This document shows positions 1-64,000 of a stretch of DNA of 64,000 bases, one piece after another (the first letter of the stretch is position 1; each line of letters starts with the position of its first letter). This stretch comes from Dactylorhiza incarnata. Taxonomy: Eukaryota > Streptophyta > Magnoliopsida > Asparagales > Orchidaceae. The notes beneath the pieces are model-generated. The model was given only the letters and a program-made list of their open reading frames with translations, had not been told where the DNA came from and did no database searches. Location of the stretch: the NCBI GenBank assembly GCA_033032865.1, contig JAWHQI010000064.1, positions 9,114,001 through 9,178,000 on the forward strand. Reading direction: 5' to 3'. A program made the position numbers and the translations under genes.

Positions 1-544
1 ATTGTGGCGCGACGATGAGCAGGGATCACGCGGGAAAGTCACGACCGTGACATATGGGTCACGGGTGTGGCTTGAGTTGACTTCTGGACGGCATCTCCAC
101 ATCTCGACGACATCGCTGGGAGCATCTTCTTAAGTTTTCATGCCCTTGGTCACGGGCATGACCTTTGGGTCACGGGCGTGACCGAGGGCGTGACTTGTTG
201 TAGACTAGCTCAAACTGCGCGGCAACAATTTTGGACTGATCTTATGATTACACACCCTTGGTTATGGGCGTGACTTAGGGCGTGTAATGCAAATTTTTGC
301 AAACTTGTCCCAAAATTCTGCAAAATACAAATAAGCTAAATTAGAATCAATTTTCATAAAAGAACTATTTATAAGTTAAAATTGACATGAAAAAGAAAAT
401 TTCATATTAAATAATTACTAAAATTTATACTAAAAAGGTTATATAAAAATTACTCATCAAATACCCCAATACTTGAGGTTTTGATATTCCAAAGCAAAAG
501 TATAAGACATAATTCATAAGACATTCATATAATTTTTTAATTTT
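1..544. repeat. Left flank of element A: old non-coding repeat DNA with GTCAC...GTGAC palindromes
   Basis: No convincing gene. Positions 38-194 hold at least four inverted motifs of the form GTCAC-n-GTGAC (38-51, 148-163, 167-183, and a half site at 185-194), then AT-rich sequence. It is probably part of an older LTR, because the palindromic style matches the U3 regions of the other elements here. The sequence resumes at 41323 after element A, so 1-544 and 41323-42790 were one stretch before that insertion. The family is not identified. Confidence 0.5.
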
Positions 545-1314
545 TGATAGTTTATATAGGATGTAGTCTTAAACACCTAGAGGGGGGGGGGGGGATGAAT
601 AGGTTTCTTTTATTTTAGGCTTAGTGTTTTCTGAATTTAGGTTAGCAAATTATCAAGCACAGAAAGCACAAAGAGATTTATAGAGGTTCCTCAAGACAGG
701 GTGTATTGAGTAGTCCTCTTTCCCCCTTCACCTTTCTAACAATGAGTTAGACAAGGCCAACTTCTCCAAACTCAGCTCCAAGAGCCTACAACACATATCC
801 CATAGGATCTCTCAGGTTTTCCCAAACGCTACCTCAGGCACAGCAGCCCTATCTCAGAAGAATCCACCTCCTACAACTCAGACCACCTCCTGGTCCTACC
901 TCAAGCTGACCTCTCAGCTTTACAACTCAGGCCAATCGGCCTTACACACTCAGGCAATAAAGCCCTACAGTCTCAGAACCCAAATGCTCCTACAAATGAT
1001 ATAATAAGGATTACAGATTGAAGGAAGAAGAAATCAAGCCTTGTTCTTTTTCTTCTTAATAGATGTTGTTGCAGACTTGAACCAGGAAGGAGAAGTGCAG
1101 CTCCAACTTGATTCTTCTTGATCAGCCCTTCAGATGTTGGACTTGATCTACTTGCTCTATCTTGAGATGAATCAAGATAAGCAATCTCTTTTCTCCTTGC
1201 AGCCTTGTGTGAGCTCAGTTCTTGGCTGCCGACAATGGAACAGTATTGTTCTTGAGTTTGTGTGCTGGAGAGTAAAATCAATAGCAAAAGTTCTTTGCTC
1301 AACCCAAACTTTTT

Positions 1315-1326
1315 CCTTTTATACAC
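1315..1326 (-). promoter_or_regulatory. TATA box of element A LTR
   Basis: The minus strand reads GTGTATAAAAGG, a good plant TATA box about 450 bp into the LTR. The edge of the palindrome array is about 121 bp upstream, the same spacing as in element D. Confidence 0.7.
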
Positions 1327-1446
1327 CACTGGCCCTCAACGGCTCTTAGCTGTCCTCCTGACAGGTATGAGAGTGATTGGTGGACCCCATTATGCATTTC
1401 TGCAGCTTGCGCCAAAAGCAGAACCCGCCAGATCACTTTTGAATCT

Positions 1447-1640
1447 GTCTCAGCGGTTGGGCTGAGATGGTCAGCCATCTGAGAAGTTGCTTCTGTCCCG
1501 TCTCAGCGGATCCGCTGAGACAGACAGTTGTCTTAGCGGCTTTCTTCTATCTGCAGCTCAGCTCACCCAGACACCTTCTCAGGGCCTCCTCGTCTTGTCT
1601 CAGCGGTTCAGCTAAGATAGAGAGCTCGTCTCAGCCGATC
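1447..1640 (-). repeat. U3 palindrome array of element A (GTCTCAGCGG...CTGAGAC)
   Basis: About six copies of GTCTCAGCGG and its complement lie within 200 bp. The copy at 1500-1521 is a perfect 22-bp palindrome centred on GGATCC. The array sits immediately upstream of the TATA box in the direction of LTR transcription. Confidence 0.8.
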
Positions 1641-1776
1641 ATACATTACACCATGGTGTGCCCTAGTCCTACATACTTATGAGATAGAAATAGGGTTTAT
1701 TAAATACAACTTGTACTTAGCATTGAGTGTGAGGTCTCTTCAAATCAAGGGAATATTGAGGGTCATTTTCCCAACA

Positions 1777-1790
1777 ATCTCTCCCTATTT
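1777..1790 (-). other. Polypurine tract of element A
   Basis: The minus strand reads AAATAGGGAGAGAT directly before the TGTTGGG LTR start, the expected plus-strand priming site. The stretch 1791-2172 between it and the env-like stop is AT-rich with no gene seen. Confidence 0.8.
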
Positions 1791-2172
1791 GAAGAAGGCA
1801 GAACACTCTTAAATGCTAGAGTACATTACTCATAAATTCTTGATATGTGTTATTGCAATAATGAGTTCAACATATCATACTTAGTGCATCAGTTATTTTA
1901 AGACAGATGGTTGTTATGAAAAGATTCTACCACAGAGTTTAATCAATCCATCTGTAAGATTTAATAAACATAACAATGTAATATAGATTGAATTAACCAA
2001 TCAAAACAGGGTAATGCTTATATATAACTCAGATTTAGCTATGATTCAAGCTGATTACATTAACAATCCATCAATTTCAATCCAGATAGAATAGTAATTC
2101 AAAGCTCAGTTTGCATTCATATATTCATAAACTATTTTTAGGCAAAGTATAATTAAGTTTGCATCCACACAA

Positions 2173-3109
2173 TCATAAGTCATCTATAAGAAGAACATTC
2201 AGGAGAGTTAAAGCTGCTTCTTTCCCTTTCACTAAAGCATCATCCATGTCATCAACAACAGTGTTATCTTGACCTGGAGGCTTCTTCTTTTCAGCATTGG
2301 CAGCCTTAATATCAGCAATTCTATTCTTGTTCTCTTGCCTTTGGAAATACATATATGGTTTTGGAATGTATCTAGATGGCATTTTCTTTGGATTTTCCTT
2401 TCTTACCAGATTTGCTTTGAAAATTTTATCCCTCTTAGTATTTCTCTCCAAATGCTTTATCCATTCTTCAGATGGATAGAGCTTGTCAATATCTTTACAC
2501 ACCTAACCATGGCTTATCCAGCATTTAGTATGATGTCCTTGGAGTCATCACTCCATTGCTCAAGGTCAGGGTCATTATTCTGCACTTCCCTTTGCTTGGC
2601 CATAAATTCTTCAGCAAGCATTACCCTTTCCCTTTCCCTTCTATTTTTCAGATTCTTATCCTGGGCAATTGCCTCTTGATGAGGGGAATCCCAGTCTTCT
2701 TCCCTGTTGACATCTAGGATAGGAAAATTCAGAGCTATCCTTGTCCCTTGTAGAACTTTCAGGGTGAGGTCAGAATTTATGATAGCATTTGTGTCCCCCT
2801 TTCTGGCTTCTTCATATATCTTTTGATGGAGGTCTTGCTTGGTTGCAGTTATTGTTCCAGAGAGGGTTTGGAACACATTCTCTATATCATATTGAAGCAC
2901 AACTTTTAACTTGCCAACTTCTTCATTCAGATGGGAAGAGGTGGATTTTTCAGCAATGGATTGGTAGACAGATGCAATTTCTGCTTTCAGCTCTTCCTTG
3001 TACCTGTCAGCTTCTTCATTTAACTGCATGGCAGTGGAATAGACATACTCTTGGAGATGATTGGCTGACTTCTCTATCACTTCATCTGTTTGACTGACAT
3101 AATTCTTGA
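2173..3109 (-). pseudogene. env-like gene of element A, C-terminal segment
   Basis: This is the last part of the env-like (third) gene of A, cut at 3109 by element G. The upstream part (minus strand) is coiled-coil-like, rich in E, K and Q. It is followed by a conserved tail with the motif SEEWIKHLER and a run ending RYIPKP, shared with element D (44619-45095) and more weakly with element B (20321-20509). Two faults separate the pieces: a one-base loss near 2518 that makes a stop at 2514-2516, and a nonsense codon just after it. Protein function is unknown. 'Env-like' refers to position downstream of pol, since no signal peptide or fusion peptide is visible here. Confidence 0.8.
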
Positions 3110-4836
3110 TGTAACACCCCAAAACTTTGAAGCAGAATTGGGCTGCTGGGAGCTAGTGCAAGCGGTAGTGCTACCGCCTGACACTAGCCATCTCGACGGT
3201 TGCTAGCCGTCGAGATGGAAGCTTTAAGTGTCAGCAGACGCTAGCCATCGAGTCGGAAGCTAGCGCCGGCGCTAGCGCGCGGTACAGATCCGTGATTTGA
3301 AATCGTGGCCGTCAAATCCTTATGTTCTTGGATCCGATGGCTGGGATTTAATCCGGGATTTCTTAAGCCTTGACTAGAGGAGATATTCTCTTTATTCTAA
3401 AATCTTATCTCTTTTCTAGCTTGAGAAAGAGGAAAGCCAAGGAGGAAGAAGAAGGTGTCTTCCACCATTGACGGAACTCCGAATCGCGAGCCGTTTACAG
3501 ATCCACGGAGAGGAGCCCGGTGCGGTCCTTTTCATCCGTTTAGAATCTTGAATTCTCATGGTGAACAAGAAAACGACAAGGGTAACGATCTTCTACTTGG
3601 ACAAGTGAAGTCCTCCTTTTTATGGCATGTTTGCATGGAAAATCCCCCACCGATTGGTGGAGAAAAGGGAGTTTTCCAGCAGCTTGATCGATTCGATCCC
3701 CTTTGGTTACTTGCATTAGCATCCAGAATCGTAGCACGGATATAGGCATTGTGTGTGAAACCCATCCGGATAGGTTGGTCTGGATTGGTGATGGCTATAG
3801 TGATTAATTATGCTGGAGAAGACTCCGTGTTTTGTTTGCGCTATTTTCGGGTTCTGTGTACAGTAAAGTACTGTAGGGAGTTCTGGAGGTAACCTCCAGG
3901 AAATACCCGAAGTTGTGGGTGGATTCTGAGATCTGCCACTACCGCCCGGCGCTAGTGCTAGCGCCGGCGGTAGCTCCCAGGGAACTGGTTGTGGAGGTGT
4001 GAAACCACCTTTCGTTATTCGGGCCGAGGTGAAGTTGTACCCGTGTCGCGACGTTTGATTCCGATGATTTGAGCACGGGCAAAGCTGAACCGAACCCACA
4101 CCCATACCGAATCGATGAAGAGGTAGCTCCTCGGTGCACCGTATGATGTTGGGATTGGTCCGTAAGGCAAGTTGGTCTTGACGGTCAAAGCTCATGCAAA
4201 CTCTTTGTTTAAGAAGTTGTTAGGTGTAGCTCGGAGAGTACACCGTGAGAGTGCCTTGAGAGCACGAAATGTGTGGCCGTGCGTGCCCATGTTGGTGTTG
4301 ATTGCTTGTACATGTGTTGTTTGAATGTACCTTGACAATCTATGCCTATTACTGTATGCCTGCTGGGAAGGAGTACCACCACCCCGGCTTTAGGGGTGGG
4401 GTCGTTATAATTTTGGTCAGCTTTAGCTGACCGGTTACCTGTTTGCCACGTTTTGGTGGATCGTTGTTGCAGGTGCAGGTGAGCCAAGCGGGAAATAGCG
4501 GGCGGTGGCCCTTTTACTGTGTTGGCCCTCGAAGGCCAGCCTCTTTTCAGCTTTTCATGTATTGCGGGCCTGCGTGCCGATGTATGTTTTTGGAGTTTTG
4601 TACTGTTTGGAAAGTAAGGCCTTAAGGCCGTAACTCTACACTATATTGTTTCATTCCTGTGATAGTGGACTATTCTAAAAGAAATGTTAAATCCTTATGC
4701 TTCCGCTTATGTTTGGTATACTCTGGTGTAGTTCTTTTCTGTATATCTCCTTTTAACGCCTAGCTAGTGTGGTTAGTATAGCGTGTGGTCCCGGCCGGAC
4801 CTACTGTTATATTATTTGTACTAGAAGGGTGTTACA
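3110..4836 (+). repeat. 5' LTR of element G
   Basis: This is a 1727-bp LTR, TGTAAC to GTTACA, matched by 9809-10621 plus 22126-23058. It holds inverted GCTAGCGC/GGCGCTAGC motifs at about 3155-3285 and 3940-3975, and a CTCGACGG...CCGTCGAG inverted repeat around 3190-3215. No clear TATA box is visible. By eye the two LTRs differ at many sites, so this is an older insertion than B or E. Confidence 0.92.
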
Positions 4837-4839
4837 ATT

Positions 4840-4850
4840 TGGTATCAGAC
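4840..4850 (+). other. Primer binding site of element G
   Basis: TGGTATCAGAC lies 3 bases after the LTR end and matches the complement of the plant initiator-Met tRNA 3' end. Confidence 0.85.
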
Positions 4851-5060
4851 TTAGGGCGTCGATCCGTAGTTTAGCGAATTCGGGACGAATTCCTTTTAAG
4901 GGGTGGTGTGCATGGGATGTGCATTCACCTAAAACGACAAAACTAATAAGAATGTCCACTTAGGAATGAAAAAAACATACTTGTTTGCGGAACCTGAGCG
5001 TTCCATGATTGTTGTTTGATATGTTTTTGGTCACTAAATTGTGTCTTGCATAATTTATAA

Positions 5061-6176
5061 GTGACTAGGAGTGTTGCGGGGCAGTCTCGACCCCGTAACA
5101 CCGCTGAAAGTAGTGCATCGGCTGAGGTGCCAGCGACCACTCCTCCAGATGAGATGATCAGGTTAATCGCTGAAGCGGTCCTCGCATTAATCAACACTCA
5201 ACCTCAAAGGCTTGCACAGCCTGCTACACCTACTCCGGATGTGGCCCCGGTGGCAGCTGCCGCAGTGGAACCTGCAGTGGAACCGAGGGTGGAGATCCCT
5301 GTACAAGTGGCCGCAGTGGAACCTGCGGTGGAGCCATGAGTGGAACGTCGAGTTGAGCGAGTAGTTGTTGCGCGAGTGCGTGATCAACAACTTCAGCACT
5401 TTCTAAGTTTCCATCCTCCAAACTTTTCGGGGACTGGATCCTCAACGGAGGCGGAGGACTGGCTGTCAACGGTTAGAAAAACTCTAAAGGCGACAGAAAC
5501 AGAAGAAGCTATGATGGTCACTTTAGCCACCTTCCTCCTCAACGGAGAGGCAGAGCTTTGGTGGGCCGAGCAGGAAGTGCATAGGTTTGGAGGCAAGGAG
5601 ATTACTGAGATCACTTTAGTGGAGTTCTCAAAGTCGTTTCTTCATAGGTATATTCCTTCTTCCCAACGCATTGCATTGCAGAACCAGTTCTTGAAGTTAA
5701 CTCATGGCGATAGCTCGGTGGACGAGTACTTGCATGAGTTCACTAGATTGGGCCGCTATGCGGGGTTTTTGGTGGAAGATGAGGAAATGAAGACGAACAA
5801 GTTTTATGAAGGTCTTCGAGATGAGTTGAGGCTGCTCCTTGCAGGCCCAATGACATTTGGCTTCCATGTGGTGGTGCAAAGCGCCAGATCTCTGGAGTTG
5901 GACATGAAGAGAGTGCAAGCACAGGGCGTGGCAAAGAAACCCAAGTTTCATGCGCCGGCCTCTCAGTCCAAGTCGGAGTTCAGGAGGAACAAAAGGAAGT
6001 TCAAACCGGCGGAGCCAACTCGCTCAAATGTGTCAGGAGCTACCACAGCATATAGCCCTATTACATGTTTCACCTGCGAGAAGGTGGGACACAAGGCTCA
6101 TGTGTGTAGAAGTGGTCCCCCGAAGCCGGAGAACCGAGCGTTGGACTATGCTCGTGCTGTATGCGGAAAGGGGTAA
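5061..6176 (+). pseudogene. gag of element G (capsid and zinc knuckle), one in-frame stop
   Basis: The open frame runs from 5061 through an in-frame TGA at 5337-5339 and on to 6176. The N-terminal part has short VEP repeats (AAVEPAVEP type). The middle is a typical Ty3/gypsy gag domain (WWAEQE and FLHRYIPSSQR regions). The C-terminal part has a CCHC knuckle CFTCEKVGHKAHVC. The protein would coat and package the genomic RNA. The TGA is the only visible break in gag. A stop at 6174-6176 separates gag from the protease frame. Confidence 0.85.
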
Positions 6177-6347
6177 AGCTGCGGAGTCTTCTGCTTCCTA
6201 GCACATTACGACCCAACCTAGAGTTTATTCGCTTGGCCAGCAAGAAGCCATACGACAAACTGATGTCGTCACAGGTATGAATTAAATGTTAGCTTTTACA
6301 TAGCTATGTGTGATTGATACCGTTGTGCGACCTTATGTTTTATTTGT

Positions 6348-6893
6348 GTGCAATTAGGCTTCGTCCTAATTTTCAACTATCCGGTGAAAGCTCTGTTTGA
6401 TACGGGAGCATCTCACTCTTTTCTGTCTACGGGCTTCGTGTTGCGAATCGGAGTGTCGTCAACCTTAGCAAAAGATAAATTGGAGGTCGTGCTACCTAAC
6501 GGGTCTCGCATGAGTGCGGATAGGAAGAGCCGTGTGAAGGTGCGGATAGGAAATCAGGATTTCGACTTGGAAGCGTTGTTATTACCGTTAGCTGAATTTG
6601 ATGTGATATTCGGCATGGATTGGCTCTCGGAGCTGCGAGCATGCATAGATTGCAATTCAAAGGAGATCACTCTGGGAAAGAACACCAAAGATGAAACCAC
6701 GTTCGCAGGTATGCGAGGAGCGAGCAAGACACTGATGTCTGCTCTCCAAGTGGTGAAGGAGGTGAGAAAAGGGGCGGAGTTGTTCTTCACCCTGTTGGAG
6801 GCTTCGGAGCCAAAGCCCAGGTTATGCGATGTCCCAGTTGTAGCGGAGTACGCTGAAGTGTTTCCTAACGAACTCCCTGGGGCTCCGCCTTAG
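6348..6893 (+). pseudogene. Protease region of element G pol
   Basis: This is a retropepsin-type aspartic protease with active-site motif FDTGASHSFLS near the start and a conserved IFGMDWL motif about 85 residues later. It would mature the Gag-Pol polyprotein. The frame ends at a TAG at 6891-6893 at the boundary with reverse transcriptase, part of a cluster of nonsense codons. Confidence 0.85.
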
Positions 6894-8325
6894 CGGGAGG
6901 TTGATTTCTGTATTGAACTAGTGTCAGGTGCCAAACCTGTGGCCCGCTCACCATACCGGATAGCACCAAAGGAATTGGCAGAGCTAAAGGTCCAATTGTA
7001 AGAGCTGCTAGAGCAAGGCTACGTACGTCCGAGTTCATCGCCTTAGAGTGCACCGGTCCTCTTTGTGAAAAATAAGGATGGTAGCTTGCGTCTATGTATC
7101 GACTATCGGGAGCTGAATAAGTTGACCGAGAAGAACCGTTATGTGATTCCAAGAATCGACGACTTATTCGACCAACTGGTTGGGTCGACGGTATACTCTA
7201 AGCTTGACTTAAGGTCCGGCTATTATCAGCTTCGTATTCGGGATTGTGACATTCCAAAGACAGCGTTCAGTACCCGCTTTAGGCACTATGAGTTCACTGT
7301 TATGTTGTTCGTTCTATCTAATGAAACCGTCGGTATTCATGGACTTAATGAATAGAACGTTCCGAGAATATTTGGATCAGTTTGTGATCGTCTTCATCGA
7401 CGACATTTTGGTATACTCTCAGTCGGAGGAGGAGCATGCAGAGCATCTGCACGCTGTTTTGAGCACCCTGAGGAGGAGTCAACTATATGCCAAGTTCTCC
7501 AAGTGCGAGTTTTGGCTATCGTCAGTAACATTCCTGGGTCATGTTGTTAGTGGGGATGGAATTGTGGTTGATCCGTCGAAAATAGAAGCAATCTGAGCGT
7601 GGCCTGTGTTGAAAAACGTAGCGGAAGTCCGAAGTTTCTTAGGACTTGCCGGCTATTATAGGCGCTTTGTGGAGAACTTCTCGAGGGTCGCACTCCCTCT
7701 CACTAAACTGACTAGGAAAGATCACAAGTTCGATTGGTCTCCTGAGTGTGCTCGAGCTTTTGAAGAATTGAAGAGCCGTCTGACCACGACGCCCATTCTA
7801 TGCTCGCCATGTGGTACGGAAGGCTACGAAATTTATAGTGACGCCTCAGGGAGTGGTTTGGGTTGCGTCCTAGTGCAGTTCGGAAAGGTAATTGCCTACG
7901 ACTCCCCACAACTGAAGGTTCATGAAAGGAACTACCCGGTCAATGATTTGGAGCTAGCGGCCGTGGTTTTCGCCCTCAAGCTTTGGAGGCATTACTTGTA
8001 TGGCGTGAAGATCGATATCTTTACTGACCACAAGAGCCTCAAGTACCTGCTGGATCAAAGGGAGTTGAATATGCGTCAGAGGAGGTGGATGGAGTTCCTT
8101 GGGGACTACACCTTCGACATCAAATATACTCCTGGTAAGGGAAATGTAGTTGCGGACGCGTTGAGTCGTCGGGCTCCTGCTCAAGCAAATTGGATTTTGA
8201 TGCACGATGAGCGTCTAATCCGCGAGCTAGAAGATATGGAGATCATTTGCGTCGATAGAAGAGCGTCTCCTTTAGCATGCTTGAACTGGATGGAAGTTCA
8301 ATACGACCTTGCCGACCGAGTTTGA
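6894..8325 (+). pseudogene. Reverse transcriptase and RNase H of element G
   Basis: RT motifs appear in order: the conserved SPYRIAP block (about 6950), [11 protein letters not shown] (about 7090), DLRSGYYQ (about 7210), the catalytic FIDDILVYS (about 7395), and [11 protein letters not shown] (about 7635). RNase H follows with [19 protein letters not shown] and TDHKSLKYL, ending at VADALSRR. Breaks: stops in the N-terminal RT near 7000 and 7045, a frameshift around 7350 just before the catalytic box, and a stop at 7594-7596. It could not make active enzyme. Confidence 0.85.
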
Positions 8326-8331
8326 CAAGCA

Positions 8332-9770
8332 TTGGAGCTGGATGCGAGCATGAAACGCTATAAAGCGGAGACCGTTGATGGGTCAAACGCTGATTTCTCT
8401 TTCGAAGATGGCCTTATGTGGAAAAAGGACAGATTGTGCGTCCCAAAAGTTGGCACTCTACGGGCGGAGTTGATGTACGAGGCTCATCATACCAAGTACT
8501 CAATCCACCCTGGGAGCACGAAAATGTACATGGATATGAAGAAACTCTTCTGGTTGCTGGGTATGAAGAAAGACAAATTGCACTCTACGTGGCCAACTGT
8601 CATACTTGCGCGTTGGTGAAGGTTGAATGTCAAAGACCTGGTGGGTTTCTAAAGTCTTTGCCGATTCCGGAATGGAAGTTCGATGATATTTCGATGGATT
8701 TCGTGCACGGATTGCCAAGATCGCAACATGGAAACGACGCCATCTGGGTGGTCGTGGACCGATTGACGAAGGTATCGCACTTTATTTCTAACTGGAAGGA
8801 TGATTCTGTGGAAAAGCTGGCAAATTTATACGTTGATAATATCGTACGGTTGCACGGGATTCCCCGTAGCATCGTTAGTGATCGTGATGGGCGGTTCACA
8901 TCAAATGATTGGAGGCTGATTCATCAATTATTGGGTACCAAGCTAAAGTTTAGCACGACCTTCCACCCGCAAACGGATGGACAGACCGAAAGGACCAATA
9001 GGACGATGGAGGACATGCTGAGGATGTGCGCCCTGGACTTCGGAAAGAGATGGGAGGACCATCTCTATATGATTGAGTTTGCTTACAACAATAGCTACCA
9101 AGCAAGTATAAAGATGGCACCTTTCGAGGCTCTTTATGGTAGGAAAGGTCGCACACCGTTATCTTGGGCTGAAACGGGCGACACTAAGTTGTTAAAACGC
9201 AAGGACGTGGATGAGGCAAATACATCAATTCGGGCTATTCAGGCTATTTGGGAACGATTGCTCATTGCCCAGGATAGGCAAGCAAAATACTACAATGCTA
9301 ATCACCGGAATGTCGAGTTCGCCGTTGGCGACTGGGATTATCTCAAGATCAAACCGTTCAAAGGAGTATCGAGGATCCGACGCTTGAAAAAGCTAAGCCC
9401 GAGGTACTTAGGACCGTTCGAGATCTTGGAGCGCGGTGAAGCTGCCTACCGGCTTGCTCTATCTGCGGAGCTAAGTGGGCTTCATGACGTATTTCACATT
9501 TCTGTTTTGCGGAAGGCTGTGAAAGAGCCTACTTATGTTGTTGCGGTCAGCGAAGTGTCGGTAGATGGTGGGCTAGCGACGAAAGTCAAACCCATTTGCA
9601 TTGAAGACACTGCAGTGAATCAGTTACGGAGCAAGTCCATTCGGATGGTGAAGGTCCGTTGGAACAACTGCGGAAAAGAGGAACTCTCTTGGGAAAGAGA
9701 GCAAAACATGCTTGCGGAGTACCCCGAGCTTTTCCTTTCAAGTATAATCTTTTTGTACCTTTCTGTTTTC
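8332..9770 (+). pseudogene. Integrase of element G with chromodomain-like C-terminus
   Basis: The N-terminal HHCC zinc region and the core are split by a frameshift near 8560. The DDE core is visible as WVVVDRLTKVSHF, SIVSDRDGRF and FHPQTDGQTERTNRT. A GPFEIL motif follows, then a C-terminal VKVRWNN...LSWERE block resembling a chromovirus chromodomain. The open frame continues past the polypurine tract and closes at 9905 inside the 3' LTR, so the true C-terminus is unclear. Chromodomain-type tails usually direct insertion to heterochromatin. Confidence 0.8.
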
Positions 9771-9792
9771 GGAATTTCGGGCCGAAATTCTG

Positions 9793-9808
9793 TTAAGGGG
9801 GGTAGAGT
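9793..9808 (+). other. Polypurine tract of element G
   Basis: A TTAAGGGGGG-type purine run abuts the 3' LTR start TGTAACACC at 9809. Confidence 0.8.
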
Positions 9809-10621
9809 TGTAACACCCCAAAACTTTGAAGCGGAATTGGGCTGCTGGGAGCTAGCGCAGGAAGTAGTGCTACCGCCTAGCGCTAGCCATCTCGACGGTT
9901 GCTAGTCGTCGAGACGGAAGCTTTAAGTGTTGGCAGACGCTAGCCGTCGAGTCGGAAGCTAGTGTAGGCGCTAGCGCTAGCGCGCAGTACAGATCTGTGA
10001 TTTGAATTCTTGGCCGTCAGATCCTTATGTTCTTAGATCCGATGGCTGGGATTTAATCCGGGATTTCTTAAGCCTTGACCAGAGGAGATATTCTCTTTAT
10101 TCTAAAGTCTTATCTCTTTTCAAGCTTGAGAAAGAGGAAAGCCAAGGAGGAATAAGAAGGTGTCTTCCACCATTGACGGAGCTCCGAAGCTCCGAATCGC
10201 GAGCCGTTTACAGATCCACGGAGAGCAGCCCGGTGCGGTCCTTTTCATCCGTTTAGAATCTTGGATTCTCATGGTGAACAAGAAAATGACAAGGGTAACG
10301 ATCTTCTACTTGGACAAGTGAAGTCCTCCTTTTTATGGCATGTTTGCATGGAAAATCCCCCACCGATTGGTGGAGAAAAGGGAGTTTTCCAGCGGGTTGA
10401 TCATTTCGATCCCCTTTGGTTACTTGCATTAGCATCCGGAATCGTAGCACGGATATAGGCATTGCGTGTGAAACCCATCCGGACAGGTTGGTCTGGATTG
10501 GTGATGGCTATAGTGATTAATTATGCCGGAGAAGACTCCGTGTTTTGTTTGCTCTATTTTCGCGTTCTGTGTATAGTAGAGTACTGCAGGGAGTCCTAGA
10601 GGTAACCTCCAGGAAATACCC
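9809..10621 (+). repeat. 3' LTR of element G, first part
   Basis: It matches 3110-3909 of the 5' LTR and is interrupted after TACCC (10617-10621) by element B. The match resumes at 22126 after a second TACCC. Confidence 0.9.
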
Positions 10622-10951
10622 TGTTGGAAATTGTAATCACAATTACCTTGATTTGTGAGAAGTCACCCTTAAACTAAGATTGAATTGCATTTGTATTTGA
10701 TATGCTTTTCCAGTATTGTCTTGCAGATTATCATTGCTAAGTGTAACTCAATGTCAGGTCACAATGGGTCTGCAAACACAGTTTCATACAATGTAATTCT
10801 TCATTATATGAAACATGGTGATGACTCATGTGTGATCTCTCTATTGGGGTACACTTCATTTTCAAGACTATTGAAGACTTTGGAGTGCGGTTGCAGCAAG
10901 TGTTCAAGAGTAGACAAGAAAATTGTTGAAAACAATTTTCCTAAGGACATG

Positions 10952-11191
10952 TCTCGAGAGATCAAGTATGTCTCGAGAGTTCTGACATGTCTCGAGAGGC
11001 AAGTTCTTTGGATCTCGGTATTTCTGTTCTTGATGTCTCGAGAGATCAAGCATGTCTCGAAAGACCTTATGTCCGAAATCTTTGTAATGTCTCGAGAGAT
11101 CATCAAGTTCTCGAGACATCTCCTTCCTGCTCTCTTTGCTTCATATTTCGGGAGATCCCTCATGTCTCGAGAGAACCCTTATGTCTCGAGA
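10952..11191 (+). repeat. U3 palindrome array of element B (TCTCGAGA)
   Basis: About nine copies of the 8-bp palindrome TCTCGAGA or one-mismatch forms, mostly preceded by ATG, lie in 240 bp. The last copy ends 125 bp before the TATA box. The 3' LTR has the same array at +10111. Confidence 0.9.
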
Positions 11192-11315
11192 ATTCTATTC
11201 GAAATATTATCCAACTTGTTTTCTCTGTTCTTGTCGTTTCGTAAACGCTTTCTCCCGATCCTAACGGCTATATTGAGTGCATTTAAGGTCGGTTCATCCC
11301 TTAATTGCTTCCCTC

Positions 11316-11325
11316 TATATATAGG
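11316..11325 (+). promoter_or_regulatory. TATA box of element B LTR
   Basis: TATATATAGG in the middle of the LTR, the expected promoter position. It is repeated in the 3' LTR at 21427. Confidence 0.75.
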
Positions 11326-11655
11326 ATTGCTCTTGAGTTATTAACAACAAGTTTTCAAATCGTTCTCAAACACTAATTTCTCTCCCGATCAAAAAGAACG
11401 AGAAAAGTGCCGCCTCGTCGTCGTCTACGATTGGAGATCGATCTACTCATTGGAGTTGCCGATTTCTATCAAGAAGGATTCGATTGATCCGTGTTCTGAT
11501 TCTACAATCTCTATTGGTTCGTTTCGGATTGCCAAAGACAGATTTGAAGGATCGTTGTTCTTCCTCATTGTTCTCAAAAGCTATTCAAGAAGAAGGAAGA
11601 AAACGCCTTTGTTATTCAGATCTGGTATCTCATTGTTCAAAATCTTTTATCATCT

Positions 11656-11800
11656 ATTGTAGGAGAGGTTGTTCTCCGAGTTGTAGGAGAGGTTGTTCTT
11701 CGAGTTGTAGGAGAAGTTTTCTCCGAGTTGTAAGAGAGGTTCTCTCTGAGTTTGTAGGAGTTTGACTCCGAGACTGTAGGATCGTTCTTGATCCGAGATT
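11656..11800 (+). repeat. Minisatellite in the transcribed part of the element B LTR
   Basis: About six degenerate units of roughly 25 bp built on GTTGTAGGAGAGGTTGTTCT, alternating TGTAGGAGA and TCTCCGAG halves. It lies downstream of the TATA box, so it would be in the RNA leader. It can fold as imperfect hairpins. It is repeated in the 3' LTR. Confidence 0.7.
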
Positions 11801-12016
11801 TAGTGAGTAGTCAAGTCTAGCTGTGGTGCTAGATTGGCGAGGCCGGCAGTGGAGTACCCAAGTTCGGGGAACCACTATAAATTCCTGGTGTTTTCTGTGG
11901 CTGTGATTTATTTTGTGTGCTGTGCTTTACGCTTATTTTTTAATTCCGCAAAAGACGTAGAGATCACCTATTCACCCCCCTCTAGGTGATTTAGGTAGGC
12001 AACTAGATACTTCAAT

Positions 12017-12028
12017 TGGTATCAGAGG
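12017..12028 (+). other. Primer binding site of element B
   Basis: TGGTATCAGAGG, 2 bases after the LTR end, complementary to initiator-Met tRNA. Confidence 0.9.
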
Positions 12029-12091
12029 TTCGCTGTTCGTTGCTAGGTTAACACCTTGAACAGGATCCATCCTTCTAGTTGCTAGCAAGCC

Positions 12092-14440
12092 ATGGACAGA
12101 GTCAAGGAATCCTCTCTGAAATTGCCCATCTGCACTAAGGCCAACTTTCCTATGTGGAAGGAAAGAGTCCGTTTTTATATGGAAGCTGCAGATCCCAGAA
12201 TCTTCCAAGTCGTGGAAGAAGGTCCCCATGTGCCAATGACCGCTTCGTCTACAAATCCTACTGTTCAGATACCTAAGAAAATGATGGATTTGACCAAGGA
12301 TGAGATATCTCTTGTTGCTCTTGACAAGAAGGCTAAAAACATAATTGCAAGTGCAGTGGACGATTCCATGTTGCAAAACTTAATCCATTGCAAATCAGCC
12401 AAAGAAATGTGGACATCCTTGATTGTTCTAATGGAAGGTACTGACGAAGTGAGAAAAGACAGAAGATCCCTACTCAATCAAGAGTATGAGGCTTTCAATC
12501 AGAGTAAGAAGGAGTGCATCGCTGATGCGTACGAGCGATTCTTCAAAATAGTCAATGGTCTGAGGAACTACGACAGGGAGTTCACAAACGGTGAACTAAA
12601 TGACAAATTCTTGCGTTCCCTAACGAAAGACTGGGATAGCAAAATTGTGGCCATTAGAGAGTTTGGAAAACTGCCAAGTCTAGAACCTCAGAATCTGTTC
12701 GGAAAGCTGTTGTCTCATGAATTACAAATGAACATCTGAAAATCTGAAGAGGATGTAAATCGAGCTTCAAGCAAAGAAAGAACCTTAGCTTTGAAGGCAG
12801 AGAATTCAAAGAAGAGCAAAGCAGTGATACCGATCAGAGAAAAGGAATCTGATATTGAAGAAGAATCGGAAGCCAGCTCCTCCTGTTCCGAATTGTCTGA
12901 TGGGGAGTTCTCTTTAATTTCCCGTCAGTTTAAGAAACTGCTGAACAAGTGGAGGCACATGAACAACAAGCCGTCTTCCTCGGATCATAAATATTCTCGT
13001 CGTGATGGCGAATATCACAGGAAGGGCTCAAGCAATAATGACAGGTATAAATCCAAACAGAACAAACACATTTCTTCTGACATTATTTGCTACTGTTGTA
13101 ATAAGCCAGGGCACATGATTGCTGAGTGTCCCTATAAGAAGAAAGAAGGTGGAAGGAAAGAAGACAAGAAATCCATCCACGGAAAGAAGAAATCAGATAG
13201 AAGCTTCGTCGCTAAGAAAGCCAAAACTCTGAGCGACAGTGACTCCGATGAGTCGAGTGATGAAGAAGAAGCTTACTTCGGCCTGATGGCCATGTCTGAT
13301 GATGAAGAAGCACCCCCGTACACCGGAAAGGTAAATGATCACACTATCCTATCTGATTCTGATTATGCTTCGGCTGAACAAAAGGATAACCTCTCAGACG
13401 AGGAATCTGAGCTCATGTCTCAATATACCAAAATGCTCCAAAGCTTTGACAAGTGCCGAAAGGTTGTCAAAACTCAGGGTAAGGAGATCATGGCTCTCAA
13501 GGAGGTGGAATCTAACTTGAGAAAAGAAGTTGAAGAACTTTCTTCTCTCAAAGAGGAAGTCCAAGCCTTGAAAGACAAGATCAAAAGCTCGGAAGAGACT
13601 CTTGCCCTGAGAGATCATTCGATAAATGTCTTGGAGGAACAGCTTGCGGCTGAGAAGAAGTTGGTTGAAGCATTCTCTCAACCTAAAACTGTTCTGCCAA
13701 TTATTGGTACTTTTACCACTAAGGCAAAAGGAAGCGATATAGGGCATGAAGCTAGTACTAGCAATTCTTCAAAAAATACAATTGCTAAGAAGAATGGTCT
13801 GGTTGCTAAGAAAGCTACTACCAAAGAAAAAGGGAAAGCTCATCAAGAGCCTGTAGCATTCAAGAGAGTCATATTCCCTACGAATGCTTATGATATGGAG
13901 AGTTCATATGGTCATTTCACACGACCAATTCCTTTTTCACCTGTGAATGATCATAAGGAATGGGCTCCTCCCCGAAACTTTGGTGATAGTGCTTTTCAAG
14001 CACCCTATCAAGAGATTAATCGGAAAGGGTACGGTCCATTTGTTCATGGTCCGAGCGCTAAGAAAGCACCAAAAGTGAATGTTGTTGCACCAAAGAAAGC
14101 ACCAAAAGTGAATGTTGTTGCACCAAAGCCGAAGAAGACAATACCACCTTGTGTGTGTTGCCCCCATGAGGCACCCTCATCTAAAAGGGCTGCTCCTGCA
14201 AGAGATAACGTTCAAAAAGTTGAGCAGGAAAGTGTAAAAAGAAGGTACAACAAATTCGACTGTTGGTGCTGCGGCAAAATTGGTCACTATGCCGCTGATT
14301 GTTGGTTTAATACAACGTATACTAGGAGACCACAAGTGAATGTTGCAAGGCAGACCACTCGCAATGTTAACATTCATCGTGGTGCTCAACTGACACGGGA
14401 CCAAGGACCCAAATCTATTTGGGCTCCTAAGGCGAAATGA
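12092..14440 (+). pseudogene. gag of element B, one in-frame stop
   Basis: ATG at 12092 is 63 bases after the primer site. One frame runs to 14440, broken only by a TGA at 12737-12739. The first 215 residues are the copia gag domain (FPMWKERVRFYMEA; LKTKD-type helical region). An acidic, serine-rich stretch follows, then a CCHC knuckle (CYCCNKPGHMIAEC), a predicted coiled coil at about 13420-13680, and a second knuckle (CWCCGKIGHYAADC) near 14265. The frame ends at GPKSIWAPKAK, a motif shared with A. About 780 residues is long for copia gag but usual for the SIRE group. There is a short direct repeat around 14062-14130 (KKAPKVNVVAP twice). Confidence 0.9.
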
Positions 14441-14453
14441 TTTGTTTTTGCAG
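14441..14453 (+). other. Splice-acceptor-like tract at the gag-pol boundary of element B
   Basis: TTTGTTTTTGCAG follows the gag stop directly, where the pol frame opens. The same position in A (minus, near 39785) reads CTCCTTTTTGCAG and in C (about 26744-26758) ends TCATCTTTGTAG. It resembles a plant 3' splice site. Use as such is not proven. Confidence 0.4.
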
Positions 14454-17400
14454 GTATGTCCAAAGGCCAATAAAAATCCTATCTGGTACTTGGACAGTGG
14501 ATGCTCTCGGCATATGACCGGGACAAGAAGCCTTTTGCAAAACTACATTCCAGTTGCGAACGGTCCAAAAGTTATCTTTGGCGGTTCAGACAGAGGAATA
14601 ACTAAAGGCTATGGTATGATTTCTAATGGCAATGTATCGTTTTCCGATGTAGCTTATGTGGAAGGATTACAACATAATCTGATAAGCATAAGTCAACTTT
14701 GTGATAAAGGATACATTGTTGATTTTCATAAAGATAAATGTTTGATAAAGTCGGCTGAAAATCATGAAACGATTTTATCAGGCATTCGCTGTAGAAACAT
14801 ATTTTGTTTAAATTTTCTTTGTATATCATCTTCTACACCAGTATGTCTTTTGGCAAAAGATAGTGCATCTCTTGTTGACCAATGGCACAAGAGATTAGCA
14901 CATATAAATCTCAAAACTATTAATAAATTGTTTTCTCAAAACTTAGTGCGAGATGCACCAGATGTAAAGTGCATTAAAGATAGACCTTGTCATGTATGTG
15001 TAAAAGGCAAGCAAACAAGAGCTACCTTTAAGAGCATTATTGGCAAAGATTCAACCAGGTGTCTATACCTGCTCCATATGGATTTGTTTGGTCCTTTGCA
15101 AATTAGAAGTTTAGGAGGAAAATCTTACACATTGGTTATTGTAGATGATTACTCTCATTTTGCCTGGGTATTCTTTCTGAAACACAAGTCAGATACCTTT
15201 GACACTTTCACTAGTTTTGTCAGGCAAGTCCAGAATGAATTTAACTGATCGGTGGTCAAAATCAGAAGTGACCATGGTACAGAATTTGAATCTGGAGCCA
15301 TGACAGAATTCTGTGAAAGCCTCGGTATCTTTCATGAGTTTTCCTCTCCTCGAACTCCACAACAAAATGGAGTAGCTGAGAGAAAGAATAGATCACTCAT
15401 TGAGGCTTGCAGAACCATGTTGAGTGACTCTTCACTACCTGAATATTTCTGGGCTGAAGCTGTCAATACTGCATGCCATGTGCAAAACAGAGCACTCATA
15501 AACAAAAACCATGAAAAGACTCCTTATGAACTTCTAAAAGGCAAGAAACCGACCATTTCTTATTTTCGAATCTTTGGTAGTAAATGCTTTGTGCTAAACA
15601 ATGGAAAGCATTACAAAACTAAGTTTAGTGAAAAGAGCTTTGAAGGTATTTTTGTAGGATATAGTAGCCATAGTAGGGCATATAGAGTTTTTAATAAGAA
15701 AACCCTGGTGGTAGAAGAATCTATTAATGTTGTATTTGATGAGACGAGCATGCTTCAAGGCAGCTCCTCTAGCATTTCTTCTGTAGACACAGGTTCAAAG
15801 CTACAGGACTTAAGCTTGGATCAGCCAGTTGAAGAAAATTCTCAACACTTCATCAAGATTCCCCCAATAACTACCTATGAAGAAGATCATCCTGATGAAG
15901 AGCCAATCCAAGTGGAGGAAGATACTCCAACAGTAGAAGAAACTCCTATTGGTTCAAATCATGCTAGGAACCTCGGGCTACGACACATGAGGGATCATCC
16001 AGTTGATCAAATCATAGGAGATCCTCATGAAGGAATAAGAACAAGACGAGGTACCATTAACGAGAATATGCATTTAAGTTTTCTTTCGCAGGTCGAACCA
16101 AAGAAATTCCAAGAGGCAAATGAAGATCCATCCTGGATAATTGCGCGCTATGGAAGAAGAATTAAATCAGTTCAAACGCTGTAAGGTATGGACACTTGTT
16201 CCAAAACCCAAGGACAAAAATGTCATTGGAACAAAGTGGGTGTATAGAAACAAGCTGGATGAAGAAGGAACAATCATAAAGAACAAAGCCAGACTTGTAG
16301 CTAAAGGATACATACAAGAGGAAGGTATCGACTTCGATCAGACGTACGCTCCAGTAGCAAGGTTCGAAGCGATCAGACTATTCCTTGCTTATGCTGCTTT
16401 CAAGGGTTTCACCGTATATCAAATGGATGTCAAATCCGCTTTCCTAAACGGAGACATTAAAGAGGAAGTATACGTTGAACAACCCTCAGGTTTTGTTAAT
16501 CCTGATCATCCCAATCATGTTTATTTATTACAAAAAGCTTTATATGGTTTGAAACAAGCTCCTCGAGCTTGGTATGAGACACTGTCTAACTTCCTTCTTG
16601 AGAACAAGTTCACAAGAGGAAAGATAGATAAGACATTATTTCTTAGGGAAGTAAAAGGCAAGATTCTGCTAGTGCAAATCTATGTCGATGACATCATATT
16701 TGGCTCTACGGATGATAACCTCTGCAAAAAGTTTTCTAAACTGATGCAAGGGAAATTTGAAATGAGTAGTATGGGTGAGCTGAAATATTTCTTAGGACTT
16801 CAAGTGAAACAGTCTGAAGATGGAATCTTCATTTCTCAGACGAAGTTCACTAAGGAGTTGATTAAGAAATTTGGAATGGAGAGTGCAACCTCTATGAGGA
16901 CTCCAATGAGCTCAGCTACGTCTCTGGACAAGGATGAGAAAGGGAAACCTTTTGATGAAACCAAGTACAGAAGCATAATTGGCTCCTTGCTCTACCTTAC
17001 TGCCAGTAGACCTGATATAATGTTCTCTACATGTGTATGTGCTAGATATCAGGTGAACTCTAAGGAATCCCACTATACTGCTGCAAAGCGAATTTTGAGA
17101 TACCTTAAAGGCACACCAAATCTTGGCTTATGGTACCCAAGAAGTAATGATAGCGAACTAATTGGTTTTTCAGATGCAGACTTTGCAGGTAGCAAAGATG
17201 ACAGGAAAAGCACTTCTGGGACGTGTCAATTCCTCGGAAGGAGACTTATTTCCTGGAGTAGCAAGAAGCAGAATTGTGTTGCAATATCAACCGCCGAGTC
17301 AGAATACATTTCTGCTGGCAGTTGTTGCGCACAACTTCTATGGATAAGAAATCAACTTCAAGACTACAACATGAAGATCAAAGACATTCCCATATTTTGC

Positions 17401-17625
17401 GACTCTTCCAGTGCAATTGCTATCGCAAATAATCCAGTCTCTCACAGTCGGACAAAGCACATCGAGCTACGATATCACTTTATCCGGGAGCATGTGGAGA
17501 GAGGTGATATAAATCTAAGTTATGTCCCCACGGATAAACAAGTTGCTGACATATTCACGAAGCCACTGGATGAGACTAAGTTCTCCTTCTTCAAGACGGA
17601 ACTTGGAATGCTCAACATGGAGTAA
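14442..17625 (+). pseudogene. pol of element B (protease, integrase, RT, RNase H)
   Basis: Copia order. Protease with [13 protein letters not shown] at about 14480. Integrase zinc region (WHKRLAHINLKTI ... CHVCVKGKQ), then the DDE core (MDLFGPLQ, VDDYSHFAW, RSDHGTEFES, SPRTPQQNGVAERKNR). RT with [26 protein letters not shown] and catalytic YVDDIIFGS. RNase H with [16 protein letters not shown] and [12 protein letters not shown]. Breaks: TGA at 15246-15248 inside the integrase core, and a frameshift near 16140 between integrase and RT. From 16141 the RT/RNase H frame is open to its natural stop at 17625. It is closely related to the pol of element A. Confidence 0.93.
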
Positions 17626-17700
17626 TGATCAAGTCAAGTAAAACCATGAAGACATGAAGATTACAAAAATTCAGAGCTTTTTCTGAAAACTTCAGGCATG

Positions 17701-17940
17701 TCTCGAGAACTACATGTTGTCTCGGTAACTATCTGTTTTCTCGACAACTCAAGTCACTTTAAAGTCTCGAAATCCAAATAATTTCTGGGATTTCTCGAGA
17801 CAAGCTAGTTCTCTCGAGACAAGTTCAAGATCTCGAGATATGGTGATGTCTCGAGATATGGGTTATCTCCCGAGACATCAATGAAGGAAATAACCTGTTG
17901 AAACTCTTGAGTTCTCGAGACATACCAGATGTCTCGAGAC
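17701..17940 (+). repeat. Second TCTCGAGA array of element B, between pol and the env-like gene
   Basis: About eleven copies of TCTCGAGA or close variants lie in 240 bp of non-coding spacer (17626-18202). It is the same palindrome as in the LTR U3 of this element, although the surrounding sequence is different. It is followed after 93 bp by a TATA-like run. Confidence 0.85.
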
Positions 17941-18032
17941 ATAGTTTTCTTTAAGAATTCCAAACGTCAGGTACGCGCTATTTCCACTTTTAATTTTCTT
18001 CAAAATGTCATTTTAACGTCAAATCAAAATCA

Positions 18033-18045
18033 TATATATATATAA
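18033..18045 (+). promoter_or_regulatory. TATA-like box upstream of the env-like gene of element B
   Basis: TATATATATATAAG lies about 94 bp after the TCTCGAGA array and about 165 bp before the env-like ATG. The array-then-TATA layout mimics the LTR promoter. It could also be a simple AT repeat. Confidence 0.45.
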
Positions 18046-18202
18046 GAAATCGAAAACTTGATGTTCACGAAATCAATTTCCGAGTTCTCCCCGACCTTTC
18101 GACTTTCTCTCGAGCGGCGACGGTTAGCGACAGGTCTCAATGCTCTCGGTGGCTCTCGATACTTCATCTTCTCCATTCGACAGTTCTCCATATCTTGCTT
18201 CA

Positions 18203-20509
18203 ATGGCTCCTTCTTCTCATCCAAAGATCGGCGTCGGCAGTGAAGTCATTCGCTCAGGAATCACCGGTTTATCCGAGGATTTCAAAAATCTTTTCTGTAT
18301 GCTTGATGCCGCTGGTCTTTCATTCGTTCTGGAACATCCTTGCCGCGTGCTATTTGATGAGGTTGAAGAATTCTTTATCAACGTGAAACCTATTAAGGAA
18401 GGAAGAATGTTGATCTCTTTTGTCAAGGGTATCAAAATCAAAGTCTCTCCAAAGACTCTCACTAAGTATTTGCAGATGTCTGAAATAGAAGCTGAAGAAG
18501 ATCTAGATGACAATGACTGGTTGAGAACAGCAAGATACTGTGGTCTGGACTCAGATTTTTCTGCAGTTAAGAGGCATAAGATGAATGATGCAGGGAAGCT
18601 CCTGGTGGACATAATCTTGAAAGTTCTATTCTGCAAGACAGGCACACAAGGGCATGTGTCTGAAGAGACTTTTCTGTTGATGGCTGGAATCGTGTCAGGG
18701 AAAAAGAGAGATTGGGCCTCAATCTTATTCTCCAATATCAAAGCCTGTATTAATTCTCCAAAATTTGCACGGATCATCTCATTGTTCCTGAATCAGTTCA
18801 ATCCTGCTATTTTTGACATGTCTAAAGGTACAGTCATCCACCATCTTAAGAAGATCGATGTCATCTCAATGCAGAGATGGGACATTCGAATAAAGAAGCT
18901 GGGAATGGCTAGTGCTCCTTCTGAGGGGGAGACTCATCAGTCTGCAGCTGCAAGTGAAGCAGAAATTCCTCCTCCTCGGATTCGTTCTAAAGCTTCAAGT
19001 CGTGCCAAGCTGCCAATCCGTTCTAAAGCAAAAGGTCAGTCCTCATCAGCTCCAACAGAACTCGTTCCATCAGTGACACAGTCAGATCCGTCAGATACTA
19101 TCCCATCACCCTCACCTGTTCACACTCCAGATTCAGTTCCACCACCACCTCCTTCTCCATCAGTTATTGAAGCAGAAACTTCGTTAGCGAATGAGATAGT
19201 TTCAGCTATTCTGAAGAATATTCAACAAGAAATATCTGAAGGGCACAGTCCCAGTGGCCAACAGGCAGGGTCTGGTGCTGATTTTGTTTTTGAAGATGAT
19301 GATGATATGTCAGTTCATGAATTAGCACCTCCCCTAGTACATGTTGAGGGGGAGTCAGAGCTTGACACAACCAAGAATGCTCCAGATGAGCTAGGTTGTG
19401 CAGAAGATAATAAGGTTTCTTCTCTTGAGATTGAAGAAATCCCTGATGATGCTCCTGGTGCTGCCCCTGCTGCTACTCTTCCATCCTTTCATCCTTCCCC
19501 TCCAATCCATGATGCAGATTCTCTTCTGGGCAAGATTGAAGCTATGCTCAAGAAGCAAAGTGAACAGTTTGAGAACTCCTTGACAACTGTTCATAGGAAG
19601 ATTGCCTCAGTTGAAAGTGATCTTGGTAGGGAGTTAGCCAAAATCAAATCAAATTATGAAAATCTCTCTGATTTGATGAGTCTAGGGAGCAAGGAAATTG
19701 AACATGCAACAGAAGGTGTAGGCACAGTGTTGAAATAGACTGTAATAGTAACCCAACTTCAACAATCGATGAGTAATGATGCAGAAGCTAACACCTTCAG
19801 AGTTGTTGATGAGGTGGGCCATTTCAAAGATGATATTCTCCAAACCCTATCTGTAGAAGTCAGAAAGGGGGAGGAAAATATAGTAGCTCAAATGACAGAC
19901 TTGATTGAAAGCTCCGTATCTGCTCTTCAAAGCTCATGGAATTCTCAGTTTGAGCAGTTCTCTTCCAGGATGCTGAAGCAAGTTGCTGATATTAATGCTT
20001 ATTCCTTCAAAACAGCAACGTGGCTTCATAATCAGATTTTTCCTGAGTTAGCAATTGATCCAGATGTTCCTGTTCCTCAGTTTTCTCCAAGGCCAGAAGA
20101 ACTACTTGGGAATGCTCCTATTATTGAAGAACAATCAGATAGGGCTGGGACCAAAAGAAAAAGAATGTTTGGTGAAGGTCCTTCTGCTAGTCGATCTGTT
20201 CCAAGTTCTAGCTCTACAGGTCAGTGCAAAGCTAAGGTTGAGAAGAGTTTTCCAGAAATCTAGAGCCCAGTCTCAAAAGACATTATTCTTGAAACCTATA
20301 AGTTAGTTCATAAAGGTAAAATGAATAGATCTGAATGCTACAGCTCTCAAGAATGGGAAAAACATGAGACAGCTCAAAGGAAGAGAAGGATTCATTTCAG
20401 GGCTTTTGGATATAATAATGCTGATGCTCCGGATCCACCTCTGTTTTACCATCCCAAGCCTCATGCTTATTTCTCAAGACAAGAAGAAAAGATGAAAAGA
20501 AGATCTTGA
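18203..20509 (+). pseudogene. env-like gene of element B, two in-frame stops, no introns
   Basis: The start was chosen at the ATG at 18203 (MAPSSHPK), which aligns with the MAPKSS start in A. The frame is also open upstream to 18140. One frame runs about 769 codons, broken by TAG at 19736-19738 and 20261-20263. The N-terminal 230 residues resemble the plant transposon-protein domain also seen in A. Then come a proline, serine and acid-rich linker, long coiled-coil-like stretches, and a C-terminal tail (SQEWEKH, HPKPHAYFSRQEEK) shared with A and D. No clear signal peptide or transmembrane segment is seen. Unlike A and D it reads through the linker without introns. Function unknown. Confidence 0.8.
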
Positions 20510-20718
20510 AGGATATTGCTGATGCTGTCAAGACATATTCTGTTTTAGTTCTGATTTTGTTGAACATCAAGTCTTCTTAACAATTCAATTTAGACATATA
20601 TATATATAATTGTTGATTTGATGTTTTCTACTTATTCATTTTCATATCTTTGTGTAGTGTAGCATATTTGTTCTATATTGTTGTAATTCAACTTAGTATA
20701 TAGGGTTCTGACTTCTAC

Positions 20719-20732
20719 AAATAGGGGGAGAT
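20719..20732 (+). other. Polypurine tract of element B
   Basis: AAATAGGGGGAGAT directly before the 3' LTR. The stretch 20510-20718 is AT-rich without a gene. Confidence 0.85.
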
Positions 20733-22125
20733 TGTTGGAAATTGTAATCACAATTACCTTGATTTGTGAGAAGTCACCCTTAAACTAAGATTGAATTGCA
20801 TTTGTATTTGATATGCTTTTCCAGTATTGTCTTGCAGATTATCATTGCTAAGTGTAACTCAATGTCAGGTCACAATGGGTCTGCAAACACAGTTTCATAC
20901 AATGTAATTCTTCATTATATGAAACATGGTGATGACTCATGTGTGATCTCTCTATTGGGGTACACTTCATTTTCAAGACTATTGAAGACTTTGGAGTGCG
21001 GTTGCAGCAAGTGTTCAAGAGTAGACAAGAAAATTGTTGAAAACAATTTTCCTAAGGACATGTCTCGAGAGATCAAGTATGTCTCGAGAGTTCTGACATG
21101 TCTCGAGAGGCAAGTTCTTTGGATCTCGGTATTTCTGTTCTTGATGTCTCGAGAGATCAAGCATGTCTCGAAAGACCTTATGTCTGAAATCTTTGTAATG
21201 TCTCGAGAGATCATCAAGTTCTCGAGACATCTCCTTCCTGCTCTCTTTGCTTCATATTTCGGGAGATCCCTCATGTCTCGAGAGAACCCTTATGTCTCGA
21301 GAATTCTGTTCGAAATATTATCCAACTTGTTTTCTCTGTTCTTGTCGTTTCGTAAACGCTTTCTCCCGATCCTAACGGCTATATTGAGTGCATTTAAGGT
21401 CGGTTTATCCCTTAATTGCTTCCCTCTATATATAGGATCGCTCTTGAGTTATTAACAACAAGTTTTCAAATCGTTCTCAAACCCTAATTTCTCTCCCGAT
21501 CAAAAAGAACGAGAAAAGCGCCGCCTCGCCGTCGTCTACGATTGGAGATCGATCTACTCATTGGAGTTGCCGATTTCTATCAAGAAGGATTCGATTGATC
21601 CGTGTTCTGATTCTACAATCTCTATTGGTTCGTTTCGGATTGCCAAAGACAGATTTGAAGGATCGTTGTTCTTCCTCATTGTTCTCAAAAGCTATTCAAG
21701 AAGAAGGAAGAAAACGCCTTTGTTATTCAGATCTGGTATCTCATTGTTCAAAATCTTTTATCATCTATTGTAGGAGAGGTTGTTCTCCGAGTTGTAGGAG
21801 AGGTTGTTCTTCGAGTTGTAGGAGAAGTTTTCTCCGAGTTGTAAGAGAGGTTCTCTCTGAGTTTGTAGGAGTTTGACTCCGAGACTGTAGGATCATTCTT
21901 GATCCGAGATTTAGTGAGTAGTCAAGTCTAGCTGTGGTGCTAGATTGGCGAGGCCGGCAGTGGAGTACCCAAGTTCGGGGAACCACTATAAATTCCTGGT
22001 GTTTTCTGTGGCTGTGATTTATTTTGTGTGCTGTGCTTTCCGCTTATTTTTTAATTCCGCAAAAGACATAGAGATCACCTATTCACCCCCCTCTAGGTGA
22101 TTTAGGTAGGCAACTAGATACTTCA
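20733..22125 (+). repeat. 3' LTR of element B
   Basis: Same length as the 5' LTR (1393 bp), with about 10 single-base differences, several of them at CG sites. Followed by TACCC, the target duplication. Confidence 0.95.
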
Positions 22126-23058
22126 TACCCGAAGTTGTGGGTGGATTCGAAGATCGGCCACTACCGCCCGGCGCTAGTGCTAGCTCCGGCGGTAGCTCCC
22201 AGGGAACTGGTTGTGGAGGTGTGAAACCACCTTTCATTATTCGGGCCGAGGTGAAGTTGTACCCGCATGGCGACGTTTGATTCCGACGATTTGAGCATGG
22301 GCAAAGCTGAACCAAACCCGCTCCCATACCGAATCGGTGAAGAGGTAGCTCCTCGGTGCACCGTATGATGTTGGGATTGGTCCGTAAGGCAAGTTGGTCT
22401 TGACGGTCAAAGCTCATGCGAACTCTTTGTTTAAGGAGTTGTTAAGTGTATCTCGGAGAGTACACCGTGAGAGTGCCTTGAGAGCATGAAATGTGTGGCC
22501 GTGCGTGCCCACGTTGGTGTTGATTGCTTGTACATGTGTTGTTTGAATGTACCTTGACAATCTATGCCTATTACTGTATGCCTGCAGGGAAGGAGTACCA
22601 CCACCCCGGCTTTAGGGGTGGGGTCGTTATAATTTTGGTCAGCTTTAGCTGACCGGTTATCTGTTTGCCACGTTTTGGTGGATCGTTGTTGCAGGTGCAG
22701 GTGAGCCAAGCGGGAAATAGCGGGCGGTGGCCCTTTTGCTGTGTTGGCCCTCGAAGGCCAGCCTCTTTTCTGCTTTTCATGTATTGTCGGCCTGCGTGCC
22801 GATGTATGTTTTTGGGGTTGTGTACTTTTTGGAAAGTAAGGCCTTAAGGCCGTAACTCTACACTTTATTGTTTCATTCCTGTGATAGTGGACTATTCTAA
22901 AAGAAATGTTAAATCTTTATGCTTCCGCTTATGTTTGGTATACTCTGGTGTAGTTCTTTTCTGTATATCTCCTTTTAACGCCTAGCTAGTGTGGTTAGTA
23001 TAGCGTGGGGTCCCGGCCGGACCTACTGTTATATTATTCGTACTGGAAGGGTGTTACA
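22126..23058 (+). repeat. 3' LTR of element G, second part
   Basis: It resumes the match to the 5' LTR of G at TACCCGAAGTTGTGGG and ends GTTACA at 23058, followed by CTTGA. Together with 9809-10621 it makes a complete LTR. Confidence 0.92.
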
Positions 23059-23063
23059 CTTGA

Positions 23064-23346
23064 CATATGTCATGTCCTGTTCAGACAACTGGAGGGGTTT
23101 GTACATAGATCATAGAATGGTATTCTGAGAAATTACAGATTTTTCAGCCAGATCAAACCATTTGGACATTTGTTTGTTGAGTATTTCAGTGTTTTCCTTT
23201 ATTTCCTTGACCTCAGACATGACTTCAGCTTTCACATTTTTGATGGACTGATCCATATATTCCCTTACTGAGGTAACTGATTTATCTAGATTAGTTTGCA
23301 TGGAGGTGAGATGAGATTGAAGCAGAAGGTTTATGGCACTGATAAG
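23064..23346 (-). pseudogene. env-like gene of element A, middle segment
   Basis: This short strip of A lies between elements G and C. On the minus strand it encodes a coiled-coil-like stretch (ENTEILNKQMSKWFDL) matching the element D protein around 45640 (LLQMTRWFEM). A TGA at 23110-23112 interrupts it. Skipping the inserts and one copy of each target duplication, the frame is continuous with 34352 upstream and 3109 downstream. Confidence 0.85.
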
Positions 23347-23496
23347 TGTTGGAGCATGCGTTCCGCACTCGTCCGATTTGAGAATAACAAATCCCGAATG
23401 TATTTGATCCTATTTTGATTAATGATGTGTAGATAACAGGTGCAAGAATAACATGTTTGCAATTGGAGCAAAATACCGATTTTCCAGAAATTGGAG

Positions 23497-23696
23497 CTAT
23501 CGGATTTCCAACAGCAGTACCGGATTTCCGACAGCGCATGATTACTTCCGTTCTCCGATCTCTACTCAACGTTTTAGAGCTATCGGATTTCCGACAGCAG
23601 TAACGGATTTCAGACAGTGCACGATCTTCCCGTAACTCTACGACGTGCAGCAGTTACGCAAGCTAACAGATATCCGATAGTGCTACCGGATATCCG
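23497..23696 (+). repeat. U3 palindrome array of element C (CGGATATCCGA / GCTATCGGATTTCCGACAGC)
   Basis: About seven copies of CGGAT-(A/T)(T/A)-TCCGA-type inverted motifs, usually flanked by GCTATCGG or GACAGC. CGGATATCCG is a perfect palindrome (23687-23696). The last copy is about 135 bp before the TATA box. Confidence 0.85.
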
Positions 23697-23829
23697 ACAG
23701 CCCACGTCTCAACCATGACTCAATCGTGATCGCCACTCTCCGCAAAAATGTCGAATACATGGGACACGTGGCACCTCTGGAGCTATCAGATTTTGGCGAT
23801 AGCTAGCTAACAGATGGCGTTATCTATCT

Positions 23830-23841
23830 TTTATACAAAAG
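23830..23841 (+). promoter_or_regulatory. TATA-type box of element C LTR
   Basis: TTTTATACAAAAGG follows the array in both LTRs (33545 region in the 3' copy). This is a modest TATA match. Confidence 0.55.
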
Positions 23842-24618
23842 GGCTCAGAACTTCGTTTAATTCAGGCTTTCAGATCTCCAAGTCCTTTCCTGAGTGCATA
23901 CGAACCAGAGAGCTCCAGAACCTCATCAACTCCCATTTGTGCTTAGAAGGTTTGAAATTGAAGACGAGATCGGACGCGCTTCTACATCAACGATCATCTT
24001 GAGGCTTCAACCTTCCTTTCAGAGATCTGAATTTCTAGGGAGTTCTTCACTTGATTTTGTATTTTCATTTATATACATTTCACTTTGTATTGGTAGGGAA
24101 ATCGTCTCCTTGTGCGTGACGTCTAAGTCCTTGCATGGCTTAGGGGAAAATCGCTTCCTTGTGCGGAGCGTCCAAGTCCTTGCGTGGCTTGGTAGGAAAT
24201 TGTGGCCTTGTGTGCTACGTCTAGATCTTGGGAAGATCTAGAGGATAGGCTTGGGCTTGGTCTAGGGAGAGACAAGCGATAGCCTTCCAATCCATAGGAG
24301 AAGGATTGGTAAACTCAAATTGTAGAAATTTTATTATCAAACTTGTGCCTTGATCTAAAGCATTGTTAAGATCACTTTTATTGTATGTCATTTTCTTAAT
24401 TAATAAAATTATGACTTTCTTCTAATTGCGAATTTTATAGTTTAATTTTTAACTTAAAAATTTGTGTTTGAATTAATTTAAAAATTTCATAGTTTGAAAA
24501 TTTTTATAAGTGAATTTTAGAAAAGCAAAATTTGTTTTAAAAATTCTTAAGTAAAAAATCATAATTTAAAAAGGCCCTTATTCACCCCCCCTCTAAGGGC
24601 GCCACAAGATCCAACACG

Positions 24619-24628
24619 TGGTATCGGA
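24619..24628 (+). other. Primer binding site of element C
   Basis: TGGTATCGGA, 2 bases after the LTR, a decayed match to the initiator-Met primer site. Confidence 0.75.
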
Positions 24629-24665
24629 AGGAGGTTACTCCAAAACGGTTTTACCACCGGGAGTA

Positions 24666-26758
24666 ATGGCGCACAACGATCATGCGTTCGATGAGGGGCA
24701 AGGAATTAGTAGGCCACCACTTTTTACGGGCACAGGCTATAACTATTGGAAAACCCGAATGCGGTGTTTTCTAATAGCTCTCGACATAGAAGTTTGGAAT
24801 ATGGTCGAGATATGTTATACTTCCCCAACAATTGTTGTAGGAGATGTAATTATGGACAAACCCAAAGACAAGTGGGATGACAATGATAAATTAAAATGTA
24901 AGAACAATGCAAAAGCCATGAATGCTTTATTTTGCACACTAGATCGCACTGAATTTAATAGAGTTTGTGCTTGTGATACTGCATTTGAAATTTGGAATCT
25001 TTTAGAAATTAATCATGAAGGTACTTCTCAGGTAAAGGATTCAAAGCTATTTCAACTGGAGCCAGAGCTCGAATGATTCAAAATGGAGGTGGATGATGAA
25101 ATTGATACAATGTACACACGATTCACTAAAATCGTGAACGATTCAAAGGTGATGGGTAAGGTTTTCTCCAATGGAGATTTAGTAAGGAAAATCTTAAGAT
25201 CACTTCCCCCAAAGTTCAATCCTAAAGTGACTGCAATTTCTTAGTCACATGATCTTAAGACCTTACAATTGGAGAGCCTCATTGGGAATCTAAAAACCCA
25301 TGAAGTGAAGTTGATGATTCAAAGCCAAGAGTACAATTTGGAGCCCAAAAAGAAGAGCTTGGCGTTGAAATCTAAAAGGGAAATTGAAAGTGAGACTGAA
25401 GAAAGTGAGGAAGATGAAGAAGGACTGTTTGTGAGGAACTTTAAGAAGTTTATGAGAAATCCTGAGAGGAGAAACTCATTTAGAAAATTTTTCAAAAAGA
25501 AGGATTTTTCCTACAACAAAGGCAAAGGAAAAATGGATGATGAAGAAGAACGTCCGCTACCAGAATGCTATCATTGCAACAAGATTGGACATATAAGAAG
25601 CAAGTGCCCAAAATATCTGAGAGAGCAGAAAGATAAGAGGCACGATAAGAAGTTCAAAAAGAAGGTTCTGAAGGCGGAGACTTGGGATGACACAACTTCT
25701 GAAGGCTCAAGTGAAGCGAGCGATGAAGATAAAGAAGAAGCAAATGTATGCTTGATGGGGAAAGAAAATGCGTCATCTGACGACGATAGCAGTGTCCAAA
25801 GCGACACTGAGGTAACTCCTCCATCTTATGATGATTTATATTCTGAATTTATGAAAACTTGTAAATTTTTGGATAAAAGCCTAAAGGAAATCGATTTTTT
25901 AAAATGTGAAAATAAAGATCTTTTGAAAGTAAATAAAAAGTTATCAAATGAGTTGAAATCTATTGGGAAAGAGAAGGTAATTTGTCAAAAGTGTGATCAC
26001 TCTTCGACAAGGATAAAAGAACATGAAAACACTATTTCTAAGTCCGATCAAAAAATTGATCAACTTCTAAAAGAGAAAAAGGACTTAGAAAAGGTTGTCA
26101 AAACTTCTCATTCTCAATTAGAGAATTACAAGAAAAAATTGCAAATCGATGTGGCATGATAGTAAAAGAAAATTCAATTTTAAAGTCCAAAGTAAATGAA
26201 TTGAACATGGCAATTGGAAAATTTGGTGTTGGGAAAAAATCTCTAGATATGATTTTAGGCAACCAATGCCATGGGTCAGCAAAATTTGCACTAGGATATG
26301 TTTCTGGAAGCTCTGGAAGCTATCGGAAAATTCCGGCAGCTGCTGTCGCCAGCGACAGCTGCTGTCGCCGCGACAGCTGCTGTCGCCGCGACAGCTGCTG
26401 TCGCCGCGACAGCTGCTGTCGCCGCGACAGCTGCTGTCGCCGCGACAGCTGCTGTCGCCGCGACAGCTGCTGTCGCCGCGACAGCTCCAGGTTCAGAAAA
26501 CCACTTTTTCAAAATAAAATTTTTTCTAAGTCCACACATAAAGATGTTTCCTCCAGCAAGAGTCCAGCGAAACCATTAAAGAATGTTTCCTCACTATTTA
26601 TTGCATGTGCCAAATGTCATCGATTTGGTCACATCTCGGACTCATGCTGGAAGAAAGGAAAAGTTAACGTTCAACAAATCTGGGTACCTAAGGCGTCCAC
26701 CTATACCATGGGAGGGACCACTTGGGTAACCAGATCTTTACTCTCATCATCTTTGTAG
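24666..26758 (+). pseudogene. gag of element C, two stops and a frameshift
   Basis: ATG at 24666 (MAHNDHAFDEG). Copia gag domain with YNYWKTRMRCFL, then a CCHC knuckle (CYHCNKIGHIRSKC) near 25567, an acidic linker, a coiled coil, the DSCCRR repeat (26337-26485) and a second knuckle (CAKCHRFGHISDSC) near 26610. Stops are TGA at 25074-25076 and TAG at 25242-25244. A frameshift sits near 26155. The frame ends at TAG 26756-26758, and pol continues in the same frame right after it, so pol expression would need readthrough or splicing. Confidence 0.88.
26337..26485 (+). repeat. In-frame 18-bp tandem repeat in gag of element C (DSCCRR x7)
   Basis: About seven exact copies of CGACAGCTGCTGTCGCCG. Each unit is nearly palindromic (GACAGC...GCTGTC) and encodes DSCCRR in the gag frame. 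The unit shares the GACAGC half site with the LTR array of the same element. The repeat lies between the coiled coil and the second knuckle. Perfect identity between units suggests recent expansion. Confidence 0.92.
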
Positions 26759-29700
26759 GTGTGCGTGCAGGCTAAGAACAAGGAAGACGTGTGGTATTTG
26801 GACTCTGGCTGTTCAAAACACATGACGGGCGATAAATCAAAGTTCCTAATCCTGAAGATGAAAAAAGGAGGAACAGTGACCTTTGGAGATAATGGCAAGG
26901 GTAAAGTCAAAGGCATTGGAGTAGTAGGTAACGAAGAGTTTAAAATTTCAAATGTTTTATATGTTAAAGGTTTGAAACATAATCTAATCTCTATTAGTCA
27001 ACTATGTGATAAAAATCTAAATGTTTTATTTGACTCTAGCTCAAACCTTTGCAAAATTATTGATTCCAAAACAAATGAAATTGTACTTACTGCACCAAGA
27101 ATAAACAATATCTATACAATAACTTTTCATGATTTATCTCATTCTACACTTAAATGTTTTATCTTAAAGAATGATGAACTTGAATTATGGCATAGGAGAC
27201 TAGGACATTCTAGTGCTAAACTCATAGTAAAGCTTTCTAAAAATAAAATAATAAAAGGTTTACCAAATTTGAAGGGAAAGCTTTCTTCATTATGTTCACC
27301 ATGCCAAAAAGGAAAGTTTACAAAATCATCTTTTAAAAGCAAAAATGTTATTTCTACTACTAGACCTTTACAATTATTACATATGGACTTGTTTGGTCCA
27401 ATTACTACACAAAGTCTAGGAGGTAGAAAATATACGTTTGTTATTATTGATGATTATTCTAGATTTTATTGGACATTGTTTTTAAATTCAAAATCTAATG
27501 CTTTTGATGAATTTGTAAAACTAATTTCACGTATTCAAAATGAACTTGATTTAAAAGTAAAATGCATTAGATCAGATCATGGAGGAGAGTTTGATAATGA
27601 AAAATTTATTTCATATTGTAACGAATTTGGGATAAAACACAAATTTTCCGCTCCTCGCACACCACAACAAATTGGTGTAGTGGAGAGGAAAAATAGAACA
27701 CTTCAAGAATTAGCACGTACTATGCTTTGTGAATTTAAATTGCCAAAATATTCTTGGGCCGAAGCCGTTAGTACTGCATGCTATATTATTAATCGTGTCA
27801 TGATTTGTCCTACATTACAATTAACTCCTTATGAAATTTATTTTCAAAGAAAACCAAATGTATCTTACTTTAAAGTTTTTGGTTGTAAATGCTTTATTTT
27901 GAATACAAAAGATAACTTAGGTAAATTTGATGAAAAATGTGATGAAAGAATTTTCATTGGTTATTCTTTAACTAGCAAGGCCTATAGAGTTTATAATAAA
28001 TGTACTAAAGTAGTTGAAGAAACTATTCATGTAAAATTTGATGAAAACATTTCTTGTGTAGAAAATACTAAAGTTGCAGGTAATGAGAAAAATGAAGAAG
28101 ATGTGGAACAAAATCTGAGGAAAAATGATGATGATGATGAAGAAAAAGTAGAGAAAGAAGACGAAAAAGATGGTGAAGAAGAAGAAGAACAAGGATATGT
28201 ACCTCCAACCGAGCTAAGGTTCTCAAAAGATCATCCACAAGAATTTGTTATTGGAGAACCATCAAGTGGGGTACGTACACGTTCTAGTTTACATGAAAGT
28301 TTTTCAAATTTATGTTTTGTCTCTAATATAGAACCAAAAGATGTTGCCACCGCTTTAAATGATGAATCTTGGTTTTTAGATATGAATGAAGAACTTAACC
28401 AATTTGAAAGAAATAAAGATTGGAACCTTGTTGATAGACCTAGTGATCATCCAGTGGTAGGAGTCAAATGGGTTTTCAAAAATAAATTAGATAGTGACTC
28501 TAGGGTCACTAGAAACAAAGCTAGGCTTGTAGCGAAAGGATATAATCAAATTGAAGGGGTAGATTTTGATGAAACATTTGCACCCGTAGCACGATTGGAA
28601 GCAGTTAGATTTTTTGTTGCATTTGCTAGTAATAAAAGATTCAAATTGTTGCAAATGGATATTAAAACTGCGTTTTTAAACGGGTTGATTAAAGAAGAAG
28701 TTTATGTTGAACAACCCCCAGGATTTATGAATGAAAAATTTCATAATCGCGTATATAGATTGCTAAAAGCTTTGTATGGTTTAAAACAAGCACCACGTGC
28801 ATGGTATGATAGATTGACTTTATATTTATTACAAAATGGTTTTAAAATGGGTGGTGTTGATTGTACACTCTTCATTAAGCAAGTTGATGATAATTTAATT
28901 GTTGTACAAATTTATGTTGATGATATTATTTTTGGAGCCACTAATGAAAAGTTGTGCAATTATGTTGTAAAAATGATGGAAAGTGAATTTGAGATGAGTA
29001 TGGTAGGAGAATTAAAATATTTCTTAGGATTTCAAACTGTTGAAAAACATAATAGAGTTTTTATTAACCAATCAAAATATATTCATGATGTTTTAAAACG
29101 ATTTGGATTTGAAAATCTCAAACAAGCAAATACTCCTATGAGTGTATCTTTAAAATTAGGAAAAGATGAAAATGGAATATCTATAGATCAAACTTTATAT
29201 AGAGGCATGATAGGTTCACTTTTATATTTGACTGCATCTAGATCAGATATTATGTTTTCAGTTTGTTTATGTGCTAGATTTCAAGCTAATCCCAAAGAAT
29301 CTCATTTAAAAGCGGTTAAAAGAATCTTTAGATATTTAATTGGCACATCTAAACTTGGTTTGTGGTATCCACACAGTGATGATTTTACTTTATTTGGTTA
29401 TTCGGATTCCGATTATGCCGGTTGTTCACAAGATAGGAAAAGCACTAGTGCACTTGTCATTTTTTAGGCCCTTCACTTATCTCTTGGTCGAGTAGGAAAC
29501 AGAATTCTGTTGCCCTCTCAACCACCGAGGCCGAATATATCGCACTTGGTAGTTGTTGTGCACAAGCTCTTTGGATGAAACAAACATTAGAAAATTTTAA
29601 TATTAAACAACAAACTATTGAATTATGATGTGATAATAAAAGTGCAATTGATTTAACGTACAAACCGGTCCATCATTCAAGGTCTAAACACATTGATGTG

Positions 29701-29859
29701 AGACATCATTTTATTACAGATCATATTAAAAATAACCACATTAAAATTTCATTTATAGGCACGGATAATCAACTAGCGGATATATTCACTAAACCGTTAC
29801 CGGATTCCCGTTTTTCTATGCTTAGGCTAGAATTGGGAATCCTAGACATTTTACAATGA
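26759..29859 (+). pseudogene. pol of element C (protease, integrase, RT, RNase H)
   Basis: Nearly intact pol. Protease [14 protein letters not shown] at about 26790. Integrase zinc region ([11 protein letters not shown] ... CSPCQKGKF) and DDE core ([28 protein letters not shown]). An acidic linker (residues about 450-480) precedes RT with [23 protein letters not shown] and YVDDIIFGA, then RNase H ([15 protein letters not shown]). The frame breaks near 29448 by loss of one base and again at a TGA 29626-29628. The C-terminal [13 protein letters not shown] and [11 protein letters not shown] motifs follow, to a stop at 29857-29859. Confidence 0.92.
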
Positions 29860-30278
29860 TTATATCAATGCTTATAACCTATAAAATTAAAACATCACAA
29901 TAGCTATACAATTTAAAAAGAAAAACTAAATCTTAAACACGATCAAAACATAGACATTCACCAACATAAATCTTGTCCAAATATTAAAAATTATTACAGA
30001 ATTTTAATAAAAGAGTACTTAAAATGTCTCATAAAAGAAGTTCACAAAATTAAGGAGAGATCTGGACTGGGAAGCTATCGGATGGCGACAGTAGGATATC
30101 GGATGGCGTTAGCTCCCAGAAGTCATTTTCAATCTGAATCCTCCTCATTTTGACTGCCTGCTCCACTGCTTTCTGGAAGATCATAAATTAGTCTCCTTAC
30201 CACTGCCTTCTTACGTCGAGCCTGACTAACTGATTGGCGACGCGGCTCCTCCTCCATAGGCACTTCCCATTCAGCGGT

Positions 30279-31292
30279 TTAAGCAGCCGTAGGTTTTAAT
30301 TTTAGTCCCTTAACAAGGAACTTCATGAACTTCTGCATCCGTGTCCGATCCTTCTTCACCTCCACTTTGTGTTCCTCAAAAGACTTTCTATGCTCTTGAA
30401 AATCATCAATGTGTCTATCCAACTTTGTTTGAAAAGAGTCGAGTACCTCCCGCATAGACCCTCCACGTGAAATAGGAGGCTCTCTCATCTCCGTAGTAGG
30501 CGGCTTCCGTTGATTTTTCTTACTCTTTATACCCGTCGTTTGATATATATCCGGGACACAATCTCCAACATAAAAGTCTTGATCTATCCATACATATTTC
30601 TTGAATAGAATACACTGGATAATCGCACCCAAAGGGAGGGAATGTGCCTTTTTCCACTCAGGATTTTTGAGGCGGAATGTATAGCGAATCATAGACAAAA
30701 GAAGATCGGCCACATCAAATAATTCTTTCTCCACTATATAATAAGTCACAAGACTAAGTTGAGCCATAATACTATGAGTATCACCAGACTTCAACATAAT
30801 CGTGTGCCTTAGTATGTCTTGAACAAGACAAGCATCGTCTGACAATGTCGTCACAGTGGTTATAAGGTTCTTTGTAGAATTTCCATGCAAAGACATGTTC
30901 ATTAAGGTCCAATCTCTCTAGTCTATAGTTCTCAACTATGTCCAAAACATTCCTACTTCCCACTATTCCAAATTCACTCTTTAAATCAAAGGGAGTGATC
31001 TCCACATATTGGCCTTGGATTTTCGATCTAACTCCTCCATTCAAATCAGTATATGTAGGGTCCTCAAGATGATTATAAAACTCTCGTACTAAAAATGAGG
31101 AGAACAAGTCTTGGATAATGACAGAAATTATACCTGCATCGGCAAGCATAAGATACTCACGTCGTGACGCGGGAGATCAAATTCCGCAAATTTAGAAATT
31201 CCAATTTGGGCTTTCTTTATGCCCGGATAACTTTGGTAGGAAGAATAAGCATCTCCTGAATCACTCCTTCGGGATCTCCAACTGGATGCCAT
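30279..31292 (-). pseudogene. Antisense extra ORF of element C (plant transposon-protein-like)
   Basis: On the strand opposite to pol, an ATG at 31292 opens a serine- and arginine-rich start. The coding pieces 31149-30781 and 30902-30279 follow in other frames, so at least two frame breaks exist. VREFYNHLEDPTY and LPLGAIIQCILF resemble the putative plant transposon protein type carried by some plant LTR elements, and the C-terminal part is charged and coiled-coil-like. A GTGAGT at 31160-31155 could be a splice donor explaining one break, but I found no convincing acceptor that restores frame. The family assignment is from pattern only. Confidence 0.55.
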
Positions 31293-31327
31293 ATCTGTAT
31301 AAGAAATAAGAAATTTTTAGAAACTAG

Positions 31328-31369
31328 AACTGTCGGATATCCGATACGCTTCTGTCGGATATCCGATAG
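31328..31369 (-). repeat. CGGATATCCGA palindromes next to the antisense ORF of element C
   Basis: Two copies of GTCGGATATCCGATA, the same palindrome as the C LTR, sit just upstream of the antisense ORF start. Related copies lie at 31788-31828 and, downstream of the ORF, at 30073-30112. The rest of 29860-33142 is AT-rich and otherwise empty. Confidence 0.75.
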
Positions 31370-32894
31370 CTAAAAATCATACTTCCGAAAATTCATCTCA
31401 CAAACATTCTTACTATCACAAATTCAAAACTTTGGTGAAAAACACTATTCATCATCTTCTTCCTATAAAAAAATTCAAAGTTCTAATTTTTATTCTCTAT
31501 ATCAACATCACAAGATCTAAACCCTCTTTTGAACACCAAGTCTAAAATGTCTAGATCTCCTAAAACTTCTATATTTTTTCTTCACAAAAACTCAATGAAA
31601 ACCAAGAGGGATATCAAAATCACGAAAAATTTGAAAATTTTTAAACAAAACTTGAAAAATCAAAGTTCCTCACCTTAAATCTAAAGTTTTTCGGTGACCT
31701 GGAGCTCTAAATCTCGGAAAATTTCCTAAAAGTGAAGTGAGGCGTCAGTGGAAAGACGAAATGATTCTTGTTATCTTTTTAGAGGTGTCGGATGGCGACA
31801 TATAGCTGTCGGATATCTGACAGCTCCCAAAAATAAACTTCTGTTCTTCTCTAGCTTTTTCATTCCCTCTTTCTATTAATATTCATATGAGAATTTTTTA
31901 ATCTTGCATAAATGATTCTTCATGTGTTATTTTTCGTAAAAATAGCTTAACACATGATTATGATGGTTCAATCTTAAGTTATCATTGTAATGACACTTTC
32001 ATATAGGAATTAAGAATTGTTTTCGCATGCCTCTAAGTATAAGAAATCTTTTATCTATGACAATGAGCAATCACAACCACTTACTTTGCTAATACATGTT
32101 AATAAAATTTATTTTATACATACATCATGATTGATCGAACATAACAAAATACATTTCATAAATGCTACCTTCAACTTTGCTACTTTGCACTTATTCACAT
32201 TTATACCATTTTTGCATGCAAGTGAATTCGGAGATCCTTTACATATATAAATATTCAAAAAAAAAAAACAAATTCAAATGCAAAACATATATTTTGCCAA
32301 AATTTTTGAAAGAAATAAATTAAAAAAATTGAAAAGGATCCTTCACCAAGCACTACTTAGCCTCCTGATAAGTCTTAATGAGCATTGTGAGGTTAAGCAC
32401 CTTGGAAAGAATTGTAAAGTGTCTTGTTATGCAAAAACAAAATGGTCCTCTTATGTATACTTGCAAAGTTTCTATAAGTTCATAAGTTTGGCTTTATGTA
32501 TATTTATGTTATGTTTAACAATTCCATGATCATGTATATTTTAAATATATTCATATGTATTCTTTCTCAAAGTATCACTACTACACTTCATTGTTATTTA
32601 TAAAATTTCTTCTTATGAGAATTGGACCGAAACGATTCAATATTCTATCTGCTAATGTGTCTTTCTCTGATAATTGAACTTGAAACTCATAATGGTTAAG
32701 TATATTTGCTTTATGTATATTGATAACAGATAACTAGAATGCTTGGCCTCATCTCTAAGGTTTCCTATCTCGATATCATATCACTTACAAAGCTTCCGCT
32801 AGTGTACTCCAACTTTCCCTATATTCTTTCTTATTTTCTACCATATCTCTATGATACTCCTTCCTCGTCTCTATTCATTACTTTTGATAATATC

Positions 32895-33042
32895 AAAGGG
32901 GGAGAAGATAATAAGAAATCACTTAAATCACTTAAAATACTTAATTAATACACGGAGCATACATGTAGGGGGAGTTTATATGTCGGGGGAGAATATTTTT
33001 AGAAGGAGCTAATATTAAGGGGGAGATCATATTAAGGGGGAG
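32895..33042 (+). other. Extra polypurine-tract-like sites in element C
   Basis: Five GGGGGAG runs (about 32895, 32966, 32982, 33017 and 33034) precede the real polypurine tract, two of them followed by ATCAT. They could act as extra plus-strand primers or be simple duplication of the tract. Confidence 0.5.
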
Positions 33043-33142
33043 ATCATGGAGATCATATGTTCACACTTGTAGACACATGATATACTTTTCAATATCTCTA
33101 TAGGATTTATTTGATTTCTTTTTATAAGGATTTGTTATTATC

Positions 33143-33155
33143 AAAAGGGGGAGAT
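33143..33155 (+). other. Polypurine tract of element C
   Basis: AAAAGGGGGAGAT directly before the 3' LTR start TGTTGGAGC. Confidence 0.85.
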
Positions 33156-34351
33156 TGTTGGAGCATGCGTTCCGCACTCGTCCGATTTGAGAATAACAAA
33201 TCCGGAATGTATTTGATCCTATTTTTGATTAATGGTGTGCAGATAACAGGTGCAAGAATAACATGTTTGCAATTGGAGCAAAATACCGATTTTCCATAAA
33301 TTGATTTTCGACAGCAGTAACGGATTTCCGACAGTGCACGATCTTCCCGTAACTCTACGACGTGCAGCAGTTACGCAAGCTAACGGATATCCGATAGTGA
33401 TACCGGATATCCGACAGCCCACGTCTCAACCACGACTCAATCGCGATCGCCACTCTCCACAAAAATGCCGAATACATGGGACACGTGGCACCTCTGGAGC
33501 TATCAGATTTTGGCGATAGCTAGCTAATGGATGGCGTTATCTATCTTTTATACAAAAGGGCTCAGAACTTCGTTTAATTCAGGATTTCAGATCTCCAAGT
33601 CCTTTCCTGAGTGCATACGAACCAGAGAGCTCCAGAACCTCATCAACTCCCATTTGTGCTTAGAAGGTTTGAAATTGAAGACGAGATCGGACGCGCCTCT
33701 ATATTAATGATCATCTCGAGGCTTCAACCTTCCTTTCAGAGATCTGAATTTCTAGGGAGTTCTTCATTTGATTTTGTATTTTCATTTATATACATTTCAC
33801 TTTGTATTGGTAGGGAAATCGTCTCCTTGTGTGTGACGTTTAAGTCCTTGCGTGGCTTAGGGGAAAATTGCTTCCTTGTGCGGAGCGTCCAAATCCTTGC
33901 GTGGCTTGGTAGGAAATCCTGGCCTTGCGTGCTACATCTAGATCTTGGGAAGATCTAGAGGATAGGCTTGGGCTTGGTCTAGGGAGAGACAAGCGATAGC
34001 CTTCCAATCCATAGGAGAAGGATTGGTAAACTCAAATTGTAGAAATTTTATTATCAAACGTGTGCCTTGATCTAAAGCATTATTAAGATCACTTTTATTG
34101 TATGTCATTTTCTTAATTAATAAAATTATGACTTTCTTCTAATTGCAAATTTTATTGTTTAATTTTTAACTTAAAAATTTGTGTTTGAATTAATTTAAAA
34201 CTTTCGTAGTTTGAAAATTTTTATAAGTGATTTTTAGAAAAGCAAAATTTGTTTTAAAAATTCTTAAGTAAAAAATCATAATTTAAAAAGGCCCTTATTC
34301 ACCCCCCCCCCCCCCCCCCCCCCCCCTCTAAGGGCGCCACAAGATCCAACA
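33156..34351 (+). repeat. 3' LTR of element C
   Basis: 1196 bp. Compared with the 5' LTR it lacks about 110 bp of the palindrome array (equivalent to roughly 23485-23597). It has a C run of 25 (34302-34326) where the 5' LTR has 7. About 35 other substitutions, mostly transitions, are seen by eye. Confidence 0.92.
34302..34326 (+). repeat. Expanded poly-C tract in 3' LTR of element C
   Basis: 25 consecutive C in a motif that is 6-7 C in related LTRs. Slippage or a base-calling artefact are both possible. Confidence 0.85.
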
Positions 34352-34532
34352 AGAAGAGCCTCATTGGGTGAGGTGGAGGAAGAGGCTTGTTGAATGTTGA
34401 TAACAGCAGTTGGGGCATCATCCTGCTCATCTTCAGTGTCAGCATCTTGATGTTCACTCAGATTGACATCACTAGCATTATCATCCTCCTCCCCCTCAGA
34501 GAGAGCATTCTTTTCTGTTGAGTTCAGGAATG

Positions 34533-34599
34533 CTGGGACAATGAGTTGGAGTTAGATTGAACTACTTAGAGGTTCTAAGGATAATAATGTAAGATTTAC
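34533..34599 (-). other. Intron 3 of env-like gene, element A (67 nt, phase 1)
   Basis: Donor CTAG|GTAAATC, acceptor TTGTCCCAG|CATTCC, branch-like TCTAAC about 26 nt before the acceptor. It is AT-rich. Retention gives a stop within the intron. Same length as intron 2. Confidence 0.75.
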
Positions 34600-34683
34600 C
34601 TAGAACTTCATCTTTCTCTACAGGAGGAGCATTCTGCACCTCCTCCTCAGATAAATCAACTTGAATGGATGAATCTAGGAATT

Positions 34684-34750
34684 CTAGAACAAGAATTGTA
34701 AAGTTAGATTTTATGATTTTGAATGTTTAGGCTGGGTTTTTAGGGATTAC
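34684..34750 (-). other. Intron 2 of env-like gene, element A (67 nt, phase 1)
   Basis: Donor ATAG|GTAATCC, acceptor CTTGTTCTAG|AATTCC, branch-like TCTAAC about 25 nt before the acceptor. Retention gives a stop four codons in. Confidence 0.75.
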
Positions 34751-35032
34751 CTATAACCTGATCTTTATTAGCTGATGGCTCTTGTGGCTGCTCCCCCTCA
34801 GATGGGGCATCAGATGAACCTTGTGAAGGTAATGACCACAGGGCTGGTGCATTTTCAGGAATGTTTCTTATTCTTTCTTCAAGACTGAAGATAATTGTGT
34901 CAATCTAACCTTGTAAATTTTGAGGTGATGGTCTTGTGTTCACATCATCATCATTGATTTATGCAATATCAATGGGTGATGGTTCTTGTTGATATTCACC
35001 CTCAGATGAAGCACAGACCAGTTCTTGAGGAT

Positions 35033-35119
35033 CTGGGGTCCACATTAATTAAATGTCATATTTGACTAACTATTGTTATTAGATATGATTAATGAGTTAG
35101 GAGGAGTTGAATTAGTTAC
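35033..35119 (-). other. Intron 1 of env-like gene, element A (87 nt, phase 1)
   Basis: Donor TTTTG|GTAACT, acceptor GGACCCCAG|ATCC. Retention gives a stop two codons past the donor. Element D has an intron at the matching position (46152-46221). Confidence 0.72.
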
Positions 35120-36180
35120 CAAAAGTTATGACTTTGTCCAGCTGCAGTGGATGGACAGGTTCAGTTGGCTGGTCATTTGGTGTAGCCTCTTTGTCAAGAA
35201 TGTTGTGTGACCTAATGTCAGCACCAACATCTTCATCTTTTTTTGAATGATCAAACTCAGAATTGGACATGATCAGCCTTGTTTTCTTAGAAGATGATGG
35301 GGTTGTCTTCTCTTTTCTTTTAGTTTCAGAGGGCTGACTCATAAGCAATACCCTGATGAATCTTTCTAAAGTCTTGATGTCCATTCTCTTGAGATAGTGA
35401 AGATTTGCTCCTTTGGATGTGTTGAACTTTTCAGGGTGCGTTTGCAGGAGGTATAATGAGAGAATTCTTCCCATATTGGGTGCCTGAAGGCATTCCTTAA
35501 TTCTTTGAAAGATGACCTCTCCCCAAGAGGTTTTCTTTTTCAGAATTATTCTTGTCATGAGGTCAAACATGTACTGTGAGATTGTATCATGAGACCCTGG
35601 TTTGCAAAGAATGGCTTTTCCCACAATATCTGATAAAAGTTTTCCCTTTTGGTTGAAAATTTTCCTCTTCAATGGGCCAATTTTGGCATCATTGTACTTA
35701 GTCCATTTTAGAGCCTTTTTCTTGTCTTTTTCAGAGATGTCATCCTCCTCACTTGGACCGCAGGATGGAAGATGTTATGCTTTTTGTAGTTTTGTTGGGG
35801 TTATCTTGATTCTATCTTCTCCAATATTTGACTTGAGGGAGCATTTGGAGGTGGACAACTTGAAATTGCCAAACCATTCCAGAACTTCAGTTCTGAGAAA
35901 GGCACAGGGTTCAGATAGTAGAAATTCCAGGCCTTGGTCTTCTAGGAGTTGAATCACTCCCTTAATTTCATCTGGAGCATGGGCAAACCCATGCCTTACT
36001 ATCTCATATCCATCAAGAAGATCTTTAGAGCTTTTGGGAGCCATTGCAGTGGTGGAGGAATGCGCTGGGATGGAAGAGTAGGTGATTCATCTTGGCGGCT
36101 GGAAGAGAAGAGTCGTGTGCTTTTCACTAATCAGATTGGCTCTTATAATTGTAAGTGTAAATGGAACTACATCATAAAGC

Positions 36181-36440
36181 TGAGTTCGTCGAACACAAAC
36201 TGAGTTCGTCGAACACAAAGCTGAGTTCGTCGAACTCAAACTGGAGTTCGTCGAACACAAAGCTGAGTTCATCTGAAACTACATCATAAAGATGAGTTCG
36301 TTGAACTCAAACTGAAGTTTGTCGAACTGAAGACAAAATCTGCTAAACTGGCTAGAAGACTGAATTCGTCGAGCTGAGGAGCAGTTTCGTCGAACTGAAA
36401 CACGACGTTCGTCAAACCCAGGAAAGAGTTCGTTGAACTG
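36181..36440 (-). repeat. GTTCGTCGAAC array upstream of the env-like gene of element A
   Basis: About ten copies or near-copies of TTCGTCGAA, often within GAGTTCGTCGAACACAAA, lie in the spacer between the pol stop and the env-like ATG at 36044. A TATA-like AATTATAAGA (36150-36141) lies between the array and the ATG. The motif is not that of the A LTR but is the motif of the solo LTR at 48111-48854. The spacer 36441-36631 holds nothing else I can identify. Confidence 0.8.
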
Positions 36441-36631
36441 AGACTTTTCCTAGCTGTCTAAGTGCAACCTGAAGCTCAGTTGAAACAGATTGTTCTGGTT
36501 AAGCTGAGCATACAACTTTAAAATTATTAGAGATAGGATTACTTGAATGCCTAATCATGTCTCTCATAGGGTTGATGTGTCAACATTTCAAGTTATATCA
36601 AATTAAGATTGGAAGAATGAAGTGTTTTACA

Positions 36632-39600
36632 CTATTCTACATTTAACATTCCTAGTTCAATCTTGAAGGCATTAAACTTGGCCTCATCCAATGGCTTAGT
36701 GAATATATCAGCCACTTGACTGTCAGTGGGGACAAATTCAAGGCAGATATCTTGAGATTCTACATGTTCTCTTATAAAATGATTTCTTATTTCTATATGC
36801 TTAGTCCTGCTGTGAGAGACAGGATTCTTATCAATAGAGATAGCACTGGATGAGTCACAATAAAGAGGAGAGTTACTTACCTTGTGGTTGTAGTCCTCTA
36901 GCTGGTGTTGAATCCACAATACATGTGCACAACAACTCCCTGCAACACTGTATTCAGACTCAGCATTAGAGATAGCCACACTTGTCTGCTTTTTGCTGCT
37001 CCATGATATCAACCTTCTTCCTAGGAATTGACAGGTGCCACTTGTGCTTTTCCTGTCTTCTTTGTAGCCTGCAAAATCTGCATCTGAAAATCCAGTTAGT
37101 TCAAAATCATTGTTCTTAGGGTACCAAAGGCCAAGTTATAGGCTGCCTTTAAGGTATCTCAGAATCCTCTTTCCAGCTGAGTAGTGAGATTCCTTAGGAC
37201 ATGTCTGGTACCTAGCACACACACATATAACATACATAATATCTGGTCTACTAGCAGTTAAATATAACAGTGATCCAATGATGCACCTATACATGGATTC
37301 ATCAAAGGCCTTGCCCTTCTCATCCTTGTCCAGGGAAATGTTAGACCCCATGGGAGTTTTCATGGTGAAAGCTGATTGAATCCCAAACTTCTTGATAAGC
37401 TCCCTAGTGTACTTGGTCTGAGAAATGAATATACCTTCATCAGACTATTTTACTTGGAGGCCTAAAAAGTACTTTAGCTCTCCCATACTGCTCATCTCAA
37501 ACTCCCACTGCATTAGGTTGGCGAACATTTTGCAGAGGTTGTCATCAGTAGACCCAAATATTATGTCATCAACATATATTTGGACTAGGAGACACTTGCC
37601 CCTAGTTTCCCTAAGAAATAATGTGATATCTATCTTTCCCCTCAATAACTTGTTCTTAATGAGAAAGCTAGACAATGTCTCATACCAAGCCCTGGGGGCT
37701 TGCTTAAGACCATAAAGAGCTTTCCTAAGTATGTAAAAATGACTAGAGAGGGTAGGATGTACAAAACCTGATGGTTGCTCAACATATACCTCTTCCTTCA
37801 AGTCACCATTGAGGAAAGCTGATTTGACATCCATTTGATACACTTTGAACCCCTTATGGGCAGCATAGGCAAGGAATAGCCTAATTGCTTCCAACCTTGC
37901 AACTGGGGCAAAGGTTTGATCAAAGTCTATCCCTTCTTCCTGTCTATACCCCTTGGCCACCAGCCTTGCCTTGTTCTTTATGATTGTGCCATTTTCATCT
38001 AACTTGTTCCTATAAATCCATTTGGTACCTATGATATTGTGTCCTTGAGGTTTTGACACCAATTTCCATACATTGCATCTCTTGAATTGTAGAAGTTCTT
38101 CTTGCATAGCTTGAATCCAAAAGGTGTCTTGGTTGGCTTCTTCAAATTTCTTGGGCTCCATTTGTGATAGGAAGCTCAAGAATAGGGCTTCATTATGAGC
38201 CATGCTTCTGGTTAATACACCTTGATTCTGATCTCCAATTATTTGTTCTCTTGGATGATCCCTTAGATGTCTTACAGCTGTAGGCAGTATGTTCTCAGCT
38301 TGCTGTGCTGTTTCTGCTGGTTCAGCAGTGTCTTCATCAGCATTGACTTCTTCCTCTTCAGGGATGGCAGCATCAGAATAAGCTTTGTTGCTGCTGGGTG
38401 TGTCTTGTATAGACATCCTTTCCAAATCCTGTTCATTTCCTGCCAAGACAGAAGATCTAGACCAGCCCTTATATATTAGGCTGGTCTCATCAAATACTAC
38501 ATGCAAAGACTCCTCTACAACATGAGTTTTCTTGTTATACACTCTATAAGCTCTACTATGTGAGCTATAGCCAACAAGAACACCCACATTGCATTTCTCT
38601 GCAAACTTTGTTAATTGAGATTTTCCATTGTTTAAAATGTAGCATTTGGAGCCAAAGATTCTAAAGTATGTAATTGTAGGTTGTTTGCCTTTCAGAATCT
38701 CATATGGAGTTATTCCATGAACCTTATTGATGGAAGCTCTATTGAGAACATGACATGCAGTATTGACTACCTCATCCCAGAAGTATTCTGGGAGTGAGGA
38801 GTCACTAAGCAGTGTTCTCCCAGCTTCTATCAAAGTCCTATTCCTCCTCTCAGCCACACCATTTTGTTATGGAGTCCTTGGGGAGGAGAACTCTTGGGTG
38901 ATACCATATTCTTGATAAAACCTTGTCATAGGTTCAGATTTAAAATCTGTGCCATGGTCAGTTCTAGTCCTGACCACAACACATTGCAAGTCATTCTGAA
39001 TTGCTTTGACATGAGTTATAAAGATATTTAGAGTATCATACTTCTTCTTTAGGAAGAATACCCATGGATATTTTGAGTGATCATCAACAATCACCAAAGT
39101 ATACAACTTCCCACCTAGGCTCTGAATTGGCAAAGGACCAAACAAGTCCATATGCAAGAGATAAAGACATCTTTCAGTGTCTTTGGAGCCAATACTTTTA
39201 AAAGTGGCCCTTGTTTGCTTACCCATTTGGCAAGCATGACAGGGACCATTTTTAATACATTTTATATTAGGACTATTCCTAACAAGGTTTTTAGAGAATA
39301 GTCTATACATTGTCTTGTAGTTAATGTGAGCAAGTCTCTTGTGCCATTGAACACAAAGGGACTCATTCTCATTAGCTACTAGACAAACAGATGTAATAGA
39401 ATTACTACATATAAAGTCTAAGCAATAAACATTCTCACTCCTAGTGCCTGAGAGAATGGTCTCTAAGTCTTTAGACTTTTTAATCAAGCACTTGTCATTA
39501 TGGAATTCAATGACATATCCTAGATCACATAGTTGACTTATGCTTACTAGGTTGTGTTGCAACCCTTCAACATAAGCTACCCTTGTAATTGAGACTATGC

Positions 39601-39781
39601 CATTGGAGATCATACCATACCCTTTGGAGATTCCCTTTTCTGACCCCCCAAAGATAACTTTGGTTCCATTCTTCACAGCCTTGTAGTCCTGTAGAAGATT
39701 TTTGGTTCCTGTCATGTGCCTTGAGCACCCACTGTCCAAGTACCAAATTTGGTTGAGGCTGGTACTTAAACTATCCTGCAA
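36632..39781 (-). pseudogene. pol of element A (protease, integrase, RT, RNase H), three stops
   Basis: A single frame from 39781 to 36632. Protease [14 protein letters not shown]. Integrase zinc region (WHKRLAHINYKTM ... CHACQMGKQ) and core (MDLFGPLPI, VDDHSKYPW, RTDHGTDFKS). RT with [26 protein letters not shown] and YVDDIIFGS. RNase H ends SRTKHIEIRNHF and [11 protein letters not shown]. Three nonsense codons (about 38866-38858, 37447-37445 and 37138-37136) and no frameshift. At least two are Gln-to-stop. It is the closest relative of element B pol in this window. Confidence 0.92.
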
Positions 39782-39789
39782 AAAGGAGT

Positions 39790-40928
39790 TTAGTTATCCT
39801 TAGGAGCCCAAATAGCTTTGGGTCCTAGGTACTTGTTAGCATGATGAAATGACCTTACACTAGCTGCACCCTTTGCAGGAAGGCTCATCTTTGCACATGA
39901 CACATTAGGATTGTGCCTACAGTCTATGGCAAACTGTCCTACTTTACCACAGCACCAACATTCATGAATGTTGTATCTCCTCTTTTGAACATTTCTAGAG
40001 GGGTGTGCAGCACAGTCCACATGTTCAGGAGGAGAGACAACAACTTTTCTCTTGTTTCTTTCAGCAAGGATTTGGCTAAAAGTCAATCTGTGGACAGTCT
40101 TAGTGGTCTTTGTATTAATGACATCAACTTTCTTTGGCTTTTGGGCAATGCAAGTTTTGATGGCATTAGACACTGAGCAATTAGACATGTCCACTGATTT
40201 GACAGCAGTCATGTTCTTGGCTGAATCAACCTTAAAAGGGCTTGCTTTCTTATTCTTGAATGAAGGGGCTGATGTACCAAATACAAATGGTCCAGGTTGG
40301 GCCATTTGAATTTCCTCACGGGGAGCCTTCATAGCACTCAATCCCATTCCATTTCTTCCACTATGGGAAGGAGTGTTTTCCTTCCTATAGGTACTTCCAT
40401 TCTTCCAGTGACCATACATGCTTTCATGGTCATACCTGTTGGAAGGGAGTAATACCTTTTGAAAGGTGGTTTGAGGCATAGCCTTACCCCTGCTCTTTTC
40501 TCCACTCCCTTCTCCTGCTTACATTTTATTGAATCCTAGTCCTCTCCAATTGGATTGAGAAGAGAAGGAGTCAATAATAGGGAGCACAGATTTTGGCTTG
40601 GAGAATTAAGCCACTAGGCTTCTTTCTTTCACAAGCTTCTCCTCAAGATCCTTGATGACCTTGTTCTTCAGGGATATGGTGCTCATATGGGTGATAGTTA
40701 TCCCCTTCAGATGGCTAATTTCCCTATACATCTGACTCATCTTGGTAGAAGATTCAGTGCATCTTGTTTTTCCATCTTAAGGGAGTCAATCTCTTGGGCT
40801 TGCCTCTTGGCTAGCTTTTCGCTCCTTTTCAGAGCTTCCAAAAGAGCATCATACTTGTCAATCAATTGATTGACATCTACCTCAGCTTCTGAATCACTTC
40901 CACTAATTGATGAAGGTGCTCCAAATTC
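39790..40928 (-). pseudogene. gag of element A, C-terminal part only
   Basis: The frame 40479-39790 corresponds to the last 230 residues of element B gag, including a knuckle CWCCGKVGQFAIDC in which the histidine is replaced by Q, and the same GPKAIWAPK end. Upstream to 40928 is a degenerate coiled-coil part with several stops. The N-terminal gag domain and the primer site are missing. The break is at the filler segment 40929-41010. Confidence 0.82.
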
Positions 40929-41010
40929 TGGGCTTCAGATGGATAAAGCTTGTCAATATCCTTACACACCTGACCATGGCTTATCCAGGCATTTAGTATG
41001 ATGTCCTTGG
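40929..41010 (-). repeat. 82-bp filler copied from the env-like gene at the broken 5' end of element A
   Basis: It matches about 2465-2550 in the env-like C-terminal segment, in the same orientation. It joins gag directly to a truncated LTR. At the matching place the main copy has lost one C and gained a TAG that this copy does not have. Confidence 0.8.
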
Positions 41011-41322
41011 ATAGATGGTCAGCCGTCTCAGCGGTTGCTTGTCCCGTCTTAGCAGATCCGCTAAGACAGACAGTTGTCTCAGCGGTTTTCTTCTATCTGC
41101 AGCTCAGCTCGCCCAGACACCTTCTCTGCGGCTCCTAGTCTTGTCTCAGCAGTTCAGCTGAGACAGAGAGCTCGTCTCAGCAGATCATACATTACACTAT
41201 GGTGTGCCCTAGTCCTGCATACTTATGAGATAGAAATAGAGTTTATCAAATATAACTTGTACTTAGCATTGAGTGTGAGGTCTCTTCAAATCAAGGGAAC
41301 ATTGAAGGTTATTTTCCCAACA
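41011..41322 (-). repeat. Truncated 5' LTR of element A (first 312 bp)
   Basis: It matches 1466-1776. It ends CCCAACA at 41322, followed by the ATTTT duplication. The remaining 920 bp, including the TATA box, are deleted, so A lacks its promoter. Confidence 0.9.
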
Positions 41323-42790
41323 ATTTTAAACTAAAATTTCATTAAGATCAAAAGTTAAGTTAAGAATAAATTCTAGGAGGAGTTAAGTCCTTAATTATGA
41401 TGATGATTTGAAAAGAGGAGGAGTGTTTAGGCAAGGACTTCTCAAGATAATTAATTAGCAAATAAAATTGTAGAAATTATAAAACTAAATTAGATTAAAA
41501 TTATAAGAACTATATCTTAAGAGAAACTTAAGGAAAAGTAACCTACCAAATATTGCTCTCTCTCCATAACTTAAAATAAAACTAGATCAAAGATATTGAC
41601 TAAGGGGGGTTTACAAAGCTTGGCATAAGAAGAGATCTTAGCAAGGAGGTGATGAATTTTATCCTCTCACCCCACTATTTTTTTTTCTTTTTTTTTGTAT
41701 ATGTTTAGGAGTAATGAATTTTATCCTCTTACTCCATGTCATATAATCTTTTAAATTCTCTTCTAATAAAAACTCAAAATGTATATGTTTAGGAGTAATG
41801 AATTTTATCCTCTTACTCCATGCCATATAATCTTTTAAATGATTTTGGCTGCATATGTTTAGGGAATAATGAATTTAATCCTCTTATTCCCATGCATATG
41901 ATCTTTTAAAACACTCTTTTTATGCCATCAAAAGGGGTAGGGTAGGAATAATTTCTAGTTTATAAATTAAATTATATTGAGATCAAATTTAAGTAAATTT
42001 AAATTTCCTAAGATCTAAAAAGCTATAAGAAAATATAATAAAAATCTAAATAAGTTTAGCAAATTTACTACAAAATGAAGCCATTTAAAATAAAAAGAAA
42101 AGTCGTGCTAAAAAAATTCTCTAATCAAGCTCAAATCATAAAATGATTCTTAAAACAAGATTACTTAAAATTTAGATTTAACAAACTATGATAAAAAAAA
42201 TTAGCCAATAAAAAACATAAAAATGCTTATAAATATTCTCAACTAAATTTCTATGAAATCATAAAAACAACAAGTAGGGGATAAATAATTTTTTTTGTTT
42301 TTGTTCTAAGTTTTTCTTTTTTTTTGGAATTTTTGATATTATATTTTTTTTATAATAAAAGAAAGGAAACTAGTTTTAAACCTAAAAATTTTTTGTTAAC
42401 TCTTGGACTTCCCGAGGTATACCCTATGAAGGGTTCTCAACGGTACTAAGAGGTGAGATGGGATGATAGCCCAAACATCCTTTTCCAAGATATAAATTTT
42501 CGATTTTCTGATTTTTTTTTTTTGAATTTTTGGGTTTTGAAAGTGCTTGAATAAAAGAAGACATAAGAAAATATATATATTTTTTATGAAAATTTTCTAA
42601 TTTAAAAACTAAAAACTATTTACACCCTCATACTTAAAGTTAAACACTATCCCCAATGTTTAAAACTAAGTGTGAAGTAAAAGAAAAAGAAAAAGCAAAT
42701 AAAGTGCAAGACAAAGCAAAAAGGAATGCAAAATCAAAGAAGAAGGAAGAAGGGCTTCCCTAATTTTGATGTTGCGGGGGAAGTGACGGT
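41323..42790. other. AT-rich right flank of element A, no gene seen
   Basis: Continuation of 1-544 across the insertion. Very AT-rich, with many T and A runs. A GC-richer strip around 42405-42465 is of unknown origin. No coding signal. Confidence 0.6.
41697..41910 (+). repeat. Three direct copies of a roughly 60-bp AT-rich unit
   Basis: Copies at 41697-41755, 41781-41839 and 41852-41910 share TATGTTTAGGAGTAATGAAT followed by TTATCCTCTTACTCC and CATATAATCTTTTAAA. A partial fourth copy lies at 41648-41674. Period is about 84 then 71 bp. Confidence 0.8.
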
Positions 42791-44074
42791 TGATAGTTTA
42801 TATAGGTGTAGTCAATAATACCTAGAGGGGGGTGAATAGGTTTTACTTATTTTCTTTATCTAATCCTAATGTATTTAGCTGCAGAAAACTCAATCATAGA
42901 AAGCACACAAGGATTTATAGAGGTTCCTCAAGACAGGGTGTCTTGAGTAATCCTCTTTCCCCCTTCACCTTTCTAACAGTGAGTTAGACAAGGCCACAAA
43001 CTCCAATCTCAGCTCCTTGAGCTTACACCACAAGTTCCTCAGAACTTCTCAGATCAAGAGTGATCCTACCTCAGGTACAGCAGCCCTACACTCAGGCTCA
43101 GTATCCCTACGCCTTAGGCACAGCAGCCCTATAACTCAAAGTTATGCAACTCCTACCACTCAGAAATCCCATAGATTTCCTACCTCAGACCTATCAAGAA
43201 GTCCTACCACTCAAGCTGTCAACATAGCTTTACACATTGGCTCAACAACCTTTGACTCACGCAACAATGCCTTACAAAGATATAATAGAGTTTGAACTAA
43301 ATACAGAAGACAAAAGATTTACTCTTAGGTCTTCTGAATCCTTTCTTCAGATCTAAAAAACAGCAGCTTCAGATTTGAATCACCTTGATCTTCTCCTTCA
43401 GCAAAGCAGAAGATCAACTTGCACTTCTTGAGTTGGTACAGGAAGAGCTAACTAATCTCCCTTAGAAGATTAACTTCAGCTTCAGAGAACAACTTCAACT
43501 GGCTGAAACGTGAATGCTCGATTGCGGCGTGCAGCAAAAGCTTTTCAATAGAACAGTTTTTGTTGTTGTGCCCTAGCTTCTTCTTTTATACCTTCAGAAG
43601 GCTTCAACGATTATATCGATCCTCCTGACACAGTATGGGGCAGATTGGAGTTGCTTTTCCCTTTCTATTGTCGTTTGCGCCAAAAGCAGATCCCGTCAAC
43701 ACATTTGGATCTGTCTCAGCGGTTGGGCTGAGACAGCTTCCAGTCTCAGCGGTTGGGCTGAGACAGCTTCCAGACTCAGCGGCAGCTTCAGTCCCCTTCT
43801 CAGCGGTTGCTCCAGTCTCCTTCTCAGTGGATCCACTGAGATGGCTCCTCGTCTCAGCGGTTCTGACCCTTCATCTCAACGGTTCTGCTGAGACAGATCT
43901 TCATCTTCTTGTAGATGATTTCTTCTTATTTAAGGCCATGTTTGGCCCCTCCTTTTGAGTTACCTGTGCCTGTATATCCTACACAAATATAGCTTTGTTA
44001 AATACAATATATCCTTAGCATTGAGAGTGATGCCTCTTCAAATCAAGGTAATATTGAGGGCAATATACCCAACA
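42791..44074 (-). repeat. 3' LTR of element D
   Basis: This 1284-bp LTR reads TGTTGGGTAT on the minus strand and ends TATCA at 42791, like the LTR of A. It has a TATA box at 43583-43592 (minus GGTATAAAAGAA), a CTCAGCGG array, and a 6-base G run at 42827-42832. Confidence 0.9.
43713..43893 (-). repeat. U3 palindrome array of element D (GTCTCAGCGG...CTGAGAC)
   Basis: About eight motif copies, including two tandem copies of GTCTCAGCGGTTGGGCTGAG and a perfect palindrome TCTCAGTGGATCCACTGAGA near 43823-43842. The array edge is 121 bp from the TATA box, exactly as in A. Confidence 0.82.
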
Positions 44075-44088
44075 ATCTCCCCCATATT
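44075..44088 (-). other. Polypurine tract of element D
   Basis: The minus strand reads AATATGGGGGAGAT next to the LTR start. The stretch 44089-44618 is non-coding with several CCCCCTTTCTCC runs (purine-rich on the element strand) near 44193-44250. Confidence 0.78.
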
Positions 44089-44618
44089 TGAAGAAGACAG
44101 AACATCCCCAATGCTAAGGTACATAAACATCAAAAACATATTTTGATCTGAAGCAAAGGCCCTAACACCCTAGGCATTTGCACTGGCCATTTCTCCCCCT
44201 TTCTCCCCTTTCTCCAGCATTGGTACTGGCTCTATCTCCCCCTTTCTAGTTTCTTCAACCTTAACCTTCTATGGAAAGAGGGATAACATCTATAGATCCC
44301 TTTGGATCAACCTATAGGCTAACCTATATACTCTTAGCATTTGCCAACTTCCCCTCAACCTGAGCAAGGAATTTACTCCCCCTCAACTGGAGAGCTATTT
44401 TCTGTAATAGCTGATCCATTTCAATTTGAACATCCCATTTAAGCTACTGAATACTAAAGATAATAAATACATAGTACATATATCAATAGTAACAAACACA
44501 ATATTATGATCAGAATATGAAATATCATTTCACTTTAAATGTTCAGTACAGACATTTAAAAAAAATTCAACTTATAGTTGTACATTCAATCCAAAAAAAT
44601 ATTTCAAGGCTGGTTCTT

Positions 44619-46693
44619 CTAAGATGGACCCTGGGAAGAGCTTTCTCCATCTGTAGACTTTCTTTTCCTAGCTTCAGCAGCAGCCTTGATCTTCTCCTTC
44701 ACTTTGAAGTACAGAAGTGGCTTGGGAAGATATCTTGTGGGAATCCTTAAAGGAGTTTCCCTTCTTACCAGGTTTTCTTTGAGAATCCTTTCCCTTAAAG
44801 ATTCCCTTTCAAGGTGTTTGATCCACTCAGCAGCTGAATAGACATGGTCAATGTCCTTCATTGGATTGCCATGTCTCACCCAGGTATTGACAACAATTGT
44901 GTCCAACTCCAGATTGTCATCTTCATGGAGTGGATCCTCTAATCTTTCCATTCTTTTCTGGGCCATATACTCTTTAGCAATTTGAATGCCCTCTGCCCTT
45001 CTCCTCTTTGCTTCTCTCTCATCAGCAATCAGATTTGATTGACTTTGGAAGTCAAAGTCTTCATTTCTGCTAGGGTTCAAGATTGGAAGATTCAAAGCAA
45101 TTCTTGTTCCTTACAGCACTTTTAAGCTTGAGTCCCACTGATTATCAGTAACCTTTCTGACCATGGTAAGGATATTTTCTTGAATAGCACTGGAAGCATT
45201 GTTGACCACTTCCACCACTTGCTTGTTGGCTTCTTCTTGATTGGAGAGTATCAGTTTATGGGAGGACTCCATGTTGTTATACAGCTGTATGTGAGCTCCT
45301 TTCAGCTTAGCATGTAGATTGAGAATCTTCTCCTCCCCTTCTTTGTTATGTTCCACTATCTTCTTCTCTATTTCAGAATGTTGATTCAATATGGATTGGG
45401 AGAGAGTTTGAAAGGTGTTGTCCACATCATCTAAAATGTATTCCTTTGCCTTGTCAATGTGGGACTTGACTTGGCTGCTTGATGTGTTGACCACTTGTGC
45501 CATTCTGGTAATAGTTTTTTCCCAGACATTTTCATTTTTAGAGCTGATTCTTTACATATGTTATGTCCTTTGTGGAATCCCCTTGATGGTCTGCAATATT
45601 CTTCAGAACTGTGTGCTGGGCAGCAACAGTATTTTTGTCCATTTCAAACCATCTTGTCATCTGCAGAAGGATATGATCTGATGCAGTTTTGACATCATTA
45701 ACGTGGGCATTGAGCTCAGTTCTCACTTCAGCCACTCTTGACTCCATTCTTTGCTCACTGGCCTGGATCTCCTGAGTCAATGCTGCTCTTGTTGTATACA
45801 ATTCATTCCTTATCTGGGCAGAGACAAAATGGACCTTTTCAGCAACAATCTCTTTCATAGACAACATCTGACCCTCAATCATTGTTTGTATTGAGTTTAA
45901 CAGGTCAGATGTGTCCAGAGCTGCAACTGCCCTTTCCTGGGGTAATTCCTTTTCAACCATCTCTTCAGCTCCACTTTGAGCATTAGCCCTCTCATCATCA
46001 GGGATCCACTCCCCCTCAGATGGGGCATTAGGTGATACCAATTCCTATTGATGTTCTCCCTCACTAGCATACCCACTTCCTCCTTCATAGGCTGGGCTAT
46101 TATCCCCCTCACTTGGGGCATCCATAGGAGGAGAATTTTGTCTAAGGTCACCTGAAAAATGATTGATGAGTTAGACACTTAGACTATACTATTGATAGAA
46201 AAGAGAGGCCTAACCTAAATCCTAATTTATCAGGGATAGGTGAATTGGGAAATTCATCTTCAGCTTGAGGAACAGCTGGATCAGCATTCATCTGAGTTGG
46301 CTCAGGATTGGGCTCAACTCTTCCGTGGGGCTCCTCATCTCTTCTTGTCCTGGGGACATCTTCATTATCTATGTTCATTGGGTTGCTGCCAGATCTAAGA
46401 TCAGACCCATAAATGTCCTCATTTTCAGACCCATCTGACTTTGAGGGTGAATCTAATTTCTGCTGAGATGACTCTTTCTTCTTTTCCTTTGCCACAGATG
46501 GCTGGCTCATAGGGAGCACTCTGGAGAATCTATCCAGAGTCTTAATGTCCATTCTTTTGAGATAATGGATATTTGACCCCTTGGAGTTTGCAAAGGACTC
46601 TGAATGACTATTCTGTAGGTACAGAGATAGTATTCTTCCCATATTGGGGGCTTGTAGAGATTCCTTTATCCTTTGAAAAATAACTTCTCCCCA
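44619..46693 (-). pseudogene. env-like gene of element D with one intron
   Basis: The minus-strand reading begins abruptly at 46693 inside the conserved SWGEVIFQRIKE region (the N-terminus is lost), runs through a KRMDIKTLDRFSRV block and acidic linker to a phase-1 intron at 46221-46152, then SEGE-rich and coiled-coil regions, and ends with AAEWIKHLERESLRER and RYLPKPLLYF. Breaks: TAG near 46030, a frameshift around 45530, and TAA at 45111-45113. The C-terminal 160 residues are intact. It is homologous to the env-like genes of A and, more weakly, B. Function unknown. Confidence 0.82.
46152..46221 (-). other. Probable intron of env-like gene, element D (70 nt, mutated donor)
   Basis: Acceptor CATTTTTCAG|GTGACC, branch-like TCTAAC about 24 nt upstream. 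The donor site now reads TTAG|GATTTA, one base from GT. Removing it joins two open frames at phase 1, as in A. Confidence 0.6.
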
Positions 46694-48085
46694 TGAGAAA
46701 TTCGAAGTGCCTCGGAGATACCTGAACACACGCTTCACAGCGTTCCAGTGTTCCTTTCCTGGTGTAGCCATATACCGGCTCAACACTCACACTGCTTGAG
46801 CAATGTCAGGGCGAGTGTAGACCATGGCGTACATCAAGCTTCCCACAGCACTAGCATAAGAGACCTTCGCCATGTCCTCGACCTCATCTTGTGTCTTCAG
46901 GCTCAACTCTGCAGATAGCTTGCACCCAACCGGCATTCGTGCTCCCACTGGCTTGCAGTCCGTCATATTGAACTTCTTCAAGATCTCCTCGACGTACTTC
47001 TGCTGCCCCAACCAAAGCTTCTTCTTGCTTCGATCCCTGGAGATCGATATTCCCAAGATGACACTTGATGGCCCCAAATCCTTTATCTCGAATTTGGCTG
47101 AGAGCAGCTTCTTCACTTGTTGGATCATCCTGACACTATTGCCCACCAGTAGCATATCATCTACATAAAGTGTCAGGAAGATGAACTGCTCTCCCTTTCT
47201 CTGGATGTACACACAGTGGTCCTAATTCGATCTTTCAAAACCTAACCCCAGCAGGTAGGTGTCGAATTTCTGGTACCACATCCTCGGAGATTATTTTAGT
47301 CCATACAGGGACTTCTTCAACCTGCAAACCTGATCCTCCTTGCCCTTGGCTTCGAATCCTTCCGGTTGCTTCATGTATATCTCCTCCTCCAGATCACCGT
47401 GAAGAAATGTCGTCTTCACATCCATCTGCTCGATTTCTAAATCATGCACTGCCGCAATAGAGAGAACCAGTCTGATCGACGTCATCTTGGCTACCGGTGA
47501 GAAGATCTCATCATAATCAATACCTTCGACCTGGGAGAATCCCTTTGCAACCAACCTTGCCTTGTATTTCTCCACAGTGCCATCACTCTTTACCTTCTAC
47601 TTGAAAACCCATTTGCTTCCAATGGCCTTCCTCCCCTTTGGAAGCTTACATAGACACCAAGTCTGATTCTTCCTCAGAGACTCCATTTCATCCACCATGG
47701 CTTGCTCCCACTGATTTGAATCAGCCCTTGATCTAGCAACACTGGCAGAGGTTAGATCTTCACCAAGCATACTCAGGCAACATTGTGCAGCCACTGCACA
47801 TTGGGGATATCTCACTGGTGCCCTTCTTTCCCTTGTTGATCTCCTAAGAAGTGGAATTTCCTCAGCTTCATCTTTTGACTCATCAGCACTTCTCACCACC
47901 TCCAAATCATCTGATTCAGAATCAGATTCAGCCCCAACAATGGTAGCTCCTTTCTCAAAACTTCCTTCCACCACCACTGTCTCTTTCTCTGCTTCTTTAG
48001 CCTTCTCAGCTTGTGTGACTGCCTGTGGAGTGGTTTCATGAAACACCACATCCTTGCTGAATGTTACAGTCCTGGTCACAGGGTT
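46694..48085 (-). pseudogene. Tork-type copia RT and RNase H remnant
   Basis: One minus-strand frame, from an integrase C-terminal block (TRTVTFSKDVVFHE) through RT ([45 protein letters not shown], catalytic YVDDMLLVGN) to the start of RNase H (SAVGSLMYAM, YMATPGKEHW, FRYLRGTS). It is then fused in frame to element D. Stops lie near 47596, 47290, 47220 and 46790. The lineage differs from the SIRE elements and resembles the Tnt1/Tork group. There is no LTR of its own nearby. Confidence 0.85.
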
Positions 48086-48110
48086 CCAAAGTAAGGATTA
48101 ACGAAGAAAG

Positions 48111-48854
48111 TGTAAAGAAATAGGGAGTGCCGAGACGAGAAATTCAAAAGAAAATAATTCACAAAGAACACAGATCAATCATAGAAGACACACGGATTTT
48201 CAGAGGTTCACCCCAATCCGGGCTATGTCCCCTCTCCCCTTCCTCTTCTCCTTATTCTATTCACCAAATCGGATTACAGCTTACAAGGTTACAAGGATCA
48301 AGAAACCGATCCTACCTCACTCAACCCTATTCAGACAAGAATAGAGGAACCGCCGCCAGAAACAATGTTGCACTCACTTTGATGCATTTCTATCATAACC
48401 CTAAACCAGGGTTATGCACACTTTAAATAGGGCGCCGAACCGGGCTCAGAACAAACAACCGCTGAGATGGACCAAGTAAAACCACTAAGACGGAAACCGC
48501 TGAGACGGTTCAAGTATACCCACTGAGACGGCATGTATACTTCGTTCGTCGAACACTGGGACTCGTTCGACGAACACCTCATCCGTTCGACGAACCTCCA
48601 TTCGACAAACTGCTGAGAAGATTCAATGACAACATCCGCTGAGACGGCATGTACACCAGGCTTCGATCGTTGAACGTAGGCTTCTTCTGTTCGACGATCC
48701 CGCTGAGGCGGGAGTAATAAAGGACCCGTTCGACGAACTCTTCTCCGTTCTTCGAACGCCATTCGACGAACTCAGGCGGAGTTCGACGAACTCTTCTCCG
48801 TTCGTCGAACGCCGTTCGATGAACCCTGACCAGAAGTGTTCCCCAACTCCAACA
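48111..48854 (-). repeat. Solo LTR with two palindrome motifs
   Basis: 744 bp, TGTAAAG to CCAACA, flanked by perfect GAAAG duplications (48106-48110, 48855-48859) with no internal sequence, so a solo LTR from unequal recombination. Orientation follows the TATA-like CTATTTAAAG on the minus strand (48430-48421) and the TGTTGG start. U3 (48455-48838) has GCTGAGACGG motifs and at least ten GTTCG(T/A)CGAAC copies, the latter shared with the pol-env spacer of element A. Confidence 0.88.
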
Positions 48855-48859
48855 GAAAG

Positions 48860-50859
48860 TACCAAAACTACTCATTCATAAATTACAAGAAAATTAATAG
48901 ATGTCCAAGGTGATTGAAAAAGTTCAGTGCATGAGTTTCATAATTTTCCAGATTCACTTGACCATATCAATTCTTTATTTAACTAAACAAAGCCTAGGGC
49001 ACTTTGTGAAGAGAATCATGTATAATTTTTCCCAAAAATTATACTAAATATATCAGACCATATACTTGCCCTAAAAGTTCCTCTGACCAAATTTCATGAT
49101 TTTCCAGTGAATATTAAACCCTTAATTAATTCCCCTTATAAATAGGTCAAACAATGGACTTGTGAGTGAAGTACTAAATAGATCAATCTAAATTCACAAT
49201 AAAATTATCAAAGAACAATATCACTAATACAAGCTCATTGCCAAAATTTCATGAACATCCAAGGTTATATAAGACTGTAAATTTTTCTTAAAAGAAAGTG
49301 TCCTAATTGGTTCTTAATTAATTCAAAGGGGATAAATATTCCTAAAAATCCCAGGTAAATTATCTAGGGCATAATACCACCATATGAACCTCTCTACCTA
49401 GTTTCAAGTCAATCCAAAGACATATGACCATATGCCTTTGATAAGTTCAATTTGCAGCCCTAGAGTTCAGACTAGGGTTTAGAGGCAAATCAACCCCAAA
49501 CTACTTAAAATCCCATGTGGATGTATTCAATGTGACATTAAGTCAGTGGACAAAGTTTCATAACATTTGGAGGAAGTTTGTCCCCTCAAATCCAACACGT
49601 GCACTTTTGGCCTAATTTCCCATAGTTTGACCAGATTTTAGTTACTTAATTACCCAACCAAATCAATACCAAATGAGATAAATTTTTTACCAGAGCCATG
49701 TCATGACCCTAAGGACCACCCACAAAAATTTGGTAGGGTTTGGATGTTTCTAGACCCTAAAATTAATTCATAAATAATTTATAAAATGTTTGCAAAAACT
49801 ATAGAAAAGGTTCCTCCAAAATTTCTCATTTTTGTATATGTTGAGTTTGTGGGTGCCACTAGCCTATGCTCTAAATTTCAGAGCATTTGGATGCCTGGAT
49901 TGATGGGGGCACTCAAATCAATCCCTGGTCAATCTTATGTATAGGTTGCACTATTTTGAGTGTTGGGATCAAACCATTGACCCAATGGGGGTGAAACCAA
50001 TTGTCGAATAAAGTAAACTTCAAGGGATACAAAAGTCTGTCTCACATAAATTTTCTAATGTGGCTTTTAAGGCCTTCAAATATGAGGTCCAAAAATACCT
50101 TCTAAGTAAAATAACATATATAACTAATAAGTATTATCATATATGATCATGTACAGAGATATGAACGGTGGAGATTTCGTCTTCAAGCTTGAGCCTAAGG
50201 CCATGATTGGTCGAACCTGTAGCTTTTCCCAAGCCATTTGTTGGCCATCTGACCACCTCCCCGGCCGGCAACCACCACCACCACTTCAGTTGAGGTGGTG
50301 GCTATCGCCGGGCGGCGGCACGGCCGCCGGAGGGGCCGATTCCGGCGAACCCGACAGGAAGAAATTTCATGGAAATTTTTGGATTTTGCTCACTGGATTG
50401 GAATCAATTGAGCCTGATTTCTCCCCTAATTTGATCTAAGATTTATCCACTGAGAGAGAGATGAGGGAGGACCTGAGTGGTGGCCTGTAGCCACGCCGAT
50501 CGCCGGTTCGCCATTGTTGGTTGTGGAGCTTTCGGTGCCATGCCGATACGAGTTTAGAGGGCTCGACTTCTTCTGGAAAGTGGGGAAAACTCCTCCCCTT
50601 CACCCATTGAGGCTTTTTAAGGAGCCAATTTGGGGAGAGGAAGAGGAAAAGCTTTAGATTACACCATTAACACCATTAATGGTGAATTTCGGCCACCATT
50701 AAAAACCACCAAATCCAGCCCCCATGTGGGCTGGAAAACCTCTTAAACTTCTCCTAATTGATAGAGGGAATGAATCTGCATCAATTGGGAAGGCCTTTGC
50801 CCTCCCTTGGCCATGATTTACTCTGCCAAATCGGATCCCGACCGTATTCTGTCGGTTCA
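48860..50859. other. Non-coding stretch, probable body of a gypsy-type LTR
   Basis: No gene recognised. It is AT-rich to about 50150, then GC-richer with CCGCCGG runs near 50255-50345 and a CACCATTAA duplication near 50665. It may belong to the LTR ending at 51181, but the other boundary is not visible. Confidence 0.4.
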
Positions 50860-51181
50860 GCTACCGTCTGCGCTCGCGCTAGCGCTAGCGCCAATTCTGG
50901 CGTCTCGATGGCATAGAGCCCATCGGTTCATCTAGACACCCACTACCGCCAGCGCTCACGCAGTCACGCTAGAGCCAACGCTAGCGTCTCGACGATATAT
51001 AGCTCGTCTCAGCAGTTCGTCTAGACAACCGATATCGCCAGTGCTAGCGTCTCGACGACATAGAGCTCATCTCAGCAGCTCGTCTAGACAACCGCTAGCG
51101 CTAGCATTAGCACCTACCGCCGGCGTTAGCTCTGAACTCACATTACTTCACTCTCTACAATTGGAAAGTTGGGGTGTTACA
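50860..51181 (-). repeat. LTR end of a gypsy-type element related to G
   Basis: The minus strand begins TGTAACACCCCAACTTTCC at 51181, like the LTR start of G, and holds GCTAGCGCTAGCG, GTCTCGACG and GTCTAGACG inverted motifs (50875-51130). A second TGTAACATCCC-type boundary lies at 51406. No coding part is seen. Confidence 0.6.
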
Positions 51182-52149
51182 AAGGGACCACTTAATGGAT
51201 TATTCATGTTATGATGGGGTCAAGTGTCAAGGTGAAACCCTAAGGTCAAACCCTAGGTTGGATAATTGGGATGCACTATTTGCAGACCAATGTGGTCTTC
51301 ACCTCTTTGCCAAGGTCTTATTATCTCTTTGTTCTTCCTAGGGTTTTGTCATGACCTAGTCATGAAAAAACTATCCTAGGGGTCTAGTCATTTGAGGGAT
51401 GTTACAGGGCAAGCTCGCAATGAGCGGGGATTGTGCGCAACCCCATATTTGTCGAGTTGTCAAATGACCAAGGTAAGGCGTGAACAGGAGACCTAATGAG
51501 TAGGTCATTTCATGTTAACACTCTCCCAGCGCCCGAGATATGGGCGAGACCAGCAGGCTGGGCCACGCGGTTAGCACTCGCCCGACGGTCTCCGGTGAGG
51601 CGATTCGTTCACCCTACGGGGGACTCGCCACATCTAGGTGGGCTGAGAAGAGTCTTCTAGAATCGCTCATAACTAAATCGATCTTATTGGCCCGCAATTA
51701 GCCCTTTTAAATAACGGGATTCTGTTGTTGGCAAACCATTTTGAGCTGCCCTTTGTAAAACCAAAAGGAAGGATTTTGCTATCAGTAGACTATTTTCAGA
51801 AAAGAATAAATAGACCCCCCAACGGCACCTTTGGAGAGACTTCTCACTTGCTTTCTCTCCTTTGGCTAGCTTTGGTTGGCTAGAGGGTTCTATCTTATTG
51901 TTCACCGTGGTTTTCGGGTGTGTGGTCAAGAATTCTCTAGTGCTCTCCAAGGTGCCCGGCTCAGCATTAGGCTTAGGAGGGGAAGCTCTCTAAGATCTTC
52001 TGGGTGTGTGGCGGGATCTCCTTGCTGCAGCTGGAGGGTCAATTCTAGTTTTACACCATAAAGATTGAGGTTTCTTGTCCCGAGAGTCTGTCCTAGTGAG
52101 CAAGCTTAGGATAATTAAGTGCAAGTTACACCCTTGGTCCGAACTCCTC
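51182..52149. other. Non-coding stretch before the Ale-like copia
   Basis: 51182-51406 ends in GGATGTTACA, possibly another LTR fragment. 51407-52149 may be the LTR and leader of the copia remnant that follows. ACCGTGGTTTTCGG occurs twice (51903, 52155). No gene recognised. Confidence 0.4.
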
Positions 52150-53752
52150 GTCGAACCGTGGTTTTCGGATTCAACAAATGCAGTCTCCAAAGAAATTAAA
52201 AATTCCAGTCTTCATGCCAATACTATTGTGATTGTGTGGAATAGTTTGCAACGACGTTTTTCAACCAACACATGTTCTATGGTTCACAGCCTCTAAAAAG
52301 CGATCTCATGTTGTCATCAAAATAGATTGAAATTGGAATCCTATTACACCAAAATCAAACCATTGTGGAGTGAATTCGAAATCATGACTCTCATTCCTAT
52401 ATGCAAATCAAGTGTTCGATGTGAAGTCTTGCGGGCTTGGGATCGGAAATTCAACAAGATGAACATAAGTTAATGCAATTTTTGACGGGCCTCAATGATA
52501 TCTATAAACCAGTTCGAGGATAGATTTTACTTATGAAACTGTTGCTTACCATTGAGGATGCATACTCAATGATTCAACAGGAAGAAAGGCAAATTAATGC
52601 TTCCTCATTCATGTCAATAGGATACACGAGCACTGCCCTTATGACTGGCAATCAACCTCCTACAATAGGAAATCACTTCTCTCGGCCTTCTACATGGAAC
52701 ACCAGAAAAACTCTTTGGTGTGAACATTGCCAAATTATGTGTCATGTCAAGAGTAAATGTTTCAAACTCCATTGATATACACCCAATTATAAATACAAAG
52801 GAAAAAGGAGTGGAGAATTTTACTCCAAACCCCAAGCCCCAAGCCCACAATGTGGCATATGCCACACCAGATGCACTGAATACCTCTACCTTAGCTACTC
52901 ATGTTTGTATTACTCAATATACTCCACAACTCACTACAAATCAAATTAATAAACTGCTTGGTCTTCATTCCACTCAATCTACTGTCGAAACTCATCACCA
53001 ACTCGCAGGTATCAGTCATTTCCTTTCTATCAATCATCCTATCAACGATTAGTGGCGCTACAAATCATATTACTCATTGTTTCCATTTATTAACGACGCA
53101 TATACACCTTTATCAACCCCAACAAGTTCACTTGAATGATAGTTCTCCGTCCTCGGTTACTCACATGAGGGATGTGCACATCAATGAGACACTCATTCTT
53201 TATTTAATTACAAAGCAAAATCACGATCATTTCATTGTTATTTTGGTAAACGTTGACGATATAATTCTCGTCGACACTCATTAGCCTGACCTTGATATAT
53301 TAACTACAAACTTACATCAAAAATTCAAACTCAAAAATCTGGGTTCTCTCCATTATTTTTTAGGCCTATAGATTATTTGAAGTACATTCGGGATTTACCT
53401 TCATCAACAAAAATAAGCTCAAGAAATTCTTGATTATGCTCATTTATCTGCTACCAAACCAAGCATCATTCCCATTGAACAAAATATCAAGCTTACTACT
53501 GATACTGTGGGAGAACTCCTCCCAGATCCCTCTCTATATCGTCAGTTATTCGGCTGCCTTATTTACCACACTGTTTCTTGTCCTGATTTGTCTTATTCAG
53601 TACATATTTTAAGCCAATTTATGTCCACCCCTAGTCAACCTCATTTACAAATGGCTTACAAAATATTAAAATATGTTAATGGAACTATTAGCCAAGGGCT
53701 CTTTTTCTATGTTACTTCCACACTTCATCTATCAGCCTTCTGTGATGTCGAT
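52150..53752 (+). pseudogene. Degenerate Ale/Retrofit-like copia: gag joined to end of RT
   Basis: Copia gag pieces (52160-52770) include a knuckle CEHCQIMCHVKSKC and a QEERQ motif preceded by an AYSMI block. About 450 bp of unclear sequence follows, then an RT end with a changed catalytic box (NVDDIILVD near 53250), a LGSLHYFLGL block and an RNase H start (YRQLFGCLIYHTVSCPDLSYSV). Protease, integrase and most of RT are deleted. Many stops and frameshifts make this among the oldest coding remnants here. It ends where the hAT element begins. Confidence 0.75.
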
Positions 53753-53773
53753 CAGTGGCATAACTAGGATTTT
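53753..53773 (-). repeat. Terminal inverted repeat of hAT fragment
   Basis: CAGTGGCATAACTAGGATTT resembles the CAGTGGCGGA...GGATTT ends of plant hAT elements. It lies at the end expected from transposase orientation. The 8 bases before it (ATGTCGAT) are the likely target copy, and the partner is not in view. Confidence 0.6.
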
Positions 53774-54356
53774 AATCCGACAAGGCACCACATAAAAATA
53801 TTGATTTCTGATAATTTTTATTCAAAATTCAGAGAAAATATTACAATTGACAATAAGAAAAATGAAAATCAGACAACAATGTAGCTAACATTGTTCAAAA
53901 ATCAGTACATTTGTTAGAGCCGAGAAACTTGACACTGGCCGAAATAGATATTATAGTAGATTTAAACAGATGGTAAAATGTTCAAAAAAGTACTTACAAA
54001 TCAAAAATCCACTTTTCTCAAACACATCTTCTGAAAACGCTGAATAATTTCTTCATTTGTAATGTTGTCTACAATATCTTTCTCAATATATGTTATTAGA
54101 TAGGCATTCATCCATTCATCATCCATTATATTCCCCAGACGACTCTTTATAATCTTCATAGCAGAGAACCTCTTTTCCACAGTAGCAATTGCAACTGATA
54201 GAAGACAAGCCAGTTTCAAAAGTTGATACACCAACTTGTAATGATCATGTTTTATCAATTCTACTAATTTTGTAGTAAGTCCACTTATATCATTAACTTG
54301 TGAGAATTCTCCATATATATGTTTGCCTAGAAGTTCACGATCTCGAGTGCTCATGA
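53753..54356 (-). pseudogene. hAT transposase, C-terminal dimerisation part
   Basis: The minus frame 54366-54001 encodes the hAT C-terminal region: LVYQLLKLACLLSVAIATVE, then RFSAMKIIKSRLGN, then YIEKDI. This is the dimerisation helix block of TTF-type hAT transposases, found in DNA transposons that move by cut and paste. It is truncated upstream where element F begins, so the rest of the transposon would lie beyond F. 53774-54000 is AT-rich 3' sequence. Confidence 0.82.
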
Positions 54357-54792
54357 TGAAATTCACCCAAACTCGGCGGTCACTGCGATCTCAGTTTTTC
54401 CAGACCGCTTGTCTCGCCCTCGGCAACGGATCTTCAAGTTCTCAACGGTCAAGACCAATTGAGATCGTCAGACCGCACAGTCTGGATCCCTGAGCTTTTC
54501 TGCTATTTGCACACTATGTAGCTTCTTTCCTCTGTCCCGGCCCTCTTATATACTAGGCAGCCCGTCTATAAATAAGGGGGTAGAGGTCCCTAAAAAGGAC
54601 TTTTGGTTCGAGTCTAGATCGTAGTATCAGCCTAAGCGGTCTTAGTTTTTGTCCTCCTTAAGGTTCCTTTCTCGGTCTCGCTGCCAAGCGACATCCTCTT
54701 TAGCTGCTTTAGGCCCTTAGTAATCGGTCGTCCTCAGTTTTTCCCCTTTTTCCTTCAGTGTAAGTTGTGGAGGTATATTTTTTGTACCAACA
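54357..54792 (+). repeat. 5' LTR of element F
   Basis: About 436 bp. It has AGACCGC/GCGGTC motifs at 54372-54480, TATA-like TATAAATA at 54567-54574 (another TATATA at 54547), and ends TTTGTACCAACA. The start is not verified because the second LTR is outside the window. Confidence 0.65.
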
Positions 54793-54846
54793 GACGAACA
54801 CGCGACCTTCATATTAGGACGTACCGAAAAACTCGGCAGTCTTAGG

Positions 54847-55519
54847 ATGTCAGATCGGGAGTTGCAAAATCAGCCTTTGGGCGGTCCCTCGGGTCCAGGT
54901 CGTGCGACCTCAGAAGACCTCGAGTCTCATTTTGAGCGGGTTTAGAGCGGACCCGGCAAGAGTTCGCTAAAGCCCAGTGAGAGACCGCTCAGCAGATAGA
55001 GACGATGAGTCAGGCCTTGGTGGTGATCTCCCAGTATTTTGTCCCTCAGACCGCTGAGGTCGCCATGCCACATGATAATTTGCCCATCAGCAGTCACGTG
55101 CAAGACCGCTCAGCCCCTCAGCCCGCAGCTCCACTATGATCTCAGGGGGAGGAGTTTGTCGTTGGGCATGATTTTTTCCAGGCAACTGCCCAGGGAAGTC
55201 CAGCCCGAGCTATGAACTTTCAGGAGGATGTTGCTCATCCCCCCATCTTGCTGTTGGGAGGATCCATCTACTTTTGTTGACCAAGTGAGGTGGGAGCCAG
55301 TTCCCATGGGGTTCCGAGAACATAGGCTCCCGGTCTTTACTGGTAGAGATGATCTAGTCTCTCACTTGCAGGCATTTAAAGCTGCAGTATCAATGAGAAC
55401 TCTAACTGAAGGCCACCGCTACAAGTTGTTTACAACCTCTTTGGGAGGTGAGGCTAGGGAGTGGTTCTTCAACCTTCCCTCCAGGTCTATTTCCTGTTTT
55501 GCAGACCTACGCAGAGAAC
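54847..55519 (+). pseudogene. gag of element F, first part
   Basis: ATG at 54847 (MSDRELQNQP) opens only 34 codons before a stop. The frame is broken several times up to 55227. The piece 55228-55519 is a recognisable Ty3/gypsy gag domain (VFTGRDDLVSHLQAF; GEAREWFFNLPSRSI). Element E enters after 55519. The gag domain continues at 62236 in the same frame. Confidence 0.75.
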
Positions 55520-56790
55520 TGTGAAATTTTCCGGACCTTGTGAGAGCAAGCAGGAATAACAACTAGAGATGCAAGCCAAACAACCAGAGACAATCTTAGG
55601 CAAACAAGCGATCTTTATTGATAGCAACACTTCAATTACAAGGCAAGACATGCTCGACGAGACATGATTTCGTCAGCACAAAACTTCAAAGAGAAAGAAC
55701 AGAAACTGAAGATAACTGAGACCGCACGGTCTCTTGCCGAACTCAGCAGCTCGCCAGACCGCTGCTGCCAGACCGCAACCGCTCCCGATCTCGAAACACC
55801 ACCAAACCGCTGCACCAGACCGCTCCTTTGCCGACCTCCTGATTCCCGAACTCCAACACCACAACTCCAAGCCGCAAACCGCCCGAACACTTTCAGAGGA
55901 AGAGGTGATCGCTGCTGCCTGCACTATCCGCAGAAGCTGCACAAAGAAGAATTCAATCAGAGACCGCTCGGTCAGATAAACAAGACCGCAGGAACTAGGC
56001 AAACTCGGCTTACACTTGGTGTGTTCTTCCTTGCTGCAATAGTGGCTCCCTATTTATAGGCGTGAGACCTGATCCAGTCACCACCCTATGAGATAGAGTC
56101 ACCACCCATCAGATCGCGCGACCTTACCGGTCAACCCGCGCGATCACTGCAACCCTCCTGCTTCATTTTGGTGAGCGCCGACTTCACTCCAGACCGCGGG
56201 AGATCGCTACTCCCTTGGTCTGAACACGACTCCACACGGAGATCGCCAGACCGCCTAGAAGTCACCCACCACCTGTGTTCGCCTGAGACCGCAAACACAG
56301 CCAGTCCGCCATCAACCCGCGAACTCCTGTCCGTATGCCGATCTCCTCCTGAGACCGCGAACAGCAACCAGCTCGCATACCAGTCTCCTCCTGAGACCGC
56401 GAACTGAGACCGCGCGACTAAGAATGACTTAGTCCGCGAACTCCTTCAGAACCCTCTGGAAAGCCACCAGACCGGATTCAAGAGCCAACCCGTGCGGTCA
56501 CGCCAGACCGGCACGTCCTTGAAGAGAACAACTTGTCACGCGGTCAGAGACAGACCGCGCGACCCTGAGGATGATCAGCCGTCATGCGGTCACAGCCAGA
56601 CCGCACGACCTCCTTCTCCAGCAACCCTTGGACCAGACCAGCGGTCAACCCTGGAAGCCGCAGCTGACCAATAGAACAGATCGCCATTGTCAGACCGCCA
56701 GACCGTGCGGTCACGCCAGACCGCCCGGTCTCCTCCCAGACCGCCCAGGTCCAAAAAGCCTCCTCCACTTCCACTTCAATAATTTCAACA
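55520..56790 (-). repeat. 3' LTR of element E
   Basis: Plus-strand ends TGTGAAATTTTCC and TTTCAACA. It is dense in AGACCGC and GCGGTC half sites. It differs from 60960-62230 at about 55862, 56040 and 56624. Confidence 0.95.
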
Positions 56791-59700
56791 CTCCCCCTTG
56801 AAGTGGGAAGTGAAAACTAGCCCAAGTAGCTCCCTTAGCCGTGTGAACGGCCCCTTTGCCAGCGCCTTTGTGAAGATGTCTGCGACATTGTCCGCACTCC
56901 GCACATGCTCGACCGAAAGAGATCCCTCCAGCACCTTCTCCCGTATGAAGTGATGCTCGATCTCAATATGCTTCGTCCTCGCGTGACAAACTGGATTGGT
57001 CACCAGTTTGAGAGCACTCTCGTTGTCACCGCGTAGCAGAGTCGGCTCCCGAACCTCTTTGTGGACGTCTCCAACCAACCTCCTAAGCCAGATGGCTTCC
57101 TGAGCTGCCAAGACCGAAGCCTTGTATTCCGCTTCCGTGGTAGAGACCGATACGGAATCCTGCTTCTTGCTGCACCATGATATAGCCGTAGGGCCCGCCA
57201 TGAAGACGAATCCAGATGTCGACTTCCGATCATCCGAATCTCCCCCGTAATCAGCATCCATGTATCCATGCACTTCGAAGCCCGCATCCCTCCTGTATAG
57301 GAGACCCATGTCCGAGGTCGCCTTGACATACTTCAGAATGTTCTTGGCTGCTAGCAGATGAGGTACTCGTGGTTCCTCCATAAACCGACTCACCCTGCCT
57401 ACTGCATATGCAATATCCGGCCTTGTGATCGTCAGATAAATCAAGCTCCCAACCAGAGCTCGGAACACCAACGGATCTTGCATGATCCTCCCCTCATCCT
57501 TCCGAAGCTTCATAGCCTTCTCCAGAGGTGTGGAAGTGCACTTCCCTTCCTTCATGCCGAATCGCTCCACGATCCGCTCCGCATATCCGGCTTGGGTCAC
57601 CAGCACTCCACCTTCCTTCCTCTGCACCTCAAGTCCAAGAAAATGGTGAAGCTCACCAAGATCCTTCATCTCGAACCTGATAGATAGTTCAGCCCGAAGC
57701 TGTGCTACCTCCTCCTTCGAGTTCCCCGTCACGATCATATCGTCAACGTATAGCAGCACGATGACCTGAAGCTCCCCGCTCTTCTTGACGAACAAGCTCG
57801 AGTCTGAGTCTGAAGCAACAAATCCACAGAATAGGAGATATTCTGCGATCTTCCCGTACCACGCCCTCGGCGCTTGCTTCAACCCATACAGGGCCTTCTT
57901 CAGCTTGCAGACATGCTCCGGAAGATCTTCAGACACAAAACCTGGTGGCTGGACCATGAAGATGTCCTTGTCAATCTCGCCGTACAAGAAAGCGTTCTTG
58001 ACGTCGAGCTGCCAAATCTCCCATCCACTGAACGCCGCCAGGGCAATGATGAACCGAACTGAAGTCATTTTTGCCACCGGACTGAATGTCTCATCATAAT
58101 CTTCACCGTATTGCTGCGAGAACCCCCGAGCTACAAGACGAGCCTTGTAACGCTCGATACTGCCGTCAGCTTTCTTCTTCAATTTGTAGACCCATTTGCA
58201 TGTCACAGGAGTGATGCCCTTGGGCTTGGGCACAAGAGACCAGGTCTCGTTCTTCTCGAGAGCTGCCATCTCTTCTTGCATCGCAACATCCCACTCCTTC
58301 ACGCCTTGGGCCTTCTCAAAGCTCGACGGCTCCCTCTCATCCAAGGGACCAGCGAAGAAACATGAGACGAAGCTCACTGCGTTTCCTCCTGTATAGCGAT
58401 CAGGGGCAATGATCGCTCGCTTCGACCTCCTCAGCTCCTTCCCTTGAACTGCAATGTCATCCGCTGCTTCTTCCCTAGCTCCCCTTCCAGACGTGCTAGG
58501 AGCATCGCTCCCCCTGCTTCCTGAACCAGAAGCCCCCGTCTCGGAACTAGAAGGAGATGGACCACCTGGTGACACAGGTAGCTCCACCTGAAGATTCTCC
58601 ACAGCTTTCTCTGGCATCTCCACCCTGCTCTCTGGTAACTCCACATCAGAAGACCCCTTGTAAGATGTCACCTCATCGAACACGACGTCGCGAGATACAA
58701 CAAATCTCCGCGTCTCCGGGTCCATGCACTTCCACCCTTTCTTCCGCTCATCGTATCCCACGAAGACTAGCTTCCTTGCTTTCGCATCTAGCTTCGTCCG
58801 AAGAGCATCTGGAACATGCACATAGCAGGTGGAACCAAACACCCTAAGGTGTGCCACACTTGGCTTCTCCTTGAACATCATCTCATGTGGAGTCAGCATG
58901 TTGATGGGGCTCAGAGGCATCCTGTTGATGACGTAGGCAGCACAAGACATTCCCTCCGCCCAGAAGGACTTTGGGATACTCTTGGCATGCAGCCAACACT
59001 TGTAGGTCTCCGTCAGATGACGGATCTTCCGCTCTGCAACTCCGTTCTGCTGTGGAGTATGAGCACAAGTGAGCTCTCTCCGGATGCCCGCCTTCCTGCA
59101 AAAAGTAGAGAACTCAGCAGAGGTGAACTCCCCTCCGTTGTCCGTCCTCAGCTTCTTGATCCGCAGATTCAGCCGACCCTCCACGAGCTCCTTGAACTCC
59201 ACAAACTTGGCAAACGCCTCCGCCTTCTCCTTCAGGAAATATACCCAGACATATCTGGTGTAATCATCGATCAACACCAGCATATACCTGCTGCCTCCGA
59301 GGCTTGGGGTAGCAGTTGGTCCCATCAAGTCACCGTGGATGCACTCCAACGGCACACTACTCCTTGTCTGCGACTTGTCAAACGGTAGTCGATGAGACTT
59401 GCCGAACTGACATCCTGCGCAAACATGACCTTCTCCGTAGGAAGATAGACTTGGCATGCCCTTGACCAGACCTCTCACCGCCATAGCTTTCAGCTTGTCC
59501 ATACCTACATGCCCCAACCTCTCATGCCATATAACGGCACCATCATTCGTCTTCATCTTGTCAACGTAGGAACTTGTCGACAAAACGAACAAGTCCTTCG
59601 CCCTTCTCCCGACATGGACGACCTCGGCCTTCACGGCCTCTACATTTCGTAGAAATTTCACTTCTGTCGGGCCGAACAGAACGTGATACCCAGCGTCAAC

Positions 59701-60871
59701 AGCGTTGGTCACGGAGAAGAGGTTTTTCTTCATTCCGGGCACATGATAGACACTCTTCAAAGTAAGTGGCCCTCTATCACTGCCCAAAGAAACAACCCCC
59801 ACCTTCTCGACTGCATGCACAGTATTATCTGCAGTAATAATAACATTGTTACCTGTGTACGGCTCTGCTGAAGAAAGCTTCGACTCGTCCCCGGTGAGGT
59901 GATGACCACACCCCGAGTCCACGATCCAGTCCTCCTGATAATTGATAGTAGCCGAGGCTCCAATAGAAGCCGAGAAGGCTCCTCCCCATCCTCCATCAAG
60001 GTGTCTGGCCGGTGCTTCCTCTTTCTCAGCAGCATGCCCTGGCTGAGTATTCAGCCTGCAGTCCTTCTTAAAGTGCCCAACCTTTCCGCACTTGAAGCAT
60101 TTGAGACCTTCCTTCTTATTCTTCTTCCCGTCAGCCTTGGGAGCATACCCCCTTTCCTGCTGCCCAGAAGTTGAAGGCCCATGGTCTTCCGTGGTCTTCT
60201 TCTTCTTCTCCCACTTCTTCTTCCCTGAGAAGAGAACCTCGCCAACTCCCCCAGCCACTGACAACCCCGCCATCTGTCTTGCCAAGCTTTCTTGCGAAGA
60301 AAGCAAGTTCTCCAGCTCCAACAGAGACGGCTGATTTGCCCATCCCTGCACCGACGTCACAAAGGCCACGTATTCCTTCCGCAGGCCGCGGATGATGTGC
60401 CTCTTCAGCTTCGCCTCAGAAATTAGCTCATCAGGATCCAGTGCTGATATCTCAGCGCAGAGGTTCTTCATCTTCAGAAAGAAAGTGGAGATAGAAAGAT
60501 CGCCCTGAGCCGACCTTGCCAGCTCATTCTCCAAGAACTGCAGCCTCGCTACATTCTTCTTATTAAACAGCCCATCCAGGGCTCTCCAGATCTCAGCAGC
60601 TGATCCACACCCCAAAATGTGATCAAAGAGATCAGGTGAAATGGCACGCTTCAAGGTGAACTCGGCCTTGGCGTTGGTCTTCCTCCATGCCCTCACGGCC
60701 GGTCCATTATCACCTCCTACTACTTGCCTTCACCTCTTCTGTTTCATCTCCTCCTACCACCTCCCAGAGGTCCTCACCCAGAAGATAGCTCTGCATACAC
60801 GACTTCCACTTCTTGAAGTTAGTCGATGTAAGCATCTCAATACCAAGACCTCTTGCAAAACCACCTTCCAT
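56785..60871 (-). pseudogene. gag-pol of element E, open except for one frameshift near the N-terminus
   Basis: Gag starts at the ATG at 60871, runs 53 codons to a stop at 60712-60710, and continues in another frame from about 60730, open to 56785. The order is gag helical domain, CCHC knuckle CFKCGKVGHFKKDC (about 60100), protease DWIVDSGCGHHLTGD (about 59925), integrase zinc region (WHERLGHVGMDK ... CAGCQFGKS) and core (IDDYTRYVW, RTDNGGEFTS, HTPQQNGVAERK), RT (KWVYKLKKKADGS, WQLDVKNAFLYGE, YVDDMIVTGN), and RNase H ([27 protein letters not shown]). All catalytic motifs look intact. Gag and pol are fused without a stop. The frame runs through the polypurine tract and ends at the first bases of the LTR. 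Confidence 0.93.
56791..56806 (-). other. Polypurine tract of element E
   Basis: The minus strand reads CACTTCAAGGGGGAG directly before TGTTGAAATT. It is also translated as the last codons of pol. Confidence 0.85.
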
Positions 60872-60947
60872 TGCTCTTCCTCTGGTTCCTTCTTCACAAA
60901 GGCGATGGCTACTCTAAGTTATTCACTGCTCTTTCAACTCCAACCTG

Positions 60948-60959
60948 CCTCTGATACCA
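60948..60959 (-). other. Primer binding site of element E
   Basis: The minus strand reads TGGTATCAGAGG with no spacer after the 5' LTR end. Exact match to the initiator-Met primer site. Confidence 0.93.
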
Positions 60960-62230
60960 TGTGAAATTTTCCGGACCTTGTGAGAGCAAGCAGGAATAAC
61001 AACTAGAGATGCAAGCCAAACAACCAGAGACAATCTTAGGCAAACAAGCGATCTTTATTGATAGCAACACTTCAATTACAAGGCAAGACATGCTCGACGA
61101 GACATGATTTCGTCAGCACAAAACTTCAAAGAGAAAGAACAGAAACTGAAGATAACTGAGACCGCACGGTCTCTTGCCGAACTCAGCAGCTCGCCAGACC
61201 GCTGCTGCCAGACCGCAACCGCTCCCGATCTCGAAACACCACCAAACCGCTGCACCAGACCGCTCCTTTGCCGACCTCCTGATTCCCGAACTCCAACACC
61301 ATAACTCCAAGCCGCAAACCGCCCGAACACTTTCAGAGGAAGAGGTGATCGCTGCTGCCTGCACTATCCGCAGAAGCTGCACAAAGAAGAATTCAATCAG
61401 AGACCGCTCGGTCAGATAAACAAGACCGCAGGAACTAGGCAAACTCGGCTTACACTTGGTGTGTTCTTCCTTGCTGCAACAGTGGCTCCCTATTTATAGG
61501 CGTGAGACCTGATCCAGTCACCACCCTATGAGATAGAGTCACCACCCATCAGATCGCGCGACCTTACCGGTCAACCCGCGCGATCACTGCAACCCTCCTG
61601 CTTCATTTTGGTGAGCGCCGACTTCACTCCAGACCGCGGGAGATCGCTACTCCCTTGGTCTGAACACGACTCCACACGGAGATCGCCAGACCGCCTAGAA
61701 GTCACCCACCACCTGTGTTCGCCTGAGACCGCAAACACAGCCAGTCCGCCATCAACCCGCGAACTCCTGTCCGTATGCCGATCTCCTCCTGAGACCGCGA
61801 ACAGCAACCAGCTCGCATACCAGTCTCCTCCTGAGACCGCGAACTGAGACCGCGCGACTAAGAATGACTTAGTCCGCGAACTCCTTCAGAACCCTCTGGA
61901 AAGCCACCAGACCGGATTCAAGAGCCAACCCGTGCGGTCACGCCAGACCGGCACGTCCTTGAAGAGAACAACTTGTCACGCGGTCAGAGACAGACCGCGC
62001 GACCCTGAGGATGATCAGCCGTCATGCGGTCACAGCCAGACCGCACGACCTCCTTCTCCAGCAGCCCTTGGACCAGACCAGCGGTCAACCCTGGAAGCCG
62101 CAGCTGACCAATAGAACAGATCGCCATTGTCAGACCGCCAGACCGTGCGGTCACGCCAGACCGCCCGGTCTCCTCCCAGACCGCCCAGGTCCAAAAAGCC
62201 TCCTCCACTTCCACTTCAATAATTTCAACA
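60960..62230 (-). repeat. 5' LTR of element E
   Basis: 1271 bp, TGTTGAAATT to TTTCACA on the minus strand. U3 (61501-62230) carries more than a dozen AGACCGC...GCGGTC(T) motifs, such as a copy near 62158 reading AGACCGCCCGGTCT. More lie downstream of the TATA box at 61155-61425. Confidence 0.95.
61491..61500 (-). promoter_or_regulatory. TATA box of element E LTR
   Basis: The minus strand reads CCTATAAATAGG-type sequence, repeated at 56051-56060 in the other LTR. Confidence 0.75.
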
Positions 62231-62235
62231 AGAAC

Positions 62236-62621
62236 TTCTTCTAAGGTTTTCTACCTCGAAGAAAAGAAAGAGTGGCCCTGCAACACTCTTCTATATCAGG
62301 CACGGTGAAAGCGAGACTGTAGCTCGCTTCGTAGCATGTTTACAGGAAGAGATTCTGAGTATCAGAGATGTTGGTCTGATTCTGCATCAAGTAGCTTTCA
62401 TTAATGCCCTCTGAGAAGGTCCGCTGAAGTTCGAGTTGACCACCAGCGAGCCAAATTCCTATCAGGAGATGATATTCGTCGCCAACAAGTTCATCGAAGG
62501 AGAGATCTGCAATCCAGAATATGTCTCCAATCTCTCCAGCTTGGCTTATCAAGGAGGAAGCAGTTCTTCTTCAACTTCTAGTGTTTCCAGAAGCCAGCCC
62601 GTCAGGACTATCAGCCTCCAG

Positions 62622-62657
<36 letters not shown>

Positions 62658-62835
62658 AGGAAGGAATTTTTGCCACCACCATCCATCCGCCAATCACCAA
62701 TAGTTTGACCAATGGCATCAACCTACTCCCGCTCAGCTTCCAGCTCTCCTTCCCCTCCCTCCAGTTGCTCATCCCAAGCAGCAGTTCTATGACTCTCAAG
62801 ACCCTTTTACAAATCTTGCTCTCCCAATTAGTGGA
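62236..62835 (+). pseudogene. gag of element F, second part
   Basis: It continues the gag domain after element E (RFSTSKKRKSGPATLFYIRH region), with stops from about 62398 onward. A later piece (62436-62708) is serine-rich, then has a proline run made by a 35-base C tract, ending at a stop. The frame to the following protease piece is not continuous. Confidence 0.65.
62622..62656 (+). repeat. Poly-C tract (35 C) in gag of element F
   Basis: 35 consecutive C read as polyproline. A second tract of 15 C is at 63764-63778. Length may be unreliable in sequencing. Confidence 0.85.
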
Positions 62836-63741
62836 GTGCTAGAAATTATTCAAAAGCAACCCTTTTTCAAGAAAACAGCAGCAATCAAATCTTACATCCG
62901 GTCCAGAAACCCGACTTTATATTGTGAATATCATAAAGAAAGGGGTCAGCAGACTGAGAATTGCAGAGCTCTCAGGTTCCTGATTGAGAAGCTGTTGAAG
63001 GAGGGGAAACTCCAGGATTTGATAGCAAAAAGGGTTGAGGAGCAGGCGAAGAAGGCAAAGACCGTGGCTGAGGTGAGTTGGGAGTGTGAGGAAGTGGAAG
63101 ATGTCGGTCTCTTCGGCAGTCTTCACTTTGGAAGCGAGTGCGTGGATGCTGACAACGAAGGAGAGTTTGGTCGTCTTTTTTGCATCCACGGGGGAGCAGG
63201 GTTGGTGTCCTCAAAAATGTCTAGTGTTTCGAGGGTCTTCAGGTCGGAGGTGGCATTGGCCTTCACCTCATCTCCTGAGCCGGAAGTGGTTGTGTTTAGT
63301 AAGGAAGATCTACCCTCCCATGGAAATCCTTTTAATGATGTGGTAGTGATCAAGGCAGTGATAGAAAATTTCACCGTGGATAGAATTCTGATTGATACTG
63401 GCAGCTCCATAAATCTCTTGTTCAATCCCTCCTTCGAAGGCCTCAAGTCTGGGAAGCCTCTTCTTGATACTGAGGGATCTCTCTACGGGTTCTCGGGGGA
63501 GAAGAAAGAAGTTGAAGATAAGGTAACCCTCACTGTGGTGATGGGAGGGGTGGTCAAGCAGTCGGAGTTTGTAGTTGTAGACACACCAAACAGATACTAT
63601 TGCCTCTTCGGGAGACCTATACTTAATGAATATAGGGCCATCGTGTCTACGTATCATCTGGCTTTGAAGTTTACTGCTAAAGGGAAGTATTTCAGGGTCC
63701 GGAGTGACCCAAAGCTCGCCCGAGAATGTTATGTCAAATAG
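62836..63741 (+). pseudogene. Nucleocapsid-like and protease region of element F
   Basis: The 300-codon open frame begins in the end of gag (a YCEYHKERGQQTENCR motif typical of Tat/Ogre-type elements) and, after a variable linker, contains an aspartic protease with active site RILIDTGSSINLLF (about residue 180) and FGRPILNEYRAIVSTYHL near the end, also typical of this group. It stops at TAG 63739-63741. Retropepsins cut the polyprotein. The frame is open, but isolated by stops on both sides. Confidence 0.8.
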
Positions 63742-63763
63742 TTAACGTCGTGGAGATATCGCT

Positions 63764-63778
63764 CCCCCCCCCCCCCCC
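63764..63778 (+). repeat. Poly-C tract (15 C) after the element F protease
   Basis: 15 consecutive C lie where the pol frame changes from that of the protease to that of the following linker, so slippage here could explain the shift. Confidence 0.8.
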
Positions 63779-64000
63779 GAGGCAGCAATTAAGGAAGAGG
63801 TTCCAGAAGCTGAAGAGATGGTCTGTGAGAACCCTATTGGAGAGGCTCTGGAGGAACCAGTCGAAGATCTGCCAGGGGAGTTGGCAGTGGGAGTGAAGTC
63901 AGAAGGGGTTGACCTGGAACCTGCCCAGGTAGTCCAGAAGGTGCTTGTTGAGGCTGAAGGTGAAGAAAAGGAACTCTCCATAAACGGAGAGCTCGTTGAA
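63779..64000 (+). pseudogene. Start of pol linker of element F, cut by window edge
   Basis: An open, strongly acidic frame (AAIKEEVPEAEEMV onward) in a different frame from the protease, reaching the window end. It is probably the linker before reverse transcriptase. No RT motif is reached. Confidence 0.5.

What the first reader, a model, noticed from the sequence alone, without database searches (positions are those of the whole stretch)
34533..35119. Three spliceosomal-type introns inside the env-like gene of a copia retrotransposon
Minus strand, element A. The env-like frame stops right after GTAACT (35119), but removing 87 nt (35119-35033), 67 nt (34750-34684) and 67 nt (34599-34533) gives one continuous frame through four exons. 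Every intron is phase 1, GT...AG and AT-rich, and each contains an in-frame stop if retained. Introns 2 and 3 have TCTAAC 25-26 nt before the AG. The only stops left in the spliced frame are of the C-to-T type. An RNA element must keep introns out of spliceosome reach in its genomic RNA, so this implies regulated splicing, as in complex retroviruses. I do not know of this for SIRE-type elements.
Basis: partly seen in the sequence, partly recalled or inferred. Interest (0 to 1): 0.85.

Follow-up and report, generated by a model that had tools for sequence, protein, structure and literature searches.

The report
Intron-bearing third gene of plant retrotransposon
An old plant jumping element of the Sirevirus (copia) kind carries what look like three short splice-type introns in its extra downstream gene, two of them copies of one another, so its genetic RNA probably had to escape splicing in order to jump.

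Summary
In detail: coordinates, phase 1, GT..AG ends and a stop in each retained intron are confirmed. Frame rescue by plain GT/AG excision is no better than chance (304 of 400 shuffles as good); with GTAA donors and YAG acceptors it is rare (4 of 400; 0 of 400 at 60-100 nt). Two results weigh more. (1) Introns 2 and 3 with their exon edges are paralogous copies 151 nt apart, homologous across both junctions. (2) A diverged relative in the window (E) has one U-rich, stop-bearing 70-nt gap at the like place, with CTAAC..TTTTTCAG, but a GA donor. A third relative (B) has no intron. Frameshifting cannot bridge any of the four gaps. The gene lies between pol and the 3' LTR of a Sirevirus-type element; no clear membrane segment was found, so 'env' describes position only. 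Splicing was not shown: no RNA and no outside homologue was reachable. Best reading: true short introns in an extra ORF, one amplified with its exon. New variant of a known kind.

The parts
35120..36044 (-). exon 1 of the extra (env-position) ORF of element A; one in-frame stop at 35777
   Evidence: 34% aa identical to B over 250 codons, 60% to E over 121 codons
35033..35119 (-). intron 1 (87 nt, phase 1, GTAACT..CCCCAG); weakest of the three: CTAAC lies 64 nt from its end
34751..35032 (-). exon 2 (282 nt); stops at 34961 and 34907; no Met; holds two SEGE-coding repeats
34684..34750 (-). intron 2 (67 nt, phase 1, GTAATC..GTTCTAG, branch A of CTAAC 20 nt from end)
34600..34683 (-). exon 3 (84 nt, no stop, no Met)
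34533..34599 (-). intron 3 (67 nt, phase 1, GTAAAT..GTCCCAG, branch A of CTAAC 19 nt from end)
34352..34532 (-). exon 4, first part, up to the insertion of element D
23059..23346 (-). exon 4, second part, between elements D and C (includes the CTTGA target duplication of C)
2175..3109 (-). exon 4, last part (one frame shift); gene end approximate
34791..34798 (-). AGGGGGAG (Sirevirus polypurine octamer) inside exon 2, coding part of SEGE
34640..34647 (-). octamer with one mismatch in exon 3, exactly 151 nt after the last
34489..34496 (-). AGGGGGAG in exon 4, exactly 151 nt further
36650..40479 (-). pol of element A (SH3-like domain, then RVT_2); bounds approximate
1777..1786 (-). terminal polypurine tract (AGGGAGAG, one mismatch) + AT of element A; 3' LTR starts TGTTGGG at 1776
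23347..34351 (+). element D, nested in exon 4 of A (LTRs 23347-24616 and 33156-34351; flanks ATAAG/AGAAG)
3110..23058 (+). element C (with B in its 3' LTR), nested in exon 4 of A; flanks CTTGA/CTTGA
46152..46221 (-). relative E: intron-like gap, 70 nt, 41% T, branch A of CTAAC 19 nt from the end, TTTTTCAG; first bases GA, not GT
44619..46699 (-). relative E: remains of the same ORF (its N part is missing, fused to another pol)
18140..19738 (+). relative B: 532-aa ORF of the same kind without introns

Best explanation
Element A is an old Sirevirus-type copia element whose sense ORF between pol and the 3' LTR is (or was, when active) a split gene with three short phase-1 spliceosomal introns. 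SHOWN from sequence: the exon/intron layout; continuation of the gene beyond two nested elements; paralogy of the intron 2 and intron 3 units; a diverged relative (E) with a gap at the like place; an intronless relative (B). INFERRED: the ORF protein is made from spliced RNA, while genomic RNA that is copied back to DNA escapes splicing, because the introns are short and splice leakily or because a separate RNA pool is packaged, as reported for BARE. INFERRED: exon 3 and one intron arose by a misaligned template switch during reverse transcription between two copies of the AGGGGGAG octamer. That would duplicate 151 nt (exon tail + intron + exon head) as one unit between two phase-1 introns. 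INFERRED: intronless ORFs such as B's either never had the intron or lost it when spliced RNA was reverse transcribed.
For: Layout and phases. GTAA occurs 4 times in the 1691-nt sense stretch 36044-34354 and 3 of the 4 are the donors; CTAAC occurs 3 times, once in each intron. Rescue with GTAA/YAG: 4 of 400 shuffles (60-150 nt), 0 of 400 (60-100 nt). Unit 2 against unit 3: local score 29 against 9.6 +- 1.3, maximum 18 of 1000 mononucleotide shuffles; in a global comparison 0 of 1000 dinucleotide shuffles as good; 13 of 16 exon-tail, 41 of 69 intron and 30 of 45 exon-head columns identical, with GTAA, TCTAAC and AG kept. Octamers at 34798, 34647 and 34496 are 151 and 151 nt apart. Each acceptor lies 31, 37, 37 or (E) 43 nt before an octamer-like purine run (2, 1, 0 and 1 mismatches). 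E gap: T 41% against 22-24% in the flanking exon; CTAAC once in 2.1 kb. At 4 of 4 gaps the upstream frame closes before the downstream frame opens, and A exons 2, 3 and the tested part of exon 4 hold no Met, against frameshift or restart. pN/pS below 1 on both sides of the gap (A/E exon 1: 95% range 0.23-0.44; exon 4 parts: ranges between 0.45 and 0.98).
Against: No RNA evidence. A and E are both dead copies. E lacks a GT donor and has another frame break at about 45540, so its gap could in part be decay. Intron sequences alone are weakly alike: shuffles as good were 15 of 1000 for A2/A3, 67 for A3/E1, 105 for A1/A3, 123 for A1/A2, 272 for A2/E1 and 506 for A1/E1. The whole E unit matches unit 3 (0 of 1000) but not unit 1 (169) or clearly unit 2 (60); in local alignment E's best matches to units 2 and 3 lie in the exon purine stretch, not in the intron, while that to unit 1 is a 16-nt stretch with CTAAC (15 of 1000). 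The number of CTAAC is what composition predicts (2.5 expected); only its placing is notable. Intron 1 has no well-placed CTAAC. The donors score 6, 6 and 7 of 9 against a recalled consensus, no better than eight other GTs among 55. The introns are only moderately richer in T (30-34%) than the exons (21-30%). pS is near saturation, some exon 4 comparisons include out-of-frame ends and their upper bounds approach 1, so constraint there is weakly shown. No homologue outside the window was found.
Confidence: 0.72

Rival explanations
1. The ORF really ends near 35112. What follows is a decayed, unexpressed or low-constraint stretch, and the 'introns' are AT-rich spacers that a reader can nearly always excise to reopen a frame.
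For: With plain GT/AG, 304 of 400 shuffles can be rescued as well. The copies are dead. The middle part of the protein is acidic and poorly conserved. E's donor is not GT. Constraint in exon 4 is weakly shown.
Against: Rescue with GTAA/YAG is rare (4 and 0 of 400). The coding signal resumes after the gap in both A and E and runs to a shared C-terminal part. Introns 2 and 3 diverged from one ancestor yet both keep donor, CTAAC and acceptor.
Confidence: 0.13
2. Two or more separate ORFs: a 5' ORF (exon 1) and a 3' ORF with its own start, not a spliced gene.
For: E has a Met at codon 9 of its second exon. Extra ORFs in sense and antisense are described in plant elements (PMC7264820, abstract and passages).
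Against: A exons 2, 3 and the first part of 4 contain no Met. Relative B runs from the shared N-terminal domain into a helical C-terminal part in one 532-aa frame, though B's C-terminal likeness to A and E is only borderline (best case score 53 against a shuffle maximum of 51 of 300; the four other comparisons lie within the shuffle range).
Confidence: 0.08
3. Host gene fragment with introns captured by the element at DNA level or from unspliced pre-mRNA, recently and in one lineage, with no role in the element.
For: The 2019 survey found the extra ORFs of SIRE elements to fall in 19 groups with little or no mutual similarity, so repeated capture is possible (PMC6317226, passages).
Against: A, B and E, with different LTRs, share the ORF at the same place before the 3' LTR, with the Sirevirus octamer inside the coding sequence of all three. 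So it is old in these elements, though an ancient capture remains possible.
Confidence: 0.05
4. Programmed ribosomal frameshifting or bypass across the gaps.
For: Frameshifting is common in retroelements (general knowledge).
Against: In 4 of 4 gaps the open frames do not overlap (separated by 63, 13, 10 and 13 nt).
Confidence: 0.02

Closest known systems
Sirevirus / SIRE lineage extra ORF downstream of pol (eORF-3'F, 'env-like')
   Same: Copia pol, sense ORF between pol and 3' LTR, octamer + AT/TG junction next to the 3' LTR (B and D exact, A and E one mismatch, against PMC2829016 passages).
   Different: Introns inside the ORF. The word 'intron' occurs 0 times in the Sirevirus motif paper (PMC2829016), the Sirevirus review (PMC3599292) and the extra-ORF review (PMC7264820), and 2 times in the LTR-element survey (PMC6317226), there for Ogre in the passages shown.
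BARE1 and EVADE (copia): small alternative intron making a Gag-only RNA
   Same: Intron in a copia element; unspliced and spliced RNA coexist (PMC3735527 passages; PMC12786077 passages).
   Different: Single intron near the gag/protease border whose removal cuts off pol. Here three introns in the last ORF, whose removal opens it.
Ogre (Ty3/gypsy): intron between the gag-protease and reverse transcriptase ORFs
   Same: Partial splicing joins reading frames (PMC6317226 passage).
   Different: Other superfamily, one intron, in the polyprotein.
Bagy-2 env subgenomic RNA (Ty3/gypsy)
   Same: Downstream ORF reached by splicing (told in PMC3735527 and PMC7264820 passages).
   Different: As told there, splicing yields a subgenomic env RNA; introns within the ORF are not mentioned. 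Original paper not seen.
Cer1 CERV of C. elegans
   Same: Env-position ORF without Env homology, made from a spliced mRNA (PMC10309623 abstract and passages).
   Different: Element of an animal; CERV has a shown role in genomic RNA export. No function is known here.

Membership tests
Sirevirus (SIRE lineage of Ty1/copia) | copia domain order with RVT_2 | tested here: met
   SH3_retrovirus then RVT_2 in A pol
Sirevirus (SIRE lineage of Ty1/copia) | AGGGGGAG octamer starting 10 bp before the 3' LTR, then AT/TG | tested here: met
   B exact (20723) and D exact (33146); A (1786) and E (44084) one mismatch in the octamer, AT/TG kept
Sirevirus (SIRE lineage of Ty1/copia) | several octamers clustered before the 3' LTR | tested here: inconclusive
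   E 3 exact after the ORF, D 5 exact including the terminal one; A none exact between its ORF and LTR
Sirevirus (SIRE lineage of Ty1/copia) | place in the reverse transcriptase tree | not tested
   no reference set of named plant elements was at hand
spliceosomal introns | GT..AG ends, branch-like motif, frame restored | tested here: met
   GT..AG and frame 3 of 3 in A; well-placed CTAAC 2 of 3; E fails the GT donor
spliceosomal introns | removed from RNA | not testable with these tools
   no RNA data
retroviral-type Env protein | membrane-spanning or signal segment | tested here: not met
   highest 19-residue hydropathy inside the right frames: 1.17 (B), 1.14 (A, near its C-terminal end), 0.75 (E, N part missing); 1.6 taken as threshold (recalled). 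A simple scale only: A ends with an 11-residue hydrophobic run (mean 2.46), and one window reaching 1.70 included the stop and residues beyond it
Transposase_32 (Pfam PF20167) | score above the curated cut-off | tested here: not met
   B 38.4 bits against 45; two A exon 1 pieces and the E exon 1 piece no match
CERV-like genomic RNA export factor | made from spliced RNA and needed for export of unspliced RNA | not testable with these tools
   only basic NLS-like clusters seen (E KRRR, RKRK; B KRHK, KRKR; A KKTR), weak

The most novel reading that the evidence does not exclude
In this Sirevirus lineage the polypurine octamer has a second life. Repeated inside the last ORF, it codes an acidic SEGE motif and marks the start of small exons (as a purine-rich splicing enhancer, and as the switch point at which reverse transcription duplicates intron-exon units). 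The split ORF encodes a soluble, nuclear, CERV-like regulator made only from spliced RNA that helps the unspliced genomic RNA leave the nucleus: a plant retroelement with splicing feedback and exon-number evolution.
Probability: 0.12. Interest if true: 0.82.

Novelty: new variant of a known kind. Interest (0 to 1): 0.55.

Why it matters
An intron in the sense strand of a retroelement is lost as soon as spliced RNA is copied back, so a multi-intron ORF implies a way to keep genomic RNA unspliced. Here an intron was also duplicated inside the element, which suggests that intron-bearing RNA served as template over more than one round. It gives a testable reason why the extra ORFs of SIRE elements look so heterogeneous in a survey (PMC6317226, passages): part of them may be split genes (inference). 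It also offers 0-, 1- and 3-intron relatives in one genome for studying intron gain and loss through reverse transcription.

Tried and rejected
Homologues outside the window: protein searches with part of A exon 1 (27 candidates) and with B (7994 candidates scored) gave none at E 0.001 or better. Scans of viral contigs with A exon 1, A pol and the E C-terminal ORF and of prokaryote genome contigs with A exon 1 gave pattern matches (2, 4, 13 and 27 stretches) but no confirmed relative. The own-genome search did not complete, so neither the species nor other copies could be examined. Structure: the model of B with 4 aligned sequences was poor (mean pLDDT 48, 60 residues at 90 or more) except a long C-terminal helix, so no fold search was made. 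Pfam: no match for A and E N-terminal pieces; coiled-coil-type matches of E's middle part are below their cut-offs. The chance test with plain GT/AG failed to support the finding, and comparison of intron sequences alone was weak. An alternative donor in E at 46214 was rejected by hand because the phase is wrong. My first hydropathy runs used wrong frames for some A pieces and were repeated.

Papers: 10 searches. No title, abstract opening or passage that I saw reports introns inside a SIRE extra ORF. Ten papers were opened, by outline or passages, none in full (PMC6317226, PMC1142308, PMC12786077, PMC3095359, PMC3735527, PMC2829016, PMC3599292, PMC10309623, PMC6696364, PMC7264820); of the 23 papers holding both 'sirevirus' and 'intron' only 2 were opened. 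Only openly licensed papers are held, so this is not proof of absence. A minimum intron length near 70 nt in plants is recalled; the paper (Goodall and Filipowicz 1990) was seen only as a reference title.

Full report
What was checked. The stretch 36044-34352 (minus strand) was read and translated exon by exon. Exons 2 (282 nt) and 3 (84 nt) are multiples of three. Upstream frames run into stops at 35114, 34742 and 34564 inside the introns. Three stops remain in the exon pieces examined: 35777, 34961 and 34907. The remark that these are of C-to-T type is empty, because every stop codon is.

Surroundings. Self-comparison shows nested elements. Element D (23347-34351, plus strand, LTR pieces 89-95% alike) sits in exon 4 of A with flanks ATAAG/AGAAG. 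Element C (3110-23058, flanks CTTGA/CTTGA; gypsy-type by RT_RNaseH and Tf2-1-like SH3 matches) sits further on and carries B (10622-22125, LTRs 99.3% alike) in its 3' LTR. A's ORF resumes at 23346-23059 and again from 3109 to about 2175, where it matches the C-terminal part of relative E. It is followed by AGGGAGAG-AT and the LTR start TGTTGGG at 1776. On A's 5' side the stretch most like this 3' LTR is 41324-41013 (91% over 314 nt); weaker matches (77-89%) at 44.1-42.8 kb probably belong to E's LTR; so A's 5' LTR is incomplete. The ORF thus lies in the usual place of the extra ORF of Sireviruses, between pol (40479 to about 36650) and the 3' LTR.

Chance. A script asked how often a chain of up to three excisions gives an open frame over 769 nt with at most two residual stops, the real value. 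With plain GT/AG and 60-150 nt, 304 of 400 dinucleotide shuffles did as well: not significant. With GTAA donors and YAG acceptors, 4 of 400 did (60-150 nt) and 0 of 400 (60-100 nt). The GTAA rule was set after seeing the donors, so this is suggestive only. In the 1691-nt sense stretch GTAA occurs 4 times and 3 of these are the donors; CTAAC occurs 3 times (2.5 expected from composition), once in each intron. By my own arithmetic the chance of all three CTAAC falling within the 221 intron nucleotides is about 0.002, not corrected for the introns' AT-richness. Against a recalled donor consensus the three donors score 6, 6 and 7 of 9; eight other GTs among 55 score 6 or 7.

Paralogy. The stretch exon 2 tail - intron 2 - exon 3 head (34766-34639) aligns with exon 3 tail - intron 3 - exon 4 head (34615-34488). 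The local score is 29, against 9.6 +- 1.3 and a maximum of 18 in 1000 mononucleotide shuffles; globally 0 of 1000 dinucleotide shuffles were as good. Identity is 13 of 16 columns in the exon tail, 41 of 69 in the intron and 30 of 45 in the exon head, and GTAA, TCTAAC and AG are kept. So the two introns and the exon between them come from a tandem duplication that crossed both splice junctions. Unit 1 is less clear: 3 of 1000 shuffles as good against unit 2 and 11 of 1000 against unit 3, but in local alignment only exon sequence matches unit 2, and unit 3 is matched no better than in 120 of 1000 shuffles. The Sirevirus octamer AGGGGGAG (PMC2829016, passages) occurs in the coding sequence at 34798, 34647 (one mismatch) and 34496, that is 151 and 151 nt apart, coding the SEGE motif. 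B has 3 exact octamers at 18924, 19347 and 19866, the first two in its 532-aa ORF and the third in the in-frame stretch after its stop; E has one exact copy in its ORF. The pol stretches of A and B searched have none exact. A misaligned template switch between octamers during reverse transcription would give this duplication; that step is inference.

Relatives. E (46699-44619) is 60% identical to A in exon 1 over 121 codons (pN/pS 95% range 0.23-0.44) and 22-43% in four comparisons of exon 4 parts (ranges between 0.45 and 0.98; some include out-of-frame ends; pS near saturation). Between its two coding parts lies a 70-nt stop-bearing gap (46221-46152) with 41% T against 22-24% in the flanking exon, the branch A of CTAAC 19 nt before its end, and TTTTTCAG. 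Its first bases are GA, so this copy could not splice there in the normal way. E is also fused on its 5' side to a pol only 30% identical to A's and has a further frame break at about 45540. The E unit is significantly like A's unit 3 (0 of 1000 shuffles) but not like unit 1 (169 of 1000) and only weakly like unit 2 (60 of 1000). B (18140-19738) shares the N-terminal domain (34% over 250 codons) and is one open frame without introns; its C-terminal likeness to A and E is borderline. So 0, 1 and 3 introns occur in relatives within one window.

Other ways to read it. Frameshifting is excluded for 4 of 4 gaps, because open frames do not overlap. Restart is unlikely in A, where exons 2, 3 and the tested part of exon 4 have no Met, but E has one. 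Decay without introns remains the main rival.

What the protein is. No piece has a clear membrane-like segment: at most 1.17 on a 19-residue hydropathy scale, though A ends with an 11-residue hydrophobic run. B matches Pfam Transposase_32 below its cut-off (38.4 against 45 bits); the A and E pieces tried do not. The model of B is poor except a long C-terminal helix. 'Env' is a name for the position only; the 2019 survey also calls an env-like role speculative (PMC6317226 passages).

How it may work. In BARE, replication is reported to use uncapped RNA that is not spliced, while another pool is spliced for Gag (PMC3735527 passages). Ogre is spliced in only a subset of transcripts (PMC6317226 passages). 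In Cer1 an env-position protein from a spliced mRNA is required to export the unspliced genomic RNA (PMC10309623 abstract and passages). By analogy the split ORF here would be expressed from spliced RNA and its introns kept because another RNA pool, or leaky splicing of short introns, supplies the genome. None of this was shown here.

Limits. No RNA data, no other copies, no species name: the own-genome search did not complete and no collection searched gave a homologue. In ten paper searches I saw no report of introns inside a SIRE extra ORF; only openly licensed papers are held and most listed papers were not opened.

Verdict. A real and well-built pattern, most likely true introns in a Sirevirus extra ORF: a new variant of the known theme of intron-bearing plant retroelements.

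Noticed in passing
window 48091-46700 (-) joined to 46699: Relative E is a chimera: a pol about 30% identical to A's runs straight into the middle of the Sirevirus-type ORF.
   Followed up: partly
window 30279-30902 and 30781-31149 (-): Two antisense ORFs (207 and 122 aa; the 207-aa one has no Pfam match, the other was not tested) between pol and 3' LTR of element D, like the antisense extra ORFs described in PMC7264820.
   Followed up: partly
window 18924, 19347, 19866 (+); 34798, 34496, 46016 (-): The Sirevirus polypurine octamer occurs inside the extra ORF of B, A and E but not exactly in the pol stretches of A or B.
   Followed up: yes
window 41324-40933 (-): 5' side of element A is rearranged: part of an LTR is followed directly by a piece 95% identical over 79 nt to the ORF's C-terminal part (2543-2466).
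   Followed up: partly
window 26337-26486 (+): 18-bp tandem repeat, 8.3 copies at 99%, inside the ORF 26156-26758 of element D.
   Followed up: no
window 34302-34326 and 62622-62656: Runs of 25 and 35 C; the first lies in element D's LTR.
   Followed up: no
window 55520-62230 (-): Young copia element: LTRs 99.8% alike and one open 1303-aa gag-pol frame.
   Followed up: no
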